Shown here piece by piece: positions 1 through 64,000 of a stretch of DNA of 64,000 nt. How positions within the stretch are numbered: position 1 is the first letter of the stretch; each line of letters starts with the position of its first letter. The position numbers were made by a program, and so were the translations under genes. The notes below the pieces were generated by a model. That model was given only the letters and a program-made list of their open reading frames with translations, had not been told where the DNA came from and did no database searches. The stretch comes from Hydrocarboniphaga sp. (GTDB taxonomy: Bacteria; Pseudomonadota; Gammaproteobacteria; Nevskiales; Nevskiaceae), in NCBI RefSeq assembly GCF_028291725.1, contig NZ_JAQGNT010000029.1, forward strand, positions 1 to 64,000, given 5' to 3'.

Positions 1-126
1 TACCTCAACAGCTTCATGCGCGTCAGCGCCAACTACGTCACCGTCCTCAAGCTCGATCGCGAAGGCAATGCCTTCGACGGCCAGGAACCCGCCGCCTATC
101 AGATGCGCTTCCAGATGGCGTTCTAG
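1..126 (+). CDS. C-terminal fragment of an unidentified protein
   Basis: The reading frame is open from the first base of the window and stops at TAG 124-126, leaving 41 residues ending QMRFQMAF. Codon use is GC-rich and normal for this genome. No motif is recognisable in so short a piece. It converges on the SUMF1-fold gene with only 24 bases between the two stops, so it belongs to a plus-strand unit that ends here. Its function cannot be given from what is visible. Confidence 0.6.
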   Translation, partial: YLNSFMRVSANYVTVLKLDREGNAFDGQEPAAYQMRFQMAF

Positions 127-150
127 CAGCCCCGGTGAAACCCGGGGCCG

Positions 151-1140
151 TCAGCGGCCGGCCGACGCGGCGACGCGGAAGCCGGTCCAGACGTTGCGGT
201 GCCAGGCGCCGAAGGGCCCGCGATTGCTCAGCTGCAAGGCCTGCTGCGGCTCCTGCCAGGAGCCGCCGCGGACCACCAGGTTGGTCGCCTCGTCGAACGT
301 CGCAGCGCACTGTCCCGGCGTGCCGGTGCCCGGCGCGGCGAACGGCGAGCAGGTCCATTCGCGCACGTTGCCGGCGACGTCGAGCAGGCCGAAATCGTTG
401 GCCGGACGCGAGCCGACATAAGCCGGATGCTGCGGCGCCCGCGTATCGCAGCCGACGCAGTCGGCATATTGCGCATCGTATTCGTCGCCCCACCAGAAGC
501 GTGTCTTGCTGCCGGCGCGCGCCGCGTATTCCCATTCGAGTTCGGTCGGCAAGCGCATCGCGATGCCGGTTTCTTTCGACAGCCAGGCGGTGAACGCCAG
601 CGCATCGCGCGCCGACACGCAGACCGCCGGATAGGTTTCGGCCTGCTCGTAGCCCGGCTGATTCCATGACAGATCCTGCGAGCTGCCCAGGCACGGGAAA
701 TCCGCCCAGGCCGGGTTCTTGTAGCCGGTGTGCAGCACGAAGATGCGGAACTGTTCGACCGTGACCTCGGTGCGGCTGATGCGGAACGGCGCGATCTCGA
801 AACGGGCCGGCGGCTCGGTTTGCTCCAGGCGGCCGGCCGGAATGTCCAGCAACTCCGGCAGATGGCTGCGCTCGAGCCCGGTCAGCGGCGGCAAACCCGA
901 CGTCGTCACCGCCTCATGCCGCAAAAACGCCAGGCTGATCACCAGCGCGACCGACAGCAGCGCGAGCACCAGCAAGGGGTAGCGCAGCGCATCGGTTTCT
1001 TCGACGCCCTCGCCCGGCAGATCCAACGGACGGATGCGGGCCTCGCCGTCCGCGGTTTCGCGGACCGGCCGGCGGAACGGATCGCGGGTGGCGGCCGACT
1101 CGGCAGCCGCTTGGGGCAAGGAAGGCGTGGCGTCGGTCAC
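151..1140 (-). CDS. Membrane-anchored SUMF1/formylglycine-generating-enzyme-fold protein
   Basis: A 329-residue protein starting at GTG. Residues 1-53 look cytoplasmic, 54-73 (YPLLVLALLSVALVISLAFL) form one transmembrane helix, and about 97-329 form a SUMF1/FGE-sulfatase domain with the family signatures RLPTELEWEYAARAG, GNVREWTC and VVRGGSW. The C-terminal segment after RGGSW has no cysteine pair, which true formylglycine-generating enzymes use for catalysis. It is therefore more likely a PvdO/PpkA-type or binding domain than a sulfatase activator. It lies 77 bases downstream of the kinase whose C-terminus carries the same fold, so the two are probably co-transcribed and may act together at the membrane. 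The substrate is unknown. Confidence 0.85.
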   Translation of the reverse strand: MTDATPSLPQAAAESAATRDPFRRPVRETADGEARIRPLDLPGEGVEETDALRYPLLVLALLSVALVISLAFLRHEAVTTSGLPPLTGLERSHLPELLDIPAGRLEQTEPPARFEIAPFRISRTEVTVEQFRIFVLHTGYKNPAWADFPCLGSSQDLSWNQPGYEQAETYPAVCVSARDALAFTAWLSKETGIAMRLPTELEWEYAARAGSKTRFWWGDEYDAQYADCVGCDTRAPQHPAYVGSRPANDFGLLDVAGNVREWTCSPFAAPGTGTPGQCAATFDEATNLVVRGGSWQEPQQALQLSNRGPFGAWHRNVWTGFRVAASAGR

Positions 1141-1217
1141 GCCAGGATGTTAGAGCGAGCGCCGCAATAAAGGCGAGAAAAACGCGCGGCGGAATGCTTA
1201 CGCTTTGCGCTATTGCC

Positions 1218-3569
1218 TCAGCGCGGCACTACCAGATCCTGGGCGATGCGGAAACCGGTCCAGACATTGCGATGATCGGCGTCCATCGCGGTGCGGCGCG
1301 CCGAGCGCAAGGCGTCGGCATTCTCGATCCACGATCCGCCGCGCACGCTCAGCAGGCGCTCGTATTCGGAGGCGCACTGCGCCTCATCACCGCCGCCGTA
1401 GGGCGCGTAGGCCGAACAGGTCCATTCGCGAACGTTGCCGGCGGTGTCCGCGAGGCCGTAGGCGTTGCGCGGCCAGCTGCCGGCCGGCAGCGGGCCGGTG
1501 CGCGCCTGCGGGCAGCCGGCGCAGCTGGCCTGCGCCGGCTGATACGCATCGCCCCACCAGAAACGCGAACTGCTGCCGCCGCGCGCCGCGTATTCCCATT
1601 CGGCTTCGGTGGGCAGACGGAAATGCAGGCCGCTGGCCCGGCTCAGCCATTGCGCGTACGCGCGCGCGTCCGGCGCGCTGACGCAGACCACCGGCCGGCT
1701 ACCGCTCTGCGCGAAGCCCGGCTCGCTCCAGCTCGGCTTGCGTGCGCCGGCGCTTTCGCAGGCGTAACGCGCCCATTGCGGATTGTCGTACCGGGCCTGA
1801 CTGACGAACTGGCCGAATTGCTCGACGCTGATCTCATCGGCCGAGATCGCGAACGCGGCGAGGCCGACCGCATGCGCCGGCCGCTCCGCGGTGTCGCCGC
1901 GATCGTCGCCGATCCGCGCCGACGCGGCCGGCAGCTGCAGCATCTGCGGCAACTGCGGTGGTGGTGCGAGCGTGTTCACTGCGGCAACTGGCGCGACGGC
2001 GGCGCGCGCGGCAACCAAGGGCACCGATGCGGTATCGGTCGCGGCCATCGTCGGCAGGCTGCGTTCGGGGCCGTTGACGATCCGGTACACGAGGCCGCCG
2101 ACCAGCAGCACCAGGCCGGCGATCAGCGCGAGCGGCATCGCCAGCACGGTCCACGACGCGGGCCGTGTCTCGGCTGCCGGATCGCGCAGCGGCGGCTCCG
2201 GCGCTGCGCGCTGCGCCGGCCTTGCCGGAACACGGGTCGATGCCTGCGCCTCGGGAGCGCTCGGCGGACGCAGCGGGTAATCGCGGCGCGGCGGCGGCGG
2301 CGGTTCCTCGGCGTCGGGCAACTCCTCGGCCTGCATCACCGCCTCGATCTGCGCGTGATGGCGGGACGCGGCGGCCGATGCTTCGACGGCGGCTGGCGGT
2401 GGCGGTGACGGCGCAGTCACCGCCACCGCAATGACCGGAGCGCTCGCTGCGGGTACCGGCGGCTCCTGGCGCGGCAGCGTGATCGGCGGCGGAGCGCGGC
2501 TTGGGATTGGCGCGGGGCTTGGGTCTGGGACGGGAACCGGCGGCGGTGTTGCCGCGGCTGGCGGCGGCACCGAGACAGCGCCTTCGCCCGTCGCCGGCGG
2601 CGCAAGCAAGGGCCGGTATTCGTCCAGCGCCGCGATGAAGTCGGCGGCCGTCTGGAACCGCGCCTCCGGCGTCAGCGCCAGCGCCCGCCGCATCGCCGGG
2701 CGCAGCGATTCCGGGATGCCGACCCAGCCTTCGCGCTCCAGTGGATCGTCGCTGAGCCGGTCCAATGCCGTCGGCGGCGCGGCTCCGGTCAGCATCCGGT
2801 ACAAGGTCGCGGCGGCACCATAGACGTCAGTCCACGGCCCCTGCGCGGAGCGGCGCTGGTACTGCTCGAGCGGCGCATAGCCGTCGGTCAGCACCACCGA
2901 CATGCTGTGCTGGCGCTCGCCGGCGGCCTGACGCGCCGCGCCGAAATCCAGCACGATCGGCTTGCCGACCGTGGCCAGATAGATGTTGTGCGGCTTCAGG
3001 TCGCGATGCACCACGCCGTGCTCGTGCACGAACTGCAGCGCCTCCAGCACCGGCCGGATCAGCGGCACCGCCAGCGCCGGCTCGATGATCTTGCGCACCC
3101 GCGACAGGTACTCGCCCAGCGACAGGCCCTCGTAGTAATCCATCACCAGATACGCGGTGCCATTGGCGTTGAAAAATGCCCGCACGCGGACCACGTTCGG
3201 GTGATCGAGCCTGGCGACGATGCGCGCCTCGCGCAGGAACTGCTCCTTGCCGAACTCGAAATTGCTGCGCGTCTCGTCGGTCTGCGTGACCACGTCGAGC
3301 TGGCCCGGGTGGCGCGTGGCGATGTCGCGAGGCAGGAACTCCTTGATCGCGACGCGCTGCTGCAGGTGAATGTCCCAGCCCAGATAGGTGATGCCGAAAC
3401 CACCCGGCTGGCCGAGCACGCGGCCGACCCGGTACTGCCCGCCGATGATGATGCCGTGCGGCAGGAACAGCGGCGGCCTGGGCAGCGACTCGTCATAGCC
3501 GCAGACCGGGCAGACGGCGACGCCGCCCTTGTCATGGAAACAGCCGGGGCAATGCTTCTGGAATGCCAT
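1218..3569 (-). CDS. Zinc-ribbon Ser/Thr protein kinase with C-terminal SUMF1-fold domain
   Basis: A 783-residue protein. Order of parts: an N-terminal zinc ribbon (CPGC...CPVC, residues about 6-24); a Hanks-type kinase from about residue 44, with glycine loop LGQPGGFG, VAIKEF lysine, catalytic HRDLKPHN near residue 190 and LDFGAA (the DFG motif); a long Pro/Ala-rich linker; a transmembrane helix at about 472-498; and an extracytoplasmic SUMF1 domain from about 555 to the end (RLPTEAEWEYAARGG, GNVREWTC, SVRGGSW). The catalytic cysteines of formylglycine-generating enzymes are absent. ATG 3569 is preferred to an upstream in-frame start because the zinc ribbon begins there. PpkA-like kinases of this architecture are known from type VI secretion loci, but no secretion gene is visible here. 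Confidence 0.9.
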   Translation of the reverse strand: MAFQKHCPGCFHDKGGVAVCPVCGYDESLPRPPLFLPHGIIIGGQYRVGRVLGQPGGFGITYLGWDIHLQQRVAIKEFLPRDIATRHPGQLDVVTQTDETRSNFEFGKEQFLREARIVARLDHPNVVRVRAFFNANGTAYLVMDYYEGLSLGEYLSRVRKIIEPALAVPLIRPVLEALQFVHEHGVVHRDLKPHNIYLATVGKPIVLDFGAARQAAGERQHSMSVVLTDGYAPLEQYQRRSAQGPWTDVYGAAATLYRMLTGAAPPTALDRLSDDPLEREGWVGIPESLRPAMRRALALTPEARFQTAADFIAALDEYRPLLAPPATGEGAVSVPPPAAATPPPVPVPDPSPAPIPSRAPPPITLPRQEPPVPAASAPVIAVAVTAPSPPPPAAVEASAAASRHHAQIEAVMQAEELPDAEEPPPPPRRDYPLRPPSAPEAQASTRVPARPAQRAAPEPPLRDPAAETRPASWTVLAMPLALIAGLVLLVGGLVYRIVNGPERSLPTMAATDTASVPLVAARAAVAPVAAVNTLAPPPQLPQMLQLPAASARIGDDRGDTAERPAHAVGLAAFAISADEISVEQFGQFVSQARYDNPQWARYACESAGARKPSWSEPGFAQSGSRPVVCVSAPDARAYAQWLSRASGLHFRLPTEAEWEYAARGGSSSRFWWGDAYQPAQASCAGCPQARTGPLPAGSWPRNAYGLADTAGNVREWTCSAYAPYGGGDEAQCASEYERLLSVRGGSWIENADALRSARRTAMDADHRNVWTGFRIAQDLVVPR

Positions 3570-3709
3570 TGAAGCTTCAGGGCCGCGGGAAGATGCGCGA
3601 TTGTATGCGCAATGCGGGCTCGCGCCGCCGGCCCTTTTTTCCGGTCGCCGGAACGCATACGCTGGCCGCATCGGCTGTGCACTGCGCGCCTCTCTGAATG
3701 CAGGAGCTT

Positions 3710-4675
3710 ATGACGTCTCTCTCAAATCGGCTGGCGCCGCAGGCGCTCCGCGAACGCTTCGTCGGCGAGGCCACGGCGAAGTTCGCGGCCCAGGTTCCGG
3801 ACTTCGTCGAGCTGCAGAAACTGGTGACCGGCAACGGCGGCGTCTTCCTGAACGATCACGGCGCGATCCGCACCGCGGACCCGGCACTGCGCGAGCTCAT
3901 CGTGCGCGCGGCTGGCGTGATCGGTCTGCGCAAGGAGCTCGATTACTCGTTCCCAAGCAAGAAGCTGGTCAGCTTCGATCTGCAGGTGCTCGGCGAGGAT
4001 TCGCGACAGTTCAAGATCTTCGTGTCGCAGGTCGATCTGCCGGCGTTCCCGCCAGACGTCGCCCGGCTGATCGAGGCGGATTGCGCGGAACAGGCGGCAG
4101 CTGTGAATCACGCTCCGTTCGTGGCGCTGCTCGAGAAAGCCGAGGCGGAGGGCGGCTTAGGTGAGGCCGACGCCGAGCGCTTCGTGCAGCATTTCGTCCA
4201 CAAGCTGATGCATCGCAACGGCGCGCCGATGAAGCGCTCGCTGCTCGAAGCCGTGGCGGCGGTGTCCGGCGAAGCGGCCAGCGCGCTGGCGCTGGGTGCC
4301 GACTTCAACCACGTCACGATCGACGTTTACGCGGCCGGTTTTTCCGGCATAGAGGCGATGACCGCGGCGATGAAGCAACGCGGCTTCCGCATGCTGCCGG
4401 CGATCCAGGGAGCAGCCGGCAGCCTGCTGCGCCAGACCGCGACGATAGCCGCGACGATGGCGACACCGGTGCTGGAGGCGGATGGCTCGGTCGGCAGCGC
4501 GCAGACCGAGAAACAGTTCGTCGAGATCATCGAGCGCAACCAGGCGAGCAATGCCTGGGGCGGCAAGCTGTGGGCACAAGATGGCGCGCCGCTGATCTTC
4601 CGCAATTTCCTGTCGGCGAACGCAGAGAAGATCTTCGATGCGGCGTCGACCAAAGTGGCAGCGAAGACCGAGTAG
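3710..4675 (+). CDS. DUF1338-family protein (2-oxoadipate dioxygenase/decarboxylase-like)
   Basis: About 321 residues. The stretch FVHKLMHRNGAPMKRSLLEAVA followed by GADFNHVTIDVYA and GFSGIEAMTAAMKQRG resembles the DUF1338 fold, a metal-dependent vicinal-oxygen-chelate-like family that includes the 2-oxoadipate hydroxylase HglS/YdcJ. This member is clearly shorter than HglS (about 460 residues), so the substrate may differ. ATG 3710 follows AGGAG closely (3-base spacer); an in-frame ATG at 3698 is the alternative. The TAG stop lies inside the GTAGG edge of a REP palindrome. No pathway neighbour is present. The family call comes from motif recall and has not been checked by search. Confidence 0.65.
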   Translation: MTSLSNRLAPQALRERFVGEATAKFAAQVPDFVELQKLVTGNGGVFLNDHGAIRTADPALRELIVRAAGVIGLRKELDYSFPSKKLVSFDLQVLGEDSRQFKIFVSQVDLPAFPPDVARLIEADCAEQAAAVNHAPFVALLEKAEAEGGLGEADAERFVQHFVHKLMHRNGAPMKRSLLEAVAAVSGEAASALALGADFNHVTIDVYAAGFSGIEAMTAAMKQRGFRMLPAIQGAAGSLLRQTATIAATMATPVLEADGSVGSAQTEKQFVEIIERNQASNAWGGKLWAQDGAPLIFRNFLSANAEKIFDAASTKVAAKTE

Positions 4676-4779
4676 GTTGGGGTGAGCGCAGCGAACCCCA
4701 ACCTACTCGCGGCGCTGGCCCTGATCTGGCGGTGATCGTTGGGGTTCGCTGCGCTCACCCCAACCTACCCCCAACCTAC
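4672..4779. repeat. REP family A palindrome pair (REPIN-like)
   Basis: Two inverted copies of GTAGGTTGGGGTGAGCGCAG and its continuation CGAACCCCAAC face each other with about 40 bases between; the right copy has an extra CCAACCTAC. The left edge overlaps the stop codon of the DUF1338 gene. The same element recurs near 9.7, 40.4, 47.9 and 58.9 kb. Confidence 0.9.
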
Positions 4780-4781
4780 CG

Positions 4782-6218
4782 CTAAACCTTGACTGGAGCC
4801 GCCGCCGGCGTGCGCCCGTAGATGTCCTCGAAACGCACGATATCGTCTTCGCCCAGGTACACGCCCGACTGCACCTCGATCAGTTCGAGCGGCACCTTGC
4901 CCGGATTCTCCAGCCGATGCGTGTGGCCCAGCGGGATGTAGGTCGACTGGTCTTCGCACAGCAGGAAGTTCTTCTCGCCGCACCAGACCCGCGCCGTGCC
5001 TTTGACCACGATCCAGTGTTCGGCGCGGTGGTGATGCATCTGCAGGCTCAGCTTCTGGCCCGGCTTGACGATGATGCGCTTGACCTGAAAACGCTCGCCC
5101 AGCGCGACGGTTTCGTATGAACCCCAGGGGCGATAAACCCGCGGGCTGGTCTCGGCCTCGCTGCGCTTGTCCTTCTTCAGGCGCGCGACGATTTTCTTGA
5201 CCTCCTGCACGCGGCCGCGCGGCGCGACCAGGATCGCATCCTCGGTCTCGACGACGACGGTATCGCTCATGCCGATCATGCTGACCAGGCGCGTGCTGGC
5301 GTGCACCAGGTTGTCGCTGCAGTCTTCCAGCATCACGTCGCCGCGCGTGCGGTTGCCGGCGGCGTCGTTGGCCGGGAGCTTGCCGAGGAAGGTCCAGGAG
5401 CCGACATCGTCCCAGCCCGCGTCCAGCGGCACCAGCGCGATGTTCCGGGTCTTCTCCATCACCGCGTAGTCGATCGATTCGTTGCGGCATTTGCGGAAGG
5501 CGTTGACCTCGAGGCGCACGAAATCGATGTCCTTCACCGCGTGGTTCCAGCTCTGCAGGCTGGCCGCGTACATTTCCGGCTCGAGCTTTTTCAGCTCGTC
5601 GAGGAACACGTCGGCGCGGAACATGAACATGCCGCCGTTCCAGTAGTAGCCACCCTCGGCAATGAAGGCCTCGGCCTTTTCCAAGGCGGGCTTTTCGACG
5701 AACGCGGCGACGTCGAACGCGCCGCCGTCGATCGCCGCACCGACCTTGATGTAGCCGAAGCCGGTTTCCGGATGGGTCGGCTTGATGCCGAAAGTCACGA
5801 TCTTGCCGGTCGCGGCAATCACCGCCGCGGCCTCGACCGCCGCGACGAAGGCGGCGCTGTCGGTCACGGCCTGGTCGGCCGCCATCAGGAACACCAGCGC
5901 CTGCGGGCCGTAGTTGCTGGTCGCGTAGTGCGCGGCCACCGCGGCGGCCGGCGCGGTGTTGCGGCCTTCCGGCTCGAGCATCACGGTTGCGCCTTCCAGG
6001 CCGACCTGGCGCAGCTGCTCGGCGATGACGAAGCGGTGAGCGTCGCCGCCGATGACCAGCGGCGGCGCGGTTTCTTCGACCGCCGCCACGCGCAAGGCCG
6101 TGCTCTGGAGCAGACTGTGCTCGCCGAGCAGCTTCAGGAACTGCTTCGGGTGCTGCTCGCGAGACAAGGGCCACAGCCGGGTGCCGGAACCGCCAGCCAT
6201 CAGCACGGGGACGATCAT
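4782..6218 (-). CDS. manC: Mannose-1-phosphate guanylyltransferase / mannose-6-phosphate isomerase
   Basis: A 478-residue bifunctional enzyme (ManC/AlgA/XanB type) making GDP-mannose for exopolysaccharide or O-antigen. The N-terminal nucleotidyltransferase begins with the pyrophosphorylase signature LMAGGSGTRLWPLSR; the C-terminal cupin (type II phosphomannose isomerase) contains RPWGSYE, MHHHRAEHWIVVKGTARV and YIPLGHTHRLENPG. Length is typical. ATG 6218 is chosen because AGGAG sits 7 bases upstream; a TTG two codons earlier has no such support. It is monocistronic here, with nrdA divergent across a 433-base gap. Confidence 0.95.
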   Translation of the reverse strand: MIVPVLMAGGSGTRLWPLSREQHPKQFLKLLGEHSLLQSTALRVAAVEETAPPLVIGGDAHRFVIAEQLRQVGLEGATVMLEPEGRNTAPAAAVAAHYATSNYGPQALVFLMAADQAVTDSAAFVAAVEAAAVIAATGKIVTFGIKPTHPETGFGYIKVGAAIDGGAFDVAAFVEKPALEKAEAFIAEGGYYWNGGMFMFRADVFLDELKKLEPEMYAASLQSWNHAVKDIDFVRLEVNAFRKCRNESIDYAVMEKTRNIALVPLDAGWDDVGSWTFLGKLPANDAAGNRTRGDVMLEDCSDNLVHASTRLVSMIGMSDTVVVETEDAILVAPRGRVQEVKKIVARLKKDKRSEAETSPRVYRPWGSYETVALGERFQVKRIIVKPGQKLSLQMHHHRAEHWIVVKGTARVWCGEKNFLLCEDQSTYIPLGHTHRLENPGKVPLELIEVQSGVYLGEDDIVRFEDIYGRTPAAAPVKV

Positions 6219-6651
6219 GTGCAAGCTCCTGTAAAAGCTATTGTTATAGATGAGCCTTCATTGTAGCCAGCTCCATGCCAGTTGCGATCCAGTTGCTATC
6301 GAGGCACCTGCAATTCGGCGAGTGACGTTCAGACAACCCTGGATTCCCGCCCTCGCGGGAATGACGAGCGGGAGTCTGAAGCCCTACGATCTTCCGCGGC
6401 ACTTCGCCGTTCGTCAGCTGTCTTATCTGACTCTCGGGTTAGCCATGAAACCCTGCCCCGATCCGGACACCCCGCAAAACCCCGTTCTTGCTTGCTCGCA
6501 GGCATTTCATCCACAAGTCACCCACAGGCAATGCACCGCTTTGGACACACTATGTTGGGGTTGACTGAGCGCCGAACCACTAGATATTGTTACCGAACGG
6601 TTCAGCCCCGCCTGGAAGAACCGACTCCACAGCGACTAAAAAAGGGGAGCT
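6219..6651. other. Divergent manC/nrdA intergenic region
   Basis: These 433 bases contain no convincing gene. They hold the manC ribosome-binding site, a short inverted repeat CCCGCCCTCGCGGG near 6346-6359 inside a common dispersed genomic repeat (GGATTCCCGC...GCGGGAATGACG, about 6340-6366), and two NrdR-like boxes close to nrdA. Short reading frames here have no ribosome-binding sites and no recognisable content. Confidence 0.7.
6547..6592 (+). promoter_or_regulatory. Putative tandem NrdR boxes upstream of nrdA
   Basis: Box 2 (6577-6592, CCACTAGATATTGTTA) matches about 12 of 16 positions of the NrdR consensus ACACTATATATAGTGT; box 1 (6547-6562, ACACTATGTTGGGGTT) keeps the left half. They start exactly 30 bases apart, close to the three helical turns usual for NrdR box pairs. 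The position 60-105 bases upstream of a ribonucleotide reductase gene fits repression by NrdR. Box 1 on its own would be weak. Confidence 0.6.
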
Positions 6652-9621
6652 ATGCAAACACATACCCAAGAATTCAATGACCTACGCCGCCCCGTCGTGG
6701 CGGCCCCCGCTACCACCGCCGAACTGGCCGCGGTTGCACCGGGCGGCATTAAGGTGATCCGCCGCAACGGCAAGGTCACCGGCTTCGATTCCACCAAGAT
6801 CTCGATCGCGCTGACCAAGGCCTTCCTGGCCGTGGAAGGCGGCCAGGCCGCCGCCAGCGCGCGCGTGCGTGAAACCGTGCAGCTGCTCGCCCAGCAGGTC
6901 GTGCAGGCGCTGACCCGCCATATGTCCGGCGGCGGCACCGTGCATATCGAAGACATCCAGGACCAGGTCGAGCTGGCGCTGATGCGCGCCGGCGAGCACA
7001 AGGTGGCGCGCAGCTACGTCATCTACCGCGCCGAACGCGCCAGCGCCCGCGCCGCTGAGGCCGCCAAGAGCGCACCGGCGTTGGCCAGCCCTGGCATCAG
7101 CGTCAAGTTCGACGACGGCAGCCTGCACCCGCTCGACACCCAACGCATCCAGCGCGTGGTCCTTGAGGCGGCCGATGGCCTGAGCGGCGTCAGCGTCGAA
7201 GAGATCATGGCGTCTGCGCTGCGCGACCTGTACGACGGCATTCCGGAAGTCGAGCTGTCGCAGGCGGTCACCCTCGCCGCCCGCGCGCGCATCGAGAAAG
7301 AGCCGAACTACACCTACGCCTCCGCGCGTCTGCTGCTGGACGGCCTGCGTCACGAGGCGACCAAGTTCCTTGGCATGTCGGAGACGCATCCGACGCTGGA
7401 AGACATGAAGGGCCTGTATCCGGAGTATTTCCGCGAATACATCCATCGCGCGGTGAGCCTGGAACTGCTGGACCCGAAGCTGGCGCTGTACGACCTCGAC
7501 ACGCTGGGCAAGGCGCTGCTGGCCGAGCGCGACGCCAAGTTCGACTATCTGGGCCTGCAGACCTTGTACGACCGCTACTTCATCCACAGCCGCAAGGTGC
7601 GCTTCGAACTGCCGCAGGCGTTCTTCATGCGCGTCGCGATGGGCCTGGCGATGAATGAGATCGACCGCGAAGCGCGCGCGATCGAGTTCTACAAACTGCT
7701 GTCGTCGTTCGACTTCATGAGCAGCACGCCGACGCTGTTCAACAGCGGCACGCCGCGCCCGCAGCTGTCGAGCTGCTATCTAACCCAGGTGCCGGACGAT
7801 CTGCACGGCATCTTCGGCGCGATCAGCGACAACGCGATGCTCAGCAAGTACGCCGGCGGCCTCGGCAACGACTGGACGCCGGTGCGCGGCATGGGCGGCT
7901 GGATCAAGGGCACCAACGGCAAGAGCAATGGCGTCGTGCCGTTCCTCAAGGTCGCCAACGACACGGCCGTTGCCGTGAATCAGGGCGGCAAGCGCAAGGG
8001 CGCGGTCTGCGCCTACCTGGAAACCTGGCACCGCGACATCGAGGAGTTCGTCGAGTTGCGCAAGAACACCGGCGACGACCGCCGCCGCACGCATGACATG
8101 AACACCGCCAACTGGGTGCCGGATCTGTTCATGAAGCGCGTCATGGAAGACGGCCAGTGGACGCTGTTTTCCCCGGAAGAAACGCCCGATCTGCATGACC
8201 TGGTCGGCGAAGCTTTCGAAGTGCGTTACGTGCAGTACGAGAAGCTCGCGGACGAAGGCCGCATCAAGAACTTCAAGCGCACCCAGGCAACCTCGCTGTG
8301 GCGCAAGATGCTGTCGATGCTGTTCGAAACCGGCCACCCGTGGATCACGTTCAAGGACGCCTGCAACCTGCGCTCGCCGCAGCAGCACGTCGGTGTCGTG
8401 CACAGCTCCAACCTGTGCACCGAGATCACGCTGAACACCAAGGCCGGCCAGGAAATCGCGGTCTGCAATCTCGGCTCGGTGAACCTGCCGGCGCACATCG
8501 TCGACGGCCGGCTCGACACCGCCAAACTCGAGCGCACCATCAACACCGCGATGCGCATGCTCGACAACGTCATCGAGTACAACTACTACTCGGTCGCGAC
8601 CGCGCGCAACTCCAACCTGCGCCATCGTCCGGTCGGCCTGGGCGTGATGGGTTTCCACGACTCGCTGTACAAGATGCGCGTGCCCTACGAGAGCGACGCG
8701 GCGGTGGATTTCGCCGACAAGTCGATGGAAGCGGTCAGCTACTACGCGCTGAAGGCTTCGGCCGATCTGGCAGTGGAACGCGGCGCCTACAACAGCTTCA
8801 AGGGCTCGCTGTGGGATCAGGGCATCCTGCCGATCGACTCGATCGCGATCCTGGCCAAGTCGCGCGGTGGCGTGAACAATATAAATGGCAGCGCGTACCT
8901 GAAGCAGGACATCAGCATGTCCGGTGATTTCGACTGGGCGGCGCTGCGCACGCGCATCCAGACCACCGGCATCCGCAACAGCAACACCATGGCGATCGCG
9001 CCGACCGCGACCATCGCCAACATCACCGGTGTGAGCCAGTCGATCGAGCCGACGTATCAGAACCTGTACGTCAAATCGAACCTGTCGGGCGAGTTCACCG
9101 TGGTCAACGAGTACCTGGTCAACGATCTGAAGAAGATCGACCTGTGGGACGAAGTCATGGCCCACGACCTCAAGTACTACGACGGCAGCGTGCAGAAGAT
9201 CGACCGCATTCCGGCCGAGATCAAGGCGCTCTACAAGTGCGCATTCGAGATCGACGCCAAGGTGCTGGTCGATGCCGGCAGCCGGCGCCAGAAGTGGATC
9301 GACCAGGCACAGTCGCTGAACCTGTACATGGCGCAGCCCAGCGGCAAGAAGCTCGACGAGCTGTACAAGCACGCCTGGGTATCGGGTCTGAAAACGACCT
9401 ACTACCTGCGCACGATGGGCGCCACGCACACCGAGAAGACCACGATCACCGACGGCCGTCTGAACAAGGTCGGCTCGGCCTCGGCAGCTTCTTCGGCTGC
9501 CGCGGCGGCGCTTGCATCGGCACCGATGATGGTGCCGGCCAGCAGCGTGCTATCGACCACCGACGTCAGCGGCGCCAAGGTCTGCTCGATCCTCGATCCG
9601 GATTGCGAAGCCTGCCAGTAG
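6652..9621 (+). CDS. nrdA: Class Ia ribonucleoside-diphosphate reductase, alpha chain
   Basis: 989 residues; reduces ribonucleoside diphosphates to deoxyribonucleotides. Two N-terminal ATP-cone regions are visible (about residues 25-125, starting KVIRRNGKVTGFDSTKI, and about 140-230), as in the long NrdA of Pseudomonas, which explains the length. Active-site cysteines are recognisable in SSCYL, NLCTEI and VCNLGSVNL; radical-transfer tyrosines in KTTYYLRTMG; and the C-terminal redox pair in CEAC just before the end. The start has GGGGAG 4 bases upstream. The beta chain gene nrdB, which the enzyme requires, does not follow: a terminator comes directly after the stop. Likely NrdR-regulated. Confidence 0.96.
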   Translation: MQTHTQEFNDLRRPVVAAPATTAELAAVAPGGIKVIRRNGKVTGFDSTKISIALTKAFLAVEGGQAAASARVRETVQLLAQQVVQALTRHMSGGGTVHIEDIQDQVELALMRAGEHKVARSYVIYRAERASARAAEAAKSAPALASPGISVKFDDGSLHPLDTQRIQRVVLEAADGLSGVSVEEIMASALRDLYDGIPEVELSQAVTLAARARIEKEPNYTYASARLLLDGLRHEATKFLGMSETHPTLEDMKGLYPEYFREYIHRAVSLELLDPKLALYDLDTLGKALLAERDAKFDYLGLQTLYDRYFIHSRKVRFELPQAFFMRVAMGLAMNEIDREARAIEFYKLLSSFDFMSSTPTLFNSGTPRPQLSSCYLTQVPDDLHGIFGAISDNAMLSKYAGGLGNDWTPVRGMGGWIKGTNGKSNGVVPFLKVANDTAVAVNQGGKRKGAVCAYLETWHRDIEEFVELRKNTGDDRRRTHDMNTANWVPDLFMKRVMEDGQWTLFSPEETPDLHDLVGEAFEVRYVQYEKLADEGRIKNFKRTQATSLWRKMLSMLFETGHPWITFKDACNLRSPQQHVGVVHSSNLCTEITLNTKAGQEIAVCNLGSVNLPAHIVDGRLDTAKLERTINTAMRMLDNVIEYNYYSVATARNSNLRHRPVGLGVMGFHDSLYKMRVPYESDAAVDFADKSMEAVSYYALKASADLAVERGAYNSFKGSLWDQGILPIDSIAILAKSRGGVNNINGSAYLKQDISMSGDFDWAALRTRIQTTGIRNSNTMAIAPTATIANITGVSQSIEPTYQNLYVKSNLSGEFTVVNEYLVNDLKKIDLWDEVMAHDLKYYDGSVQKIDRIPAEIKALYKCAFEIDAKVLVDAGSRRQKWIDQAQSLNLYMAQPSGKKLDELYKHAWVSGLKTTYYLRTMGATHTEKTTITDGRLNKVGSASAASSAAAAALASAPMMVPASSVLSTTDVSGAKVCSILDPDCEACQ

Positions 9622-9637
9622 CTTGAAGTAGCGGCAC

Positions 9638-9669
9638 AAAAAAACCCGGCCTCGCGCCGGGTTTTTTTG
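9638..9669 (+). terminator. Rho-independent terminator after nrdA
   Basis: The stem ACCCGGC-CTCGC-GCCGGGT is followed by a run of seven T and preceded by a run of A, so it could work on both strands. It starts 17 bases after the nrdA stop. Confidence 0.9.
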
Positions 9670-9677
9670 TGCCGCTC

Positions 9678-9808
9678 GTAGGTCGGCAACCCTTTGCCGA
9701 CGTTTGCCCGCGAAGGCGGGCATCCGTTGAGTAGGTTGGGGTGAGCATAGCGAACCCCAACATCGGCGCGGACACCCGTTGGGGTTCGCTGCGCTCACCC
9801 CAACCTAC
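9678..9808. repeat. REP family D half-site, a hairpin and a family A REP pair
   Basis: 9678-9702 is one arm of the GTAGGTCGGCAA...TTGCCGACG element that is complete at 51.7 kb. 9704-9722 is a TGCCCGC/GCGGGCA hairpin. 9731-9808 is a full inverted pair of the GTAGGTTGGGG family, with one variant base in its left arm (GAGCATAGCG). Confidence 0.85.
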
Positions 9809-10140
9809 ACGCGAGCAGGATGATCTGTAGATACCCATGCCCCGGTAGGTCGATATCCGGGAGTTCCGCGGATGAAGGCCCGAAGTCGAGGAATACAGCA
9901 GCAATCGAATCGCCCCCAGATGCACTGACGATCGACCGAACGGGCATCGCGAGACGAAGTTCCCGCTCGCGCAGCTTGCTGGGCCCGCCAGCGAGCGCTG
10001 TTATCGCCAGCCTACTTTTTTGTTGCTCGCAACCATTGTTGCTGATCAGGCCGGCGAGCACGCTACGACGGTCGATCGAACGATCGTCGCCGACGCCAAC
10101 TGACAGATGTGGCGCGACCGTCACATTTGAGGGGAGAACG
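9809..10140. other. Intergenic region before the acyl-CoA catabolic island
   Basis: These 332 bases upstream of the first crotonase contain no supported gene; the open frame running through lacks a ribosome-binding site until ATG 10141. An imperfect palindrome lies at about 10066-10090 (CGACG/CGTCG outer arms, GATCG-rich centre) and could be an operator. This is the left edge of the stretch from which the genome's REP families are absent. Confidence 0.5.
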
Positions 10141-10905
10141 ATGCAGCAGGAAGTAATCACGTCCAGGGAAGGCGGGATTCTCGTCGTCACCATAAACCGA
10201 CCCGAGGCAAAGAACGCGGCGAATCACGCCGTGGCCTTGGGCATCGCCGCGGCGATGGATGAACTCGACGCCGATCCGGCTTTGCGCGTAGCCGTACTGA
10301 CTGGTGCCGGCGGTACTTTCTGCTCCGGTATGGACCTCAAGGGCTTCATCACCGGCGATCGTCCTGTCATCGAAGGCAGAGGATTTTGCGGCCTAACCGA
10401 GGCGCAGCCGGCCAAGCCGCTGATCGCTGCGGTTGAGGGGTATGCCGTAGGTGGAGGGTTTGAAATGGCGATCGCCTGCGACCTGATCGTCGCCGCTTCG
10501 TCGGCCAGGTTCGGGGTTCCCGAAGTAAAGCGCGGGCTCATGGCAAAGGCCGGCGGGCTGATTCGTCTGCCTAGACAGATGCCCTCGCGTATCGCCATGG
10601 AGCTTGCGCTTACCGGCGACTTCCTCTCGGCGCAACGCGGATATGAGCTCGGGATGGTCAGCCTGGTCACCGAACCAGGTGGTGCTTTGCAGGCTGCGCT
10701 TGCGATGGCGGCGAAGATCGCGACGAACGGCCCGCTGGCCGTGGCCGCGAGTAAGAAGCTAATCAACGAATCGCAGGACTGGTCGAGTAAAGAAATGTTC
10801 CACCTGCAGCTGCAGTACACCGACCCGGTCTTCAAGAGTGCCGATGCGCAGGAAGGCGCAAAAGCCTTTGCCGAGAAGCGTGCGCCTCAATGGCAGGGGA
10901 AATGA
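10141..10905 (+). CDS. Enoyl-CoA hydratase/isomerase family protein (crotonase)
   Basis: 254 residues, cytoplasmic, expected to hydrate an enoyl-CoA during beta-oxidation. Crotonase signatures: oxyanion-hole segment GTFCSGMDLKGF, second oxyanion loop EGYAVGGGFEMAIACDL, and FGVPEVKRGL, where the glutamate of the hydratase pair is kept while the second catalytic acid position reads MAKAGG. ATG 10141 is preceded by GAGGGGAGA; the longer upstream frame has no signal. The stop overlaps the ATG of the thiolase (ATGA), so the two are translationally coupled. Exact substrate unknown. Confidence 0.88.
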   Translation: MQQEVITSREGGILVVTINRPEAKNAANHAVALGIAAAMDELDADPALRVAVLTGAGGTFCSGMDLKGFITGDRPVIEGRGFCGLTEAQPAKPLIAAVEGYAVGGGFEMAIACDLIVAASSARFGVPEVKRGLMAKAGGLIRLPRQMPSRIAMELALTGDFLSAQRGYELGMVSLVTEPGGALQAALAMAAKIATNGPLAVAASKKLINESQDWSSKEMFHLQLQYTDPVFKSADAQEGAKAFAEKRAPQWQGK

Positions 10906-12155
10906 CGATGAGGGCGAGAACCGCATCCGAGGCCTGGATCATCGATGCCTGCCGCAGTCCGCGTGGCATTGGCAAAGCAGGAAAGGGGGCCTTGTCGAGC
11001 CTGCATCCGCAACGCCTGAGTGCTGCGGTCCTAAGGGCCATCGCCGAGCGTAGCGGCATCGATACCGCGGACGTGGAAGACATACTCTGGGGTACCAGCA
11101 CGCAGGTCGGACCCCAGTCCAACGATCTGGGCCGCATGGCTGCTCTGGATGCGGGATACGACGTCCGTTCCAGCGGCGTGACGCTGTCGCGATTCTGCGG
11201 CTCAGGCATCACGACGGTCAGTTACGCAGCGGCCAGCATCATGTGCGGCATGCAGGATCTGGTCGTTGCCGGCGGCACCGAGATGATGTCGATCAATATG
11301 GTCGGCCCCATACCCTCTCCGTTCATGGATCGTGAAAATCTTCATCTGCGAGCGCTGCATCCGATGCCGCAGCAAGGCGTGAGCGCGGACGCGATCGCGA
11401 CGCTGGAGGGCATCGAGCGCGAAGCACTGGACCAACTCGCCCTGCTAAGCCAGCAACGCGCCGACGCTGCCATCCGCGGAGGGTATTTCAGCCGCTCTCT
11501 GATTCCGATCTATCACGAGGACGGAACGCTGGCTCTCGACCGCGAGGAGTTTCCCCGCCCCGGCACGACTTACGAATCGCTGGCGGCGCTTAAACCCTCG
11601 TTTTCCGCGATGGCCGATCAGCCCCTGGATGCGAACGGCACAACGTATCGCAAGCTGGTGCTGCAGAAATATCCGGGCCTCGAGATTCGCCATGTCCACC
11701 ACGCCGGCAACTCGTCCGGCGTGGTGGACGGATCGGCCGCTTTGCTCCTTGCCTCGGAAAGTTATGCGAAAGCTCATGGTCTGAAGCCCCGCGCTCGTGT
11801 CGTCGCGTCCGTGAACATGGGCGACTGTCCGACGCTAATGCTCAACGCACCGGTTCCAGCAGCCCGCAAGGTGCTGGAGAAGGCAGGCCTTTCCCTCAAG
11901 GACATCGATCTTTTCGAAATCAACGAGGCCTTCGCGGTGGTCACGGAGAAATTCATTCGCGATCTCAACGTGGATCGCGACAAGGTCAACGTCAACGGCG
12001 GCTCGATGGCGCTTGGCCATCCTATCGGCGCGACGGGTTCGATTCTTATCGGCACCGTGCTCGATGAGCTGGAGCGCCGCGACCGTCAGTTCGGCCTGGT
12101 GACCATGTGCGCCGCCGGCGGTATGGCACCCGCCATCATCATTGAGCGGATATAG
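10902..12155 (+). CDS. Thiolase (acetyl-CoA acyltransferase)
   Basis: About 417 residues; thiolytic cleavage of 3-ketoacyl-CoA, the last step of a beta-oxidation turn. Nucleophilic cysteine in LSRFCGSGITTVSYAA, catalytic histidine in NGGSMALGHPIGATGS and second cysteine in MCAAGGMAPA are all present; the C-terminus is complete (IIIERI). ATG 10902 overlaps the crotonase stop; ATG 10908, two codons on and 8 bases after AGGGG, is equally possible. The pair forms a small operon followed by the TonB-dependent receptor after 154 bases. Confidence 0.92.
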   Translation: MTMRARTASEAWIIDACRSPRGIGKAGKGALSSLHPQRLSAAVLRAIAERSGIDTADVEDILWGTSTQVGPQSNDLGRMAALDAGYDVRSSGVTLSRFCGSGITTVSYAAASIMCGMQDLVVAGGTEMMSINMVGPIPSPFMDRENLHLRALHPMPQQGVSADAIATLEGIEREALDQLALLSQQRADAAIRGGYFSRSLIPIYHEDGTLALDREEFPRPGTTYESLAALKPSFSAMADQPLDANGTTYRKLVLQKYPGLEIRHVHHAGNSSGVVDGSAALLLASESYAKAHGLKPRARVVASVNMGDCPTLMLNAPVPAARKVLEKAGLSLKDIDLFEINEAFAVVTEKFIRDLNVDRDKVNVNGGSMALGHPIGATGSILIGTVLDELERRDRQFGLVTMCAAGGMAPAIIIERI

Positions 12156-12309
12156 AAATACAGGACAGGTAAGCGGCCCATTTCGAGGCGGTACTCGTGG
12201 TCCCGTCGACCGCATAAAACCGAAATAGCGGTATGCCGATAACGAGTGCGCATTGCGAGGCCGAGTGGCCTTCACGCGCCGATGAATTGCGAAAAAGCTG
12301 GAGGTTTAC

Positions 12310-14799
12310 ATGATGGTCCGTAAGAGTTCCTTTGTGCTTGCGCTGTGCGCGATGACCTGGGATGCCAATGCTCAGCTCCAGGCAACCGACACCGGGGCCG
12401 CGCCTGCTGCCGAGGCCGATCCGGCCTCCGCGCCGCCGGGCTCCGATCAGATGCCTTCCGATCAGACGCCTGTAGAACCCGCACCCGCGCCTGCGGAGGC
12501 TGCCACTTTAGATACGATCCCGGTTGCCTCGGACACTCCGCCGGATAAAATCTCTCGGGCGCCGTCGAGCAGCCGCCTGGTGGAAGAGGTCGTGGTTACG
12601 GCCCAGAAGCGCGAGGAGAACCTGCGCGACGTGCCGATCTCGGTCGCTGCATTCAGTGCCGCCCAACTTGACGCCAAGCAGGTCATCGACTCCGCCGATT
12701 TGCCGAAGATCACCCCGGGCCTCACCGTTACAACCCAAGTAGGTTTCGCGTCGACCTTCCTTCGCGGCGTCGGCTCCGACGCGTTCATTCTCGGCGATCC
12801 CAGCGTCGTGACTTATATCGACGGTGTGTATTTTCCGTTTGCTCTGGGCCAGGTTCAGGATTTCGGATCGGTCGATCACATCGAAGTGCTCAAGGGTCCG
12901 CAAGGAACGCTGTTCGGCCGCAATGCGCTCGGCGGCGCTATCAAGATCGATACCAAGGCGCCCAATCTGGAGGAGCCCGAGTTCCAGGTCGGCGGTAGCT
13001 ATGCCGAGAATAATTCGTTCAAGTCGCGTATCTATGCAAGCGTACCGCTTGGGGAGACCTTCGCCGTCAGTGCATCAGGGCTCTACAACAACGGCGAGTC
13101 GTACCTTGATGGAACGCAGGGAATCAACCGTGACCCCCTGCCTCGCCAGGAGTCGGACGCCTATCGCTTGAAGGCAATCTGGAAACCGAACGAGTGGTTC
13201 CAGGCTCGGCTGAACTACTATCATCTGGCGCAGAATAGCGGCGACACTTTTGCCGTCAACACACAGCCGACGCTGCTGTTTTCTGCACTGATTCGGCCGC
13301 AAGACGCGCGGCATGGCGTTAACAACGAGGACCTGTTCCTGCGTAACCGGAATCGTACGGTCTTCGGCGACCTTACGTTCAGCACCAGCATCGTTGATAT
13401 CAAGGTCCTGGCCAGCGATCAGCTCGCCACCAACAACCAGACATATGACTTCGACGGCTCGCCGGTTCCTTTGGCCAAGTTCGAGTCCAACCCCGGATTC
13501 GCGGATGTACAGACCGGCGAACTACAGCTCCTGTCCAATAAGTCGAGCCCCTACTCCGAGTGGCTTGAATACATCTTTGGCGTCTACTACTTCAAGTCGC
13601 ATGCCGGTTTTGATCCCGCTTTCCTGGCGGTGGGCTCGATCGACCTATCGCGCGGAACCGTGGCTGGCCTGCCGATTCCGAGCGCTCTGCAGAACGTGCT
13701 TTCACCCATTCTTGGACTGGCGCCGATCCCGACCGGCGTGGCGCTCAATTTCGTAGGCCTATTGGACACGAAGTCGATCGCCTACTACACGCAGGCGACC
13801 GCGCATATCACCGACTGGTTTGCCCTCACATTGGGCGGTCGGTTTCAAGACGAGCAGCGAATCATCGACCGGTCAAGCTCCGGCGTCCGAAATACGAATG
13901 GAACCACGACACCCATTCCTTTCCAGAACTACAGCGGCTACGACGATCCTGCCTATCGTGATACGACGAAGAAGTTCGATCCGAAAGTGTCGCTAAATTT
14001 CCGCCCCCAGGTGGAATGGCTCGGAGACGCACCGCTCTTCTACGTCAACTATCAGTCGGCAACCACCAGTTCGACCTTCAATACCATCAACATTTACAAC
14101 GCGCCGGAGAAGGTCAACGGCACCAAGATCAAAGCGTATGAAGTCGGCGCCAAGACCCGCATCTTCAACGGTCTAGTCGACCTCAATGCCGCCGCATTCT
14201 GGTATGACATCGACCAGCCCCAGGTTCAGGTCGTATCCCTGGTCGCCGGCGGTGCGGTCCGTCTCGAGAACGCAGGTGGTGAGCGCATTCGCGGTATGGA
14301 TTTCGACACTGTCGTTCAGCTCTTTCCCGACATGAGCTTCGGCAGCTTGGTAGCCACGGCCAGCGCCGCCTACCTCGATACTGAATACACCAGCTACACC
14401 AACGGCTCCGGATTCAACCCGACAACCGGTCTTTTCACCGGCAACAACGACTATACCGGCAATCCCGTCGTACGCTCGCCAAAGTTCTCGGGCACAGCGG
14501 GTTTGCTGCAGACCATCTCAAGCGATCGGGGGCCGATCGAAATTGGGCTCGACTACTACTACAACAGCGGTTTCTATTATTTGGCTCAGGCCGACTCAAG
14601 CGTCGAACAGAAATCGTATGGAACGCTCGGGATCAACCTGAGCTATCTCTACGAACCATGGCAGCTACGCGTGACCGCTTTCGGCCGAAATGTTCTGAAC
14701 GAGGATTACCTCGCTTCTCGTTTCCGCACTGACTTTGGCACCAACGATACGGCCGCGCCCCTCTCCATCTACGGCGTCCGCTTCGACTACACGTTCTAA
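12310..14799 (+). CDS. TonB-dependent outer-membrane receptor
   Basis: 829 residues starting with GGAGG 5 bases upstream. Signal peptide MMVRKSSFVLALCAMTWDANA, then a low-complexity Ala/Pro linker to about residue 80, the typical plug entry EEVVVTAQKREENLRDVPIS, a plug domain with the GPQGTLFGRNALGGAI signature, and a long beta-barrel ending in the aromatic C-terminus VRFDYTF. Receptors of this subtype often import hydrophobic carbon sources or siderophores. Lying between thiolase and aldehyde dehydrogenase genes, it more likely imports the substrate of this catabolic island; that is inference. Confidence 0.93.
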   Translation: MMVRKSSFVLALCAMTWDANAQLQATDTGAAPAAEADPASAPPGSDQMPSDQTPVEPAPAPAEAATLDTIPVASDTPPDKISRAPSSSRLVEEVVVTAQKREENLRDVPISVAAFSAAQLDAKQVIDSADLPKITPGLTVTTQVGFASTFLRGVGSDAFILGDPSVVTYIDGVYFPFALGQVQDFGSVDHIEVLKGPQGTLFGRNALGGAIKIDTKAPNLEEPEFQVGGSYAENNSFKSRIYASVPLGETFAVSASGLYNNGESYLDGTQGINRDPLPRQESDAYRLKAIWKPNEWFQARLNYYHLAQNSGDTFAVNTQPTLLFSALIRPQDARHGVNNEDLFLRNRNRTVFGDLTFSTSIVDIKVLASDQLATNNQTYDFDGSPVPLAKFESNPGFADVQTGELQLLSNKSSPYSEWLEYIFGVYYFKSHAGFDPAFLAVGSIDLSRGTVAGLPIPSALQNVLSPILGLAPIPTGVALNFVGLLDTKSIAYYTQATAHITDWFALTLGGRFQDEQRIIDRSSSGVRNTNGTTTPIPFQNYSGYDDPAYRDTTKKFDPKVSLNFRPQVEWLGDAPLFYVNYQSATTSSTFNTINIYNAPEKVNGTKIKAYEVGAKTRIFNGLVDLNAAAFWYDIDQPQVQVVSLVAGGAVRLENAGGERIRGMDFDTVVQLFPDMSFGSLVATASAAYLDTEYTSYTNGSGFNPTTGLFTGNNDYTGNPVVRSPKFSGTAGLLQTISSDRGPIEIGLDYYYNSGFYYLAQADSSVEQKSYGTLGINLSYLYEPWQLRVTAFGRNVLNEDYLASRFRTDFGTNDTAAPLSIYGVRFDYTF

Positions 14800-14898
14800 G
14801 CGTCCCCGCGGCACCAGAAATTGCATAAATGAGCCGATCCGGCGAACGCAGGTGGTTGCGCTTCACCGACTGCGGCAAGGATCATTGAGGAGTTGAAG

Positions 14899-15603
14899 AT
14901 GGTTTTGAATATTCGGCAGAACACTTTTCTCGGCGCCGTTCTGCGGGCCGTTGTCATCATTGCAGCGAGCGGTGCTCCAATCGGCAGCGTTCACGCGCAG
15001 GACAACCCCGGCAACAATGAGGGCGCTTACCTCGCGCCCATGGGCGTCGTGGTGGTTCCCGGCACCAAGGCGCTCGATGTGGGCTACGGCGGCAGTCTTG
15101 GGATCGGTTATCGGCTGGGGCGCTACGCCTTCGAACTCAGCTTCAACGATACGCGTCTTGGCACCGATGGCGGCAGCAAGGTGAAGGAAGCCGGCGGCAA
15201 CATCAACCTGCTGGTGTTCCCGCTCCCGTCATTACCCAATCTCTACGGTCTACTCGGCGCTGGTGGGCGCGACGTCCGGAACTATCCAAGCGACACCGGT
15301 GACGCCAAGTTTAGCCTGCCTACGCTCTCGGCCGGCTTGGGCTATCTCTGGGGATTGCAGTTCGGCCAGTACGAATTCGGCATCCGTACCGAAGCTCTCT
15401 ATCGCTTTGGTCACCGCGACAAAAGCATCAAGCCAGAGGGCGATCCGGATGCGCCTCGCAACTTCGATGACGCGCTGATTGGGGTCGGCCTGCAGCTCCC
15501 CCTAGGCCTCAAGCACGAAGCAACACCGGCCCCATCGGAGCCCGTGGCCGTGGTGCCGGTGGGCGCACCCACCGATAGCAATGGCGATAGCGACGGCGAC
15601 TGA
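14899..15603 (+). CDS. Small predicted outer-membrane beta-barrel protein
   Basis: 234 residues. The signal peptide ends near GSVHAQ (about residue 34). The mature part is rich in alternating aromatic/glycine strands (GGSLGIGYRLGRYAFELSF, SAGLGYLWGLQFGQYEFGI), as in OmpA/OmpW-like eight-stranded barrels, but no named family is recognised and the end is a low-complexity Asp/Ser/Gly tail rather than an aromatic residue. ATG 14899 is chosen because GAGGAG precedes it by 6 bases. It follows the TonB receptor by 99 bases and may help substrate passage. Confidence 0.7.
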   Translation: MVLNIRQNTFLGAVLRAVVIIAASGAPIGSVHAQDNPGNNEGAYLAPMGVVVVPGTKALDVGYGGSLGIGYRLGRYAFELSFNDTRLGTDGGSKVKEAGGNINLLVFPLPSLPNLYGLLGAGGRDVRNYPSDTGDAKFSLPTLSAGLGYLWGLQFGQYEFGIRTEALYRFGHRDKSIKPEGDPDAPRNFDDALIGVGLQLPLGLKHEATPAPSEPVAVVPVGAPTDSNGDSDGD

Positions 15604-15621
15604 CCGGGTCCGTTGCGGCCA

Positions 15622-17034
15622 TCACTTCTTGGGGATGTAGTAGGTCTTGGCGTTGGTGTATTCCTGCAAGCCGTCCTGACCATTCTCCACACCGACGCCT
15701 GACTGCTTGTGGCCTGCAAACGGTGCCATCGGCGGGAGATACAGGTTCTCATTGATCCACACCGTTCCGGTCTCCATGCGGGCGGCGACCGCCAGTGCTT
15801 CGGCGACATTGCTGCCCCAAACGGCTCCGGCCAGTCCATATTCACTGGCGTTGGCGCGTTCGATGGCCTCGTCGATGGTCTTGTACTTGAGCAGCGGCAG
15901 AACCGGGCCGAAGGCCTCTTCCGTCACCACTCGGGCGTCATCCGGCGGATTGTCGACCAGCGTGACCGGAATGAAATAGCCCCGCCCCTTGGGTACCTCG
16001 CGGCCCTCGATCAGGGTGAGATGGTTTGCCTTGGCGTCTTCGATCAGCTTGTTCACGCGCTGATACTGCAGGCGGTTCTGGATTGGGCCGAGTATGGTAT
16101 CCGCTTCGCTGCCGTCGCCGACCTTGAGCGCCTTGGCGATACCGGCCAGATGATCGCGCAGTTGGTCGTAGATCGACTCGTGGATGTACAGGCGCTTGGT
16201 CGCAGTGCAGACCTGTGCGGTGTTGTAGAACGCTCCCATGAAAATTCGCTCGGCGACGGCCGCAACGTCTACGTCGGGCAGCACGATGGCGGCATCGTTA
16301 CCACCTAGTTCCAGTGTCACGCGCTTGAGCGACTTGGCAGCGCTCTCCATCACCCGGCGACCGGTTGCGGTGGAACCCGTGAAACTGATCTTGTCGAAAC
16401 CCGCATGCGAGGTCATCAGCGGGCCGAGGCCGTCGCCGCCGGTGATGATGTTGAGCACGCCGGCCGGGAACACATCCTTGAGCAGTTCACCGATCTTGAG
16501 CACCGTCAGCGGCGTGAACGGCGACGGCTTGAGCACGAGTGTGTTGCCGGTGACCAGCGCCGGGGTCAGCTTCCAGACCGACAGCATCACCGGGAAGTTC
16601 CACGGCGAGATCGCGCACACCACACCAAGCGGCACGTGGTGGGTTTCGACGCGGCGCGTATCGGAGTCTTCGCTAACCAGCACCGGCAGCGATGCCTGTG
16701 AGTGGAAGTAGAACCAGCCGATGCCCGCTTGGACTTCAGCGACCGCGGCGGCGAGCGGCTTGCCCTGCTCGCTGGTCAACAGCGCGGCGAGCTCCTGCAC
16801 ATTCGCGGAGAGCACATCGCCGGCCTGCTTGAGCAGGGCCTGGCGCTCTGCGATCGGCGTTGCACTCCAGCCTTTGAAGGCTTTGCGCGCCGCAGTGACA
16901 GCCATTTCCAACTCTTTGCTTCCCGCATCGGGCGCTTTGGCGATGACCTCTTCCGTCGCAGGATTCAGCACATCCAGTGTCGCGCCAGCCTGAACCAACC
17001 GGCCGCCGATGAGCATCGAATACTGTGTGGTCAT
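15622..17034 (-). CDS. NAD(P)-dependent aldehyde dehydrogenase
   Basis: 470 residues; oxidises an aldehyde to the acid. Family motifs: AISPWNFPVMLSVWKLTPAL, cofactor segment FTGSTATGRRV, catalytic glutamate in VTLELGGND and nucleophilic cysteine in FYNTAQVCTATKR. ATG 17034 follows GAGGAG; a longer upstream frame is rejected. It heads towards the outer-membrane protein gene (convergent, 18 bases apart) and is the last gene of a long minus-strand series from 24374. In that context it would oxidise an aldehyde released by oxidative cleavage before CoA activation; the actual substrate is unknown. Confidence 0.93.
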   Translation of the reverse strand: MTTQYSMLIGGRLVQAGATLDVLNPATEEVIAKAPDAGSKELEMAVTAARKAFKGWSATPIAERQALLKQAGDVLSANVQELAALLTSEQGKPLAAAVAEVQAGIGWFYFHSQASLPVLVSEDSDTRRVETHHVPLGVVCAISPWNFPVMLSVWKLTPALVTGNTLVLKPSPFTPLTVLKIGELLKDVFPAGVLNIITGGDGLGPLMTSHAGFDKISFTGSTATGRRVMESAAKSLKRVTLELGGNDAAIVLPDVDVAAVAERIFMGAFYNTAQVCTATKRLYIHESIYDQLRDHLAGIAKALKVGDGSEADTILGPIQNRLQYQRVNKLIEDAKANHLTLIEGREVPKGRGYFIPVTLVDNPPDDARVVTEEAFGPVLPLLKYKTIDEAIERANASEYGLAGAVWGSNVAEALAVAARMETGTVWINENLYLPPMAPFAGHKQSGVGVENGQDGLQEYTNAKTYYIPKK

Positions 17035-17069
17035 ATCTTTCTCCTCGTTATGGAACGTCGTTCGGAAAT

Positions 17070-17738
17070 TCAATCGACAAAAATGACGGAATCGGTCAGC
17101 TCTGCCCGCGTGGTTCGGCAGGCGTTGGCAGCAGCCGTGGTGTTGGCGTAGCCGAACGACATTCCGAACAGAATGGCGTGACTCTCTGGAATCGCGATCA
17201 AGTCGCGGATCGGCCCGGGGAAATAGCCCAACGACGCCTGGAAACACGACGCGATGTCGTGTTCTTTCAATAGCAAGGCGAGACTCTGGGCGTAGATACC
17301 GACGTCGACGCCACCCATGACCTGCAAGTGCTTTTCCATCGTGAACACTGCGACGTGAGGGGCATCGAAAAATGCCCAGTTGCGCAGGCTGGCCCGGGCG
17401 CGGCCGACTTTGTCGCCGCGCTCGATGTTCATGGCGCCGTATAGCGCCGCAGCGGAGCCATACTGACGCTCCTGCAATACGCCTTCGTACATTGGCATGG
17501 GGCCGTATTCCGGCGATGGCTTTCCGCTGGCACCGCTCTTGAACAGCTGCGCGAAGCTCGTCCGCAGGAGCGAAAGCTTTTCACCCGAGACGATAAATGT
17601 GTTCCACGGCTGCACATTGCAGTTGGAAGGCGCCCATTGCGCGTGATCCAGAATTGCCTGGAGTTCGATGCGAGGCACCGGCCGGTCCAGAAACGCGCGG
17701 ACCGATCGGCGCGAGCGCAGGGCTTCTTCGACATTCAT
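17070..17738 (-). CDS. Nitroreductase-family FMN oxidoreductase
   Basis: 222 residues with the family's N-terminal FMN-binding signature RSRRSVRAFLDRPVP, then ILDHAQWAPSNCNVQPWNTFIV, and a C-terminal segment ASLGYFPGPIRDLIAIPESH close to the usual flavin-contacting region. It is a predicted dimeric cytoplasmic NAD(P)H-dependent flavoenzyme. The start is taken at ATG 17738, 14 bases after the stop of the upstream acyl-CoA dehydrogenase gene, and it precedes the aldehyde dehydrogenase by 35 bases, so it is part of the same unit. Family members reduce nitro groups, quinones or activated alkenes; an ene-reduction of the catabolic substrate is possible but unproven. Confidence 0.88.
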   Translation of the reverse strand: MNVEEALRSRRSVRAFLDRPVPRIELQAILDHAQWAPSNCNVQPWNTFIVSGEKLSLLRTSFAQLFKSGASGKPSPEYGPMPMYEGVLQERQYGSAAALYGAMNIERGDKVGRARASLRNWAFFDAPHVAVFTMEKHLQVMGGVDVGIYAQSLALLLKEHDIASCFQASLGYFPGPIRDLIAIPESHAILFGMSFGYANTTAAANACRTTRAELTDSVIFVD

Positions 17739-17752
17739 ATCTGATCCCGGTT

Positions 17753-18913
17753 TCAGCGACGCTGATCGAAACGGCGCCCGACCATGGCACTGGCGATGTT
17801 CACTTTCTGGATGTCGACGGCGCCGCCGGCAATGCCCCAGCCCCAGGCATCGCGCAGGCGCCGCTCCATCGGGAACTCGCGTGAATAGCCGTAGGCGCCC
17901 ATAAGCTGCACGGCGTGGCCCGTAACTTCACGCGCGATCTCATTGGCGAAGCACTTCGCCAACGATGACTCCAGCATCGACGGCAAGCCCTGCTCGGAGT
18001 TGACGGCGGCACGGTAGATCAGCAGCCTGGCGGCATCGACGCGCATGCGCATTTCGGCCACCCGGAGCTGCACGGCCTGGAAGTCGATGATCGGCTTGCC
18101 GAACTGCTTGCGCTCCTGCACGTATTCGAGAACGTCTTCGAGCGCTCCGGAGGCCTGGCCGAGTGACATCGTGGCATTGCCGCAGCGCTCCAGATCGAAA
18201 GCTTCCATCAGCTGCTTGAAGCCGCCCGCGGGCACGATGATGTTGTCGACCGGCACGCACACCTTGTCGAAAAACAAGTCGCTGGAAGGCACGCCGCGAA
18301 AGCCCATGAGCGTTTCGTTGGGGCCGAAAGAAAGACCTGGCGTGTCCTTCTCGACATACACCGCGCCGATACCCTTGGGGCCGGGCGCATCGGAAAGCCG
18401 GCAATAAACCACGTAACCACCGGCATGTCCGCCACCCGAGCACCAGCGCTTGGCGCCGTTGATGACCACGGTGTCGCCCTCGATCACGCCGCGGGTGCGC
18501 AGGTCGGTCAGCGCGCTGCCGGCGTCCGGCTCGGACATCGAGACCGCGACCACCAGATCACCTGCGCACACTTTCGGAATCACGCGTTGCTTGAGCGTCT
18601 CACTACCGAAATGCTCGATGGCGCGCACCGGACCAACGCAGGACTCGAAGATCGGGAATGCAACGGCCGACGAGATCTGCGCGAATTCTTCGACCACGAT
18701 CAGAGCTTCGAGATTGCCAAGCCCCAGCCCACCGTACTGCTGCGGAATGTTGATGCCGAGGAAGCCCATGTCGGCATAACGCTTGACCAGTTCATGCGAG
18801 GGCGGCTGGTTGTTGGCCTCCAGCTCTCGGGCGATGGCCGGCAGTTCCTTGCGCGCGAAGCTGCGTGCCAGATCGCGTAGCTGGGACTGATCCTGCGAAA
18901 GATTGAAATCCAT
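17753..18913 (-). CDS. Acyl-CoA dehydrogenase
   Basis: 386 residues, FAD-dependent alpha,beta-dehydrogenation of an acyl-CoA. Starts MDFNLSQDQSQLRDLARSFARKE at ATG 18913, the usual family beginning; signatures MSEPDAGSALTDLRTRG (FAD/substrate segment), QERKQFGKPIIDFQAVQ and QLMGAYGYSREFPMERRLRDA. The length matches family norm. It lies between the nitroreductase and acyl-CoA synthetase genes in a tightly spaced minus-strand operon. A second acyl-CoA dehydrogenase opens the same series, so the two probably act on different chain intermediates. Confidence 0.93.
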   Translation of the reverse strand: MDFNLSQDQSQLRDLARSFARKELPAIARELEANNQPPSHELVKRYADMGFLGINIPQQYGGLGLGNLEALIVVEEFAQISSAVAFPIFESCVGPVRAIEHFGSETLKQRVIPKVCAGDLVVAVSMSEPDAGSALTDLRTRGVIEGDTVVINGAKRWCSGGGHAGGYVVYCRLSDAPGPKGIGAVYVEKDTPGLSFGPNETLMGFRGVPSSDLFFDKVCVPVDNIIVPAGGFKQLMEAFDLERCGNATMSLGQASGALEDVLEYVQERKQFGKPIIDFQAVQLRVAEMRMRVDAARLLIYRAAVNSEQGLPSMLESSLAKCFANEIAREVTGHAVQLMGAYGYSREFPMERRLRDAWGWGIAGGAVDIQKVNIASAMVGRRFDQRR

Positions 18914-18929
18914 GAAACCTCGATGCTGG

Positions 18930-20456
18930 TTATTTGTAGCGGTCGGCCAGAAGACGTTTGTAGAGCTTTCCGTTTTCGAGTCGGGGTAGATCGCGCTCGA
19001 AATCGACGCTGCGCGGGACCTTGAGGTTGGCGATGCGCTCGCGGCACCAGCCAATCAGTTCCGCTTCAAGCAGCTTGCCGGCATCTTCCCAACGTTTGGG
19101 CTGCACGACGGCTTTGACTTCCTCGCCGAACTCGCGATTGGGCACACCGAAAACTGCCACGTCGGCGATTTTGGGATGTGTGAGCAGCAGGCTTTCGACT
19201 TCCTGCGGATAGATGTTCACGCCGCCCGAAATGATCATGAAACTCTTGCGGTCGGTCAGGTAGAGATAGCCCTCGCCATCGACGTACCCGATATCGCCCA
19301 CCGTGGCCCAGCCTTTGGCGTTGTAGGAGCCACGCGTCTTGTCCGGCTCCTTGTAGTACTGAAACGTGGCCTGCGGACCCGAGAAATAGATGGTGCCGGG
19401 CATCCCCGGTGCCGCCTCGTTTTCCTCTTCGTCGAGGATATGCAGCGTGCAGTTGAACGGCTTGCCGACCGAACCCGGATGCGCGAGCCATTGCGGGGTG
19501 TCGAGTGCGGTGAAACCCGCGCCCTCGGTAGAGGCGTAATACTCGGAGATCACCGCGCCCCACCATTGGATCATCTGTCGCTTGATCGGCACCGGGCAAG
19601 GCGCGGCGGAATGGAAGGCCACCTTGAGGCTGGTGGTGGAATAGCGCTGCCGCGTTTCGATGGGCAGATCGAGCAGGCGCACGAACATGATCGGCACACA
19701 CTGCACGTGAGTGACACCCTTGTTTTCGATCGCCTGCAGCGCCTTTTCGGGCTCGAATTTCTCGAGTATCACAACGGTGCCACCGAAGTGACCGGTCATG
19801 ATGGCGAAGGTCAGCGGGGCGCCGTGATAAAGCGGTGCGGTCGACAGGTATACGGCGTGCTCGTCAAAGCGGAAGAAGCGGCCAAGGCCCATCATATTGG
19901 CTGAGGGCGCGTCGATTGGGAGGCCCGGCGCCCGCTTGGGCAGCACGCCCTTGGGCTGACCGGTGGTACCAGACGAGTAGAGCATCTGCACTCCGGCCTC
20001 CTCGTTGGCGATTGGCGTCGTCGGCTCGGCGGCGACGGCAGCGTCCCAGTTTTCGTAGCCGGCAGCTTCTCCGTCGATCACGAAGAAACGCTGGGCGTCG
20101 CAGCCCTCTGCGCGCACCGAATCCAGCAGGCTGCTGAAGCGCGGTGAGGTGATCACCACCGCCGCATCACTGTTGTTGACGATATAGCGCACTTCGTCGC
20201 GCTTGAGTTGGGTGCCGATGGCGGTGAACACCAGGCCGGATCGCTGTGCGCCCCAGATGAGCTGCATGAAATGGAAGTTGTTCTCCATCAGCAGCGCAAT
20301 GTGGGCCTGCGGTTTCAGACCCAGCCGCCGAAACAGATGCGCGATCTGGTTGGAGCGCGCGTCAAGCTCGGCGTAACTCATGGACCGACCACTGTCGGCC
20401 ATGACGATGGCGGGCTTGTCCGGCGTACTTCTGGCGTGATGCGCGGGGTGATACAT
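18930..20456 (-). CDS. AMP-dependent acyl-CoA synthetase
   Basis: 508 residues of the ANL superfamily; activates a carboxylic acid to its CoA thioester with ATP. The P-loop-like motif YSSGTTGQPKGVLP, the STEGAGFT region, the hinge GYLYLTDRKSFMIISGG and PQEVESLLLTHPKIADVAVFGVP are all intact. ATG 20456 fits the usual N-terminus (HARSTPDKPAIVM). Sixteen bases separate it from the acyl-CoA dehydrogenase downstream. It is the logical step between the aldehyde dehydrogenase product and beta-oxidation. Chain-length specificity cannot be read from sequence alone. Confidence 0.94.
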   Translation of the reverse strand: MYHPAHHARSTPDKPAIVMADSGRSMSYAELDARSNQIAHLFRRLGLKPQAHIALLMENNFHFMQLIWGAQRSGLVFTAIGTQLKRDEVRYIVNNSDAAVVITSPRFSSLLDSVRAEGCDAQRFFVIDGEAAGYENWDAAVAAEPTTPIANEEAGVQMLYSSGTTGQPKGVLPKRAPGLPIDAPSANMMGLGRFFRFDEHAVYLSTAPLYHGAPLTFAIMTGHFGGTVVILEKFEPEKALQAIENKGVTHVQCVPIMFVRLLDLPIETRQRYSTTSLKVAFHSAAPCPVPIKRQMIQWWGAVISEYYASTEGAGFTALDTPQWLAHPGSVGKPFNCTLHILDEEENEAAPGMPGTIYFSGPQATFQYYKEPDKTRGSYNAKGWATVGDIGYVDGEGYLYLTDRKSFMIISGGVNIYPQEVESLLLTHPKIADVAVFGVPNREFGEEVKAVVQPKRWEDAGKLLEAELIGWCRERIANLKVPRSVDFERDLPRLENGKLYKRLLADRYK

Positions 20457-20485
20457 CGCTTCTCCTGTGCAGCAATCCGGGATCG

Positions 20486-21265
20486 TCAGCGACCGGTGAA
20501 GACGGGCGAGCGCTTTTCTTTGAATGCCAGGATGCCCTCGCGGGCGTCGGCGCTTTCGGTGCAGGTGCGCTGCAATGCGGCTTCGTATGAAATCGTGTCG
20601 CCCAGCGAAGTGTGCTCGGCACGGGCAAGCGCGAGTTTGGACAGGCTCAACGAGAGCGGCGCTTTTTTCGCGAGCTGCTCAGCCCAGGTGATAGCGGCGC
20701 TAACCAGTTCGGCGTCGGGCACCACGCGATTGCACAGACCCAATTCAAGGCAACGCGCCGCGGCAAGCTTGTCTCCGCCTACGATCATCTCGTAAGCGCT
20801 CTTGCGCCCGAGCGCACGCGACAGATGCCAGGTCGCTCCACCGTCCGGGATCAGTCCGATCGCCGCGAACGCCATGTACAGATACGCCTTGTCACCCATC
20901 ACCGTTAGATCGCAGGTCATCGCGAAGGCCGCACCGATGCCGGCCGCAGCGCCGTTGACGGCGCTGATCCAGGGCTTGGGCCCTTCGGCGATCGTCATGA
21001 GGATGGGCTTGTACTCCTCGTTGAGCTGGCGGTCGATGGTGAACCCGGGCGGGCGCAAGTCTTCGAGGTCGGCCCCTGCGCAAAAACCGCGGCCGCCACC
21101 CGTGAGCACCACGGCACGGATGTCCGGGTCGTTGTTGACCGCATGCGCGGTCACGAGCAGCTCTTTGCGCATCTGCGCGTTGAAGGCATTCATCCGGTCC
21201 GGACGCATCAGCGTGATGCACGCGACCGCGTTGTTCTTCTCTAAACTCAGGGTCGACAGTTCCAT
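20486..21265 (-). CDS. Crotonase-family enoyl-CoA isomerase/hydratase (PaaG-like)
   Basis: 259 residues. Oxyanion-hole segments GRGFCAGADLEDL and NGAAAGIGAAFAMTCDL are intact. At the position of the first hydratase glutamate the sequence reads YMAFAAIGL (no glutamate), while the second catalytic position is aspartate in GLIPDGGATW; that pattern is known from PaaG-type delta3-delta2 enoyl-CoA isomerases rather than classical hydratases. An isomerase would be needed when double bonds of an unsaturated chain fall out of register. ATG 21265 begins the conserved domain; it lies 5 bases after the racemase stop, in the same operon. Confidence 0.9.
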   Translation of the reverse strand: MELSTLSLEKNNAVACITLMRPDRMNAFNAQMRKELLVTAHAVNNDPDIRAVVLTGGGRGFCAGADLEDLRPPGFTIDRQLNEEYKPILMTIAEGPKPWISAVNGAAAGIGAAFAMTCDLTVMGDKAYLYMAFAAIGLIPDGGATWHLSRALGRKSAYEMIVGGDKLAAARCLELGLCNRVVPDAELVSAAITWAEQLAKKAPLSLSLSKLALARAEHTSLGDTISYEAALQRTCTESADAREGILAFKEKRSPVFTGR

Positions 21266-21270
21266 GTCAA

Positions 21271-22395
21271 TCAGCCCGCTCCTGCGGCAACAGGATCGTG
21301 GGCGGACTCCATGAGGCCGATCGACTGCAGAACCGTTTCGGTATCGGCGCCAAGCTTGCGCGCGCCGTGACGCACTTCGGAAGGAGTGCGACTGAATCGC
21401 GGAGCCGGCGCCGCCTGCGTGAAACCGTCGACTTCGATGTAGGTGCTGCGCGCGACGTTGGCGGGATAAGTCGCCGCTTCGGTGAGAGTGAGCACCGGCG
21501 CAAAGCAGACGTCGGTACCCTCCATCAGCTCGCACCACTGCGCCTGTGTCTTGCTCAGGAAGACCTCGGCCATCTTGAGCTTGAGTTCCGGCCAGCGACT
21601 GCGCGAGCGATCGCTAAAGACCTCACGATCCAGCTGTGCAATCCGCATCAGCAGTTCGTAGAACTGCGGCTCGATCGCGCCGAGGCTGACGTGGCGTCCG
21701 TCGGCACATTCGTAGACGTCGTAGAACGGCGCGCCGCCATCCAGCAGGTTCGATTCGCGTTCCGCATCGTTGAACGCGCCGGCGGCGTGCCAGCCCTGAA
21801 ACATCCACATCATCTGCGCGGTGCCGTCGACCATGGCGGCATCCACCACCTGGCCTTGTCCTGATGCACGCGATTCGAGCAGCGCGGCCAGGATGCCGGT
21901 GACCAGCAGCATTGCGCCGCCACCCATATCTCCGATCAGATTGAGGGGCACGACCGGCCGCTCGTTCTTGCGCCCGATAGAATGCAGCGCACCGGTGATC
22001 GCGATGTAGTTGAGGTCGTGCCCGGACGCCTTTGCCAAGGGGCCGCTTTGGCCCCAGCCGGTGAGCCGGCCGAATACCAGCCGCGGATTCCGTTTCAGGC
22101 AGACATCCGGCCCGATCCCCAACTTTTCGCAGACACCGGGACGGTACGGGTCGATCACCGCGTCGGCCTTCTCGATCATGGCCAGCAGGCGCTCGACATC
22201 CAAGGGCTTTTTCAGATCGAGCAGCACGGATTTCTTGCCGCGCAGGCTGATGTCTTTTTCGCGGTACTGCCTGGTCTCTGCCGAGCGCTCGATGCGGATC
22301 ACGTCGGCCCCCATATCGGCCAGCATCATCCCCGCCATCGGTCCCGGACCGATGCCGGCCAACTCGACCACCACGTATCCCTTCAACGGTCCCAT
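21271..22395 (-). CDS. Alpha-methylacyl-CoA racemase (CaiB/BaiF family)
   Basis: 374 residues. The sequence follows alpha-methylacyl-CoA racemases closely (SGHDLNYIAITGALHSIGR, PLNLIGDMGGGAM, GGAPFYDVYECADGRHVSLG, GAIEPQFY). The catalytic pair His126 and Asp156 falls at the same numbers as in the well-studied mycobacterial enzyme, and the conserved glutamate is at 242. The enzyme interconverts (2R)- and (2S)-methyl-branched acyl-CoAs so that S-specific acyl-CoA dehydrogenases can proceed, and is required for degrading isoprenoids, sterol side chains and pristanic acid. Its presence points to a methyl-branched substrate for this operon. General CoA-transferase activity of the superfamily is the less likely alternative. 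Confidence 0.92.
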   Translation of the reverse strand: MGPLKGYVVVELAGIGPGPMAGMMLADMGADVIRIERSAETRQYREKDISLRGKKSVLLDLKKPLDVERLLAMIEKADAVIDPYRPGVCEKLGIGPDVCLKRNPRLVFGRLTGWGQSGPLAKASGHDLNYIAITGALHSIGRKNERPVVPLNLIGDMGGGAMLLVTGILAALLESRASGQGQVVDAAMVDGTAQMMWMFQGWHAAGAFNDAERESNLLDGGAPFYDVYECADGRHVSLGAIEPQFYELLMRIAQLDREVFSDRSRSRWPELKLKMAEVFLSKTQAQWCELMEGTDVCFAPVLTLTEAATYPANVARSTYIEVDGFTQAAPAPRFSRTPSEVRHGARKLGADTETVLQSIGLMESAHDPVAAGAG

Positions 22396-22407
22396 GACGC
22401 CTCCGTG

Positions 22408-23175
22408 CTACTTCACGCCCATGCGGATGCCGCCATCGATGCGGATGCATTCCCCGTTGATGTAGTCGTTGCCAATGATGTCGGCGACCAGCTTGGCCAC
22501 CTCGTCTGGCTCGCCCAGCCGTTTGGGATACAGAACCTGCTGCGCCAGGCTGTCACGCACGTTCTGCGGAGCGCCCATCAGCAACGGGGTGGCGATGAGG
22601 CCGGGCACGATGGTGTTGACGCGCACTCCGATCGACGCGAGGTCGCGGGCAATGGGCAGCGTCATGCCGACGATGCCGCCCTTGGACGCGCTATAGGCAG
22701 CCTGACCCATCTGGCCCTCGTAGGCGGCGATGGATGCGGTGTTGACGATCGCACCGCGCCCGCCAGCGGCGTCGGGCTGATTCTTGGCCATCTGCTCGGC
22801 AGCCAGGCGCAGCACGTTGAACGTGCCGACCAGATTCACCTCCAGGACTTTCCGGAAGCGCGCGAGTGGATAGGGGCCGTCCTTGCCGAAGGTCTTCTGC
22901 GAGCCGCCGATGCCGGCGAAATTACAGCAGATATGGACGGCGCCAAATTCGGCGACCACGTCGTTGATCGCGCTCTGCACGGCCTCTTCGTCCGACACAT
23001 TGACGTTGCGGTAAACAGCGCGCGTTCCGAGCGCTGCGACGAGCGCCTTCCCCGCCTCCTCGTTGAGATCGAAGATGGCGACTTTGGCGCCCGCCTTGTG
23101 AAAGCGCTCGACCGTCGCGCGACCCAGCCCGGAGGCGCCGCCGGTCACGATGGCGACCTTGTTTTCGATGTCCAC
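22408..23175 (-). CDS. Short-chain dehydrogenase, HSD10-like 3-hydroxyacyl-CoA dehydrogenase
   Basis: 255 residues; Rossmann motif VTGGASGLGRAT, NFAGIGGS, catalytic serine region NTASIAAYEG and YSASKGG (Tyr/Lys). Overall layout, including VYRNVNVSDEE and the C-terminal YINGECIRIDGGIRM, is that of the type 2 3-hydroxyacyl-CoA dehydrogenase (HSD17B10) group, which oxidises 3-hydroxyacyl-CoA including 2-methyl-3-hydroxyacyl-CoA. It is followed by the racemase gene after 12 bases. This supplies the NAD-dependent step of beta-oxidation in the island. Confidence 0.92.
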   Translation of the reverse strand: MDIENKVAIVTGGASGLGRATVERFHKAGAKVAIFDLNEEAGKALVAALGTRAVYRNVNVSDEEAVQSAINDVVAEFGAVHICCNFAGIGGSQKTFGKDGPYPLARFRKVLEVNLVGTFNVLRLAAEQMAKNQPDAAGGRGAIVNTASIAAYEGQMGQAAYSASKGGIVGMTLPIARDLASIGVRVNTIVPGLIATPLLMGAPQNVRDSLAQQVLYPKRLGEPDEVAKLVADIIGNDYINGECIRIDGGIRMGVK

Positions 23176-23198
23176 GTGAAGCTCCTCGATGCTTGTTT

Positions 23199-24374
23199 TT
23201 AGAAATTGCGCGTATTGAACGGCACGTAGCCATTCGAAAGGCAGTCGCGGCTGATGAGCAGCTTCATGACTTCTGAGCTACCCGCATAGATCGGCGATAC
23301 GCGTGCGTCAGTGTACTGACGGCTGATCGGATACTCGTCCATGTAGCCCGCCCCGCCATGCAGCTGGACGCCCATGTCGGCGGCCTTAACCTGCATTTCG
23401 CTCGCCGCCAGCTTGGCTTTTGCAGCGTCCACTGCTGTGAGTTGCCCGGCGTTGAAGGAGCGCACACATTGGTCGATGAAGCACTGGATCACATCGAGTT
23501 CGGTACGCAATTCGGCAAGTTTGAACTGGGTATTCTGGAAGCTCGAGAGATGCTTACCGAAGATCTTGCGCTGCCGGACGTAGTCCACGGCGAGATCGTA
23601 TGACAGCTGGGCCGCGGCAATGTAGCCCGAGGCACCGATCAGGCGCTCTTCCGCCAGCCCCATCATCAGGTACTTGAAACCGCTGCCGGCCTCGCCGAGG
23701 ACATTTTCCTTCGGAACCCGCACGTCACGGAAGAACAGCTCGGACGTGTCCTGTGCCTTTTTGCCCATCTTCTTGAGCATACGGCCGCGCTCGAACCCTT
23801 CCATGCCGCGCTCGACGATGAACAGCGTCATCGCGTGCGGATTGTTGGCCGGGTCGGTCTTGGCGGCCACGATCACCACGTCGGCATTGATGCCGTTGGA
23901 GATATAGGTCTTGGTGCCATTGAGCAGCCAATGGTCACCCTGATCGGTGGCGAACGAGCGCATTCCGGCCAAGTCGCTGCCGGCATCCGGCTCGCTCATC
24001 GCGATTGCGAGAATCTTCTTGCCGCTCACGAAGTCGGGAAAGAAGCGATCCCGCTGTTCCTCATTGCCGAAGCGCGTGAAGTAAGGCGCCACCAGCCGGC
24101 TGTGCAAGGTGCAATACCAGTCGCTCGTGCGCGCGTAGGCGCCCTCTTCGATGATGATCTGTTCGTAACGGAAATCATGATCACCGATGCCGCCGTACTT
24201 CTCGTCCGGCCAGACCATCAGAAACCCGTTTTCACCCGCTTTGGCGAAGGCGGAACGATCGACGATGCCCATCTCGCGCCACTGTTCCATGTGCGGCACG
24301 ATTTCCACGGCGAGGAATTTCCGATAGGCAGCGCGAAACATCTGCTGCTCCTCGGTGAAATCACGAGGCAACAT
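23199..24374 (-). CDS. Acyl-CoA dehydrogenase
   Basis: 391 residues, first gene of the minus-strand operon. Family motifs AMSEPDAGSDLAGMRSFA, VPKENVLGEAGSGFKYLMMGLAEER, QRKIFGKHLSSFQNTQFKLAE, LHGGAGYMDEYPISRQYTDARV and YAGSSEVMKLLISRD are intact. ATG 24374 has AGGACCCC-like sequence and the preferred GGAGGAC 8 bases upstream. Divergent from the AraC-type regulator gene across 217 bases, so that regulator is the obvious candidate for control. FAD-dependent; a long- or branched-chain substrate is likely from context. Confidence 0.94.
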   Translation of the reverse strand: MLPRDFTEEQQMFRAAYRKFLAVEIVPHMEQWREMGIVDRSAFAKAGENGFLMVWPDEKYGGIGDHDFRYEQIIIEEGAYARTSDWYCTLHSRLVAPYFTRFGNEEQRDRFFPDFVSGKKILAIAMSEPDAGSDLAGMRSFATDQGDHWLLNGTKTYISNGINADVVIVAAKTDPANNPHAMTLFIVERGMEGFERGRMLKKMGKKAQDTSELFFRDVRVPKENVLGEAGSGFKYLMMGLAEERLIGASGYIAAAQLSYDLAVDYVRQRKIFGKHLSSFQNTQFKLAELRTELDVIQCFIDQCVRSFNAGQLTAVDAAKAKLAASEMQVKAADMGVQLHGGAGYMDEYPISRQYTDARVSPIYAGSSEVMKLLISRDCLSNGYVPFNTRNF

Positions 24375-24410
24375 GTTGGGGTCCTCCAGGGGACGATCGT
24401 TGGCAGGTGC

Positions 24411-24465
24411 CTAGGGCCTGTTAACACACGTCGGTCGCTGCGCTCGACGCGTGTACAGGCCCTAG
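24411..24465. repeat. 55-base inverted repeat in the AraC/operon divergent region
   Basis: Arms CTAGGGCCTGT and ACAGGCCCTAG are perfect over 11 bases, and pairing continues inside with CACACGTCG against CGACGCGTG. It is unlike the five REP families found elsewhere in the window. It could be another repeat type or a regulatory hairpin of the divergent promoter region. Confidence 0.7.
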
Positions 24466-24591
24466 TATTCAAGCGCAGCCGCTGCGGGGCCATGCTCGCC
24501 ACTGACAAAAAAACGGGCTGCCGACTACAATCGGCGACGCCGCTCAGGCTCTGATAACGGCGTCGAGCCCGGCAGGAGACGTCGTCCCGTC

Positions 24592-25629
24592 ATGAGAGAG
24601 CTATCCGTCCCGGTGCGGTTCGTGCGCGCCGTACTCCAAAACGCTCCCAGCTTCAAAATCGATACTGAGGCATTGCTGGAACGCTGCGGTATCGCCCCCC
24701 GCCTGCTGGAGCAAAAGGGCGCCCGTATCTCGATCGAGCGCTTCGCCCAGCTTCAGACTGCCACCATGCTGGCGATGGACGACGAAGGCCTGGGCTACTA
24801 CCGTCGCCCCATTCCGGTCGGCAGCTGGTCGATGATGTGCTACGCCGCGACCAGCTCGCGTTCGCTGCGGACCGCGCTGCAGCGCTATTGCCGATTCTTC
24901 GCCATGCTGGATTTCGGCCTGATGCCGGCCCTGATCGAGAGCGATGGGCTGGCCACGATCCAATTCCTGAAACGGCATTCCGATTGGCTGGAAGTCCCGT
25001 TCGTTAGCGAACGTGCCCTATTCAAATGCCACCGCTTCAGCTGCTGGCTGATCCAGGAACACATCCCGCTGCTCTCTGTCAGGGTGCCCCACAAGCGGGC
25101 CGAGTTCATGGAAGACTACCGGGACATGTTCATGGGCAATCCGGTGGAGTTCGATTGCCCCCACACCGAATTGGCTTTCAGCCAGCGCTATCTCGACAAG
25201 CCCCTGAAAGTCGATGAGCGCTCGCTGCGCAGCTTCCTGCGCAGCCCGACCCTGAGCCTGCTCACGCCTCAGTATGAAACCAGCAGCTGGACCATGCGCG
25301 TGAAGCAGAGGCTCAGTGAAGACCGCAGCCTGAACCTCAGCATGGACGACGTGGCCGGACGGCTGCATATCCACCCCCAATCGCTGCGCCGCCGCCTGTC
25401 GGAGGAAGGCACCTCGTTCAAAACCATCGTGATGGAATTGCATCGCGACACCGCATTGCATCATCTCGGCAAGCGGAACATCAGCATAGAAGAGGTCGCC
25501 TTCCTGTCCGGATTCTCGGAGACCAGCACATTTATCCGGGCTTTCAAGCGGTGGACCGGGCTTACTCCCTATACCTATCGCAAGAACAATCTCGAATCCC
25601 ATCTTGGCGTCAGGGGACAAGTATCGTAG
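24592..25629 (+). CDS. AraC-family transcriptional regulator with N-terminal ligand domain
   Basis: 345 residues. The first 200 or so look like the arabinose-binding-type domain common in AraC regulators of catabolic operons (YYRRPIPVGSWSMMCYAATSSRSLRTALQRYCRF). The C-terminal 100 hold the double helix-turn-helix (LNLSMDDVAGRLHIHPQSLRRRLSEEGTSF; ISIEEVAFLSGFSETSTFIRAFKRWTGLTPYTYR). ATG 24592 follows AGGAGA by about 11 bases. Divergent from the acyl-CoA dehydrogenase operon and 54 bases upstream of the DUF2236 oxygenase, it probably activates one or both. Confidence 0.92.
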   Translation: MRELSVPVRFVRAVLQNAPSFKIDTEALLERCGIAPRLLEQKGARISIERFAQLQTATMLAMDDEGLGYYRRPIPVGSWSMMCYAATSSRSLRTALQRYCRFFAMLDFGLMPALIESDGLATIQFLKRHSDWLEVPFVSERALFKCHRFSCWLIQEHIPLLSVRVPHKRAEFMEDYRDMFMGNPVEFDCPHTELAFSQRYLDKPLKVDERSLRSFLRSPTLSLLTPQYETSSWTMRVKQRLSEDRSLNLSMDDVAGRLHIHPQSLRRRLSEEGTSFKTIVMELHRDTALHHLGKRNISIEEVAFLSGFSETSTFIRAFKRWTGLTPYTYRKNNLESHLGVRGQVS

Positions 25630-25683
25630 TCTGTCACCTCCAAGGCCGGCCCGGTCCGGCCTCATCAGCACTTGGAGAGCAGA

Positions 25684-26994
25684 ATGAACATGCACGTGCA
25701 GATTCGAAAAGCGGGTATCGACGTTCCGCTGGATTTGGCGCCCGGACGTGACCTGGGCCGTACCGTCAACTACGAGCAGGCGGTAGCCCTCTATGGCAAG
25801 GATCTGGTCAACTTCATCACGGACCACCACAAGATCGGCGATGAGATCGGCTACGCCGCCTACAACGCAATGTTGGCTCGCGATGGCAACGTGGCTGCCA
25901 AACAGATGTTCGACCAGGCCCTGGCGAAGGGCATCGGCTCGGTGGAAAACCCACCGCCGGAGATGGTCGACCTGTTCTCCTCGCTGGACAATGTGCCTGA
26001 CTGGGTGGATTGGGACGAGCTGCATCGCGGTAGCGTCGCCTACTGGCGCGCTGGCAACATCGTGGTGATGGCCTTGGCTTACGCGGCCATCGGTGCCGGC
26101 TTCCGGACCTATGGCGGATCCCGGCCCTTGGTGTTGAGCCGACGCCTGATCGAGCGTGACCAGGTTGGGCGCCGACTGATCGAGACCCTGCGTTGGGCAG
26201 CGAACGCATCCAAACCCGGCGGGATGCGCCGCAACGGCGACGGTTTTCGCATGACGATGAACGTGCGGTGGATCCATGGCGCCGTTCGTCATCACCTTTC
26301 CCGCAGCGACAAGTGGGACTGGCAGGATTGGGGCATGGTCGTCGCCAACAGCGACTCGGTTTACACAATGGGTTGCCTGTTCTGCGAAGCGGTAGTAGAT
26401 GCGCTGGCCAAGGCGGGCATCAAGCTCAGCACGCGCGAGATCGATGATGTGACGGCGCTCTGGCGTTACATCGGCCATGTGATGGGCATTCCCGAGGACA
26501 TCAATTTCCATGACTGGCAAGATCTGCGTCGCAAGTCCGAAGTGATCCGCCTCATCGAACACCCAGCCGACGATGGCTGCCGGATGCTGATGGCCTCGCT
26601 CAAGGACTACATGTGCGAAGAGGAGATCGAGGGCTACGACGTGCTGCCGCGATTCATCGCCAAGCGTCTCTCGGTCGAGCAAAAGAAGACCCTGACCTAC
26701 GGCCTCATGCGCTCCTGGGCCGGCGATGAAATTTGCGAGCAGCTCGCCATTCCCGACAACAAGCTGCGCTACCTGTTGCCGACCCTGCGTCCGTTCATCA
26801 TGGCGCACGACAAGATCAGCCGCTTGCTGCCTCACGACGATGAGGCCAAGGCAATCCGGTCGATCGAAGCCTTTGGAGTCGCGACCAAACTGAACGACGG
26901 TGAAACCGAGGTCGCGGATGCGGACGATGTCGTGCGCGGCATGAAGAAATTCAGCGGAAGAGCACACGAAATTTTGGGAAGCAAGCCGCACTGA
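25684..26994 (+). CDS. DUF2236 (MpaB/Lcp-type) putative heme oxygenase
   Basis: 436 residues, no signal peptide or transmembrane segment. The segment from Arg163-Arg164 through Thr168 (RRLIET) to NVRWIHGAVRHHL with His198 matches the DUF2236 core, in which an Arg, a Thr and an axial heme His are conserved in the rubber oxygenase Lcp. Relatives cleave isoprenoid C=C bonds (Lcp on polyisoprene, fungal MpaB on a farnesyl side chain). Lcp is exported; this protein seems cytoplasmic, so a small imported substrate is more likely than rubber. ATG 25684 has TTGGAGA upstream. Function and heme content are inferred from the family. Confidence 0.82.
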   Translation: MNMHVQIRKAGIDVPLDLAPGRDLGRTVNYEQAVALYGKDLVNFITDHHKIGDEIGYAAYNAMLARDGNVAAKQMFDQALAKGIGSVENPPPEMVDLFSSLDNVPDWVDWDELHRGSVAYWRAGNIVVMALAYAAIGAGFRTYGGSRPLVLSRRLIERDQVGRRLIETLRWAANASKPGGMRRNGDGFRMTMNVRWIHGAVRHHLSRSDKWDWQDWGMVVANSDSVYTMGCLFCEAVVDALAKAGIKLSTREIDDVTALWRYIGHVMGIPEDINFHDWQDLRRKSEVIRLIEHPADDGCRMLMASLKDYMCEEEIEGYDVLPRFIAKRLSVEQKKTLTYGLMRSWAGDEICEQLAIPDNKLRYLLPTLRPFIMAHDKISRLLPHDDEAKAIRSIEAFGVATKLNDGETEVADADDVVRGMKKFSGRAHEILGSKPH

Positions 26995-27024
26995 AAGCCG
27001 GGACGCGCACCGGGCAGGCCCTTA

Positions 27025-27183
27025 GTGCCTCGGTTCCCAAGTACGATCACGAATCCGCGACGGATTTTCGCGCCTGGCGGCGTTGCGACTCCTCGCCATA
27101 GCGGGGCTATGCCTCGTCGTCGCGCCTTGCCAGTCGCAAAACTCCGCGTGCGCCTTCGTGATCGTACTTGGGAACCGAGGCAC
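27025..27183. repeat. 159-base palindromic element with 28-29-base terminal inverted repeats (MITE-like)
   Basis: GTGCCTCGGTTCCCAAGTAC and the following GATCACGA at the left are repeated exactly, inverted, at the right end (27156-27183). TTA flanks both sides (27022-27024 and 27184-27186), as a target duplication could, and a 10-base outer inverted pair CGGGCAGGCC/GGCCTGCCCG lies beyond. The interior has no reading frame of its own but contains further complementary stretches. It sits between the DUF2236 and TetR genes. Confidence 0.85.
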
Positions 27184-27227
27184 TTAGAATAGAGGCCTGC
27201 CCGAAGCCTTCAGCACGAGAGAATCTG

Positions 27228-27818
27228 GTGAGCCTGCCGGAAGTCGAAACCTTACCCATGCGGGAAAGAATCCTGCAAGCGGCGCCCGCCGTGATCCACC
27301 GCTTCACCCTGGCGCGGTTTGGCATGGAAGACGTCGCCAAGGCCGTCGGGATCGCTCGACAGACGATCTACAAGCACTTCCCGAACAAGGACGCGCTGTT
27401 GATCGCGATCTATGTTCGGCAAATGCGGGAGCGCCAGGTGCCGGCGATGGCTGAAGCGATCGCGAAGCCGCCTTCAGCGAAAAATCTGCTTGGCCTTTTC
27501 ATGGTGGAGCTGGGGCAGGCCATGCTGTTTCCGCTGTTCGAGGAAACGCTAGACCCCAAGACAGCGCCACTCATGGCTGAACTTTGTCTCAACTCGCCCG
27601 AGCTGATGTCGGTGCGGGAGGAGATCTGGCTGCCGATTCTCGATCGATATGTTCAGCGCGGGATCGTCCGTCCGGATTTAAACCGCCGCGCTGCCATTCG
27701 CTGGATCACGTACCAACAGTTCTGGTTTCTGACCCATCCGACGGTTCTAAGCGACTCAATCTCCGAGATAGAAATATACGTGCGTGACTTCGTGATCCGC
27801 TCGCTTTTGAAGGCCTGA
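27228..27818 (+). CDS. TetR-family transcriptional regulator
   Basis: About 196 residues from GTG 27228 (GAGAGAA upstream); ATG 27258 is an alternative. An earlier open start at 27168 lies inside the palindromic element and is unlikely. The N-terminal helix-turn-helix is clear: ERILQAAPAVIHRF, then GMEDVAKAVGIARQTIYKHFPNKDALL. The C-terminal ligand domain is not specific. It follows the DUF2236 oxygenase and ends the catabolic island, so it may be a repressor sensing an intermediate of that pathway; no operator is proven. Confidence 0.88.
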   Translation: MSLPEVETLPMRERILQAAPAVIHRFTLARFGMEDVAKAVGIARQTIYKHFPNKDALLIAIYVRQMRERQVPAMAEAIAKPPSAKNLLGLFMVELGQAMLFPLFEETLDPKTAPLMAELCLNSPELMSVREEIWLPILDRYVQRGIVRPDLNRRAAIRWITYQQFWFLTHPTVLSDSISEIEIYVRDFVIRSLLKA

Positions 27819-27845
27819 GCGCTTCGCGGGAGCGGCCGACCTTAG

Positions 27846-29129
27846 TCATCGCTGGATTCCTGTGGCACCCCCTGCAGCCGACAGGCGCTGAAGGAAACGC
27901 TCAACTTCTTCCCGCTGAAGCCCGTAAACGACGGCTTGTCCTGGATGAAGATCCTGGACCAATTGCTGCAGGTGTTGCTTCAGGGGAGCATGATCTTCCG
28001 CGGGAACGGTGCCAGGCAGCTCCGGGTCTAGACTCACCTCGCCCCGCACGAGCCGCTTGATGTAGTTAGTTCCGAACGCCCGGTATTTCAGTTCGAAGCC
28101 CTTTTGCTCCGCCGACCTGCCCTTTGGCACGGCCAGCAGCCGATAACTCTCGGCCGACTCGATGTATCCGCTGACGAAAGCGGAAGAGATGATCTCTGTA
28201 AAACCCAACTCGTAGTAGGCAAGCAGGCCGCGCGTATAGTTGGCAGCATCCACAGTAATAAAGGACAGCGGCGACAGAGAAGCCTTGATGAGAGGGAGGT
28301 TAGCCATCAGGCGGCCCGTCCGCTTGTTGCAGTCGGCGAACGGCTGCAGATACGCGATTCCCACCATCAACATGAGCGATTGATTGAAGGGATCGGTCTC
28401 ATGTGCCACATGCTCCAACATCTCCTCAAGGACTTCTTCGAGTTGGAATCGGTTATCCAACGGCTGGTAGGTGCTGCTTGTAATCGATACACCGCGCTCG
28501 CGGACTTGGCCTTCGTCCCGCCTTTGAGCGAGCAAACCGTTGGAAACTAAGGCGTGCACGTCCAGAATGGTCTTCTTATCAATCTGGACGTCGTCGATGT
28601 GGTCGAGCAGGTACCGGATAGCGTCGCGATGGTTAAGGATCATCCGCGCTTCTTCGGCTGATTTGCCTGCGGCTTGCTGCCCGTACTCAAGCAGCGCTTG
28701 AGTCTCGATCAAATCGTAAGTGTTGCCTTCCAGCCGCGAGGATGCGAACGAAATCTCAATCATGAGTCGTTCCCTGACCGCTCGAGCGGTTTCTTCAGCC
28801 GTTTGGGCCGGTCGCGGCATCGCGTTGCGCATCCGCTGCAGCTGCTCGGCTCGAAATCGGGGGAGTGCAGCCACCGCCCGCTCGCGGTCAAACGGAGCGG
28901 GAGTTCGGCGAGTGACGGGCTTGTCGAAAAAGCCCTTCAAGTCGGATGCGTAGTGCTGGGTGATCGGCCCACGACGAACGGATACGACGCTTCCCTGATC
29001 CGCCAGATCTCGGAGCCAGCGATTAAGCGTGGTGCGAGACAAACTGGGAAACACGCCCTCTATGTCTCGAGGACCCGCACCGGGATGATCTTGAATCCAC
29101 GCGAGGATTGCGGCCGAGCCGGCGGACAT
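27846..29129 (-). CDS. Fic-domain protein with N-terminal winged helix and H-to-Q catalytic motif
   Basis: 427 residues. The N-terminal 60 residues resemble a winged helix-turn-helix (GPRDIEGVFPSLSRTTLNRWLRDL). An inhibitory motif of the [ST]xxxE[GN] type appears as S130-SRL-E134-G135, so it would be an autoinhibited class. The Fic core motif, normally HPFx[DE]GN[GK]RxxR, reads Q262-PFADCNKRTGR-273: the catalytic histidine is glutamine and the first glycine is cysteine, while the phosphate-binding Asn/Lys/Arg are kept. I recall a Fic subfamily with QPF, so this may be a natural variant. AMP transfer by the usual mechanism is doubtful. It is monocistronic and AT-rich upstream. Confidence 0.9.
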   Translation of the reverse strand: MSAGSAAILAWIQDHPGAGPRDIEGVFPSLSRTTLNRWLRDLADQGSVVSVRRGPITQHYASDLKGFFDKPVTRRTPAPFDRERAVAALPRFRAEQLQRMRNAMPRPAQTAEETARAVRERLMIEISFASSRLEGNTYDLIETQALLEYGQQAAGKSAEEARMILNHRDAIRYLLDHIDDVQIDKKTILDVHALVSNGLLAQRRDEGQVRERGVSITSSTYQPLDNRFQLEEVLEEMLEHVAHETDPFNQSLMLMVGIAYLQPFADCNKRTGRLMANLPLIKASLSPLSFITVDAANYTRGLLAYYELGFTEIISSAFVSGYIESAESYRLLAVPKGRSAEQKGFELKYRAFGTNYIKRLVRGEVSLDPELPGTVPAEDHAPLKQHLQQLVQDLHPGQAVVYGLQREEVERFLQRLSAAGGATGIQR

Positions 29130-29320
29130 GGTCAGTTGCTTTCCAGTTAAAATGGTTTAAAAACAATTATTTATCCAAATTCTATGCTCAGATAGCGCCC
29201 TAATGGTCAGCTTTTTGGTCAGCTCACCATCGGATTATGAACTTGGATCTCAGGGTATGCGCAACCCGATCAGGGCAATCTCCTTTTTCTCTGACGATTA
29301 GCTCAGGCCAGCGACAGCAA

Positions 29321-30319
29321 TTACTGAGGCGCCTTCTTTCGAGGCTTTTTCGGCATAGGTTTCGCGGCACTTTTTACATGCGCCGCAAGCTGCAGATCGG
29401 CATAGCTGTCGCGCAGATAGCGCTGGGTTTCCTCGATCAGAAATTTGCGGAACGCGGTCGCGGCCGGCGACAGCGGCCGGCGGCGCAGATGGACCACGTG
29501 CCAGCTGCGCTGCAGCGGCAGGCCGACCACGTCCAGGCAGGCGATCTCGCCGCTGCGCAGTTCCAGCGACAATGTGTGCAGCGACAGCACGCTCAGGCCC
29601 AGGCCGGCCATCACCGCCTGCTTGACGGTTTCGTTGCTGCCCAGCGACAGGATCTTGCGCGGCTTGAACAGATGCGCGCGGAATAGTTCCTCCATCACGC
29701 CGCGGGTGCCCGAGCCGCTTTCACGCTGCAGGAAAGTCTCGCCGCGCAGGCGTTGCAAGTCGATTTTCTGCTGACCGCACAAGGCATGCTTCGGCGGCGC
29801 GACGATCACGTGCGGGTTGTTCGCCAGCGGCTCTGCGACGGTTTCGAGTTCGCCCGGCGGCCGCCCCATCACCGCCAGATCGGTCTGGTTTTCTTTCAGC
29901 AGGCTCACCAGCGCTTCGCGATTGCCGACGACGAAGCGCACCTCGATGCCCGGATGCCGCTGGCTGAAAGCGGCCAGCAGGCGCGGCGCGAAATTGTTGG
30001 CGGTGCTGACCAGGCCGACCGTGATGCTGCCGTCGGTGAGGCCTTTCAAGGCCAGCAGCGACTGCTCGGTGTCGTGCAACTCGCCGAGGATGCGCGAGGC
30101 GTGTTCGAACAATTTCCGGCCCGCCTCGGTCAGCGCCTTGCGCCGCCCGGCTTTCTCGAACAGCACCAGGCCCACCGCGTCCTCGAGCTGGCGGATCTGC
30201 ATCGAAATCGCCGGCTGGCTCAGCGACAGCGTCTCCGCCACCGCCGAGAAACTGAGCTGGCGCGCGGCCTCGCAGAACACCTCCAGCTGCCTCAGCGTGA
30301 TCCGTCGTGTGAGTTTCAT
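29321..30319 (-). CDS. cbbR: LysR-family regulator of Calvin cycle genes
   Basis: 332 residues. N-terminal helix-turn-helix ITLRQLEVFCEAARQLSFSAVAETLSLSQPAISMQIRQLE is the standard LysR form; the rest is a periplasmic-binding-like effector domain (LVSTANNFAPRLLAAFSQRHPGIEV). ATG 30319 fits the conserved MKLTRRITLRQLEVF start of CbbR proteins; a GTG 8 codons earlier is possible. It is divergent from cbbL with 107 bases between, the classical cbbR position. It is expected to activate the cbb operon in response to metabolites such as NADPH or RuBP-related compounds. Confidence 0.93.
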   Translation of the reverse strand: MKLTRRITLRQLEVFCEAARQLSFSAVAETLSLSQPAISMQIRQLEDAVGLVLFEKAGRRKALTEAGRKLFEHASRILGELHDTEQSLLALKGLTDGSITVGLVSTANNFAPRLLAAFSQRHPGIEVRFVVGNREALVSLLKENQTDLAVMGRPPGELETVAEPLANNPHVIVAPPKHALCGQQKIDLQRLRGETFLQRESGSGTRGVMEELFRAHLFKPRKILSLGSNETVKQAVMAGLGLSVLSLHTLSLELRSGEIACLDVVGLPLQRSWHVVHLRRRPLSPAATAFRKFLIEETQRYLRDSYADLQLAAHVKSAAKPMPKKPRKKAPQ

Positions 30320-30332
30320 GGCCTGCAAACCA

Positions 30333-31914
<1,582 letters not shown>

Positions 31915-31939
31915 TCCAGACGCGATTCAGGAGATTGAA

Positions 31940-32356
31940 ATGAGAGTGACCCAAGGTACGTTTTCCTTCCTGCCCGAGCTGAGCGATCAGGAAATCCACG
32001 CGCAGTGCGAATACGCGATCCGCCGCGGCTGGGCGCTCGCGGTGGAGTACACCGACGATCCGCATCCGCGCAATTCCTACTGGGAAATGTGGGGCCTGCC
32101 GATGTTCGATCTGAAGGACGGCGCTGGCGCGCTGCTGGAGATCAACGACTGCCGCAAGACCTTCCCCAGCCACTACATCAAGGTCAACGCCTTCGATGCC
32201 ACGCAGGGCTTCGAGACCGTGCGCATGTCGTTCATCGTCAACCGTCCGCCGGAGGAGCCCGGCTTCATGCTGCGGCGCCAGGAGGGCGCGGGCCGCACGA
32301 TCCGCTACACCACGCACGCCTACGCCACCAACAAGCCTGCGGGCGAGCGGTATTAG
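31940..32356 (+). CDS. cbbS: RubisCO small subunit (red type)
   Basis: 138 residues. [57 protein letters not shown] is the red-type small subunit start, and the C-terminal extension ([20 protein letters not shown]), absent from green-type subunits, is present. In red-type enzymes this extension forms a beta-barrel around the central pore and aids assembly. CAGGAG precedes the ATG. It makes the L8S8 holoenzyme with cbbL. Confidence 0.98.
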
Positions 32357-32385
32357 TGGACCGCAGCCGAACACCAGCTGCACCG

Positions 32386-32452
32386 GTAGGAGCGGGTCAT
32401 ACCCGCGACTGCGCCGTTCAAGGCCTGAGTCGCGGGTATGACCCGCTCCTAC
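32386..32452. repeat. REP family B inverted pair
   Basis: GTAGGAGCGGGTCATACCCG faces its inverted copy CGGGTATGACCCGCTCCTAC, with the inner complementary GCGACT/AGTCGC. It lies between cbbS and cbbX; related copies occur at 37.8 and 57.2 kb. Confidence 0.9.
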
Positions 32453-32505
32453 AGCGGCGGCGGCAGCCATAACCGCTTTCAACCACCACAGGCCACTGGA
32501 ACATC

Positions 32506-33513
32506 ATGAGCGCAATCGCAATTGACAAGCCGCCGCAGGCGTCGCCACCCGCGGCGGCGCCGGGCCTGCACGCGCTCTACCAGCAGAGCGGCATCGCCGA
32601 GGTGCTGGGTCAGCTCGACCGCGAGCTGATCGGGCTGGCGCCGGTGAAAGGGCGCATCCGCGAGGTCGCGGCCTACCTGATCGTCGACAAGGCGCGGCGC
32701 GCGCAGGGGCTGACATCGGGCCCACCGAGCCTGCACATGTGCTTCACCGGCAACCCCGGCACCGGCAAGACCACGGTGGCACAGCGCATGGCGGACATCC
32801 TTCACCGGCTCGGCTACATCCGCAAGAACCACCTGGTGTCGGTGACGCGCGACGATCTGGTCGGCCAGTACATCGGCCATACCGCGCCCAAGACCCGCGA
32901 CGTGCTCAAGCGTGCGATGGGCGGCGTGCTGTTCATCGACGAGGCCTACTACCTGTACCGGCCCGAGAACGAGCGCGACTACGGCCAGGAGGCAATCGAG
33001 ATCCTGCTGCAGGTGATGGAGAACCAGCGCGACGACCTGGTCGTGATCCTGGCCGGATACCAGGCGCGCATGGACGTGTTCTTCCAGAGCAACCCGGGCA
33101 TGGCCTCGCGCGTCGCGCATCACATCGGCTTTCCGGACTACACCGCCGAGGAGCTGCTGCAGATCGCGCGGCTGATGCTGACGCGCATGGACTACCGCCT
33201 CGACGACGAGGCGCTGAGCGCGATGCGTGACTACATCGAGCACCGGCTGCGCCGGCCGCATTTTGCCAATGCGCGCTCGATCCGCAACGCGCTCGACCGC
33301 GCGCGGCTGCGCCAGGCGCAGCGCCTGTTCCAGAACGCGATGCAGGCACCCGATCGCCGCGACGAACCCGAGCTGGACGCGCTGATGCGGATCAGCGCCG
33401 CCGACATCCGCGCCAGCCGCCTATTCCAGCCGGACAACCGGCCGGACAAAGATCCGGCGCAGATCGTAGTGGCGCCACAAGTAGCGCCGCGAGCACCGAC
33501 GTCGAACCGCTGA
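32506..33513 (+). CDS. cbbX: Red-type RubisCO activase, AAA+ protein
   Basis: 335 residues; a hexameric AAA+ motor that removes inhibitory sugar phosphates from red-type RubisCO by pulling the large-subunit C-terminus. Walker [12 protein letters not shown], pore loop [11 protein letters not shown], Walker [13 protein letters not shown] and sensor region [21 protein letters not shown] are intact. About 20 extra residues at each end vary among species. It matches the red-type RubisCO just upstream. Confidence 0.97.
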
Positions 33514-33556
33514 AAAAAGTGCTGCATCCCTGCTGCGTGCCGGAGGAGAAACGGAC

Positions 33557-34633
33557 ATGCTTTACGGAAGAACCACACTGTCGAAGTTCCTGATCCAGCA
33601 GCAGCGCGCGGATAAATCCGCCGGCGATCTGTCGGCGCTGTTGATCGACGTCGCCGCCGCGATCAAAGGCATTTCGGCGATGGTTTCAAAAGGTGCACTC
33701 GGCGAGCACCAGGGCACACTGGAGACGCAGAACGTCCAGGGCGAAACCCAGAAAAAGCTCGACGTCGTCACCAACGACATCATGCTGCGCCAGTGCGAAT
33801 GGGGCGGCCTGCTTGCCGGCATGGTGTCGGAGGAACTCGACCAGCCCTTTGTGATTCCGGGCGGCTACTCGCGCGGCCCCTACCTGCTGTGCTTCGATCC
33901 GCTGGACGGCTCGTCGAACATCGATGTCAACGTCGCCGTCGGCACGATCTTCTCGGTGCTGAAACACGCCGAGCGCAAGCCGCCACAGACCGCGGCCTAC
34001 CTGCAGCCCGGCGACCGCCAGGTGGCCGCCGGCTATGCGATTTACGGGCCGGCGACGATGCTGGTGATCAGCGTCGGCCGCGGTACTCACGGCTTCACGC
34101 TGGATCGCGAAACCGGCAACTTCGTGCTGACGCATCCCGATCTGACGATCCCGGCCGACACCGGCGAGTTCGCGATCAACGTCTCCAACGAGCGCTTCTG
34201 GGAGCCACCGATCACGCGCTACGTCGGCGAGTGCAAGGCCGGCCGCAGCGGCATCCGCGAGCGCGATTTCAACATGCGCTGGATTGCCTCGATGGTCGCC
34301 GAGGTGCATCGCATCCTGATGCGCGGCGGCGTCTTCATGTACCCGCGCGACACCAAGGACCCGTCCAAGCCCGGGCGCCTGCGCCTGCTCTACGAGGCCA
34401 ACCCGATGGCGATGCTGATCGAGCAGGCCGGCGGCTGCGCCAGCACCGGCCGCGGCCGCATCTGCGAAGTCGCGCCGACGGACATCCACCAGCGCACACC
34501 GGTGGTGCTCGGATCGCGCAACGAGGTCGAGCGCATCGAGCGCTATCACCGCGAATACGAAAGCGGCGCGGACCGGCCCTTCGTCTCGCCGCTGTTCAAT
34601 GAGCGCTCGCTTTATCGATCGGAGGTGACGTGA
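33557..34633 (+). CDS. cbbF: Fructose-1,6-bisphosphatase class 1
   Basis: 358 residues; hydrolyses fructose-1,6-bisphosphate (and possibly sedoheptulose-1,7-bisphosphate) for RuBP regeneration. Metal-binding signatures [30 protein letters not shown] and the C-terminal [22 protein letters not shown] are intact. GGAGGAG precedes ATG 33557. It follows cbbX by 43 bases and precedes the phosphoribulokinase gene after a repeat of about 100 bases. Confidence 0.97.
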
Positions 34634-34671
34634 TGCAGCGTCTGCATCTGCGCTGTTCTCCTTCGGAACTT

Positions 34672-34772
34672 CTCCCTCCCCCGCCTGCGGGGGAGGGTTG
34701 GGGTGGGGGCGGAAGTCGCGGCGCTACCGTCTCGCCCCCATCCCAACCTTCCCCCGCAAGCGGGGGAAGGAG
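34672..34772. repeat. REP family E inverted pair (CCCCCGC-GCGGGGG)
   Basis: Two hairpins, CTCCCTCCCCCGC-ctGCGGGGGAGGG and TTCCCCCGCaagCGGGGGAAGG, flank complementary TTGGGGTGGGGGCG / CGCCCCCATCCCAA. It lies between cbbF and cbbP. A related element lies between mxaK and mxaL, and a single hairpin lies upstream of fdhD. Confidence 0.85.
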
Positions 34773-34793
34773 ACCAGATCCAAGGAGTACCCC

Positions 34794-35669
34794 ATGTCCA
34801 AAAAACATCCGATCATCGCAGTCACCGGCTCGTCAGGCGCAGGCACGACGACGGTGATGGCGAGCTTCAAGCACATCTTCCGCCGCGAAAAGATCCGCGC
34901 CGAACTGGTCGAGGGCGATGCCTTCCATCGCTACGACCGCAAGGGCATGCGTGCGGCGATGAAGGCGGCCGAATCCGGCCAGGACCCGAACCTAAGCCAC
35001 TTCGGCCCGGAAGCGAATCTGTTTCAGGAACTCGACGAGTTGTTCGGCCGCTACGGCGAAAACGGCAGCGGCCGCGTGCGCCGCTACCTGCACAACGACG
35101 AGGAGGCCGCGCCGTTCGCGCAGGAACCCGGCACCTTCACTCCCTGGCAGGAAATCACGCCGGACAGCTCGGATCTACTGTTCTACGAAGGCCTGCACGG
35201 CGCCGCCAAGCACGGCGAGATCAACATCGCGCGTCATCCGGACCTGCTGATCGGCGTCGTACCGATCATCAACCTGGAATGGATACAGAAACTGCATCGC
35301 GACCAGAACCTGCGCGGCTATTCGCACGAGGCCGTGGTCGAGACGATCCTGCGGCGGATGCCGGATTACGTGAAACACATCTGCCCGCAGTTCTCGCGCA
35401 CGCATGTGAATTTCCAGCGCGTGCCGACCGTGGACACCTCCAATCCCTTCATCGCGCGCGACATCCCTAGCGCCGATGAAAGCATGGTGGTGATCCGCTT
35501 CACCAACCCGAAAGGCATCGACTTCCCCTACCTGATGTCGATGCTGCACGGCTCGATGATGACGCGCCCGAACACCATCATGATCCCCGGCGGGAAAATG
35601 GGCCTGTCGATGCAGCTGATCTTCACGCCGATGCTGCTGCGGTTGATGGACCAGAAGCGTCGCGCCTGA
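34794..35669 (+). CDS. cbbP: Phosphoribulokinase
   Basis: 291 residues; makes ribulose-1,5-bisphosphate from ribulose-5-phosphate and ATP. Nucleotide-binding [12 protein letters not shown]-like start reads [35 protein letters not shown] and [22 protein letters not shown] are family signatures. It is the short proteobacterial (type I) form. ATG 34794 follows AAGGAG by 6 bases; a longer upstream frame is composed of the REP element and is rejected. Confidence 0.97.
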
Positions 35670-35679
35670 GGAATACACG

Positions 35680-37791
35680 ATGAAAAACCTTGAATTTCAA
35701 GCGTCCGGAGCGGTCGCAGCGGTCACGCCGCAACGCATGGCCAACGCGCTGCGCATGCTCGCGGTCGACGCTGTCGAGCGCGCCAGATCCGGCCATCCCG
35801 GCGCGCCGATGGGCATGGCCGACATCGCGCAAGTGCTGTGGACCCGGCATCTGAAATACGATCCGGCCGATCCGCAGTGGATCGACCGCGACCGCTTCGT
35901 GCTGTCCAACGGCCATGCGTCGATGCTGCTCTATGGCCTGCTGCACTTGAGCGGCTACGACTTGCCGCTGAGCGAACTCAAGCAGTTCCGCCAGCTGCAT
36001 TCCAAAACGCCGGGGCATCCCGAGCTGGGTGTCACGCCGGGCGTGGAAACCACCACCGGCCCGCTCGGACAAGGCCTGGGCAACGCGGTCGGCATGGCGC
36101 TCGCCGAGCGTTTGCTCGCCGCCGAATTCAACCGTCCCGGCCTGCCGATCGTCGATCACTTCACTTATGTGTTCATCGGCGACGGCTGCCTGATGGAAGG
36201 CATCAGCCACGAGGTCTGCTCGCTGGCCGGCACGCTCGGCTTGTCCAAACTGATCGCGATCTACGACGACAACGGCATCTCGATCGACGGCGAAGTCGCC
36301 GGCTGGTTTACCGACGACACGCCGGCCCGTTTTCGCGCCTACGGCTGGCATGTGATCGCCGATGTCGACGGCCACGACGCGAACGCGATCGATGCCGCGA
36401 TCAGCGAGGCACGCAGCCAGGCGCGGCTGCCACGCGGGCGTCCGAGCCTGATCTGCTGCAAGACCATCATCGGCAAGGGATCGCCGAATCGTGCCGGCAC
36501 CGAGAGCGTGCACGGCGCGCCGCTCGGGGCCGAGGAATCCGCGGCGACACGGCGCGCGCTGGGCTGGGATCATCCGCCGTTCGAGATTCCGCAGGACATA
36601 CGCTCGGCCTGGCACGCCGGTGAACGCGGTGCGCGTGCGCAGTCGCGATGGCAGGAAATGCTGCGTCTCTACCGCAAGGCGCATCCGCAGGCCGCTGATG
36701 AACTGATGCGGCGCATGCGTGGCGAGCTACCCGCAGACTTCGACGCTCGCGCAGCAAGCATGATCGAGACCGCGCTGGCCCCGGCAAAAGAGATCGCCAC
36801 ACGCAAGGCCTCGCAGTTCGCGCTCGAAGCGCTTGGGCCGCATCTGCCGGAGCTGCTGGCCGGCTCGGCCGATCTGACCGGCTCGAACCTGACCGACTTC
36901 AAGGGCTGCCGCAGCGTCGGCCGCGACCAGCCCGGCAACTACCTGCACTACGGCGTGCGCGAATTCGGCATGTCGGCCGCAATGAACGGCGTCGCGCTGC
37001 ACGGCGGCTTCGTTCCCTACGGCGGCACCTTCCTGACTTTCAGCGACTACAGCCGCAACGCAGTGCGCATGGCCGCGCTGATGCGCCTGCGCGTGATCCA
37101 TGTCTTCACGCACGACTCAATCGGCCTGGGCGAAGACGGGCCGACGCATCAGGCTATCGAACACGCGGCCTCGCTGCGGCTGATTCCGAATCTCGACGTC
37201 TGGCGTCCGGCCGACACCTTGGAAACTGCAGTCGCCTGGCAATACGCGCTGCAGCGCCGCGATGGGCCGAGCGCGCTGCTGCTGTCGCGGCAGAACGTCG
37301 CGCTGCTGCAGCGCAACCGCGCATCCGCCGACGGCGTGCGCCGCGGCGGCTACGTGCTCAGCGACAGCGGCGCGCCCTGCGTGGTGATCGTCGCCACCGG
37401 CTCGGAAATCGGGCTGGCGATTGCGGCGCAGCGCCTGCTTGAAGACGAAGGCATCGGTTCGCGCGTGGTCTCGATGCCCTGCACCGCGCTGTTCGATCGC
37501 CAGCCGCCGGCGTATCGCAACGGCGTGATGCCGATCAGCCTGCCGGCGGTCGCGGTCGAGGCCGGACACCCGGACTTCTGGCACAAGTATGTCGGCCGTC
37601 GCGGCTCGGTCGTCGGCATCGATCGTTACGGCGAATCCGCGCCAGCGCCCGATCTTTACCGCCATTTCGGTCTGACCGCAGTACGGGTCGCCGCGGTCGC
37701 AAGCCAGGTCGTGCACACGCGCCGCCGCGACCGCGTCGCGGGCATCCGGGTCGATGAATCCGATACCGAGATCGTGCTGTCGTGCAATTAG
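35680..37791 (+). CDS. cbbT: Transketolase
   Basis: 703 residues, thiamine-diphosphate enzyme exchanging C2 units between sugar phosphates. Signatures: [56 protein letters not shown] (ThDP/Mg site), [24 protein letters not shown] and the C-terminal domain. Length is about 35 residues longer than average, with a short N-terminal tail before the first conserved helix. It starts 11 bases after the cbbP stop. Confidence 0.97.
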
Positions 37792-37820
37792 GGCCGCCGC
37801 AATGAACCTCTATTTCGCAA

Positions 37821-37890
37821 CTGTAGGAGCGGACCTTGTCCGCGATTGTGCCGGCGCAGCCTCAATCGCGGACAAGGTCCGCTCCTACAG
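37821..37890. repeat. REP family B inverted pair (variant)
   Basis: CTGTAGGAGCGGACCTTGTC with CGCGATTG is repeated inverted as CAATCGCGGACAAGGTCCGC and TCCTACAG. It lies between cbbT and cbbZ. The inner arm differs from the 32.4 and 57.2 kb copies, yet both arms changed together, which preserves the hairpin. Confidence 0.9.
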
Positions 37891-37911
37891 TTCCAGCCAC
37901 CAGGAGTCTCC

Positions 37912-38643
37912 ATGTACGACTTAATCCTGTTCGACCTCGACGGCACGCTGGTGGATACCGCCGGCGATATCTGCGACACCGCCAACGACGTGCTGCTCGA
38001 ACTCGGCTTCGCTGCGGTCGACGAGACGCTGGCGCGCACCTGGATCGGCCAGGGCAGCCGCGAACTGATGATCCGCGCCTACGCTCACGCCAGCGGCATG
38101 GCCGAATCCGAGCTGCGCGCCGGCAGCGGCGTCGAATGCCTGATGGAGCTGTTCACTCGCTACCACACGCAGCGCTGCGGCCAGCGCAGCAGCGTGTTTC
38201 CGCAGGTGCGCGAATCGCTGCAGGCACTGCGTGAAATGGACATCGGCATGGCGGTGCTGACCAACCGCGAGATGCGCTTCGCGCGCATGGTGCTGGAGCG
38301 CCACGAGCTGCAGGACTATTTCGACCCGGTGATCGCCGGCGACACATTGCCGGCGAAGAAGCCCGATGCGCTGCCGGTCGAATACTGCCTGCGCGAGCAC
38401 GGCGTGGAGCGCAAGCACGCGCTGCTGATCGGCGACTCCGCGGTCGATATCGCCACCGGCCGCAACGCCGGCATCGACTGCTGGGTCGTGCCCTACGGCT
38501 ACAACGGCGGGCGCGCGGTGATCGAGGACGCGCCGGACCGGATGATCGGCGATCTGTCGTGGGTGGTCGCCCATGCCCGCGCCTGCGCACTCGACCCTTC
38601 CAACCGACGCAATCTGTTCCAGGAGAACGTTTCATGGCGCTGA
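37912..38643 (+). CDS. cbbZ: Phosphoglycolate phosphatase, HAD superfamily
   Basis: 243 residues; dephosphorylates 2-phosphoglycolate formed by RubisCO oxygenation. HAD motifs: [14 protein letters not shown] (nucleophile Asp), [14 protein letters not shown] (motif II), [13 protein letters not shown] (Lys motif III) and [16 protein letters not shown] (motif IV). ATG 37912 follows CAGGAG. Its last 10 bases overlap the start of the aldolase gene, so the two are co-translated. Confidence 0.95.
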
Positions 38644-39698
38644 TATCACTGCGACAACTGCTCGACCACGCCGCCGATCACCAGTACGGCCTGCCGGCAT
38701 TCAACGTCAACAATCTCGAACAGATCCAGGCGATCATGCAGGCCGCCGACGAAGCGGACAGCCCGGTGATCCTTCAGGCCTCGGCCGGTGCGCGCAAGTA
38801 CGCCGGCGAAGCCTTCCTGCGCCACATGGTCGAGGCCGCGGTCGAGAGCTATCCGCATATTCCGGTGTGCATGCACCAGGATCACGGCGCCTCGCCGGCG
38901 GTGTGCCAGGCCTCGATACGCAGCGGTTTTTCCAGCGTGATGATGGATGGCTCGCTGCGCGAAGACATGAAGACGCCGGCGAGCTACGAGTACAACCGCG
39001 ACGTTACCCGCAAGGTCACGGAGATGGCGCACGCGGTCGGCGTGTCGGTGGAGGGCGAACTGGGCTGCCTGGGTTCGCTGGAGACCGGTGAGGCCGGCGA
39101 AGAAGACGGTGTCGGCGCGGCCGGCAAGCTCGATCACAGCCAGTTGCTGACCGACCCCGACCAGGCCGCGGACTTCGTCGCCTGGACCGGCGTCGATGCG
39201 CTGGCAATCGCGATCGGCACCAGCCACGGCGCCTACAAGTTCACGCGGCCGCCGACCGGCGACATCCTCGCGATCGAGCGCATCGAGGCGATTCACGCGC
39301 GGCTGCCGAACACGCACCTGGTGATGCACGGGTCGAGCAGCGTGCCACAGGAATGGCTGGACGTGATCCGGCGTTTCGGCGGCGACATCAAGGAGACTTA
39401 CGGCGTGCCGGTCGAAGAGATCCAGGCCGGCATTCGCCACGGCGTGCGCAAGGTCAACATCGACACCGACATCCGCCTGGCGATGACCGGCGCGATGCGC
39501 CGCAAGATGGCTGAATCGCCGGACGAGTTCGATCCGCGCGCGTTCTTCAAGGCCGCCACCGCCGCGGCGAAGGACATCTGCAAGCTGCGCTTCGATGCTT
39601 TCGGCAGCTCCGGCCAGGCCGCGAAGATTCGGCCGCTGCACCTGGACAAGATGGCGGCGCGCTATGTGAAAGGCGAGCTGCGCGCGGTGGTGCATTGA
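38634..39698 (+). CDS. cbbA: Fructose-bisphosphate aldolase, class II
   Basis: 354 residues; zinc-dependent condensation of triose phosphates to fructose-1,6- and sedoheptulose-1,7-bisphosphate. Signatures [62 protein letters not shown] and [20 protein letters not shown] are all intact, as in the Calvin-cycle subtype CbbA. The ATG is within the end of cbbZ, with CAGGAG upstream. Confidence 0.97.
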
Positions 39699-40399
39699 GC
39701 TCCGCGCCGAACAACGCGCTGCCGATGCTGATCGCGCCGAGCATTCTGTCGGCAGATTTCGCGCGGCTCGGCGAAGAAGTCAAAACCGTGCTCGCCGCCG
39801 GCGCCGACTGGATCCACTTCGACGCGATGGACAACCACTACGTGCCGAACCTGACCATCGGCCCGATGGTCTGCAGCGCGATCAAGCCCTACGCCGGCAG
39901 CGCGCTGATCGACGTGCACCTGATGGTCGAGCCGGTCGATGCGCTGGTGCCGATGTTCGCCAAGGCCGGCGCCGGCTTGATTTCGTTTCATCCGGAAGCG
40001 TCGAAGCACGTCGATCGCACGCTGCAGATCATCCGCGATCACGGCTGCCAGGCCGGCGTCGTGCTCAATCCGGCGACGCCGCTGGCCTGCGTCGAGCACG
40101 TGCTCGATCGGCTGGATCTGCTGCTGCTGATGTCGGTGAATCCCGGCTTCGGCGGCCAGTCCTTCATTGCCTCGACGCTGCCCAAGCTGCGCCAGGCGCG
40201 GGCCCTGATCGATCGCCATGCGCGCGAGTCCGGCCAGCGCATCCGGCTCGAAGTCGATGGTGGCGTCAAGCTCGACAACATTGGCGAGATCGCAGCGGCC
40301 GGCGCCGACACCTTCGTTGCGGGTTCGGCGATTTTTGGCAGCAGCGATTACTCAGCCACGATCGCCCAGTTGCGATCATCTGCACGTAGGTTGGGGTGA
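39695..40399 (+). CDS. cbbE: Ribulose-phosphate 3-epimerase
   Basis: About 234 residues; interconverts xylulose-5-P and ribulose-5-P. Family motifs: [53 protein letters not shown] and [10 protein letters not shown]. The start is uncertain: TTG 39695 overlaps the aldolase stop and allows coupling; the first ATG in frame is at 39725, just before the conserved core, without a clear ribosome-binding site. The last codons (ARRLG) and the stop TGA come from a REP element inserted at 40386. Confidence 0.93.
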
Positions 40400-40464
40400 G
40401 CGCAGCGAACCCCAACATCGGCGCGGACGAAATGTTGGGGTTCGCTGCGCTCACCCCAACCTAC
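40386..40464. repeat. REP family A inverted pair overlapping cbbE end and cbbY start
   Basis: Same element as at 4672, with a 17-base centre. Its left arm supplies the TGA stop of cbbE. Its frame through both arms is open and provides the only start codons available to cbbY (GTG 40396, ATG 40432). Confidence 0.9.
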
Positions 40465-41226
40465 GGCTATGGCCCGCTGCGCGCGCTGCTGTTCGACGTC
40501 GACGGCACGCTGGCGGAAACCGAGCGCGACGGGCATCGCATCGCCTTCAACCGCGCGTTCCGCGATTGCGGCCTGCGCTGGGACTGGGACGCGAAGCGCT
40601 ACGGCGAACTGCTGCAGATCACCGGCGGCCGCGAACGCATCGCGCACTATGCCGCGCTGCACGATCCGCGTTGGCTAGCGGGCGACGACGCAGCATCCGC
40701 GATCGCCGAGCTGCATGCGCGCAAAAACCTGCACTACGCCGATCTCGTGCGGCGAGGGCGCATCCAGCTGCGCCACGGGCTGCACGAGTGGCTGCAGCAG
40801 GCGCGCACCGCCGGGCTGCACCTGGGCATCGTCACCACCACCAGCCGCGACAATCTCGAGGCCTTGCTGGACTCAAGCTTCGACGCCGATATGCGCGCCG
40901 CGTTCGGCGTGCGCATCACCGGCGAAGACGTGCGCCTGAAAAAGCCCGATCCGGAGTGCTATCGGCTTGCACTCGCGGCGCTCGGCTTACAGCCCTCACA
41001 AGCGCTGGCGATCGAAGATTCGCGCAACGGCCTGCGTTCGGCCATGGCCGCCGAAGTGCCGACGCTGATCGTGCGCAGCCACTACTTCCGCGATGATGAC
41101 TTCAGCGGCGCCTGGCGTGTCATCGACGATTTCCGCGAGTGCTCACTGGCGGATGTGCAGCGGCGCTTCGATGCGACGCAGCTTGATGAGACTGCTTGTC
41201 CGCATCGCGCTGTGCCGATACTTTAG
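40396..41226 (+). CDS. cbbY: HAD-superfamily phosphatase, CbbY-like
   Basis: 276 residues if GTG 40396 is used (overlapping the cbbE stop), 264 from ATG 40432. CbbY removes xylulose-1,5-bisphosphate, a misfire product that inhibits RubisCO. HAD motifs: [25 protein letters not shown] (the CbbY-typical stretch), [32 protein letters not shown] and [15 protein letters not shown]. The first 23 residues (SAANPN...GFAALTPTY) are translated REP sequence, not protein family sequence; the conserved part begins at about [12 protein letters not shown]. No start codon exists between the REP and that point. Confidence 0.9.
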
Positions 41227-41270
41227 GGCCCCGCGGAGGGCGGGCACAGCAGTCCAATCGGAGATCCACG

Positions 41271-42104
41271 ATGGAAACACGCAGCGAAACCGCCTGCTTC
41301 GGCGGCCGCATGGGGTATTACAGCCATGCTTCGACCGCCACCGGCACCGAGATGCGCTTCGCGGTGTATCAGCCGCCGCAGGCCGCGCAGAGACCCGTGC
41401 CGGCGCTGTACTACCTCGCCGGCCTGACCTGCACCGAAGAGACGTTCATGATCAAGGCCGGCGCGCAACGCGTCGCCGCGCAGCTGGGCCTGATGCTGAT
41501 CGCCTGCGACACCAGCCCGCGCGGCCTGAATCTGCCCGGTGATGCCGAGGCCTGGGACTTCGGCGTCGGCGCCGGCTTCTATCTCGACGCCGCCGCCGCA
41601 CCCTGGGCGACGAACTACCGGATGAGTTCGTACATCAACGACGAACTCCCCGCACTGATCGAAGCGAACTTCCCTGCCCGCGGCGACAAGCGCGGCATCT
41701 TCGGCCACTCGATGGGCGGCCACGGCGCGCTGGTCGCGGCGCTGAGCAAGCCGCAGTTCTGGCATTCGGTCTCCGCGTTCGCGCCGATCTGCAATCCGGT
41801 CGCGGTGCCCTGGGGCGAGAAGGCCTTCGGCAACTACCTGGGCACCGACCGCGGCAAATGGGCGGCCTGGGACGCGAGCCTGCTGATGCGCCAGCGCGCC
41901 TATCCCGGCAAGATCCTGGTCGACCAGGGACTCGCCGACCAGTTCCTGAATGGGCAGTTGCAGCCGCAGGCACTCGAGGCCGCTGCAGCGATATCCAACC
42001 AGGCTCTCGAGCTGCGTCGCCACGAGGGCTACGACCACTCGTACTGGTTCATCCAGACCTTCATCGAAGATCATCTGCGCCACCATGCCCAGGCCCTGGG
42101 CTAG
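41271..42104 (+). CDS. fghA: S-formylglutathione hydrolase
   Basis: 277 residues; releases formate and glutathione from S-formylglutathione, the step after the formaldehyde dehydrogenase encoded at 53 kb. Alpha/beta hydrolase with esterase-D signatures: YYLAGLTCTEETFMIKAGAQR, DTSPRGLNLPGDAEAWDFG, nucleophile Ser147 in GHSMGGHGAL, and the catalytic His near EGYDHSYWFIQTF. ATG 41271 follows CGGAGA. It stands 44 bases after cbbY and links the Calvin cycle block with the C1 oxidation block. Confidence 0.96.
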   Translation: METRSETACFGGRMGYYSHASTATGTEMRFAVYQPPQAAQRPVPALYYLAGLTCTEETFMIKAGAQRVAAQLGLMLIACDTSPRGLNLPGDAEAWDFGVGAGFYLDAAAAPWATNYRMSSYINDELPALIEANFPARGDKRGIFGHSMGGHGALVAALSKPQFWHSVSAFAPICNPVAVPWGEKAFGNYLGTDRGKWAAWDASLLMRQRAYPGKILVDQGLADQFLNGQLQPQALEAAAAISNQALELRRHEGYDHSYWFIQTFIEDHLRHHAQALG

Positions 42105-42123
42105 CGTGGAAGTGCGTAGTTGT

Positions 42124-42192
42124 GTAGGGCGGGTCATGACCCGCCATTTTTTTGGAACAGTGACGAAAACGGCGGGTCACGACCCGCCCTAC
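42124..42192. repeat. REP family C inverted pair
   Basis: GTAGGGCGGGTCATGACCCG with CC is repeated inverted as GGCGGGTCACGACCCGCCCT and AC; each arm is itself a hairpin (GCGGGTCATGACCCGC). The T-run after the first arm could also end transcription from fghA. Confidence 0.85.
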
Positions 42193-42223
42193 TGCAGCGG
42201 TGCCCGCGCGCTACCACCCCGCC

Positions 42224-42246
42224 GTGTCACGGACGACACACTGTCG
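42224..42246. promoter_or_regulatory. Overlapping palindromes, possible activator site for xoxF
   Basis: GTGTC-ACGGAC-GACAC (42224-42239) overlaps CGACA-CAC-TGTCG (42234-42246). They lie about 100-125 bases upstream of the sigma54-type promoter, the usual distance for an enhancer. The site is suggested by position and symmetry only. Confidence 0.35.
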
Positions 42247-42346
42247 TGGCGCACCCGACTCGCCCCTATCGCAGGGGCTCGCTGACAAGGCCATCACCTA
42301 CATTTCATCTGATTGAATTCATGTAAAAAAAAGACTCGGTACCAGA

Positions 42347-42363
42347 CTGGCACGCGGGCTGCG
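42347..42363 (+). promoter_or_regulatory. Sigma54 (-24/-12) promoter of xoxF
   Basis: CTGGCACGCGGGCTGCG carries TGGCAC, then five bases, then CTGC, against the consensus TGGCAC-N5-TTGC: one mismatch, with GG and GC exactly 10 bases apart. The expected transcript start is near 42374, giving a leader of about 105 bases before xoxF. Confidence 0.75.
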
Positions 42364-42480
42364 TTGAGCTTGCACGAGTCACCCGCGGATGTTGCGCAGA
42401 CGGTGGCCACTGATCGGTCGTGAGGGCTAGCCCGGGCGGCGACGGAATAACAACACAACGCGAAGCGAGGAGAGCTGCAG

Positions 42481-44331
42481 ATGAATTTCCACACAGTAAG
42501 GATGGTCTGTGCCGCGGTGGTGCTGGGGGCGTTCTGCGGTAGCGCCGCAGCCAATCCGGAAGAAGTCCAACGGTCCAAGGATCCGGCTCAATGGGGCATG
42601 CCTGGCGGCGATCTGGCGCTGACGCGGCATAGCAAACTCGACGACATCAACACCGGCAACGTCAACAAACTCCAGATGATCTGGTCGCAGTCCAGCGGCA
42701 CCCTGCGCGGCCACGAGGGCCAGCCGGTCGTCATCACCGAAGGCGGCAAGTCGACGATGTACCTGATCAGCGGCTGGCCGAACATCGTGCAGGCACTCGA
42801 CCTGTCCGACCCGGACAACCCCAAGGCGATCTGGAAGTACGTCAAGACCACCGACCGCGACGAGTCCGCCGTGCCGCGGGCCTGCTGCGACACGGTCAAC
42901 CGCGGTCTGTCCTACGCCGCCGGCAAGGTCGTGTTCGGCACGCTCGACGGCTATCTGATCGCGCTGGATGCCAAGACCGGCAAGGAAGTCTGGGTCACCA
43001 AGCATGCGTTCCCGGAGAACGGCGAGACCATCACGCCGGCGCCGCTGATCGCCGAGGACAAGGTGCTGATCGGTTTCGGCGGCGACGAGTTCGCCGCCCG
43101 CGGCCGTTTCACCGCCTACAACCTCAAGGACGGCAAGAAGGTCTGGGAATGCTCGTCCACCGGCCCCGACAAGGACACCTGCGTCACCAAGAACACCAAC
43201 AAGGCCCATCCGGAACACGGCACGATGGACGCATCGGTGACGAGCTATCCGGGCGAGGAATGGAAGCGCGGCGGCGGCTCGAGCTGGGGTTTCTACAGCT
43301 ACGATCCGGAACTGAAACTGGTGTATCACTCAACCGGCAATCCCGGCCTGTGGAGCCCCTTCTATCGCTGCAACCTGAAGACCCACGAGGAATGCAACAG
43401 CGGCAAGCAGGACAACAAGTGGTCGATGACGATCTTCGCGCGCAAGGTCGATACCGGTGAAGCGGTCTGGGCTTACCAGATGACGCCGTTCGACCAGTGG
43501 GATTACGACGGCATCAACGAGAACATGCTGGCCGACTGGAAAGTCGACGGCAAGGATCGCAAGGTGCTGGTGCACTTCGACCGCAACGGCTTCGCCTACG
43601 TGCTCGACCGCACCGACGGCACGCTGCTGCGCGCCAACAAGTACGTGACCGCGAACTGGGCCGAGAAGATCGACCTGAAGACCGGCCGTCCAGTCAAGGT
43701 CAAGGAGCACTCTCCGTTCGGTCTCGGCAATAACGTGCAGGCCTGCCCGTCCGCGATGGGCGGCAAGGATCAGCAGCCCTGCGCACTGGACCCGAACGAA
43801 CCCGGCGTCGCCTACTGCCCGACCAACAACTGGTGCATGGAGCTGGAGCCGCAGGAGCGCTCCCACACCCAGCAGGGCACGGTCTACGTGTTCGCCAACG
43901 TGTTCATGTATCCGGAAAAGCCCGGCGTGACCGGCAAGTTCAAGAAGTTCAACGTGCTCACCGGCGAGACCGTCTGGGAAATCCCCGACCAGTATCCGAA
44001 CTGGAGCGGCGCGCTGCTCACCGATGGTGGCCTGGCGTTCTACGGCAGCCTCGGTGGTGACTTCCGTGCCGTGGATCGCAAGACCGGCAAGGTGTTGTGG
44101 AGCCGCAAGCTGGGTTCGGGAATCATCGGCAACCCGATCACCTACAAGGTCGGCGGCAAGCAGTACGTGTCGGTCTGGAGCGGCATCGGCGGCTGGATCG
44201 GCCTGCCGGTCACGGCCGGTCTCGATCTTGAGGACAAGTTCGGCGCGATCGGCGCCACCGCGATGACCAAGGCGGCCAACCTCGACAAGATCCCGCAGGG
44301 CGGCACGCTCTACACCTTCCGCGTCGACTGA
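42481..44331 (+). CDS. xoxF: Lanthanide-type PQQ methanol dehydrogenase
   Basis: 616 residues; periplasmic oxidation of methanol to formaldehyde (or further). Signal peptide to about residue 24 (SAAA-NPEE). Quinoprotein features: vicinal disulfide Cys135-Cys136 (ACCDTVNRG), metal ligands Glu203 (GDEFAARG) and Asn287 (STGNPG), catalytic Asp341 in DQWDYDG and the additional Asp343 two residues on that marks lanthanide-dependent (XoxF-type) enzymes; calcium MxaF has alanine there. Several tryptophan-docking repeats (LDAKTGKEVW, VLTGETVWEIP) form the propeller. It is first gene of a C1 operon behind a sigma54 promoter. Confidence 0.96.
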   Translation: MNFHTVRMVCAAVVLGAFCGSAAANPEEVQRSKDPAQWGMPGGDLALTRHSKLDDINTGNVNKLQMIWSQSSGTLRGHEGQPVVITEGGKSTMYLISGWPNIVQALDLSDPDNPKAIWKYVKTTDRDESAVPRACCDTVNRGLSYAAGKVVFGTLDGYLIALDAKTGKEVWVTKHAFPENGETITPAPLIAEDKVLIGFGGDEFAARGRFTAYNLKDGKKVWECSSTGPDKDTCVTKNTNKAHPEHGTMDASVTSYPGEEWKRGGGSSWGFYSYDPELKLVYHSTGNPGLWSPFYRCNLKTHEECNSGKQDNKWSMTIFARKVDTGEAVWAYQMTPFDQWDYDGINENMLADWKVDGKDRKVLVHFDRNGFAYVLDRTDGTLLRANKYVTANWAEKIDLKTGRPVKVKEHSPFGLGNNVQACPSAMGGKDQQPCALDPNEPGVAYCPTNNWCMELEPQERSHTQQGTVYVFANVFMYPEKPGVTGKFKKFNVLTGETVWEIPDQYPNWSGALLTDGGLAFYGSLGGDFRAVDRKTGKVLWSRKLGSGIIGNPITYKVGGKQYVSVWSGIGGWIGLPVTAGLDLEDKFGAIGATAMTKAANLDKIPQGGTLYTFRVD

Positions 44332-44426
44332 GCCCCGACCGCGGTTCTGCAGTTGCGTTGCAGTAACGCCCGGTGCTCGAAAGACGCACCGGGCGTTCGC
44401 ACTGACGGGCACCGAAGGAGAGGCAC

Positions 44427-46136
44427 GTGGACAATCGAGTCGATGCAGGCTTTGCATTCCGCAACAGGATTTCGCTGCTGATTCACCCCATCATGATGCT
44501 CGGCGCCATCGTGGCGACGAGTGTGTGCAACACCGCCGCGGCCGGCGAGATCCGCGCGCTGCGGGTCTGCGCCGACCCCGGCAACATGCCGCTGTCGAAC
44601 CAGCGCGCAGAAGGTTTTCAGAACAAGATCGCCGAGGTGCTCGCCACCTCGCTGGGCACCACCGTCACCTACGACTGGCGCGCCTCCACCGAGCGCGGCC
44701 TGCTGCGCGGCACGCTCGACGCCAACACCTGCGACGTGATGCTCGACATGCCCGCCGACATGGAGCGGGTGCTGACGACCACGCCGCTGTATCGCAGCGC
44801 GTTCGTGCTGGCCTATCGCGCCGATCGCGGCATCAAGATCAAGAATCTCGACGATCCTCAGCTGAAGAAGCTGAAAGTCGGCGTCTACCAGATGTCGGCG
44901 ATCCGTGAGTCTCTGGCCCAGCACGGCGTCAAGAGCAACACCGTCACTCATTTCATCAGCTACGACGGCGACCGCGTGCCCGAGCACCAGCCCTCGTACC
45001 AGGTGCAGCGGATGATCGACGGCCAGCTCGACGTCGTCGGCATCTGGGGCCCGTTCGCGGGCTACTACAAGACGATGAAGAATGCGCCGATCGTGCTGCA
45101 ACCGGTCAACCTGATGGACGACGATGAGCCGCTGCAGTTCGAGATGGCGCTCGCGGTGCGCCGCGGCGACCGCGATCTGCAGCAGAAGCTCGACCAGGTG
45201 CTGCGCGACGAGCAGGGCAAGATCCGCAAGATCCTCGACGACTATGGCGTACCGCTGGTGCAGTGCGACATCTGCGTGATCAGCGGCGACATTCCCGCGC
45301 ATGGTCCGTACAAGGCGGTGACGCCGCCGACGGTTGCCGAAGCGCCGGCGGCGTCCACCGCCTATGCACCACCGGCCACGCTGGACCAGCTGAAGATCTG
45401 GCTCAAGCAGGGCGCCGATCCGAACAAGGAGCTGAGCAACGCGACCACCGCCGGCGACTTGGTCCGTGTGCGCTATCTGATCGAAAAGGGCGCCGACATC
45501 AACACCCGCGACGCCGAAGGCTATACGCCGCTGCAGAACGCGGTGCGCACGCGCTACGACGAACTCGCGAGCTACCTGATCGACAACAAAGCCGATGTGA
45601 ATCTCGCCGACCGCGACGGCTGGGCACCGCTGATGTTCGCCGCCTGGCGCGACAGCCCGGCCAGCATCGCCGCGCTGGTGTCGCACGGCGCCAGGCTCGA
45701 GACCCCCAATCCGCAGGGGCTCACCGCGCTGTGCATCGCCGCGCAACAGGGCAAGACCGAGGCGGCTTCGGCGCTGGTCAAGGCCGGCGCCGATATCAAC
45801 AAGGTCGTCGGCGGCGCCGGTTATACGCCGCTGATGCTGGCGGTGGTCGGCGGCTGGGAAGAGACCGCCGCCGCGCTGATCGGCAGCGGTGCCGCGGTGA
45901 ACGCGAAGAACAGCGGCGGCATCACCACGCTGATGATCGCCGCTGCCGGCAACCGTGTCGAAACCGCGAAGCTGCTGATCAAGTCCGGAGCGGATATCGA
46001 CGCAAAAGCCGAGCAGGGCCTGACCGCCTTGAGCATCGCCCAGGACCGCGGCAACGACGCCGTGATCGAAGTGCTGAAGCAGGCACCGCATCACACCGGC
46101 AGCGCCGCCGAAGGCTTTGCAAAACCCCGGGCCTGA
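44427..46136 (+). CDS. xoxJ: XoxJ-like periplasmic binding protein fused to ankyrin repeats
   Basis: 569 residues from GTG 44427 (AAGGAG 6 bases upstream). An N-terminal hydrophobic segment (ISLLIHPIMMLGAIVATSVC) precedes a solute-binding domain, about residues 42-295 (RALRVCADPGNMPLSNQRAEGFQNKIAEVLA), of the type found next to quinoprotein dehydrogenases (MxaJ/XoxJ), thought to help enzyme activation or cofactor insertion. From about residue 318 to 555 there are roughly seven ankyrin repeats (for example EKGADINTRDAEGYTPLQNA). Standard XoxJ ends after the binding domain; this fusion is unusual. It lies 95 bases after xoxF. Confidence 0.88.
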   Translation: MDNRVDAGFAFRNRISLLIHPIMMLGAIVATSVCNTAAAGEIRALRVCADPGNMPLSNQRAEGFQNKIAEVLATSLGTTVTYDWRASTERGLLRGTLDANTCDVMLDMPADMERVLTTTPLYRSAFVLAYRADRGIKIKNLDDPQLKKLKVGVYQMSAIRESLAQHGVKSNTVTHFISYDGDRVPEHQPSYQVQRMIDGQLDVVGIWGPFAGYYKTMKNAPIVLQPVNLMDDDEPLQFEMALAVRRGDRDLQQKLDQVLRDEQGKIRKILDDYGVPLVQCDICVISGDIPAHGPYKAVTPPTVAEAPAASTAYAPPATLDQLKIWLKQGADPNKELSNATTAGDLVRVRYLIEKGADINTRDAEGYTPLQNAVRTRYDELASYLIDNKADVNLADRDGWAPLMFAAWRDSPASIAALVSHGARLETPNPQGLTALCIAAQQGKTEAASALVKAGADINKVVGGAGYTPLMLAVVGGWEETAAALIGSGAAVNAKNSGGITTLMIAAAGNRVETAKLLIKSGADIDAKAEQGLTALSIAQDRGNDAVIEVLKQAPHHTGSAAEGFAKPRA

Positions 46137-46151
46137 GCCCAGCCTGAAAAT

Positions 46152-46198
46152 AGTTGACGAACACAGTTGGCGAATGCAGTTGACGAATACAGTTGACG
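46152..46198. repeat. 13-base tandem repeat upstream of the cytochrome gene
   Basis: AGTTGACGAACAC, AGTTGGCGAATGC, AGTTGACGAATAC and a partial AGTTGACG follow one another without spacing. They lie 38-84 bases before the GTG start of the cytochrome gene. Each unit contains TTGAC or TTGGC; function unknown. Confidence 0.85.
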
Positions 46199-46235
46199 TT
46201 GTTCCCCATCGTCATGATGACCAAGGAGATAGACA

Positions 46236-46844
46236 GTGTTGAAGATAGTCGCAGTCGGTTCAATCGCCCTGATACTGGCTACGATGGCCTATGCGGACGG
46301 CAGTGAAGCCGAAAGCCCGCCATCCAAGAAATCGGTTGCCGCAGCAGAACAGGGGCCGCCCGCGGACCCCTCAGCCAATCCGTCCGATGCTCCGTCCACT
46401 GCGGCGACAGCCGCGCCCAGCGGCATGCCGCCGCTAGATCGGGTCAAGGCCACGCCCAAGGGCGGGCTGAAGAATCCGTACACCGACGCCAATGCCGACA
46501 TCGTCGCGCAAGGACAGAAGCTCTACATGAAAACCGGCTGCAACGGCTGCCACGGCGGCGGCGGCGGCGGCGGCATGTGCCCGCCACTGTCGAACGACAC
46601 CTGGGTCTACGGCGGTGACGACGATACCCTGTTCCGGCTGGTGTCCGAAGGCACCGATGCGCTGCAGAAGGACGGCTATATGCGCAAGGGCCACGAGAAC
46701 GTCGTCGGGCCAATGCCGCAGCACGGCATGATCATCAAGAGCGACGACGATCTGTGGAAGATCATCACCTTCATCCGCTCCAACTACCGCGGCGGCCCGT
46801 CGAAGAAGTTCGGCGATCAGCCGACAGCTCCGGCGACGCAGTAG
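46236..46844 (+). CDS. xoxG: Periplasmic cytochrome c, XoxG-like electron acceptor
   Basis: 202 residues from GTG 46236 (AAGGAGA 7 bases upstream). Signal peptide MLKIVAVGSIALILATMAYA, an Ala/Pro/Ser-rich linker of about 45 residues, then one heme site Cys102-xx-Cys105-His106 followed by a run of glycines; a later methionine (VGPMPQHG) could be the axial ligand. Its position directly after xoxF and xoxJ is that of the cytochrome cL/XoxG that takes electrons from methanol dehydrogenase. Sequence similarity to characterised XoxG is not verified; the call rests on the operon order. Confidence 0.85.
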   Translation: MLKIVAVGSIALILATMAYADGSEAESPPSKKSVAAAEQGPPADPSANPSDAPSTAATAAPSGMPPLDRVKATPKGGLKNPYTDANADIVAQGQKLYMKTGCNGCHGGGGGGGMCPPLSNDTWVYGGDDDTLFRLVSEGTDALQKDGYMRKGHENVVGPMPQHGMIIKSDDDLWKIITFIRSNYRGGPSKKFGDQPTAPATQ

Positions 46845-46892
46845 AACGGTCTCCTCTCCGTTCGGGCGAGAGGAAAACGCGGGGAGGACGCG

Positions 46893-47915
46893 ATGGACAA
46901 TACGCAAGCCTATCTCGAGCGCTGGCGCAGCAAGGCCCTGCATTTCGAGCACGCGCTCAACGGCATCGTGCTCGGGCTTGCGCCGGCGGTGCGGCTGCTG
47001 ACGATTTCGATTTTCGCGCGTGGCCACGTGCTGCTCGAAGGCAATGTCGGCGTCGGCAAGACCACGCTGCTGCGCGCCGCGGCGCGCGGTGTCGGCGGTG
47101 CTTATCAGCGCGTGGAAGGCACCATCGACCTGATGCCGCACGACATGATCTATCACACGCATGTCGACCGCGAAGGCCGGCCGCGCGTCGATCCGGGCCC
47201 GCTGCTGGCGCACGGCCCGAACCTGTCGGTGTTCTTCTTCAACGAGATCAACCGCGCGCGTCCGCAAGTGCACTCGCTGCTGCTGCGGGTGATGGCCGAG
47301 CGCAGCGTCACCGCGTTCAATGCCGAGCACCACTTCCCTCACCTGCAGGTATTCGCCGACCGCAACCGCGTCGAGAAGGAAGAAACCTTCGAGCTGCCCG
47401 GCGCGGCGCGCGACCGCTTCCTGATGGAGATCGAGATCGCGCCCTCGGAAGACGAGGCAGTGCACCGGCAGCTGATGTTCGAGGAGCGCTTCCACGACAC
47501 CGACACGCTGATCGCCGGCATCGAGGAAGGCCAGCTCGACTATCGCGAACTCGGCGGCGTCGCGCGGCTGATCCAGTCCAGCGTGCTGGCCGGCGCCGCG
47601 GTGCAGGACTACGCCGGCCATCTGCGGCGCGCGACGCATCGTCCTGCGCAGGCCGGCATCAAGATCGACGAGGTCGACATGGACGAGCTGATTCTCGCCG
47701 GCGCCGGCCCGCGCGGCATGAGCATGCTGGTGCGTGCAGCCAAGGTCGCCGCCTGGCTCGACGGCCGCCTGCATCTGAGGCCCGAAGATCTGCGCGCGGT
47801 GTTTCACGAAGTCGTCGGCCATCGCGTGTTCTTCACGCCGCTCTACGAGCTGCAGCGCGGCCGCATCGCGCCCGAGTTCAGCGCCGCGATACTGCGCCGC
47901 GTCCCGGCGCCATGA
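46893..47915 (+). CDS. mxaR: MoxR-type AAA+ ATPase of the methanol dehydrogenase maturation set
   Basis: 340 residues. Walker A LLEGNVGVGKTTLLRAAARG, Walker B LSVFFFNEINRARPQVHSLLL and the MoxR-typical AARDRFLMEIEI are clear. MoxR ATPases work with von Willebrand-type proteins as chaperones for metal cofactor insertion; here the DUF58 and vWA genes follow at once in the order R-S-A-C-K-L known from methanol oxidation clusters. ATG 46893 follows GGGGAGGA. It is 48 bases after xoxG and probably in the same operon. Confidence 0.93.
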   Translation: MDNTQAYLERWRSKALHFEHALNGIVLGLAPAVRLLTISIFARGHVLLEGNVGVGKTTLLRAAARGVGGAYQRVEGTIDLMPHDMIYHTHVDREGRPRVDPGPLLAHGPNLSVFFFNEINRARPQVHSLLLRVMAERSVTAFNAEHHFPHLQVFADRNRVEKEETFELPGAARDRFLMEIEIAPSEDEAVHRQLMFEERFHDTDTLIAGIEEGQLDYRELGGVARLIQSSVLAGAAVQDYAGHLRRATHRPAQAGIKIDEVDMDELILAGAGPRGMSMLVRAAKVAAWLDGRLHLRPEDLRAVFHEVVGHRVFFTPLYELQRGRIAPEFSAAILRRVPAP

Positions 47916-47941
47916 AGCGCATGGTCTGGGCGATTCAGCGT

Positions 47942-48028
47942 GTAGGTTGGGGTGAGCGCAGCGAACCCCAACATTGCGACGGTGATCGTTGGGGTTCGCT
48001 GCGCTCACCCCAACCTACCCCAACCTAC
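47942..48028. repeat. REP family A inverted pair
   Basis: Same element as at 4672, including the extra CCAACCTAC at the right end. It sits between mxaR and mxaS, inside the operon. Confidence 0.9.
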
Positions 48029-48042
48029 GAAGCCGGGGCATC

Positions 48043-48900
48043 GTGACCCACCCCGGCTTCGCCACCGTCGACTACCGCGTACAGTGGAAGCCCGGCGGCG
48101 TGCTGCCCGGCTCGCATCGCGGCGCGCACGCCGGCAGCGGCCACGAGCTGCGCGCACTGGTGCCGCTGAACGATCACCCCGATCCACGCCGCCTGGATCT
48201 GCGCGCGACGTTGCGCGATCCGTATCAGCGCCTGTGGGTGCGCGACTTCAAGCAGAACACCGCGCTGAAGGTCTACGTACTCGCCGACGTATCGGCGTCG
48301 ATGGCATTCAACGGCCGCTACGACAAGTTCGAACAGATGCGGCGGATCACGATGACGCTGGCGCATTCGGCCTGGCGCTCCGGCGACCGCTTCGGCATGG
48401 TCGCCGCCGACGAGCAGCTGCGCCCCGAGCTGAGCCTGCCGGCGCGGATCAACAAGGGCGCCGCGCAGTGGCTGGACCGGCGCATGAGCGCATTCGAGCC
48501 GCGCGGGCGCAGCGCGCTCGGGCTGCTGCAGGCGGTGTCGCAGCTGCCGGCCAAGCGCGCGCTGGTTTTTCTGATTTCGGATTTCTGCTGGCCCGAATCC
48601 GACACCCGCAGAATCCTGCGCGCGCTGACCCATCACGACGTCGTGCCGGTGGTGCTGTGGGACCCGGCCGAGGACCGCGACATCCCGCGCTGGGGCATCG
48701 CGCGCCTGCGCGACAGCGAGACCGGCCGCAGCCGCTATCTCTGGCTGCGGCCGAAGCTGCGCGACAAGCTGCGCGCGGTGTATCAGACGCGGCGCGACGA
48801 GCTGCTGCGCCTGTGCCACGAGGCCGGGCGACGCCCGTTTTTCGTACTCGATGAATTCGATCCGGCGCTGCTGACGCGGTATTTCATGGGGGCGGCGTGA
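48043..48900 (+). CDS. mxaS: DUF58-domain protein of the methanol dehydrogenase maturation set
   Basis: 285 residues from GTG 48043 (GGGGC upstream), which begins right after the REP element; an in-frame start within the REP would only add repeat-coded residues. It has a degenerate von Willebrand-like core (VYVLADVSASMAFNG with the DxSxS metal site, then GDRFGMVAADEQL and VFLISDFCWPE). MxaS proteins act with MxaR ATPase. Its stop overlaps the GTG of mxaA by 4 bases. Confidence 0.9.
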   Translation: MTHPGFATVDYRVQWKPGGVLPGSHRGAHAGSGHELRALVPLNDHPDPRRLDLRATLRDPYQRLWVRDFKQNTALKVYVLADVSASMAFNGRYDKFEQMRRITMTLAHSAWRSGDRFGMVAADEQLRPELSLPARINKGAAQWLDRRMSAFEPRGRSALGLLQAVSQLPAKRALVFLISDFCWPESDTRRILRALTHHDVVPVVLWDPAEDRDIPRWGIARLRDSETGRSRYLWLRPKLRDKLRAVYQTRRDELLRLCHEAGRRPFFVLDEFDPALLTRYFMGAA

Positions 48901-49811
48901 TCCGCCACGCCGCGCTGTTCGTGCTGGCACTGGCGCTGCCGACGCCGGCCGAGGCGGCAGCCACGGTCGCGGCCGCGCCCGCGTACCGGGTCGAGGCGCG
49001 GATGCGCGACACCGGCTACGTGCTCGGCGATCTGCTGCAGCAGCGCGTCGAGATCCAGGTGCCGGACGGCGCCCGGCTCGACGCCGATTCGGTGCCGCGG
49101 CTCGGCCGCGTCAACAACTGGCTGGAGCTGCGCGACTGCCGCATCGACCGCCACGACGGCGGCTACACGCTGCTGCTGACCTACCAGATGTTCGGCGTCG
49201 TCGAGAACGCGCTGCAGCTGGCGATTCCGGCGTTCCAGCTGCGCTTTTCCGACGCCGCTCATCCCTCGATGCCGACCACCGTCGGCATCGCACCACAGCC
49301 GTTCTATCAATCGCCGGTACTGCCGGCGAGCCTCAGCGATACCGATCGCGAGCCGCGCGCGAGCTTCGCGCCCGAGCCGATCGCGAGCGCGTTCTGGCGC
49401 CGGGCCTCGGCAGCGAGCTTCGCGGCGGCGCTGCTGCTGGCGTTCTACCTGGGCTGGATCTACGACCGCCTGCCATGGCTGCCACGCAAGCCCGGGCCGC
49501 TGACCGCGCTGTTCCGGCGCCTGCGCGGACGCCGCGCACTCGGCCTCGACGCGCAGGCGTATCGCGATCTGCTGCGCCAGCTGCACGCCACGCTGAATCA
49601 CTGCGCCGGCCAGACCCTGTACATCGACAATCTGTCGCTGCTGTTCACGCGCGCACCGCATCTGCAGCCGCTGCGCGGCGAACTCGAGAACCTGTTCCGG
49701 CATTCGCGCAGCGTGTTCTACGACGCGGCGCCGGCGGGCGACGTCTGGCCGAGCACGCGGGTGATCGAGCTGTGCCGCCAGGCACGCGACTGCGAGCGCG
49801 GCATCCGATGA
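48897..49811 (+). CDS. mxaA: MxaA-like membrane protein
   Basis: 304 residues from GTG 48897. Signal peptide (IRHAALFVLALALPTPAEAAA), a periplasmic domain of about 140 residues, one transmembrane helix (ASFAAALLLAFYLGWIY, about 180-196) and a cytoplasmic tail ending RQARDCERGIR. The place between the DUF58 and vWA genes and the topology match MxaA, required for metal insertion into methanol dehydrogenase. Similarity of the sequence itself is low in this family, so context carries the call. It shares a 4-base ATGA overlap with mxaC. Confidence 0.82.
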   Translation: MIRHAALFVLALALPTPAEAAATVAAAPAYRVEARMRDTGYVLGDLLQQRVEIQVPDGARLDADSVPRLGRVNNWLELRDCRIDRHDGGYTLLLTYQMFGVVENALQLAIPAFQLRFSDAAHPSMPTTVGIAPQPFYQSPVLPASLSDTDREPRASFAPEPIASAFWRRASAASFAAALLLAFYLGWIYDRLPWLPRKPGPLTALFRRLRGRRALGLDAQAYRDLLRQLHATLNHCAGQTLYIDNLSLLFTRAPHLQPLRGELENLFRHSRSVFYDAAPAGDVWPSTRVIELCRQARDCERGIR

Positions 49812-50818
49812 ACGCGTCCATCGGCGGACTGTCGTTCACCGATCCCTGGCTGCTGCCAGCGCTGCTGCTGGCGCTGCTGCCGCTGGCGTTTCAGGGCCTG
49901 CGCCGCTTCGCCTATCCGAGCCTCGCCTATGTTCCGGTCGACTGGCCTTCGCGCCTGCTGCAGGGCGGGCTGCGGCTGCTCGCGGCGTCGACGCTGGCGC
50001 TACTGATCATCGCCGCGGCCGGGCCTTATGCCGGCGGCGGCAGCGTCAGCCATGTCGGCAGCGGCGCGCAGATCGTCGTCGTCTTCGACCGCAGCGGCAG
50101 CATGTCGGAGCCGATGGCCAGCGGCTGGGACGACACGCGCAAGGGCGAGAGCAAGATCGTCGCGGCGCGGCGCATATTGCTCGATTTCATGCACCAGCGC
50201 CGCGGCGACATGTTCGGCATGGTCGCGTTCGGCTCCACGCCGATCGGCGTGGCACCGCTCAGCGACGACCGGCCGATGGCCGAAGCGGCGCTGAAAAGCG
50301 CCGAGGCGCGCAGCATGGGCTTTACCGCGATCGGCCGCGCGCTCGGCATGTCGCTGGACTACTTCCGCGATCGCCCCTACACCGCGGCGCGCATGGTGCT
50401 GCTGGTGTCCGACGGCGGCGCCGAGATTCCGCCGGCCGATCGCGAAATCCTGCAGACCCTGTTCGTCAACCGCCGCACCTCGCTGATCTGGCTGTATACG
50501 CGCGGTGCGCGCGAGCCCAGCGTGATCACGGTTGGCGACGGCGATGGCGACGGTGACGCTGCGCATTCGTCGCAGAGCCTGTCGATGCACCAGTTCTTCT
50601 CGCAGCTCGGCGTGCCCTACCAGGTGATGGAGGCGACCAGCACCGCCGACGTGCAGCGCGCAATCGACCAGATCGGCAAGCTGACCAACCTGCCGACGCG
50701 TTACCAGGAGCAGCTGCCGCGCCGCGATCTGGCGACGCCGCTGTACAGCCTGGCGCTGCTGATGCTGGCGCTGCTGGCCGCCGCCAAGCTCGCCGAGCTG
50801 CGCACATGGTCCGCCTGA
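49808..50818 (+). CDS. mxaC: MxaC-like von Willebrand factor A membrane protein
   Basis: 336 residues. A membrane segment near the N-terminus (WLLPALLLALLPLAFQG), a second (LRLLAASTLALLIIAAAG), then a vWA domain with intact metal site DRSGSMSEP, TAIGRALGMSLDYF and VLLVSDGGAEIP, and a C-terminal transmembrane helix (LYSLALLMLALLAAAKLAEL). Typical BatA/MxaC topology. A longer upstream frame without support is ignored. It overlaps mxaK by 13 bases. Confidence 0.9.
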   Translation: MNASIGGLSFTDPWLLPALLLALLPLAFQGLRRFAYPSLAYVPVDWPSRLLQGGLRLLAASTLALLIIAAAGPYAGGGSVSHVGSGAQIVVVFDRSGSMSEPMASGWDDTRKGESKIVAARRILLDFMHQRRGDMFGMVAFGSTPIGVAPLSDDRPMAEAALKSAEARSMGFTAIGRALGMSLDYFRDRPYTAARMVLLVSDGGAEIPPADREILQTLFVNRRTSLIWLYTRGAREPSVITVGDGDGDGDAAHSSQSLSMHQFFSQLGVPYQVMEATSTADVQRAIDQIGKLTNLPTRYQEQLPRRDLATPLYSLALLMLALLAAAKLAELRTWSA

Positions 50819-51393
50819 GATGGCTGCGGCCGCGGCTGCCGCAGCTCGCCTGGGCTGCGCTGCTGGCCTGCGTCGCGAGCGGCGCTTTCAGTCTTTACCA
50901 GTGGCAGCACGCCGCCGCGCTGGACCGGATGATCGCCGATGGCACGCTGATCGAGCAGGCGGCGATTCCGAACGCGCCAGCGGTGCGTTATGCCGCCGGC
51001 TGGCTGTATCAGAGGGTCGAGCAGAACCAGCTGGCACTGCAACGCTACGCCGACGCGGAAACCGCACCCGATCCGCATCTGGCCTCGCGCGCCAAGTTCG
51101 CGCTGGGCAATCTCTATCTGCAGATCGGCCTGCGCGCCGGCGACATCGCCGCCGGCGGCTCGCATGTGCGCGGACTGGCGCAACTCGAACTCGCGCGCGA
51201 GGCGTATCGCGACGCGCTGCGGCTCGACCCGGATCTGCGCGACGCACGCTACAACCTCGAACTGCTGGAGCGCCTGAGCCCCGGCAAACGAGACCAGGGC
51301 TGGATGCGCAACGAGCGCAACCAGAAGCTCGGCGCCGGCACCGAGCCCGGCTGGGCCAGCATGCAGGAAAGCTCGATCCGCGGGTTGCCATGA
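50806..51393 (+). CDS. mxaK: MxaK-like membrane protein with TPR-like region
   Basis: 195 residues. One N-terminal transmembrane helix (LPQLAWAALLACVASGAFSLY) and a periplasmic helical part resembling a tetratricopeptide unit (LELAREAYRDALRLDPDLRDARYNLELLERL). Position and layout fit MxaK; the family has no known catalytic residues. The downstream partner mxaL is separated by about 420 bases of repeats. Confidence 0.83.
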   Translation: MVRLRWLRPRLPQLAWAALLACVASGAFSLYQWQHAAALDRMIADGTLIEQAAIPNAPAVRYAAGWLYQRVEQNQLALQRYADAETAPDPHLASRAKFALGNLYLQIGLRAGDIAAGGSHVRGLAQLELAREAYRDALRLDPDLRDARYNLELLERLSPGKRDQGWMRNERNQKLGAGTEPGWASMQESSIRGLP

Positions 51394-51512
51394 CGCGGCA
51401 GACGAGCGACCAGGATTCCGCGCGACCGTCACCCTCGTCATTCCCCTCTCCCGCAAGCGGGAGAGACCACCGCAGGCTTGCACCTGCCGGCTTGAATGCC
51501 GGAACCGGCCCG

Positions 51513-51615
51513 CTCCTTCCCCGGCCTGCGGGGGAAGGTTGGGATGGGGGCGCGACGATAGCGCCGCGCCTGCTCGCCCCCACCCCGGCCCTCCCCCGCA
51601 AGCGGGGGAGGGAGA
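51513..51615. repeat. REP family E inverted pair
   Basis: CTTCCCCGGCCTGCGGGGGAAG and CCTCCCCCGCAAGCGGGGGAGG hairpins flank complementary GGGATGGGGGCG / CGCCCCCACCCC. It has the same layout as the element at 34672. Confidence 0.82.
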
Positions 51616-51675
51616 GGTTCCTGGGTAGCCCCGTGTTCCTTGCGGACCGGCTCACGGACCATGAACCCGACGAAG

Positions 51676-51748
51676 GTAGGTCGGCAATCCTTTGCCGACG
51701 TGCTCAAGCGATCGGGGCGCACACGTCGGCAAGGGATTGCCGACCTAC
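51676..51748. repeat. REP family D inverted pair
   Basis: GTAGGTCGGCAATCCTTTGC with CGACGTG faces CACGTCGGCAAGGGATTGCC with GACCTAC. A single arm of the same element occurs after nrdA at 9678. Confidence 0.88.
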
Positions 51749-51811
51749 GTCGCTGGCGGGGCAGCGCCGCTTGCGGGAGAGGGGACTGCTGGTTCAGTCA
51801 GTGCCATTCCA

Positions 51812-52765
51812 ATGAAAGGCGCGCACCGCCTGAGCTGGCCACGTCCCAGCCTGCTGCTGTTGCTGCTGGCGATGCTCGTGCTGCTGCCGGTCTACGCCGC
51901 GCCATCGCGGCTCGCGCCCGGTATCAGCTATGCGTATCTGTTCGTCATCGACGTCAGCCAGAGCATGAACGTGCGCGACCAGGCCGTTGATGCGAGCCGC
52001 GGCGCAGCGCTGGTTTCGCGGCTCGAAGCCGCCAAGCTCGCAGTCGACAGCGGCCTGCGCGGCCTGCCCTGCGGATCGCGCGCCTCGGTCGCGCTGTTCG
52101 CCGACGACGAGACGCTGGTGCTGTTCGAACCGCTGGAAATCTGCGCGCACTACCCGGCGATGCAGCGCGTCGTCGCCGATATCAGCTGGCGCATGGCCTG
52201 GGCCGGCAATTCGCGGATCGATACCGGCATCGTCAGCGCGATGACCGAGGCCGCGAGCCGCAGCCTCAAGCTGGTGTTCTTCACCGACGGCGACCAGGCG
52301 CCGTATCGCGAGCAGGTGCGGCTCAATGAATTGCAGGCGCATCGCGGCGCCACCCGCGGCCTGATCGTCGGCGTCGGCGGCGAGCAGGAGCGTCCGATCC
52401 CGAAGCTCGGCGTACATGACGAGATCATCGGCTGGTGGCAGCCGCAGGACGCGGCGCGCAACGGCTTCAATCCAAACATGGCGATCGTGATGGACGGCTT
52501 CGAGCCCGCGGCGCGTGGCACGGACACCGCATCGCAGGGGCCGCACGAGCATCTGTCGGCGCTGCGCAGCGAGCCGCTGCAGCAATTCGCACAGGCCGCC
52601 GAGCTGAACTACCTGCGGCTCGGCAGGAACGACGCCTATACGCGTGCGCTGGCCGATCCGCATCTGGCGAACTTCGACGTCGCACCGCGCGATCTGCGCA
52701 TGATCTTCGGCCTGATCGCGGCCAGCCTGATGCTGCTGGCCTGGGTACTGCCTGACAGGCCGTGA
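51812..52765 (+). CDS. mxaL: MxaL-like von Willebrand factor A membrane protein
   Basis: 317 residues from ATG 51812. Signal anchor PSLLLLLLAMLVLLPVYA, then a vWA domain with metal site VIDVSQSMNVRD, IDTGIVSAMTEAA and LVFFTDGDQAP, and a C-terminal helix (IFGLIAASLMLLAWVLP). It closes the R-S-A-C-K-L series, although separated from mxaK by repeats. The ribosome-binding site is poor, so translation may depend on read-through or a start I have not identified. Confidence 0.88.
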   Translation: MKGAHRLSWPRPSLLLLLLAMLVLLPVYAAPSRLAPGISYAYLFVIDVSQSMNVRDQAVDASRGAALVSRLEAAKLAVDSGLRGLPCGSRASVALFADDETLVLFEPLEICAHYPAMQRVVADISWRMAWAGNSRIDTGIVSAMTEAASRSLKLVFFTDGDQAPYREQVRLNELQAHRGATRGLIVGVGGEQERPIPKLGVHDEIIGWWQPQDAARNGFNPNMAIVMDGFEPAARGTDTASQGPHEHLSALRSEPLQQFAQAAELNYLRLGRNDAYTRALADPHLANFDVAPRDLRMIFGLIAASLMLLAWVLPDRP

Positions 52766-52851
52766 GCGCCGCCGGCCGGCTGGGTCACATCCGTCCCAGT
52801 GTTGTTGCCTGGCCGACTCAGGCGCGCGCGGCGGATCTTGGCGCCGAGTAG

Positions 52852-54096
<1,245 letters not shown>

Positions 54097-54384
54097 TCGC
54101 TGGATCACCATGCAACAAGCGAAAGTACCCAACGCCGCATTTCAGTCCGGGGAGTCGATCCCCGGCCTGTTTCCCGGCCTGTATCGGCTTTGTCCTACTT
54201 TCGTCGTAGAACAAAAAGCTTTCAGTCGTCTTTCATTAGAAGTAGCCTCCACGCTCGACAGCGGCGGAATGGATTCGCGCGAGCCTGGCGGCGACATCGG
54301 TTCCGGTATCAGGCGGCTTCTTCCGTCGCGTAGATCGATCCCATGCAGATCAGCATGAGGACTATTGCGATAGAGGAGTTTGCT

Positions 54385-56418
54385 ATGCGACCGAGACAAG
54401 ACGTCCAGGAACACGCTCGCCTGATCGAATCTGCGATGCACGGGCAGCCGGTGGGCCAGGAAATCGGCCAGGTGGTTCGCCATTCGTGGAGCCGCTGCAT
54501 GGGCAGCTACTCGCTCGATCCGCTGCAGAGCAAGAAGCCGATCATCGTCGAGCGCGGCGACCTGCAGGCGCGGCGCGAACGCTGCGGCGCGCTGCTGCCG
54601 ATTGCACGCGTCGAGATGCTCGGCCTGTCGCGGCAGATGCAGCACTCGCAGTACGGCATCATGCTGACCGATCGCGACGGCGTGATCCTATGCTACACCG
54701 GCGACCCGGGCTTCTCCGACGTGGCGCGCCGCAGCGGCTTCCGCGAAGGCGCGGTCTGGAGCGAACGCGAACTTGGCACCAACGGCATGGGCACCTGCCT
54801 GATGATGCAGCGCTCGGTGATCATCCATCGCTCCGAGCATTTCCTGGTGCAGAACACCGGGCTGACCTGTACCGCGGCGCCGATCTTCGACATGCAGGGC
54901 AACGTGATCGCGGCGCTGGACATCTCCGGCAGCTCCAGCGAGCCGCAGATGCATACGCTGGCGCTGGTCGAGATCGCGGCGCTGAACATCGAGAACCGCG
55001 CGCTGTTAGAGGCGGCACGCTCGCACTACGTGCTGCGTTTCCACCCGTTCCCGGAATTCGTCAGCACGCCGGGCGAGGGCGTGCTGGTGTTCGACGTCGC
55101 CGGCGTCGTCATCGGCGCCAATCGCAGCGCACTGGAACTGCTCGGCTTCCGCGACCACAAATCGCTGTGCGGCGAGCGCGTCGACGCGGTGCTCGACACC
55201 ACGCTGGCGCAGCTGATCGCGCTGTCGATGCGGCCCTCGCCGCGGCCCGAGCCGGTGGCCGCGCACCTGGGCCATCTGCGGCTGTTCGCGGTGGTGCAGG
55301 CACCGGCGCCGGAGACGCTGTGCACGGTGCGGCTGGCCACGCCGTCTTTGTCGATCGGCTCGCCGGACGGCATGGAGTCGCGCGACCCGACGATGGCCGC
55401 CAATTACCACATCGCGCGCCGCGTGATGAACCGCGACATCTCGATCCTGCTGCTCGGCGAGACCGGCACCGGCAAGGGCCATTTCGCCAAGAGCATCCAC
55501 AAGGCCAGCGCGCGCGCCGAGCAGCCGCTGGTCGCCGTCAACTGCGCCGCGATACCGGAACAGCTGATCGAAAGCGAGCTGTTCGGCTACAAGCCCGGCG
55601 CATTCACCGGCGCGGCGCGCCAGGGCAGCATCGGGCGCATCCTGCAGGCCGACGGCGGCACGCTGTTCCTGGACGAGATCGGCGACATGCCGCTGTCGCT
55701 GCAGGCGCGCGTGCTGACGGTGCTCGAGGATCGCGAGGTGATGCCGCTCGGCGGCAGCAAACCGGTGCCGGTGGATATCCGCATCATCAGCGCGACCCAT
55801 TGCGACCTGGTCGAGATGATCGCCCGCGGGCAGTTCCGCGACGATCTGTACTACCGCCTCAACGGCATCACGCTGACGATACCGCCGCTGCGCCAGCGCC
55901 AGGATCTGCGTGACCTGGTGCACCGCCTGCTGCTTATGGAGGCTGGCGATCGCAGGGTGCATGTCGACGAAGCCCTGGTCGAGCATCTGGTGCGCTGCCC
56001 CTGGCCGGGCAATGTGCGCCAGCTGCGCAACGTGCTGCGCAACATTCTCGCGCTGAGCGAGAACGACGAACTCGGCGAGGCCGATTTCGACGAGCGCTGG
56101 CTGCATGGCGGCCTCATCAGCGCGCGGCCAGCGCTGCCGGTGACACCGGTGAGCCCGATCGCGGACGAGGACGACACGGATACCGACGACGCGCTCGGCG
56201 ACGCCGAATGCGAGGCCCTGCAGCGCACGCTCGAAGCCTGTCACTGGAATGTCAGCGAGGCGGCGATCCGGCTGCACGTCAGCCGCAAAACCATGTACCG
56301 GAAGATGCACCGCCACGGTCTGGTGCGCCAGGGCACCGGCTTGAATACCGGCAAGTTTGCAAATGAGCTTGCAAATGAGTTTCCGACTTTATCCGGATCA
56401 GCGCATACGACGAGCTAG
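54385..56418 (+). CDS. Sigma54-dependent transcriptional activator, AcoR-like
   Basis: 677 residues from ATG 54385 (GAGGAG 6 bases upstream; an ATG at 54343 is less likely). An N-terminal GAF-like sensor (about 60-210; GIMLTDRDGVILCYTGD, ELGTNGMGTC) is followed by a PAS-like segment (about 220-310). The AAA+ domain has Walker A GETGTGKG near residue 358, the sigma54-contact loop GAFTGA at 405-410, and GGTLFLDEIGDMPLSLQARVL. A C-terminal Fis-type helix-turn-helix follows (ACHWNVSEAAIRLHVSRKTMYRKMHRHGL). It lies between frmA and gfa, the obvious candidate to drive the sigma54-type promoters of this region. The ligand is unknown; an alcohol or aldehyde is plausible. Confidence 0.93.
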   Translation: MRPRQDVQEHARLIESAMHGQPVGQEIGQVVRHSWSRCMGSYSLDPLQSKKPIIVERGDLQARRERCGALLPIARVEMLGLSRQMQHSQYGIMLTDRDGVILCYTGDPGFSDVARRSGFREGAVWSERELGTNGMGTCLMMQRSVIIHRSEHFLVQNTGLTCTAAPIFDMQGNVIAALDISGSSSEPQMHTLALVEIAALNIENRALLEAARSHYVLRFHPFPEFVSTPGEGVLVFDVAGVVIGANRSALELLGFRDHKSLCGERVDAVLDTTLAQLIALSMRPSPRPEPVAAHLGHLRLFAVVQAPAPETLCTVRLATPSLSIGSPDGMESRDPTMAANYHIARRVMNRDISILLLGETGTGKGHFAKSIHKASARAEQPLVAVNCAAIPEQLIESELFGYKPGAFTGAARQGSIGRILQADGGTLFLDEIGDMPLSLQARVLTVLEDREVMPLGGSKPVPVDIRIISATHCDLVEMIARGQFRDDLYYRLNGITLTIPPLRQRQDLRDLVHRLLLMEAGDRRVHVDEALVEHLVRCPWPGNVRQLRNVLRNILALSENDELGEADFDERWLHGGLISARPALPVTPVSPIADEDDTDTDDALGDAECEALQRTLEACHWNVSEAAIRLHVSRKTMYRKMHRHGLVRQGTGLNTGKFANELANEFPTLSGSAHTTS

Positions 56419-56518
56419 CCGCAAGCGTGGTCGGTGGCCGATGCCGACACGAAGCAGGATGCGCAGCTCCACGATGTCCTGCCCCGGCCACCGAGCAAGC
56501 CCGACCACGGGCCTGTGT

Positions 56519-56544
56519 AGCGATCGCTAACCACAGCGAACGCT
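56519..56544. promoter_or_regulatory. Tandem operator-like palindromes upstream of gfa
   Basis: AGCGATCGCT (56519-56528; core of the perfect TAGCGATCGCTA) and AGCGAACGCT (56535-56544) are two copies of AGCG-N2-CGCT with a 16-base period. CACA-type sequence flanks both. They sit 30-60 bases before the small ORF and gfa, a likely regulator-binding site. Confidence 0.5.
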
Positions 56545-56575
56545 ACCCACACTGTAAGAAGATGGAGGAGTTGCC

Positions 56576-56632
56576 ATGAGTTCAGCACCGTCCCGCACGC
56601 CCGCCGGCGTCGCCCCAGTCAAGGGGAGATAA
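56576..56632 (+). CDS. 18-residue ORF immediately upstream of gfa
   Basis: The peptide [18 protein letters not shown] starts at ATG 56576, 5 bases after a strong GGAGGAG, and ends at TAA four bases before the gfa ATG; the gfa ribosome-binding site AAGGGGAG lies inside its last codons. The perfect spacing suggests that it is translated and coupled to gfa, as a leader peptide or a remnant of a larger gene. No similarity is recognised. Confidence 0.45.
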
Positions 56633-56636
56633 GGCA

Positions 56637-57218
56637 ATGGCCAGCGCAATCTCGATTCATCCCTCGCTCGACAACGGCATCAAGCCCGGCGCGTCCGGCA
56701 ATTTCGCCGGCGGCACGCTGACATGCAAATGCGCGCAGAACCCGGTCAAGGTCAAGCTCAGCGCGCAGACCGCGCACAACCACGCCTGCGGCTGCACCAA
56801 ATGCTGGAAGCCGGCCGGCTCGCCGTTCTCGGTAGTCGCCGTGGTTTCGCGCGACGCGGTCAAGGTCACCGACAACGCCGACAAGCTGTCGATCGTGGAC
56901 ACCAACGCCGCCATCCAGCGCCATGCCTGCAAGGGCTGCGGCGTGCACATGTACGGCCGCATCGAAAACCAGAAGCATCCTTTCTACGGGCTCGATTTCG
57001 TTCACACCGAACTGTCGGCGGAAAGCGGCTGGTCGGCGCCGGCCTTCGCCGCGTTCGTGTCGTCGGCGATCGAAGGCGGCGTTCATCCGTCGAAGATGGA
57101 CGCGATCCGCGACCGCTTCCGCGAACTCGGCCTGGAGCCCTACGACTGCCTGTCGCCGCCGCTGATGGACGCGATCGCGACGCATGTGGCGAAAGCATCG
57201 GGCGTGCTGAAGGACTAG
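56637..57218 (+). CDS. gfa: Glutathione-dependent formaldehyde-activating enzyme
   Basis: 193 residues; promotes formation of S-hydroxymethylglutathione from formaldehyde and glutathione, feeding FrmA. Zinc-binding cysteines in [32 protein letters not shown] and [15 protein letters not shown] follow the Gfa family pattern, as does the ending [20 protein letters not shown] 56637 has AAGGGGAG 8 bases upstream. Whether Gfa is a true enzyme or a glutathione carrier is debated in the literature. Confidence 0.95.
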
Positions 57219-57230
57219 CAATCTCTGCAA

Positions 57231-57301
57231 CTGTAGGAGCGGGTCATAACCGCGACTGTGCACTGCAAGGTCTCAGTCGCGGGTATGACCCGCTCCTACA
57301 G
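57231..57301. repeat. REP family B inverted pair
   Basis: CTGTAGGAGCGGGTCATAAC with CGCGACTG faces CAGTCGCGGGTATGACCCGC with TCCTACAG. It lies after gfa and may also attenuate transcription. Confidence 0.9.
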
Positions 57302-57320
57302 TTGGTTCACGCAGCCCCAT

Positions 57321-57345
57321 AAAAAAGCCGGGCATTGCGCCCGGC
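57321..57345 (-). terminator. Rho-independent terminator of the porin gene
   Basis: Read on the minus strand, the 7-base stem GCCGGGC-GCAAT-GCCCGGC is followed by six T. It lies 21 bases past the porin stop and faces gfa from the other side. Confidence 0.9.
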
Positions 57346-57365
57346 AGTCTTACAGCGGAGACGAC

Positions 57366-58598
57366 CTAGAACGACATGAAAGCGCCGACGTTGAAGTTGC
57401 TGCTCTTGTTCTCGGCGCCGTTGTGGGCCTGGGCCTTGACGTCGCTGAACTCGGCCAGCAGCGTCAGGTTTTTGGTCAGGCTATGGTAGACGCCGAGCGT
57501 GTACTTGCTGTTCTTCTCGACCAGGCTGGATGAGGCCTCACCGTCGGCCAGATCGAGATTGCTCTCGCCGTAATTGACGCCGAGCTTGGTGTCACCGAGC
57601 TTGTACGTCGCCTGCGCGATGAAACCGTCGGAGTCGCGCTTGTCGCCGGCTCCGTCGCTGCCGTTGATGAACAGCCCGGTCGTACCCAGGCCGCTGCCGG
57701 CGTAGTAATACGCCATCAGTTCCGCGGGCCCGAACGTCAGCTTGCCACCGGCGTCGAAGCCGGTGCTGGTGAAGTCCGATGCGTTGGTCACGCCTTCCTG
57801 CTTCTGCGTGATCGCGGTTGCCGACAGATAGACCGGGCCGGCCGTATAAGCGACTTTGCCGTGAAAGCCCGGCGAGGACTTGGGCGTCGACGCGCTGCCG
57901 GCCGGATTCACCGGCTCGAAGATGCCGGCGGTGAGCTTGAAGCCGGCGAAATCGGGCGTCGTGTAATTCATCTGCGCCAGCGTATCGACGTAGATATAGC
58001 CGAGACCGATCGAACCCAGCGTGGTGTTGGCCGGCGAGCCGCTGGAAGAACCACCGGCGACGCCGACACCCGGCAGCGTCATGTCGTTGATGATCGCGTC
58101 GAAGCCGAACAGGCCGAAGTTGCGGCCCAGCATGAAGGTGCCCATCTGCTTGTTGCCGAAGGTCATGTAGACCTGGCGGACATCCAGGCCGGTGGTGCCC
58201 AGCGCGGTGTTGGTGCCGGCACCGCCGCCGTCTTGCTGCAGGTTCGGGCTGCCGCCGTCGTTGGTGGCGATGCCCGGATACAGGCCGAAATGAGCCTCGA
58301 TGTCATAGCCCTGCTGCGTCGTCGCCGCGCCGAAGGTCAGCGCCGCCGGCAGCAGGCCATTGCTGATCGACGAGGTGCTCTTCGAAGTATCGCCGCCGGC
58401 GGTGCAGGCCAGTCCGCCGGTGACGACGGACGGGCTGTCGTCGCAACTGGAATAGATGTAGTGGACGTTGACGTTGCCGTTGACTGTGAACTTCCAGTCT
58501 CCTGCCTGGATATCGATCGCCTGTGCGGCGGTGCTGCTGATGAGGGCCGCGGATGCGGCCGCGAGACAGATACCGCGACGCTTGTTCTGCATTTGCAT
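57366..58598 (-). CDS. Outer-membrane porin
   Basis: 410 residues from ATG 58598 (GGGAG upstream). Signal peptide MQMQNKRRGICLAAASAALISSTAAQA, then a trimeric gram-negative porin pattern: FTVNGNVNVHYIYSS, DVRQVYMTFGNKQMGTFMLGRNFGLFG, many alternating strands, and a C-terminal phenylalanine (FNVGAFMSF). Two cysteines in the first loop may form a disulfide. It lies between gfa and the formate dehydrogenase operon behind a sigma54-like promoter, so it may let methanol, formate or a metal chelate enter; this is inferred only from position. Confidence 0.92.
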   Translation of the reverse strand: MQMQNKRRGICLAAASAALISSTAAQAIDIQAGDWKFTVNGNVNVHYIYSSCDDSPSVVTGGLACTAGGDTSKSTSSISNGLLPAALTFGAATTQQGYDIEAHFGLYPGIATNDGGSPNLQQDGGGAGTNTALGTTGLDVRQVYMTFGNKQMGTFMLGRNFGLFGFDAIINDMTLPGVGVAGGSSSGSPANTTLGSIGLGYIYVDTLAQMNYTTPDFAGFKLTAGIFEPVNPAGSASTPKSSPGFHGKVAYTAGPVYLSATAITQKQEGVTNASDFTSTGFDAGGKLTFGPAELMAYYYAGSGLGTTGLFINGSDGAGDKRDSDGFIAQATYKLGDTKLGVNYGESNLDLADGEASSSLVEKNSKYTLGVYHSLTKNLTLLAEFSDVKAQAHNGAENKSSNFNVGAFMSF

Positions 58599-58712
58599 GG
58601 TGGACTCCCACTCGAGTGTGTGCCGCAGCACGGCTACCGCAGATGGGTATGCGGCCGGCGCTGCGTCCTGCTGCCGTTTCTCCTGTAAATCCCGGCAGCT
58701 GAATGGCTTCGA

Positions 58713-58727
58713 GCAACGCCCGTGCCC
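58713..58727 (-). promoter_or_regulatory. Sigma54-like promoter of the porin gene
   Basis: Read on the minus strand, GGGCACGGGCGTTGC has GGCAC-N5-TTGC: one mismatch to the consensus (first base), with GG and GC 10 bases apart. The predicted transcript start is near 58701, leaving a leader of about 100 bases. Confidence 0.65.
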
Positions 58728-58879
58728 GATGTGGATCGGGCTTCAAGTCCTTGTTATGGCTTGTTATTGCGAGAGGATCGAAATGAATCGCGATACCCGG
58801 CGATCGCCGAGTGGAGCCGCACCGACACAGCATCGCGTCAACCTGTGTGGCGTGTGCGGCCGAACGGTTGCGCGTCGCC

Positions 58880-58957
58880 GTAGGTTGGGGTGAGCTTGCG
58901 AACCCCAACGGTTGTTACGCGCCACTGTTGGGGTTCGCTGCGCTCACCCCAACCTAC
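58880..58957. repeat. REP family A inverted pair
   Basis: Same element as at 4672; the left arm has a variant (GAGCTTGCGAACC). It ends three bases beyond the fdsD stop. Confidence 0.9.
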
Positions 58958-58960
58958 AAA

Positions 58961-59173
58961 TCACAGGCGGGCGATTGCGGCGCGCGCGCTCGGTGCAATC
59001 TCGGCGACGCCGCCTTGCAGATGCGCGATCAGCTTGCGGCGCATCCGCGGGTCCCAGAATTTGCGCAGATGGTTTTCGATGCCGGCAATCGCGGCATCGT
59101 GATCCGGCTCGGCGTCGAAGAAGCCGGCGATGTCGTTGACCATCTGCACCAGGTGATCGGGCGAGGCATTCAT
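58961..59173 (-). CDS. fdsD: Formate dehydrogenase delta subunit
   Basis: 70 residues: MNASPDHLVQMVNDIAGFFDAEPDHDAAIAGIENHLRKFWDPRMRRKLIAHL is the FdsD family pattern. The small subunit is part of NAD-dependent soluble formate dehydrogenase and needed for its activity or assembly. GGAGA precedes ATG 59173, which overlaps the end of fdhD by 4 bases; it is the last gene of the fds operon. Confidence 0.94.
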   Translation of the reverse strand: MNASPDHLVQMVNDIAGFFDAEPDHDAAIAGIENHLRKFWDPRMRRKLIAHLQGGVAEIAPSARAAIARL

Positions 59174-59976
59174 CGAAATTTCTCCGGCCGCAGGATATCG
59201 GCCGCGGCATTCTGCACTCGCGCCGGCCGGGTGTAGACCGTGCAGCGCTCGTCGCGCGCGAAGCCGACCAGGGTGATGCCGGCCTCGTCGGCCAGATCGA
59301 TCGCCAGCGAAGTCGGTGCCGAAATCGCCACGACCATCGGGATGCCGGCACTCGCCGACTTCAGCACCATTTCGTAGCTCGCGCGGCTGGTCAGGACCGC
59401 AAAGCCGTGCGCCGCCTGCACGCCGGAAAGCGCGAGCGCACCGATCAGCTTGTCGAGCGCGTTGTGGCGGCCCACATCTTCGCGCAAGTAGCGCAGCGTG
59501 CCGTCGGGTGTGGCCCAGGCGGCGGCATGCACCGCACCGGTCGCCGCGTTCAGGGGCTGCTGGTAACGCAGCTGGACCAGCGCCCTGCGCAGCGCGGACG
59601 GGTCGACCACGAAGCCGGCGGCCGCATGCGGCGGCGGGCGCAACACGTCGGCGATATGGCGCGTGCCGCAGATGCCACAACCGCTGCGGCCCTCGATGCC
59701 GCGCGGACGTTCGAGCAAGCGCTCCAACCGCTGCGGTGGAATCCGCAGCGACAGCTGCACGCCCTGCTCCAGCGCGACCTGCTGAACCTCGAGCAATTCC
59801 GCCGGGCTTTGGATGATGCCTTCACTCAGCGAAAAACCGAGCGCGAAATCGGCCAGATCCAGCGGCGTCGCCATCATCACCGCATGCGGCTGGCCGTTGT
59901 AGACCAGCGCGATCGGGGTCTCCTCGGCGATGCTGTCTTCGCGCTCGATCACCTCGCGGCCGACGATGCGGCGCAC
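59170..59976 (-). CDS. fdhD: Formate dehydrogenase sulfur-transfer protein FdhD (FdsC)
   Basis: 268 residues; carries sulfur from a cysteine desulfurase to the molybdenum cofactor of formate dehydrogenase. Characteristic TPIALVYNGQPHAVMMATPLDLADFALGFSLSEGII, functional cysteines in RSGCGICGTRHI, the central REDVGRHNALDKLIGA and the C-terminal LTSRASYEMVLKSASAGIP. The start at GTG 59976 is the first possible in frame; the ribosome-binding site is not obvious. It lies 62 bases after fdsA, with one REP E hairpin in between. Confidence 0.94.
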   Translation of the reverse strand: MRRIVGREVIEREDSIAEETPIALVYNGQPHAVMMATPLDLADFALGFSLSEGIIQSPAELLEVQQVALEQGVQLSLRIPPQRLERLLERPRGIEGRSGCGICGTRHIADVLRPPPHAAAGFVVDPSALRRALVQLRYQQPLNAATGAVHAAAWATPDGTLRYLREDVGRHNALDKLIGALALSGVQAAHGFAVLTSRASYEMVLKSASAGIPMVVAISAPTSLAIDLADEAGITLVGFARDERCTVYTRPARVQNAAADILRPEKFR

Positions 59977-60000
59977 ACGGCGATTGAGCTTGCCAGCGTG

Positions 60001-60032
60001 TGTCCTCTCCCCCGCTCGCGGGGGAGGGAGAC
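60001..60032. repeat. Single REP family E hairpin
   Basis: CTCTCCCCCGC-TC-GCGGGGGAGGG forms a stem between fdsA and fdhD. It matches the arms of the elements at 34.7 and 51.5 kb. Confidence 0.8.
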
Positions 60033-60038
60033 CAGCGT

Positions 60039-62978
60039 TCAGCGCGCATCAGCTGCATCCCTGGCCTCCAACAGCTCCTGCTGCCGCTCCGAAAACTCGC
60101 GGTAGCGCTTCTGCCATTCGGACGGCTGGCTGACGCGCGTGACTTCCACCGCGGTGACCTTGTATTCGGGGCAATTGGTCGCCCAGTCGGAGTTGTCGGT
60201 GGTGATCACGTTGGCGCCGGATTCGGGGAAGTGGAACGTGGTGTAGACCACACCCGGCTGCACCCGCTCGGTGACACTGGCGCGCAACACGGTTTCGCCG
60301 GCGCGGCTGGCGATGCCGCACCAGTCGCCGTCCTTGATGCCGCGCGTTTCGGCGTCGCTGGGATGCAGCTCCAGCCGGTCCTCGCTGTGCCAGGTGACGT
60401 TCTCGGTGCGCCGCGTCTGCGCGCCGACGTTGTACTGCGACAGGATGCGGCCGGTGGTCAGGATCAGCGGGAATTTCGCATTGACCTTCTCGCTGGTCGG
60501 CACGTACTCGGTGACCATGAAGCGGCCCTTGCCGCGCACGAACTCGTCGATATGCATCGTCGGCGTGCCTTCGGGATGCTGCTCGTTGCACGGCCACTGG
60601 ATGCTGCCGAGCTCGTCGAGCCGCGCGAAGCTGACGCCGGTGAAAGTCGGCGTCAGCGCCGCGATCTCGTCCATGATTTCGGACGGATGCGTGTAGTGCA
60701 TCGGGTAGCCCATCGCGTTGGACAGCAGCTGCGTGATCTCCCAGTCGGCGTAGCCGGACTTGGGCTTCATCACCTTGCGCACCGGCGAAATCCGGCGTTC
60801 GGCATTGGTGAAGGTGCCGTCCTTCTCCAGGAACGACGAACCCGGCAGGAACACGTGCGCGAACTTGGCGGACTCGTTCAGGAACAGGTCCTGCACGATG
60901 ATGCATTCCATCGCGGTCAGCGCAGCGGTCACGTGCTGCGTGTTCGGATCGGACTGCGCGATGTCCTCGCCCTCGATGTACAGGCCGAGGAACTCGCCGT
61001 CGAGCGCCGCCTCGAACATGTTCGGGATGCGCAGGCCGGGCTCGTTGAGCAGGTTCACGCCCCAGGCGTTTTCGAGCAGATCGCGCGCCGCGTTGTCGGA
61101 GACGTGGCGATAGCCCGGGAATTCGTGCGGGAACGAGCCCATGTCGCAGGAGCCCTGCACGTTGTTCTGGCCGCGCAGCGGATTCACGCCGACGCCTTCG
61201 CGGCCGATGTTGCCGGTCGCCATCGCCAGGTTGGCGATGCCCATCACCATCGTCGAACCCTGGCTGTGCTCGGTGACGCCGAGGCCGTAGTAGATCGCGC
61301 CGTTGCCGCCGGTCGCGTACAGCCGCGCCGCCGCGCGAACCTGCGCGGCCGGCACGCCGGTGACGGCTTCCATCGCCTCGGGCGAATGCAGCGCATCGCC
61401 GACGAAATGGCGCCACTTGTCGAAGGACTCGATCTCGCAGCGCTCACGCACGAAGTCTTCTTTCACCAGGCCTTCGGTGACGATCACATGCGCCAGCGAG
61501 TTGATCAGCGCGACATTGGTGCCGGGCCGCAGCTTCAGATGCTGCTGCGCCTCGATGTGCGGCGTGCGCACCAGGTCGATACGGCGCGGATCGGCAACGA
61601 TCAGCTTGGCGCCTTCGCGCAGCCGGCGCTTCATCTGCGAAGCAAACACCGGATGGCCGTCGGTCGGGTTGGCGCCGATCACCATGATCACGTCGGCCTG
61701 CATCACCGAATCGAAGTTCTGTGTGCCGGCGGATTCGCCGAGGGTCTGCTTCAGGCCATAACCGGTCGGCGAATGGCAGACGCGCGCGCAGGTGTCCACA
61801 TTGTTATTGCCGAAACCGGCGCGGACCAGCTTCTGCACCAGGTAGGTTTCCTCGTTGGTGCAACGCGACGAGGTGATGCCGCCGATCGAGTCGCGGCCGT
61901 ACTTGGCCTGGATGCGCTTGAACTCCGAGGCCGCGTAGCCGATCGCTTCCTCCCAGCTGACCTCACGCCATGGGTCGGTGATCTTGGCGCGGATCATCGG
62001 CTTGTAGATGCGGTCGGTATGCGTGGCGTAGCCGATCGCAAAGCGGCCCTTGACGCAGGAATGGCCGTGGTTCGCGTGGCCGTCCTTGTTCGGCACCATG
62101 CGCACCACTTCTTCGCCCTTCATCTCGGCGCGGAAGCTGCAGCCGACGCCGCAGTAGGCGCAGGTCGTGGTGATGCTGTGCTCGGCCTGGCCCATCGAGA
62201 TCAGCGATTTCTCCGACAGCGTCGCGGTCGGGCAGGCCTGCACGCAGGCGCCGCAGGACACGCATTCCGAATCGAGAAAATCCTCGGCCTGGCTCGCCGA
62301 CACTTTCGAGTCGAAGCCGCGGCCCTGGATCGTCAATGCCAGGGTGCCCTGCTGCTCGTCGCAGGCGCGCACGCAGCGCGAGCAGACGATGCACTTGGAA
62401 GGATCGAAAGTGAAATAAGGGTTCGACTCGTCCTTGGCGACGAAGCGCGGGTTGGCCTCGCCGCCCTGTTTGGCATAGACGTGGTTGTCGCCGTCATAGC
62501 CGTAGCGCACTTCGCGCAGGCCGACCGCACCGGCCATGTCCTGCAGCTCGCAATGGCCGTTCGCGGGGCAGGTCAGGCAGTCCAGCGGGTGATCGGAGAT
62601 GTACAGCTCCATCACGCCCAGGCGCAGCTCGGCGAGCTTGGCATTCTGCGTGGTGACTTTCATGCCCGGCGCCACCGGCGTCGTGCATGAAGCCGGATAG
62701 CCGCGCACGCCGTCGATCTGCACCAGGCACAGACGGCAGGAGCCGAATGCGTCCAGCGTTTCGGTCGCGCACAGCTTGGGGATGTTGATGTCGTTGAGCG
62801 CGGCCGCGCGCATCACCGAGGTGCCTTCGGAGACGCTGATCTCGCGGCCGTCGATGGTCAGCGTGACGAGCTTGGCGGCTACATCGACGTCGCCGCCACT
62901 GCGCATGCCGACGTTCTTCCATAGCCGTGCAGGGCGCGGCGCCGGTGTACCGAAATCTTTTTCGACGATGGACAACAT
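60039..62978 (-). CDS. fdsA: NAD-dependent formate dehydrogenase, catalytic alpha subunit
   Basis: 979 residues; cytoplasmic molybdenum (or tungsten) enzyme oxidising formate to CO2. Domains in order: 2Fe-2S ferredoxin region (LCATETLDAFGSCRLCLVQIDG), a NuoG-like 4Fe-4S site (HPLDCLTCPANGHCELQ), two 4Fe-4S ferredoxin sites (CIVCSRCVRACDEQ; CVSCGACVQACPT), a 4Fe-4S site of the molybdopterin domain (CAYCGVGCSFRAEMKG) and the metal-ligand cysteine Cys401 in CARVCHSPTGYGL. No selenocysteine. AGGAG precedes ATG 62978. Operon order fdsB-fdsA-fdhD-fdsD. Confidence 0.97.
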   Translation of the reverse strand: MLSIVEKDFGTPAPRPARLWKNVGMRSGGDVDVAAKLVTLTIDGREISVSEGTSVMRAAALNDINIPKLCATETLDAFGSCRLCLVQIDGVRGYPASCTTPVAPGMKVTTQNAKLAELRLGVMELYISDHPLDCLTCPANGHCELQDMAGAVGLREVRYGYDGDNHVYAKQGGEANPRFVAKDESNPYFTFDPSKCIVCSRCVRACDEQQGTLALTIQGRGFDSKVSASQAEDFLDSECVSCGACVQACPTATLSEKSLISMGQAEHSITTTCAYCGVGCSFRAEMKGEEVVRMVPNKDGHANHGHSCVKGRFAIGYATHTDRIYKPMIRAKITDPWREVSWEEAIGYAASEFKRIQAKYGRDSIGGITSSRCTNEETYLVQKLVRAGFGNNNVDTCARVCHSPTGYGLKQTLGESAGTQNFDSVMQADVIMVIGANPTDGHPVFASQMKRRLREGAKLIVADPRRIDLVRTPHIEAQQHLKLRPGTNVALINSLAHVIVTEGLVKEDFVRERCEIESFDKWRHFVGDALHSPEAMEAVTGVPAAQVRAAARLYATGGNGAIYYGLGVTEHSQGSTMVMGIANLAMATGNIGREGVGVNPLRGQNNVQGSCDMGSFPHEFPGYRHVSDNAARDLLENAWGVNLLNEPGLRIPNMFEAALDGEFLGLYIEGEDIAQSDPNTQHVTAALTAMECIIVQDLFLNESAKFAHVFLPGSSFLEKDGTFTNAERRISPVRKVMKPKSGYADWEITQLLSNAMGYPMHYTHPSEIMDEIAALTPTFTGVSFARLDELGSIQWPCNEQHPEGTPTMHIDEFVRGKGRFMVTEYVPTSEKVNAKFPLILTTGRILSQYNVGAQTRRTENVTWHSEDRLELHPSDAETRGIKDGDWCGIASRAGETVLRASVTERVQPGVVYTTFHFPESGANVITTDNSDWATNCPEYKVTAVEVTRVSQPSEWQKRYREFSERQQELLEARDAADAR

Positions 62979-62987
62979 GTGAGGCTC

Positions 62988-64000
62988 CTAGCCCGCCGCC
63001 TGCAACGGCTGCGGGACTTTTCGAAAATCTTCAGGGAAATAATCCAGTGCCGACAGCACCGGATACGGCGTCAGACCGCCGAGCGCACACAGCGAGCCGA
63101 ACGTCATCGTCTCGCACAGATCGCGCAGCAGCGCTTCCTGCTTGGGTGAGTCCAGCCCACTGCACAGCCGGTCGATCACTTCGACGCCGCGCGTCGAGCC
63201 GATGCGGCAGGGCGTGCATTTGCCGCAGGATTCGATCGCGCAGAACTCCATCGCGTAACGCGCCTGCGCCGCCATGTCGACGGTGTCGTCGAACACCACG
63301 ATGCCGCCGTGGCCGAGCATGCCCTTGACCGCGGCGAAAGCCTCGTAGTCCAGCGGCGTATCGAAGGTCGACTCGGGCATGTACGCGCCGAGCGGGCCGC
63401 CGACCTGCACCGCGCGGATCGGCCGGCCGCTGATGGTGCCGCCGCCGTAGTCATAGAGCAGCTCGCGCAAGCTCATGCCGAACGCAATCTCGACCAGGCC
63501 GCCCTGCTTGATGTTGCCGGCGAGTTGCATCGGTAGCGTGCCGCGCGAGCGGCCCATGCCGAAGTTCTTGTAGTACGCGGCGCCGCGCTCGAAGATCACC
63601 GGCACCGAGGCGAAGGTGATCACGTTGTTGATCACCGTCGGCTGGCCAAACAGGCCCTTGATCGCCGGCAGCGGCGGCTTGAAGCGGATCTGCCCGCGCT
63701 TGCCCTCGATCGATTCCAGCAGCGCGGTTTCTTCGCCGCAGATGTAGGCGCCGGCACCGAGCCGCACTTCCAGATCGAAGCGCTTGCCGCTGCCGCGGAT
63801 GTCGCCGCCCAGATAGCCGCGCGCGGTCGCCGTCGCGATCGCCGCGTTCAGCGCGCGATGCGCATGCGGATATTCGCAGCGCAGATAGATATAGCCGCGC
63901 GTGGCACCGACCGCGAGGCCGGCGATGGTCATGCCCTCGATCAGCGTGTACGGATCGCCTTCCATCAGCATGCGATCCGAGAACGTGCCGGAGTCGCCTT
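62988..64000 (-). CDS. fdsB: NAD-dependent formate dehydrogenase, beta subunit (5' end outside window)
   Basis: The window holds 337 C-terminal codons; the frame stays open to the last base. NuoF-like subunit that passes electrons from FdsA to NAD+. FMN/NAD-binding part: RLGAGAYICGEETALLESIEGKRGQIRFKPPLPA; 4Fe-4S cysteines in ESCGKCTPCRIGSTRG and FGSLCALGG. It ends 9 bases before the fdsA start; in known operons fdsG lies upstream, beyond the right edge here. Confidence 0.95.
   Translation of the reverse strand, partial: GDSGTFSDRMLMEGDPYTLIEGMTIAGLAVGATRGYIYLRCEYPHAHRALNAAIATATARGYLGGDIRGSGKRFDLEVRLGAGAYICGEETALLESIEGKRGQIRFKPPLPAIKGLFGQPTVINNVITFASVPVIFERGAAYYKNFGMGRSRGTLPMQLAGNIKQGGLVEIAFGMSLRELLYDYGGGTISGRPIRAVQVGGPLGAYMPESTFDTPLDYEAFAAVKGMLGHGGIVVFDDTVDMAAQARYAMEFCAIESCGKCTPCRIGSTRGVEVIDRLCSGLDSPKQEALLRDLCETMTFGSLCALGGLTPYPVLSALDYFPEDFRKVPQPLQAAG

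Follow-up and report, generated by a model that had tools for sequence, protein, structure and literature searches.

A 159-bp palindromic MITE of Hydrocarboniphaga and a clan of elements that share its hairpin core and differ in their ends

MITEs are usually viewed as internally deleted insertion sequences in which selection acts on the ends only. REP sequences and REPINs are recognized by a GTAG-type foot and a RAYT transposase. Among the described systems, IS630-derived MITEs (IS630/Tc1-mariner family) are non-coding and, like the sister types of the element reported here, have TA inside CTAG as their target; one sister type, type A, also shares IS630 ends. Our element differs from them in that it duplicates TWA, not TA, and in that the interior of its clan is conserved across terminal types. 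The enterobacterial repeats RU-1 and RU-2, of 127 bp and 168 bp (PMC2759123), are by their description alone also short, intergenic, MITE-like and of similar length. The QMITEs of Coxiella are gammaproteobacterial MITEs, as is ours (PMC5896051). One of them, QMITE2, is drawn as a strongly folding transcript and has direct repeats of 7-9 bp, a description that sets it apart from the 3 bp or CTAG found here (PMC10969869). In Pseudomonas fluorescens, R0, R2 and R6 (89, 110 and 177 bp) consist of inverted repeats around a core, and R0 and R2 have been suggested to be moved in trans; unlike for the present clan, the description of these families mentions no core common to them (PMC2718517). REP sequences and REPINs with their RAYT transposases are dispersed extragenic palindromes too (PMC2817692), whereas the unit described here is defined by terminal repeats and a target duplication. 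ISY100 is treated in PMC2170065.

The window, a stretch of 64,000 nucleotides of Hydrocarboniphaga sp., carries the palindrome between two genes. Its terminal type has the ends GTGCCTCGGTTCCCAAGTAC, and its features are as follows.

25672..26994, plus strand: upstream gene for an MPAB/Lcp oxygenase-domain protein (PF09995; the DUF2236 of the earlier note), ending 30 bases 5' of the MITE body
27011..27020, plus strand: left arm of an older, outer 10-bp inverted repeat, CGGGCAGGCC
27022..27024, plus strand: left copy of the target duplication, TTA, within CTTAG at 27021-27025
27024..27053, plus strand: left terminal inverted repeat, 30 nt perfect (38 nt at 92% over 27021-27058)
27025..27183, no strand: MITE body, a non-coding palindrome of 159 bp that starts with GTGCC and ends with GGCAC
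27071..27135, minus strand: conserved hairpin core, 87 bits with covariance model R1, which has the window copy among its 23 training sequences
27080..27086, minus strand: right half of the conserved internal-loop motif, GCAACGC
27122..27129, minus strand: left half of the conserved internal-loop motif, CAAGGCGC
27155..27184, minus strand: right terminal inverted repeat, 30 nt perfect (38 nt at 92% over 27150-27187)
27184..27186, plus strand: right copy of the target duplication, TTA, within CTTAG at 27183-27187
27194..27203, plus strand: right arm of the older, outer 10-bp inverted repeat, GGCCTGCCCG
27258..27818, plus strand: downstream gene for a TetR-family regulator (PF00440), start codon uncertain

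An earlier note on this DNA had described a 159-base palindrome between a DUF2236 gene and a TetR gene, and the sequence and the domain assignments bear this out; both genes read in the same direction. The terminal inverted repeats, which the note had put at 28 or more perfect bases, are perfect over 30 nt by inspection, and the flanking TTA is present on both sides. The interior is non-coding, as had been stated: among the listed frames only one, a TTG extension of the TetR frame, reaches into it, and with 159 bp, or at most 53 codons, the element is too short for a transposase. As a single strand, positions 27011-27203 fold into one hairpin of -131.6 kcal/mol, compared with -71.85 (sd 4.14) for shuffled sequences (z -14.4; none of 200 shuffles was equally good). 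A gene for the RuBisCO large subunit lies nearby, at 30364-31914.

The host genome, a draft assembly of 6,465,639 bases in 120 contigs, holds eight full copies of the element, the other seven being 93-97% identical to the window copy, and two shortened copies that are internal deletions of the hairpin. A 28-base end pattern (at most 3 mismatches) matched 18 ends, nine per strand, which are both ends of the eight full copies and one end of each shortened copy; the reversed control matched none. Single changes, scattered over ends and core alike, distinguish the copies of the window type. The two target copies agree in seven of the eight full copies, as CTTAG/CTTAG or CTAAG/CTAAG, and the eighth (L003) reads CTTAG/CTTGG, with one substitution between them. 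Since both ends share one letter, and this letter varies between copies, the duplication comprises three bases, TWA, and not two. The element thus combines the traits by which MITEs are known: terminal inverted repeats, a short and non-coding body, and several copies flanked by target duplications. A single insertion sequence in decay, or a palindrome arisen by chance, with no mobile family behind it, would suit the lack of an adjoining transposase gene, the neighbours being the oxygenase-domain and TetR genes, but this explanation is already refuted and has practically no probability left: eight full copies stand at different sites with target duplications, and their number excludes a chance palindrome. 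The earlier note had suggested a non-autonomous, MITE-like transposable element and proposed looking for further copies. Seven more full ones and the two internally deleted ones now support that suggestion, and the palindrome is neither a single copy nor without related sequences.

The window palindrome is a MITE, a narrowly distributed member of a broad palindromic MITE clan. Our main reading, to which we give a probability of about 0.8, is that it was mobilized in trans and belongs to a clan with a shared and retained hairpin core. A DDE-type transposase acting in trans on the terminal repeats would have inserted it, duplicating TTA in CTTAG. The element is one of a large clan of palindromes of ~165 bp, in the host and in other Gammaproteobacteria, that keep their core and near-constant length and vary in their ends. 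This description of the clan, with constant core and length and differing ends, covers the elements read here.

The core consists of 65 nt, typically CAAGGCGC-(stem)-GCAACGC, and occurs within palindromes with differing ends. Beyond the eight copies, and leaving the two deletion derivatives aside, blastn matches cover the interior and never both ends; by blastn the core is common to other terminal types in the host and in 11 of 61 genomes, host included. A covariance model of 65 positions was built from 23 sequences and applied with a match threshold of E <= 1e-4. Within the order it finds the core in 65 of 85 genomes and 18 of 21 genera, in the class sample in 53 of 229 genomes and 46 of 196 genera, and in the phylum sample in 53 of 299 genomes, the host being counted in every sample. 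Outside the class, 38 genomes of the phylum sample match, 32 of them in one family (f193), and among the matches listed most of these are weaker, at 50 bits or less. Because scoring was confined to the 61, 22 or 17 best candidates of each genome, copy numbers are lower bounds. A strict core pattern was found in two genome_contigs records, one a Gammaproteobacteria MAG and the other a Woeseiaceae MAG, and in none of the viral contigs. The Gammaproteobacteria MAG record (L098) has an element that reads the same as that of G023, a genome of the same family, and it is through this record that the class is identified as Gammaproteobacteria.

The core alignment scores 0.319 for covariation, compared with 0.112 for its shuffles (none of 500 as high), and sliding the partners drops the paired cells from 88.5% to 18-45%. 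The 23 rows of this alignment were drawn from matches selected by a regular expression for the motif, so that its invariant columns are partly there by construction and the conservation of the motif is inflated. Among loci picked by the covariance model and not by the motif, both exact motif halves occur in 44 of 67, and among the distinct matches of one search in 23 of 35. Exact motif halves are common, not universal. In the apical and outer stems the letters vary between families and the pairing is retained; tandem G.A mismatches stand between the motif and the apical stem in several families. No Rfam family scored above its curated cut-off in the window or in 20 chosen loci. A microRNA family in the window (36 bits, cut-off 79) and five further matches in the 20 loci, all below cut-off, were rejected as generic hairpin matches.

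Constancy of length accompanies constancy of the core. Among 125 distinct cores with an outer stem, 50 have CTAG or CTWAG target copies and terminal repeats, 18 are too near the end of a stretch to judge, and 57 lack them by the criteria used, many of the last visibly having a mutation in one target copy or ends of another kind. Sorted by eye, the 30 different 12-base starts make up about 16 terminal types, with GT as the opening letters in all except two. When the core pattern was relaxed slightly, 53 elements had CTAG or CTWAG targets, and all 53 measured 163-170 bp including both target copies, in a count that allowed about 95-305. Outside this count stands a type-A element of G039 (L217:688-857), whose ends are 269 bp apart and enclose two cores, one per strand. 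Another element type, starting with (CTA)GGGCCTGTT, carries the same core in several genomes (L092, L143, L170, L172, L220 and L225).

The association of core and ends was also seen without use of the motif. A search by type-A ends alone found 30 loci. Once two full insertion sequences, and one case in which ends of different elements had been paired, were left out, these loci gave 12 distinct short elements in which both ends are present. Nine of the 12 contain the core, eight by regular expression and one, with an altered letter, by eye. The other three (L179, L191 and L202) contain other palindromes, so the core is frequent but dispensable for movement. In place of the core these three hold a TCGACAGGCTCAG hairpin, a CCCTCTCCCGC hairpin and a GGCGGGAATCCAG hairpin, respectively, which we take to be common dispersed proteobacterial repeats.

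The clan thus reverses the usual picture of MITEs: the ends change and the middle stays. No earlier description of such a clan, of the core or of its sharing between terminal types was found in the open-access literature as represented by titles and the beginnings of abstracts. Searches with the motif strings, which are short and a poor probe, returned only papers that by title concern unrelated subjects.

For terminal type A a candidate source of movement can be named. G017, a genome of the same family assembled as a single contig, has two near-identical copies of a 1168-bp element at CTAG, bounded by type-A ends that differ from a degenerate 21-base pattern by at most 2 mismatches. The transposase, read from one copy, has 362 amino acids and a DDE_3 domain, and scores 277.9 bits with an NCBIfam IS630 equivalog model (cut-off 100). 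G044, of the same order, has a 1147-bp IS630 element with an open frame and type-A ends, and relatives on Janthinobacterium and Acidovorax plasmids encode transposases 73% and 71% identical, with the same kind of ends. Since IS630 elements of two relatives carry near-identical ends and the CTAG target, type-A MITEs are probably moved in trans by an IS630-family transposase. IS630 is said, with reference to Tenzen and Ohtsubo in 1991, to prefer TA in CTAG, and the CTAG target of the sister types fits this. Two of the IS630 transposase frames (L214:835-1923 and L195:57-1154) terminate on the TAG of the CTAG target, which thus supplies their stop codon. The same is true of IS870, whose CTAG target likewise supplies the stop codon of its transposase.

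Ends shared with an autonomous element were found for type A and not for the window type. A transposase bounded by the same termini, which the earlier note had proposed to look for, did not turn up for the window type in the host genome or in 84 other genomes of the order. The host has one DDE_3 place (two adjacent pieces) and three DDE_Tnp_1 places, and window-type ends are absent around all four. Of ten terminal-repeat strings, taken from the window type and its sisters and aligned to the surroundings of these DDE places, the best had 26% mismatches. The 84 other genomes gave five unpaired matches to the window ends, each with 3 mismatches, compared with seven for the reversed control pattern. 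An exact 20-mer of the window ends had no match in genome_contigs, a search that possibly excludes the host and near records, and blastn found no match for the window element in plasmids and phages or for two sister elements in plasmids. Absence of an insertion sequence from the host assembly proves little, because draft contigs end inside a high-copy MITE type. Eight contig ends (C62, C84, C104, C109, C111, C112, C116 and C120; L077-L084) lie inside one near-identical MITE type with the terminal ends CTAGTGGTCCGTTGCA, a sign that this type was recently active.

IS630-type movement of the window type can be suggested by analogy. Its ends resemble IS630 ends weakly (shuffle fractions of 0.06-0.35 for the ends of insertion sequences, and of 0.015 and 0.03 for two type-A MITE ends, in 11 uncorrected comparisons), and it duplicates TWA in CTWAG where an IS630-derived MITE would have a 2-bp TA duplication. 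The IS1031 group of IS5 makes a TNA duplication, to which TWA conforms. It is accordingly possible, at somewhat less than even odds, that another TNA-duplicating DDE family such as this group moved the window type and that capture or retention of the core did not depend on the enzyme. The contrast between TWA here and CTAG in the other types, the weak similarity to IS630 ends and the presence of the core in elements with the quite different ends starting with GGGCCTGTT all agree with this. The length and the interior of the window element are nevertheless nearly those of type-A MITEs, and the three DDE_Tnp_1 places of the host, the ones compared for ends shared with an IS5-type element, lack window ends.

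The second, 10-base inverted pair that the earlier note had seen outside the palindrome is present, and the note had proposed that the insertion split an earlier palindrome, perhaps the operator of the TetR gene. When the site is rejoined, a perfect 10-bp stem with an 11-nt loop results, 16 bases past the stop codon of the oxygenase-domain gene and with no T-run following. The split itself is thus upheld at this site; the operator was rejected, with nothing in support of that identity. Such a split is a one-off and not a rule, since outer arms of at least 10 occur in 1 of 53 elements and at 1 of 318 background sites, and a general preference for insertion into palindromes was rejected as well. 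The upstream gene has only distant homologues in 40 relatives (best 32% identity), which left no locus for comparison with an empty site.

Mismatches between the arms bear on which strand is conserved. Were double-stranded DNA all that counts, the core strand should show G.T as often as A.C where the arms fail to match. Mismatches were counted with a symmetric pairing filter on representatives clustered by identity; the families are related and the counts therefore not independent. In the 12 nt adjoining the core, 25 representatives of less than 70% identity show 23 G.T against 6 A.C (p 0.002; 10 of the 23 G.T cells are at one position) and 19 G.A against 6 C.T, and with 85% clustering 53 representatives show 66 G.T against 10 A.C. 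The covariance model itself favours G.T, and loci found without it were counted separately: they give 24 against 3 at 85% and 8 against 2 at 70% (p 0.11). With 60% clustering the bias loses significance (9 against 5, p 0.42). Over the whole arm of 50 measured bodies, in sums over distance bins that include the terminal repeats, the counts are 85 G.T against 17 A.C and 77 G.A against 5 C.T at 85% (20 representatives), and 37 against 7 and 35 against 0 at 70% (9 representatives). That the terminal repeats (37-48 nt from the core) might lack the bias was considered and rejected, the bias being visible in the 49-60 nt bin and in the whole-arm counts. These sequence comparisons hint that the fold of one strand, as RNA or single-stranded DNA, is what is kept.

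Under our main reading the core would most likely be retained because one strand, folded as RNA or as single-stranded DNA, either serves in the spread of the element or shields it, probably by way of a host protein that these bacteria have in common. A bolder version, which we put forward tentatively and regard as rather doubtful, is that MITEs served by different transposase systems share a module folding from one strand, throughout Gammaproteobacteria and in certain other families of the phylum. This module, a hairpin of RNA or single-stranded DNA with tandem G.A pairs and conserved, asymmetric internal loops, would be recognized by a conserved host factor, aid spread or survival and be passed on while the ends are replaced. 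If selection keeps the core, a shared host process acts on the interiors of mini-transposons in many bacteria. It is also conceivable, though quite improbable in our judgement, that the core is itself the mobile unit, a REP-like hairpin moved by an HUH or RAYT-like enzyme, with the terminal repeats secondary. Its occurrence under many different ends, once twice in one element (L217), and its conservation as the fold of one strand would accord with such a unit, but boundaries with target duplications are those of DDE transposition.

Distances from the core to the end of the neighbouring gene pile up at the element boundary. By simple coding criteria, a gene's stop codon falls inside a target copy in 31 of 51 elements; for other CTAG sites in the same stretches the figure is 54 of 174 (odds ratio 3.4, p 2.5e-4), and for other CTWAG sites 7 of 51; two of the 53 elements, one an orthologous duplicate and one near an end, were excluded. 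A stricter gene call gives 29 of 53 elements against 42 of 259 sites, or 42 of 158 when sites within genes are left out. The window copy lies away from any stop codon. Because insertions within genes are selected against, the excess may reflect survival and not choice. Statistically, persisting elements are found mainly in intergenic positions or directly on stop codons, where duplication of the target preserves the stop. Such an association would explain how CTAG-targeting elements spread with little damage, and it would equip many genes with long hairpins just past the stop.

Hairpins in such positions could instead be cis-acting RNA elements in the untranslated regions of neighbouring mRNAs, serving the host as terminators, insulators or stability elements. 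The very stable fold and the mismatch bias toward one strand would suit this, as would the many elements that begin right at a stop codon, and convergent settings are somewhat commoner among the elements (24 of 76 classified) than among background gaps (52 of 229, raw counts). We nevertheless consider a cis-acting role unlikely. The core shows no preferred orientation to the neighbouring genes (tandem settings: 17 same and 19 opposite; convergent settings: 12 of each; 25 elements were set aside, 7 inside a frame, 13 far from genes and 5 at an edge), a consensus scan shows no intrinsic terminator at the window element, and, as noted above, no Rfam family attains its cut-off. Two elements of the clan, in species of one genus (L153 and L154, in G105 and G252), have very similar flanks, and the two species therefore seem to share one old insertion.

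Follow-up and report, generated by a model that had tools for sequence, protein, structure and literature searches.

An ankyrin-tailed form of the binding protein XoxJ recurs beside one clade of XoxF methanol dehydrogenases

The function of XoxJ is an open question in lanthanide-dependent methylotrophy, and one gene of Hydrocarboniphaga sp. raises it in a particular form: what is an ankyrin array doing on such a protein? The gene lies in the 64,000-nucleotide stretch of contig NZ_JAQGNT010000029.1 that was analysed here (the window) and joins a XoxJ-type binding protein to a C-terminal ankyrin array (J-Ank, Table 1). An earlier note on this DNA had proposed that the array acts as a periplasmic scaffold. 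We asked whether the fusion is genuine, how far it is shared, and what role it may have.

J-Ank is read from GTG to TGA through 569 codons without interruption, and both of its halves are recognised by family models. The first half scores 255.7 bits against TIGR03871, the model of quinoprotein dehydrogenase-associated binding proteins (cut-off 212.15), while Pfam ankyrin models match from residue 339, with Ank_2 at 154.1 bits against a gathering score of 27.3. Using phmmer, the first part retrieved the solved XoxJ 6onp and MxaJ chains, and the second part very many ankyrin structures. An AlphaFold2 single-chain model, built on an alignment of 76 natural sequences (mean pLDDT 92), contains a bilobed J domain, a linker, one extra (capping) helix and seven ankyrin helix pairs; the earlier count of about seven repeats was therefore right, and so was the reading of a XoxJ-type domain and an ankyrin array in one frame. 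The J domain superposes on MxaJ 5sv6 with a Z score of 26.3 (rmsd 2.1, 230 aligned) and on XoxJ 6onp with a Z score of 25.7 (rmsd 1.8, 209 aligned), and VIA-align fits the repeats to known ankyrin structures with Z scores of up to 29.9. Model score, bilobed fold and gene neighbourhood all place J-Ank in the XoxJ/MxaJ family; the Pfam score and the helix-pair repeats make it an ankyrin protein as well. The position of the J domain relative to the array is undefined in the model (pTM 0.60), the linker between them having pLDDT values below 50. No solved chain that combines the two domains was found among the matches listed in the fold search. Judging from the signal-peptide-like start and the partner proteins, J-Ank is likely periplasmic, in keeping with the earlier placement.

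Several other candidates at this position were set aside. A 594-codon frame on the minus strand that overlaps J-Ank was taken as a by-product of the high G+C coding sequence. Every model of Dot/Icm ankyrin effectors scored far under its cut-off (for example AnkH, 76.7 against 600), and PADLOC ankyrin models matched the repeats only, as ankyrin cross-matches do.

Table 1. Positions of the J-Ank gene, its parts and its surroundings in the window
Feature	Position	Strand	Length	Basis or remark
RuBisCO/Calvin-cycle genes and both glutathione-dependent formaldehyde genes, flanking the xoxF operon	30364-42104 and 52894-54096			
REP-like element, further inverted pair	37819-37892			
REP-like element, paired inverted copies	40385-40465 and 47942-48018			31-base element
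xoxF, lanthanide-type PQQ methanol dehydrogenase, predicted XoxF1 type	42481-44331	+	616 aa	TIGR03075; 7o6z nearest
XoxF extra cysteines C224/C234, C297/C305	43150-43395	+		
XoxF extra cysteines C434/C446	43780-43818	+		
RNA hairpin between xoxF and xoxJ-Ank	44365-44397	+		RNA fold of 44340-44422: -43 kcal/mol, z -4.3
Shine-Dalgarno AAGGAG of J-Ank	44415-44420	+	6 bases	6 bases 5' of GTG 44427; sequence
J-Ank, XoxJ-type binding protein with C-terminal ankyrin array	44427-46136	+	569 aa	
Signal-peptide-like N-terminus, aa 1-39	44427-44543	+		Charged start, hydrophobic core, AAA ahead of G40; read from sequence
J domain, aa 44-278, MxaJ/XoxJ fold	44556-45260	+		TIGR03871, structural match, cysteines
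Junction motif CxxCxxxGD[IL]P[AS]HGxY, aa 280-295	45264-45311	+		C280/C283 counts in fused and plain J
Disordered linker, aa 302-314	45330-45368	+		pLDDT <50 (AlphaFold2)
Capping helix and seven ankyrin repeats, aa ~319-552	45381-46082	+		Pfam, AlphaFold2 helix pairs, VIA-align
Cytochrome c, probable XoxG	46236-46844	+	202 aa	CNGCH haem motif, then GMCPPL; Pfam Cytochrom_C
Third cysteine of the cytochrome, C115	46578-46580			In GMCPPL
MoxR ATPase, DUF58, two VWA proteins, TPR protein, one further frame	46893-52765	+		Pfam

The gene is adjoined on the same strand by those of a PQQ methanol dehydrogenase and of a cytochrome c that is the probable XoxG of this system. We conclude that J-Ank is the XoxJ of a lanthanide methanol dehydrogenase operon, of XoxF1 type by the comparisons given below, with the order xoxF1, xoxJ-Ank, xoxG. 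The dehydrogenase carries WDYDG and hence the second aspartate of the WD[YF]DG motif that marks lanthanide enzymes. Its own genome holds one XoxF at E<1e-100, one J-Ank and pqqB, and a search of that genome found neither a second J-Ank nor a second XoxF at this threshold; J-Ank must therefore serve that XoxF. The hairpin between xoxF and xoxJ-Ank has no T run after it and is probably an mRNA-stabilising or processing element.

MoxR-VWA clusters often lie near methanol dehydrogenase genes, and the genes of the cluster downstream of the cytochrome are present beside related loci too. Upstream of xoxF are genes for the RuBisCO large subunit, cbbX, fructose bisphosphatase, phosphoribulokinase, transketolase, a phosphoglycolate phosphatase-like protein, aldolase, ribulose-phosphate epimerase and S-formylglutathione hydrolase, and a gene for S-(hydroxymethyl)glutathione dehydrogenase follows the MoxR/DUF58/VWA/TPR cluster. 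The region thus looks like an autotrophic methanol island, with methanol-to-CO2 genes next to those of CO2 fixation. A palindrome-like, REP-like element of 31 bases, GTAGGTTGGGGTGAGCGCAGCGAACCCCAAC, occurs as two inverted pairs 7.5 kb apart, one on either side of the methanol genes, and another inverted pair lies further upstream.

A scan of species genomes with an alignment of seven fusions yielded 144 relatives, of which the best 80 were kept. All 80 proved to be full-length fusions, from the J domain through the repeats, and they come from at least 77 genomes (77 when counted by record prefix). These carriers belong to the Gamma-, Beta- and Alphaproteobacteria, with one Candidatus Methylomirabilis, and include type strains and a complete genome (Methyloligella sp. 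GL2); among them are Solimonas aquatica DSM 25927, Hydrocarboniphaga effusa AP103, Rudaea cellulosilytica DSM 22992, Methylotenera mobilis 13 and Hyphomicrobium zavarzinii ATCC 27496. A XoxF frame stands directly upstream on the same strand at 76 of these 80 loci; at the other four (L089, L099, L101, L105) the fetched DNA begins within about 550 bases of J-Ank. Relatives of the cytochrome c were found at 61 of the 80, and 19 loci, mostly from Hyphomicrobiales, have no such gene within the fetched flank, contig ends explaining some of these.

These data bear directly on the origin of the fusion. A misassembly, a chimera or a frameshift joining two genes is vanishingly improbable: no point in its favour was found, and because the same fusion recurs in many isolates, type strains and a complete genome included, we reject it. 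That the fusion might be confined to one sequence, as an assembly error, had been raised in the earlier note, which also suggested looking for it in other methylotrophs; the search returned at least 80 loci, several cultured methylotrophs among them, and rules that outcome out. The same recurrence, together with purifying selection on the ankyrin half (see below), bears out the earlier description of the junction as undisturbed. The rarity implied by the note does not hold, given that the fusion, in at least 77 genomes, is the usual J form beside one XoxF clade. J-Ank is therefore a real, conserved subfamily of J proteins.

Some loci depart from the common arrangement. In three genomes J-Ank occurs at two loci (L114/L138, L135/L142, L117/L122), and a second, partial J-Ank-like frame (L124:2-1366) lies upstream of a complete operon in the same contig. 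At L119:2874-6080 (Methyloceanibacter marginalis) the J-Ank frame continues into the next gene; we did not count these 1069 codons as a further fusion, since the frame reads on from the last repeat, most likely through a frameshift. A separate ankyrin gene, such as might represent the parts before fusion, was sought near J genes that have no array (plain J), and none was present within about 4 kb at 36 loci. The ankyrin-tailed version of XoxJ is apparently undescribed: XoxJ and ankyrins were not found together in the open-access literature, where ankyrin with methanol dehydrogenase likewise gave nothing relevant by title, and earlier mention in key reviews is possible.

Is the fusion tied to a particular dehydrogenase? 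Scored against the window XoxF, XoxFs beside J-Ank reach 912-1334 bits (complete frames), versus 320-546 bits for those beside plain J. In 398 sampled Pseudomonadota genomes, XoxF hits fell either at 68-100% identity (genomes G000, G457 and G359), all three with a fused J, or at 52% and below, where the J is plain. Relatives, and likewise the family of G359, showed the same gap between 68% and 52%. Three more genomes (G625, G575 and G798) came from a class-wide sample, each with the fusion as the gene next to XoxF, so that with G001 and G016 all eight genomes checked for this kind of XoxF carry it. In G359 and G457 the two systems coexist, the fused and the plain J each accompanied by a separate XoxF. 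Quick, unrooted trees of sampled sequences, made for the J domain and for XoxF, agree: a branch with SH-aLRT 100 sets off all sampled fused J proteins, and a branch of equal support all XoxFs beside them. Taken together, the comparisons show that the fusion is the usual J form beside one XoxF clade, with which it pairs one to one, and that other XoxFs have plain J.

This clade appears to be XoxF1. Of the solved enzymes, 7o6z scores highest against the window XoxF (891 bits), ahead of 4mae (XoxF2-type, 597), 6oc5 (510) and 6dam (498), and 7o6z is a XoxF1-type enzyme (PMC8546591). For three taxa in which J-Ank was found, Methylophilus sp. 14 (L136), Methylotenera mobilis (L125) and Hyphomicrobium zavarzinii (L127), XoxF1 is given in Table 1 of PMC8999231, the match being by taxon. 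All 68 XoxFs examined beside J-Ank have WDYDG or WDFDG.

The fused proteins and their neighbours also share cysteines. C48 and C102 are conserved in all J proteins examined, whereas the junction pair C280 and C283 is present in 76 of 76 fused and in none of 36 plain J proteins; H292, close to this CxxC, is 93% conserved. The window XoxF has the canonical C135-C136 and C422/C452 and, in addition, the pairs C224/C234, C297/C305 and C434/C446. C297/C305 is found in 68 of 68 XoxFs beside J-Ank and C224/C234 in 60 of 68, compared with 0 of 30 beside plain J for either pair, and two further, optional pairs occur in 31 and 23 of the 68. Each extra pair is present or absent as a unit; given this strict pairing, they are most likely disulfides. 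In the cytochrome, a third cysteine after the haem motif (C115, apparently unpaired) is shared by 61 of 62 relatives beside J-Ank, and cytochromes beside plain J mostly have GP where those beside J-Ank have CP. The junction CxxC of fused J proteins and the extra paired cysteines of their XoxFs are new here. The cysteine traits of the three proteins are associations at the level of the clade, not independent events: the pairing of XoxF1 and J-Ank goes back to a single evolutionary event, and cysteines, ankyrins and clade are thus statistically inseparable.

Selection on the array was estimated from ankyrin codons by the Nei-Gojobori method. Against four near relatives, dN of the ankyrin half is 0.27-0.32 and dS 0.61-0.84, and mean pair identity is 0.54 for the J domain and 0.42 for the array. 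The array is under purifying selection and is less constrained than the J domain.

J-Ank can be set beside several known systems. XoxJ of Methylorubrum extorquens AM1 (6onp) and MxaJ of Methylophaga (5sv6) share the fold of residues 44-278, and plain XoxJ/MxaJ proteins also share C48/C102 and a gene position beside a PQQ methanol dehydrogenase. Unlike J-Ank, they end soon after the J domain, lack the CxxC junction and the repeats, and form a separate branch. The earlier statement that J proteins normally stop after the binding domain therefore stands for plain J but not for four fetched loci at which J is fused to cytochrome c. These (L184-L187), encoded next to PQQ dehydrogenases, form a distant J group that ends in a cytochrome c domain. 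In the XoxF system of Methylacidiphilum, cytochrome cGJ (XoxGJ) likewise has its J domain joined to a second module (PMC8498564); that module is the cytochrome itself, whereas in J-Ank it is the ankyrin array and the cytochrome is separate. XoxG and XoxJ of Methylacidimicrobium are separate genes, and ankyrins in J go unmentioned there (PMC8498564). Among solved enzymes the XoxF1-type 7o6z, from Methylacidimicrobium thermophilum AP8, is the one closest to the window XoxF; unlike the latter, it lacks both main extra pairs of cysteines.

A further comparison is with AnkB of Pseudomonas aeruginosa and Cj1386 of Campylobacter jejuni, which, like J-Ank, are ankyrin proteins tied to a cofactor enzyme. 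They are needed for full activity or haem loading of catalases (AnkB, which is periplasmic, for full KatB activity; Cj1386 for delivering haem to KatA), as cited in PMC10294975 and PMC4518328. Both are catalase helpers without a fused J domain; J-Ank, by contrast, is J-fused and encoded beside xoxF instead of a catalase gene.

What might the array contribute? We favour, with about an even chance of being right, a dedicated clamp or chaperone in which the J domain binds immature XoxF1 for cofactor loading and the ankyrin arm adds a second contact. The J domain would bind immature XoxF1 in the periplasm and keep it open for PQQ and the lanthanide; the flexibly tethered arm would supply a second protein contact needed by the XoxF1 clade, most simply on XoxF1 itself; and, more speculatively, the junction CxxC might assist or respond to the extra XoxF1 disulfides. 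In La medium, loss of xoxJ in M. extorquens has the same effect as loss of xoxF (PMC7391723), XoxJ/MxaJ is proposed to bind apo-dehydrogenase that is partly folded, so that cofactors can be inserted (PMC12997753), and the structure of a MxaF/MxaJ complex has been solved (9ism). What is known of XoxJ/MxaJ and of ankyrin proteins in the periplasm would suit a role in assembly or maturation no less well than a scaffold. Points against the clamp are the undefined placement of the two domains in the model, the weaker conservation of the array, the single evolutionary event behind the pairing, and the lack of extra cysteines in 7o6z, a verrucomicrobial enzyme. The scaffold itself, with the J domain holding XoxF1, the array holding XoxG and electrons passing within the tethered complex, counts among the two or three sensible readings, and we attach to it a distinctly smaller weight. 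It draws on the operon order, on the proposal that MxaJ links the dehydrogenase to cytochrome cL as an adaptor (PMC9728263), on J proteins fused to the cytochrome itself (XoxGJ and L184-L187), and on the distinct form of the cytochrome beside J-Ank, with its clade-specific cysteine; however, the 19 loci without such a cytochrome gene in the fetched flank speak against it, as does the emphasis on assembly in the recent XoxJ/MxaJ literature (PMC12997753).

The cysteines admit another reading, in which the thiols of the junction CxxC are redox-active and help the extra XoxF1 disulfides to form or isomerise, while the arm presents the client. The confinement of C280/C283 to fused J, the strict pairing of the extra XoxF cysteines, and their absence from 7o6z all point this way. 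We nevertheless consider such an oxidative folding factor unlikely: the CxxC and the XoxF pairs belong to one clade and may reflect one shared ancestry, outside a thioredoxin fold a CxxC may simply form a structural disulfide or bind a metal (consider the conserved H292), and general Dsb enzymes can do the same job. Equally doubtful is a combined, redox-active XoxF1 assembly machine, whose ankyrin arm would hold unfolded XoxF1 while the CxxC steers disulfides and the J domain opens the PQQ/lanthanide site, and whose CxxC may engage the cytochrome cysteine. Finally, the array could be a localisation or stability module that, for example, binds the envelope or protects J, without contributing directly to XoxF1 maturation or to electron transfer. 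Its faster evolution relative to the J domain and its tether, a variable disordered linker, are consistent with this, but the array is kept at all 80 fetched loci (the best 80 of 144) and in all eight XoxF1 genomes checked, spans several classes and a second phylum, and is under purifying selection, and we think such a module improbable.

XoxF1 is one of the XoxF clades that have been studied less, yet in one metaproteome it was the most frequent clade among XoxF proteins (PMC8999231). What had seemed an odd single fusion is now a conserved J subfamily paired with one XoxF clade, and a J protein that combines an added protein-binding arm with an invariant pair of cysteines, and has its own XoxF clade, offers a natural handle on the function of XoxJ.
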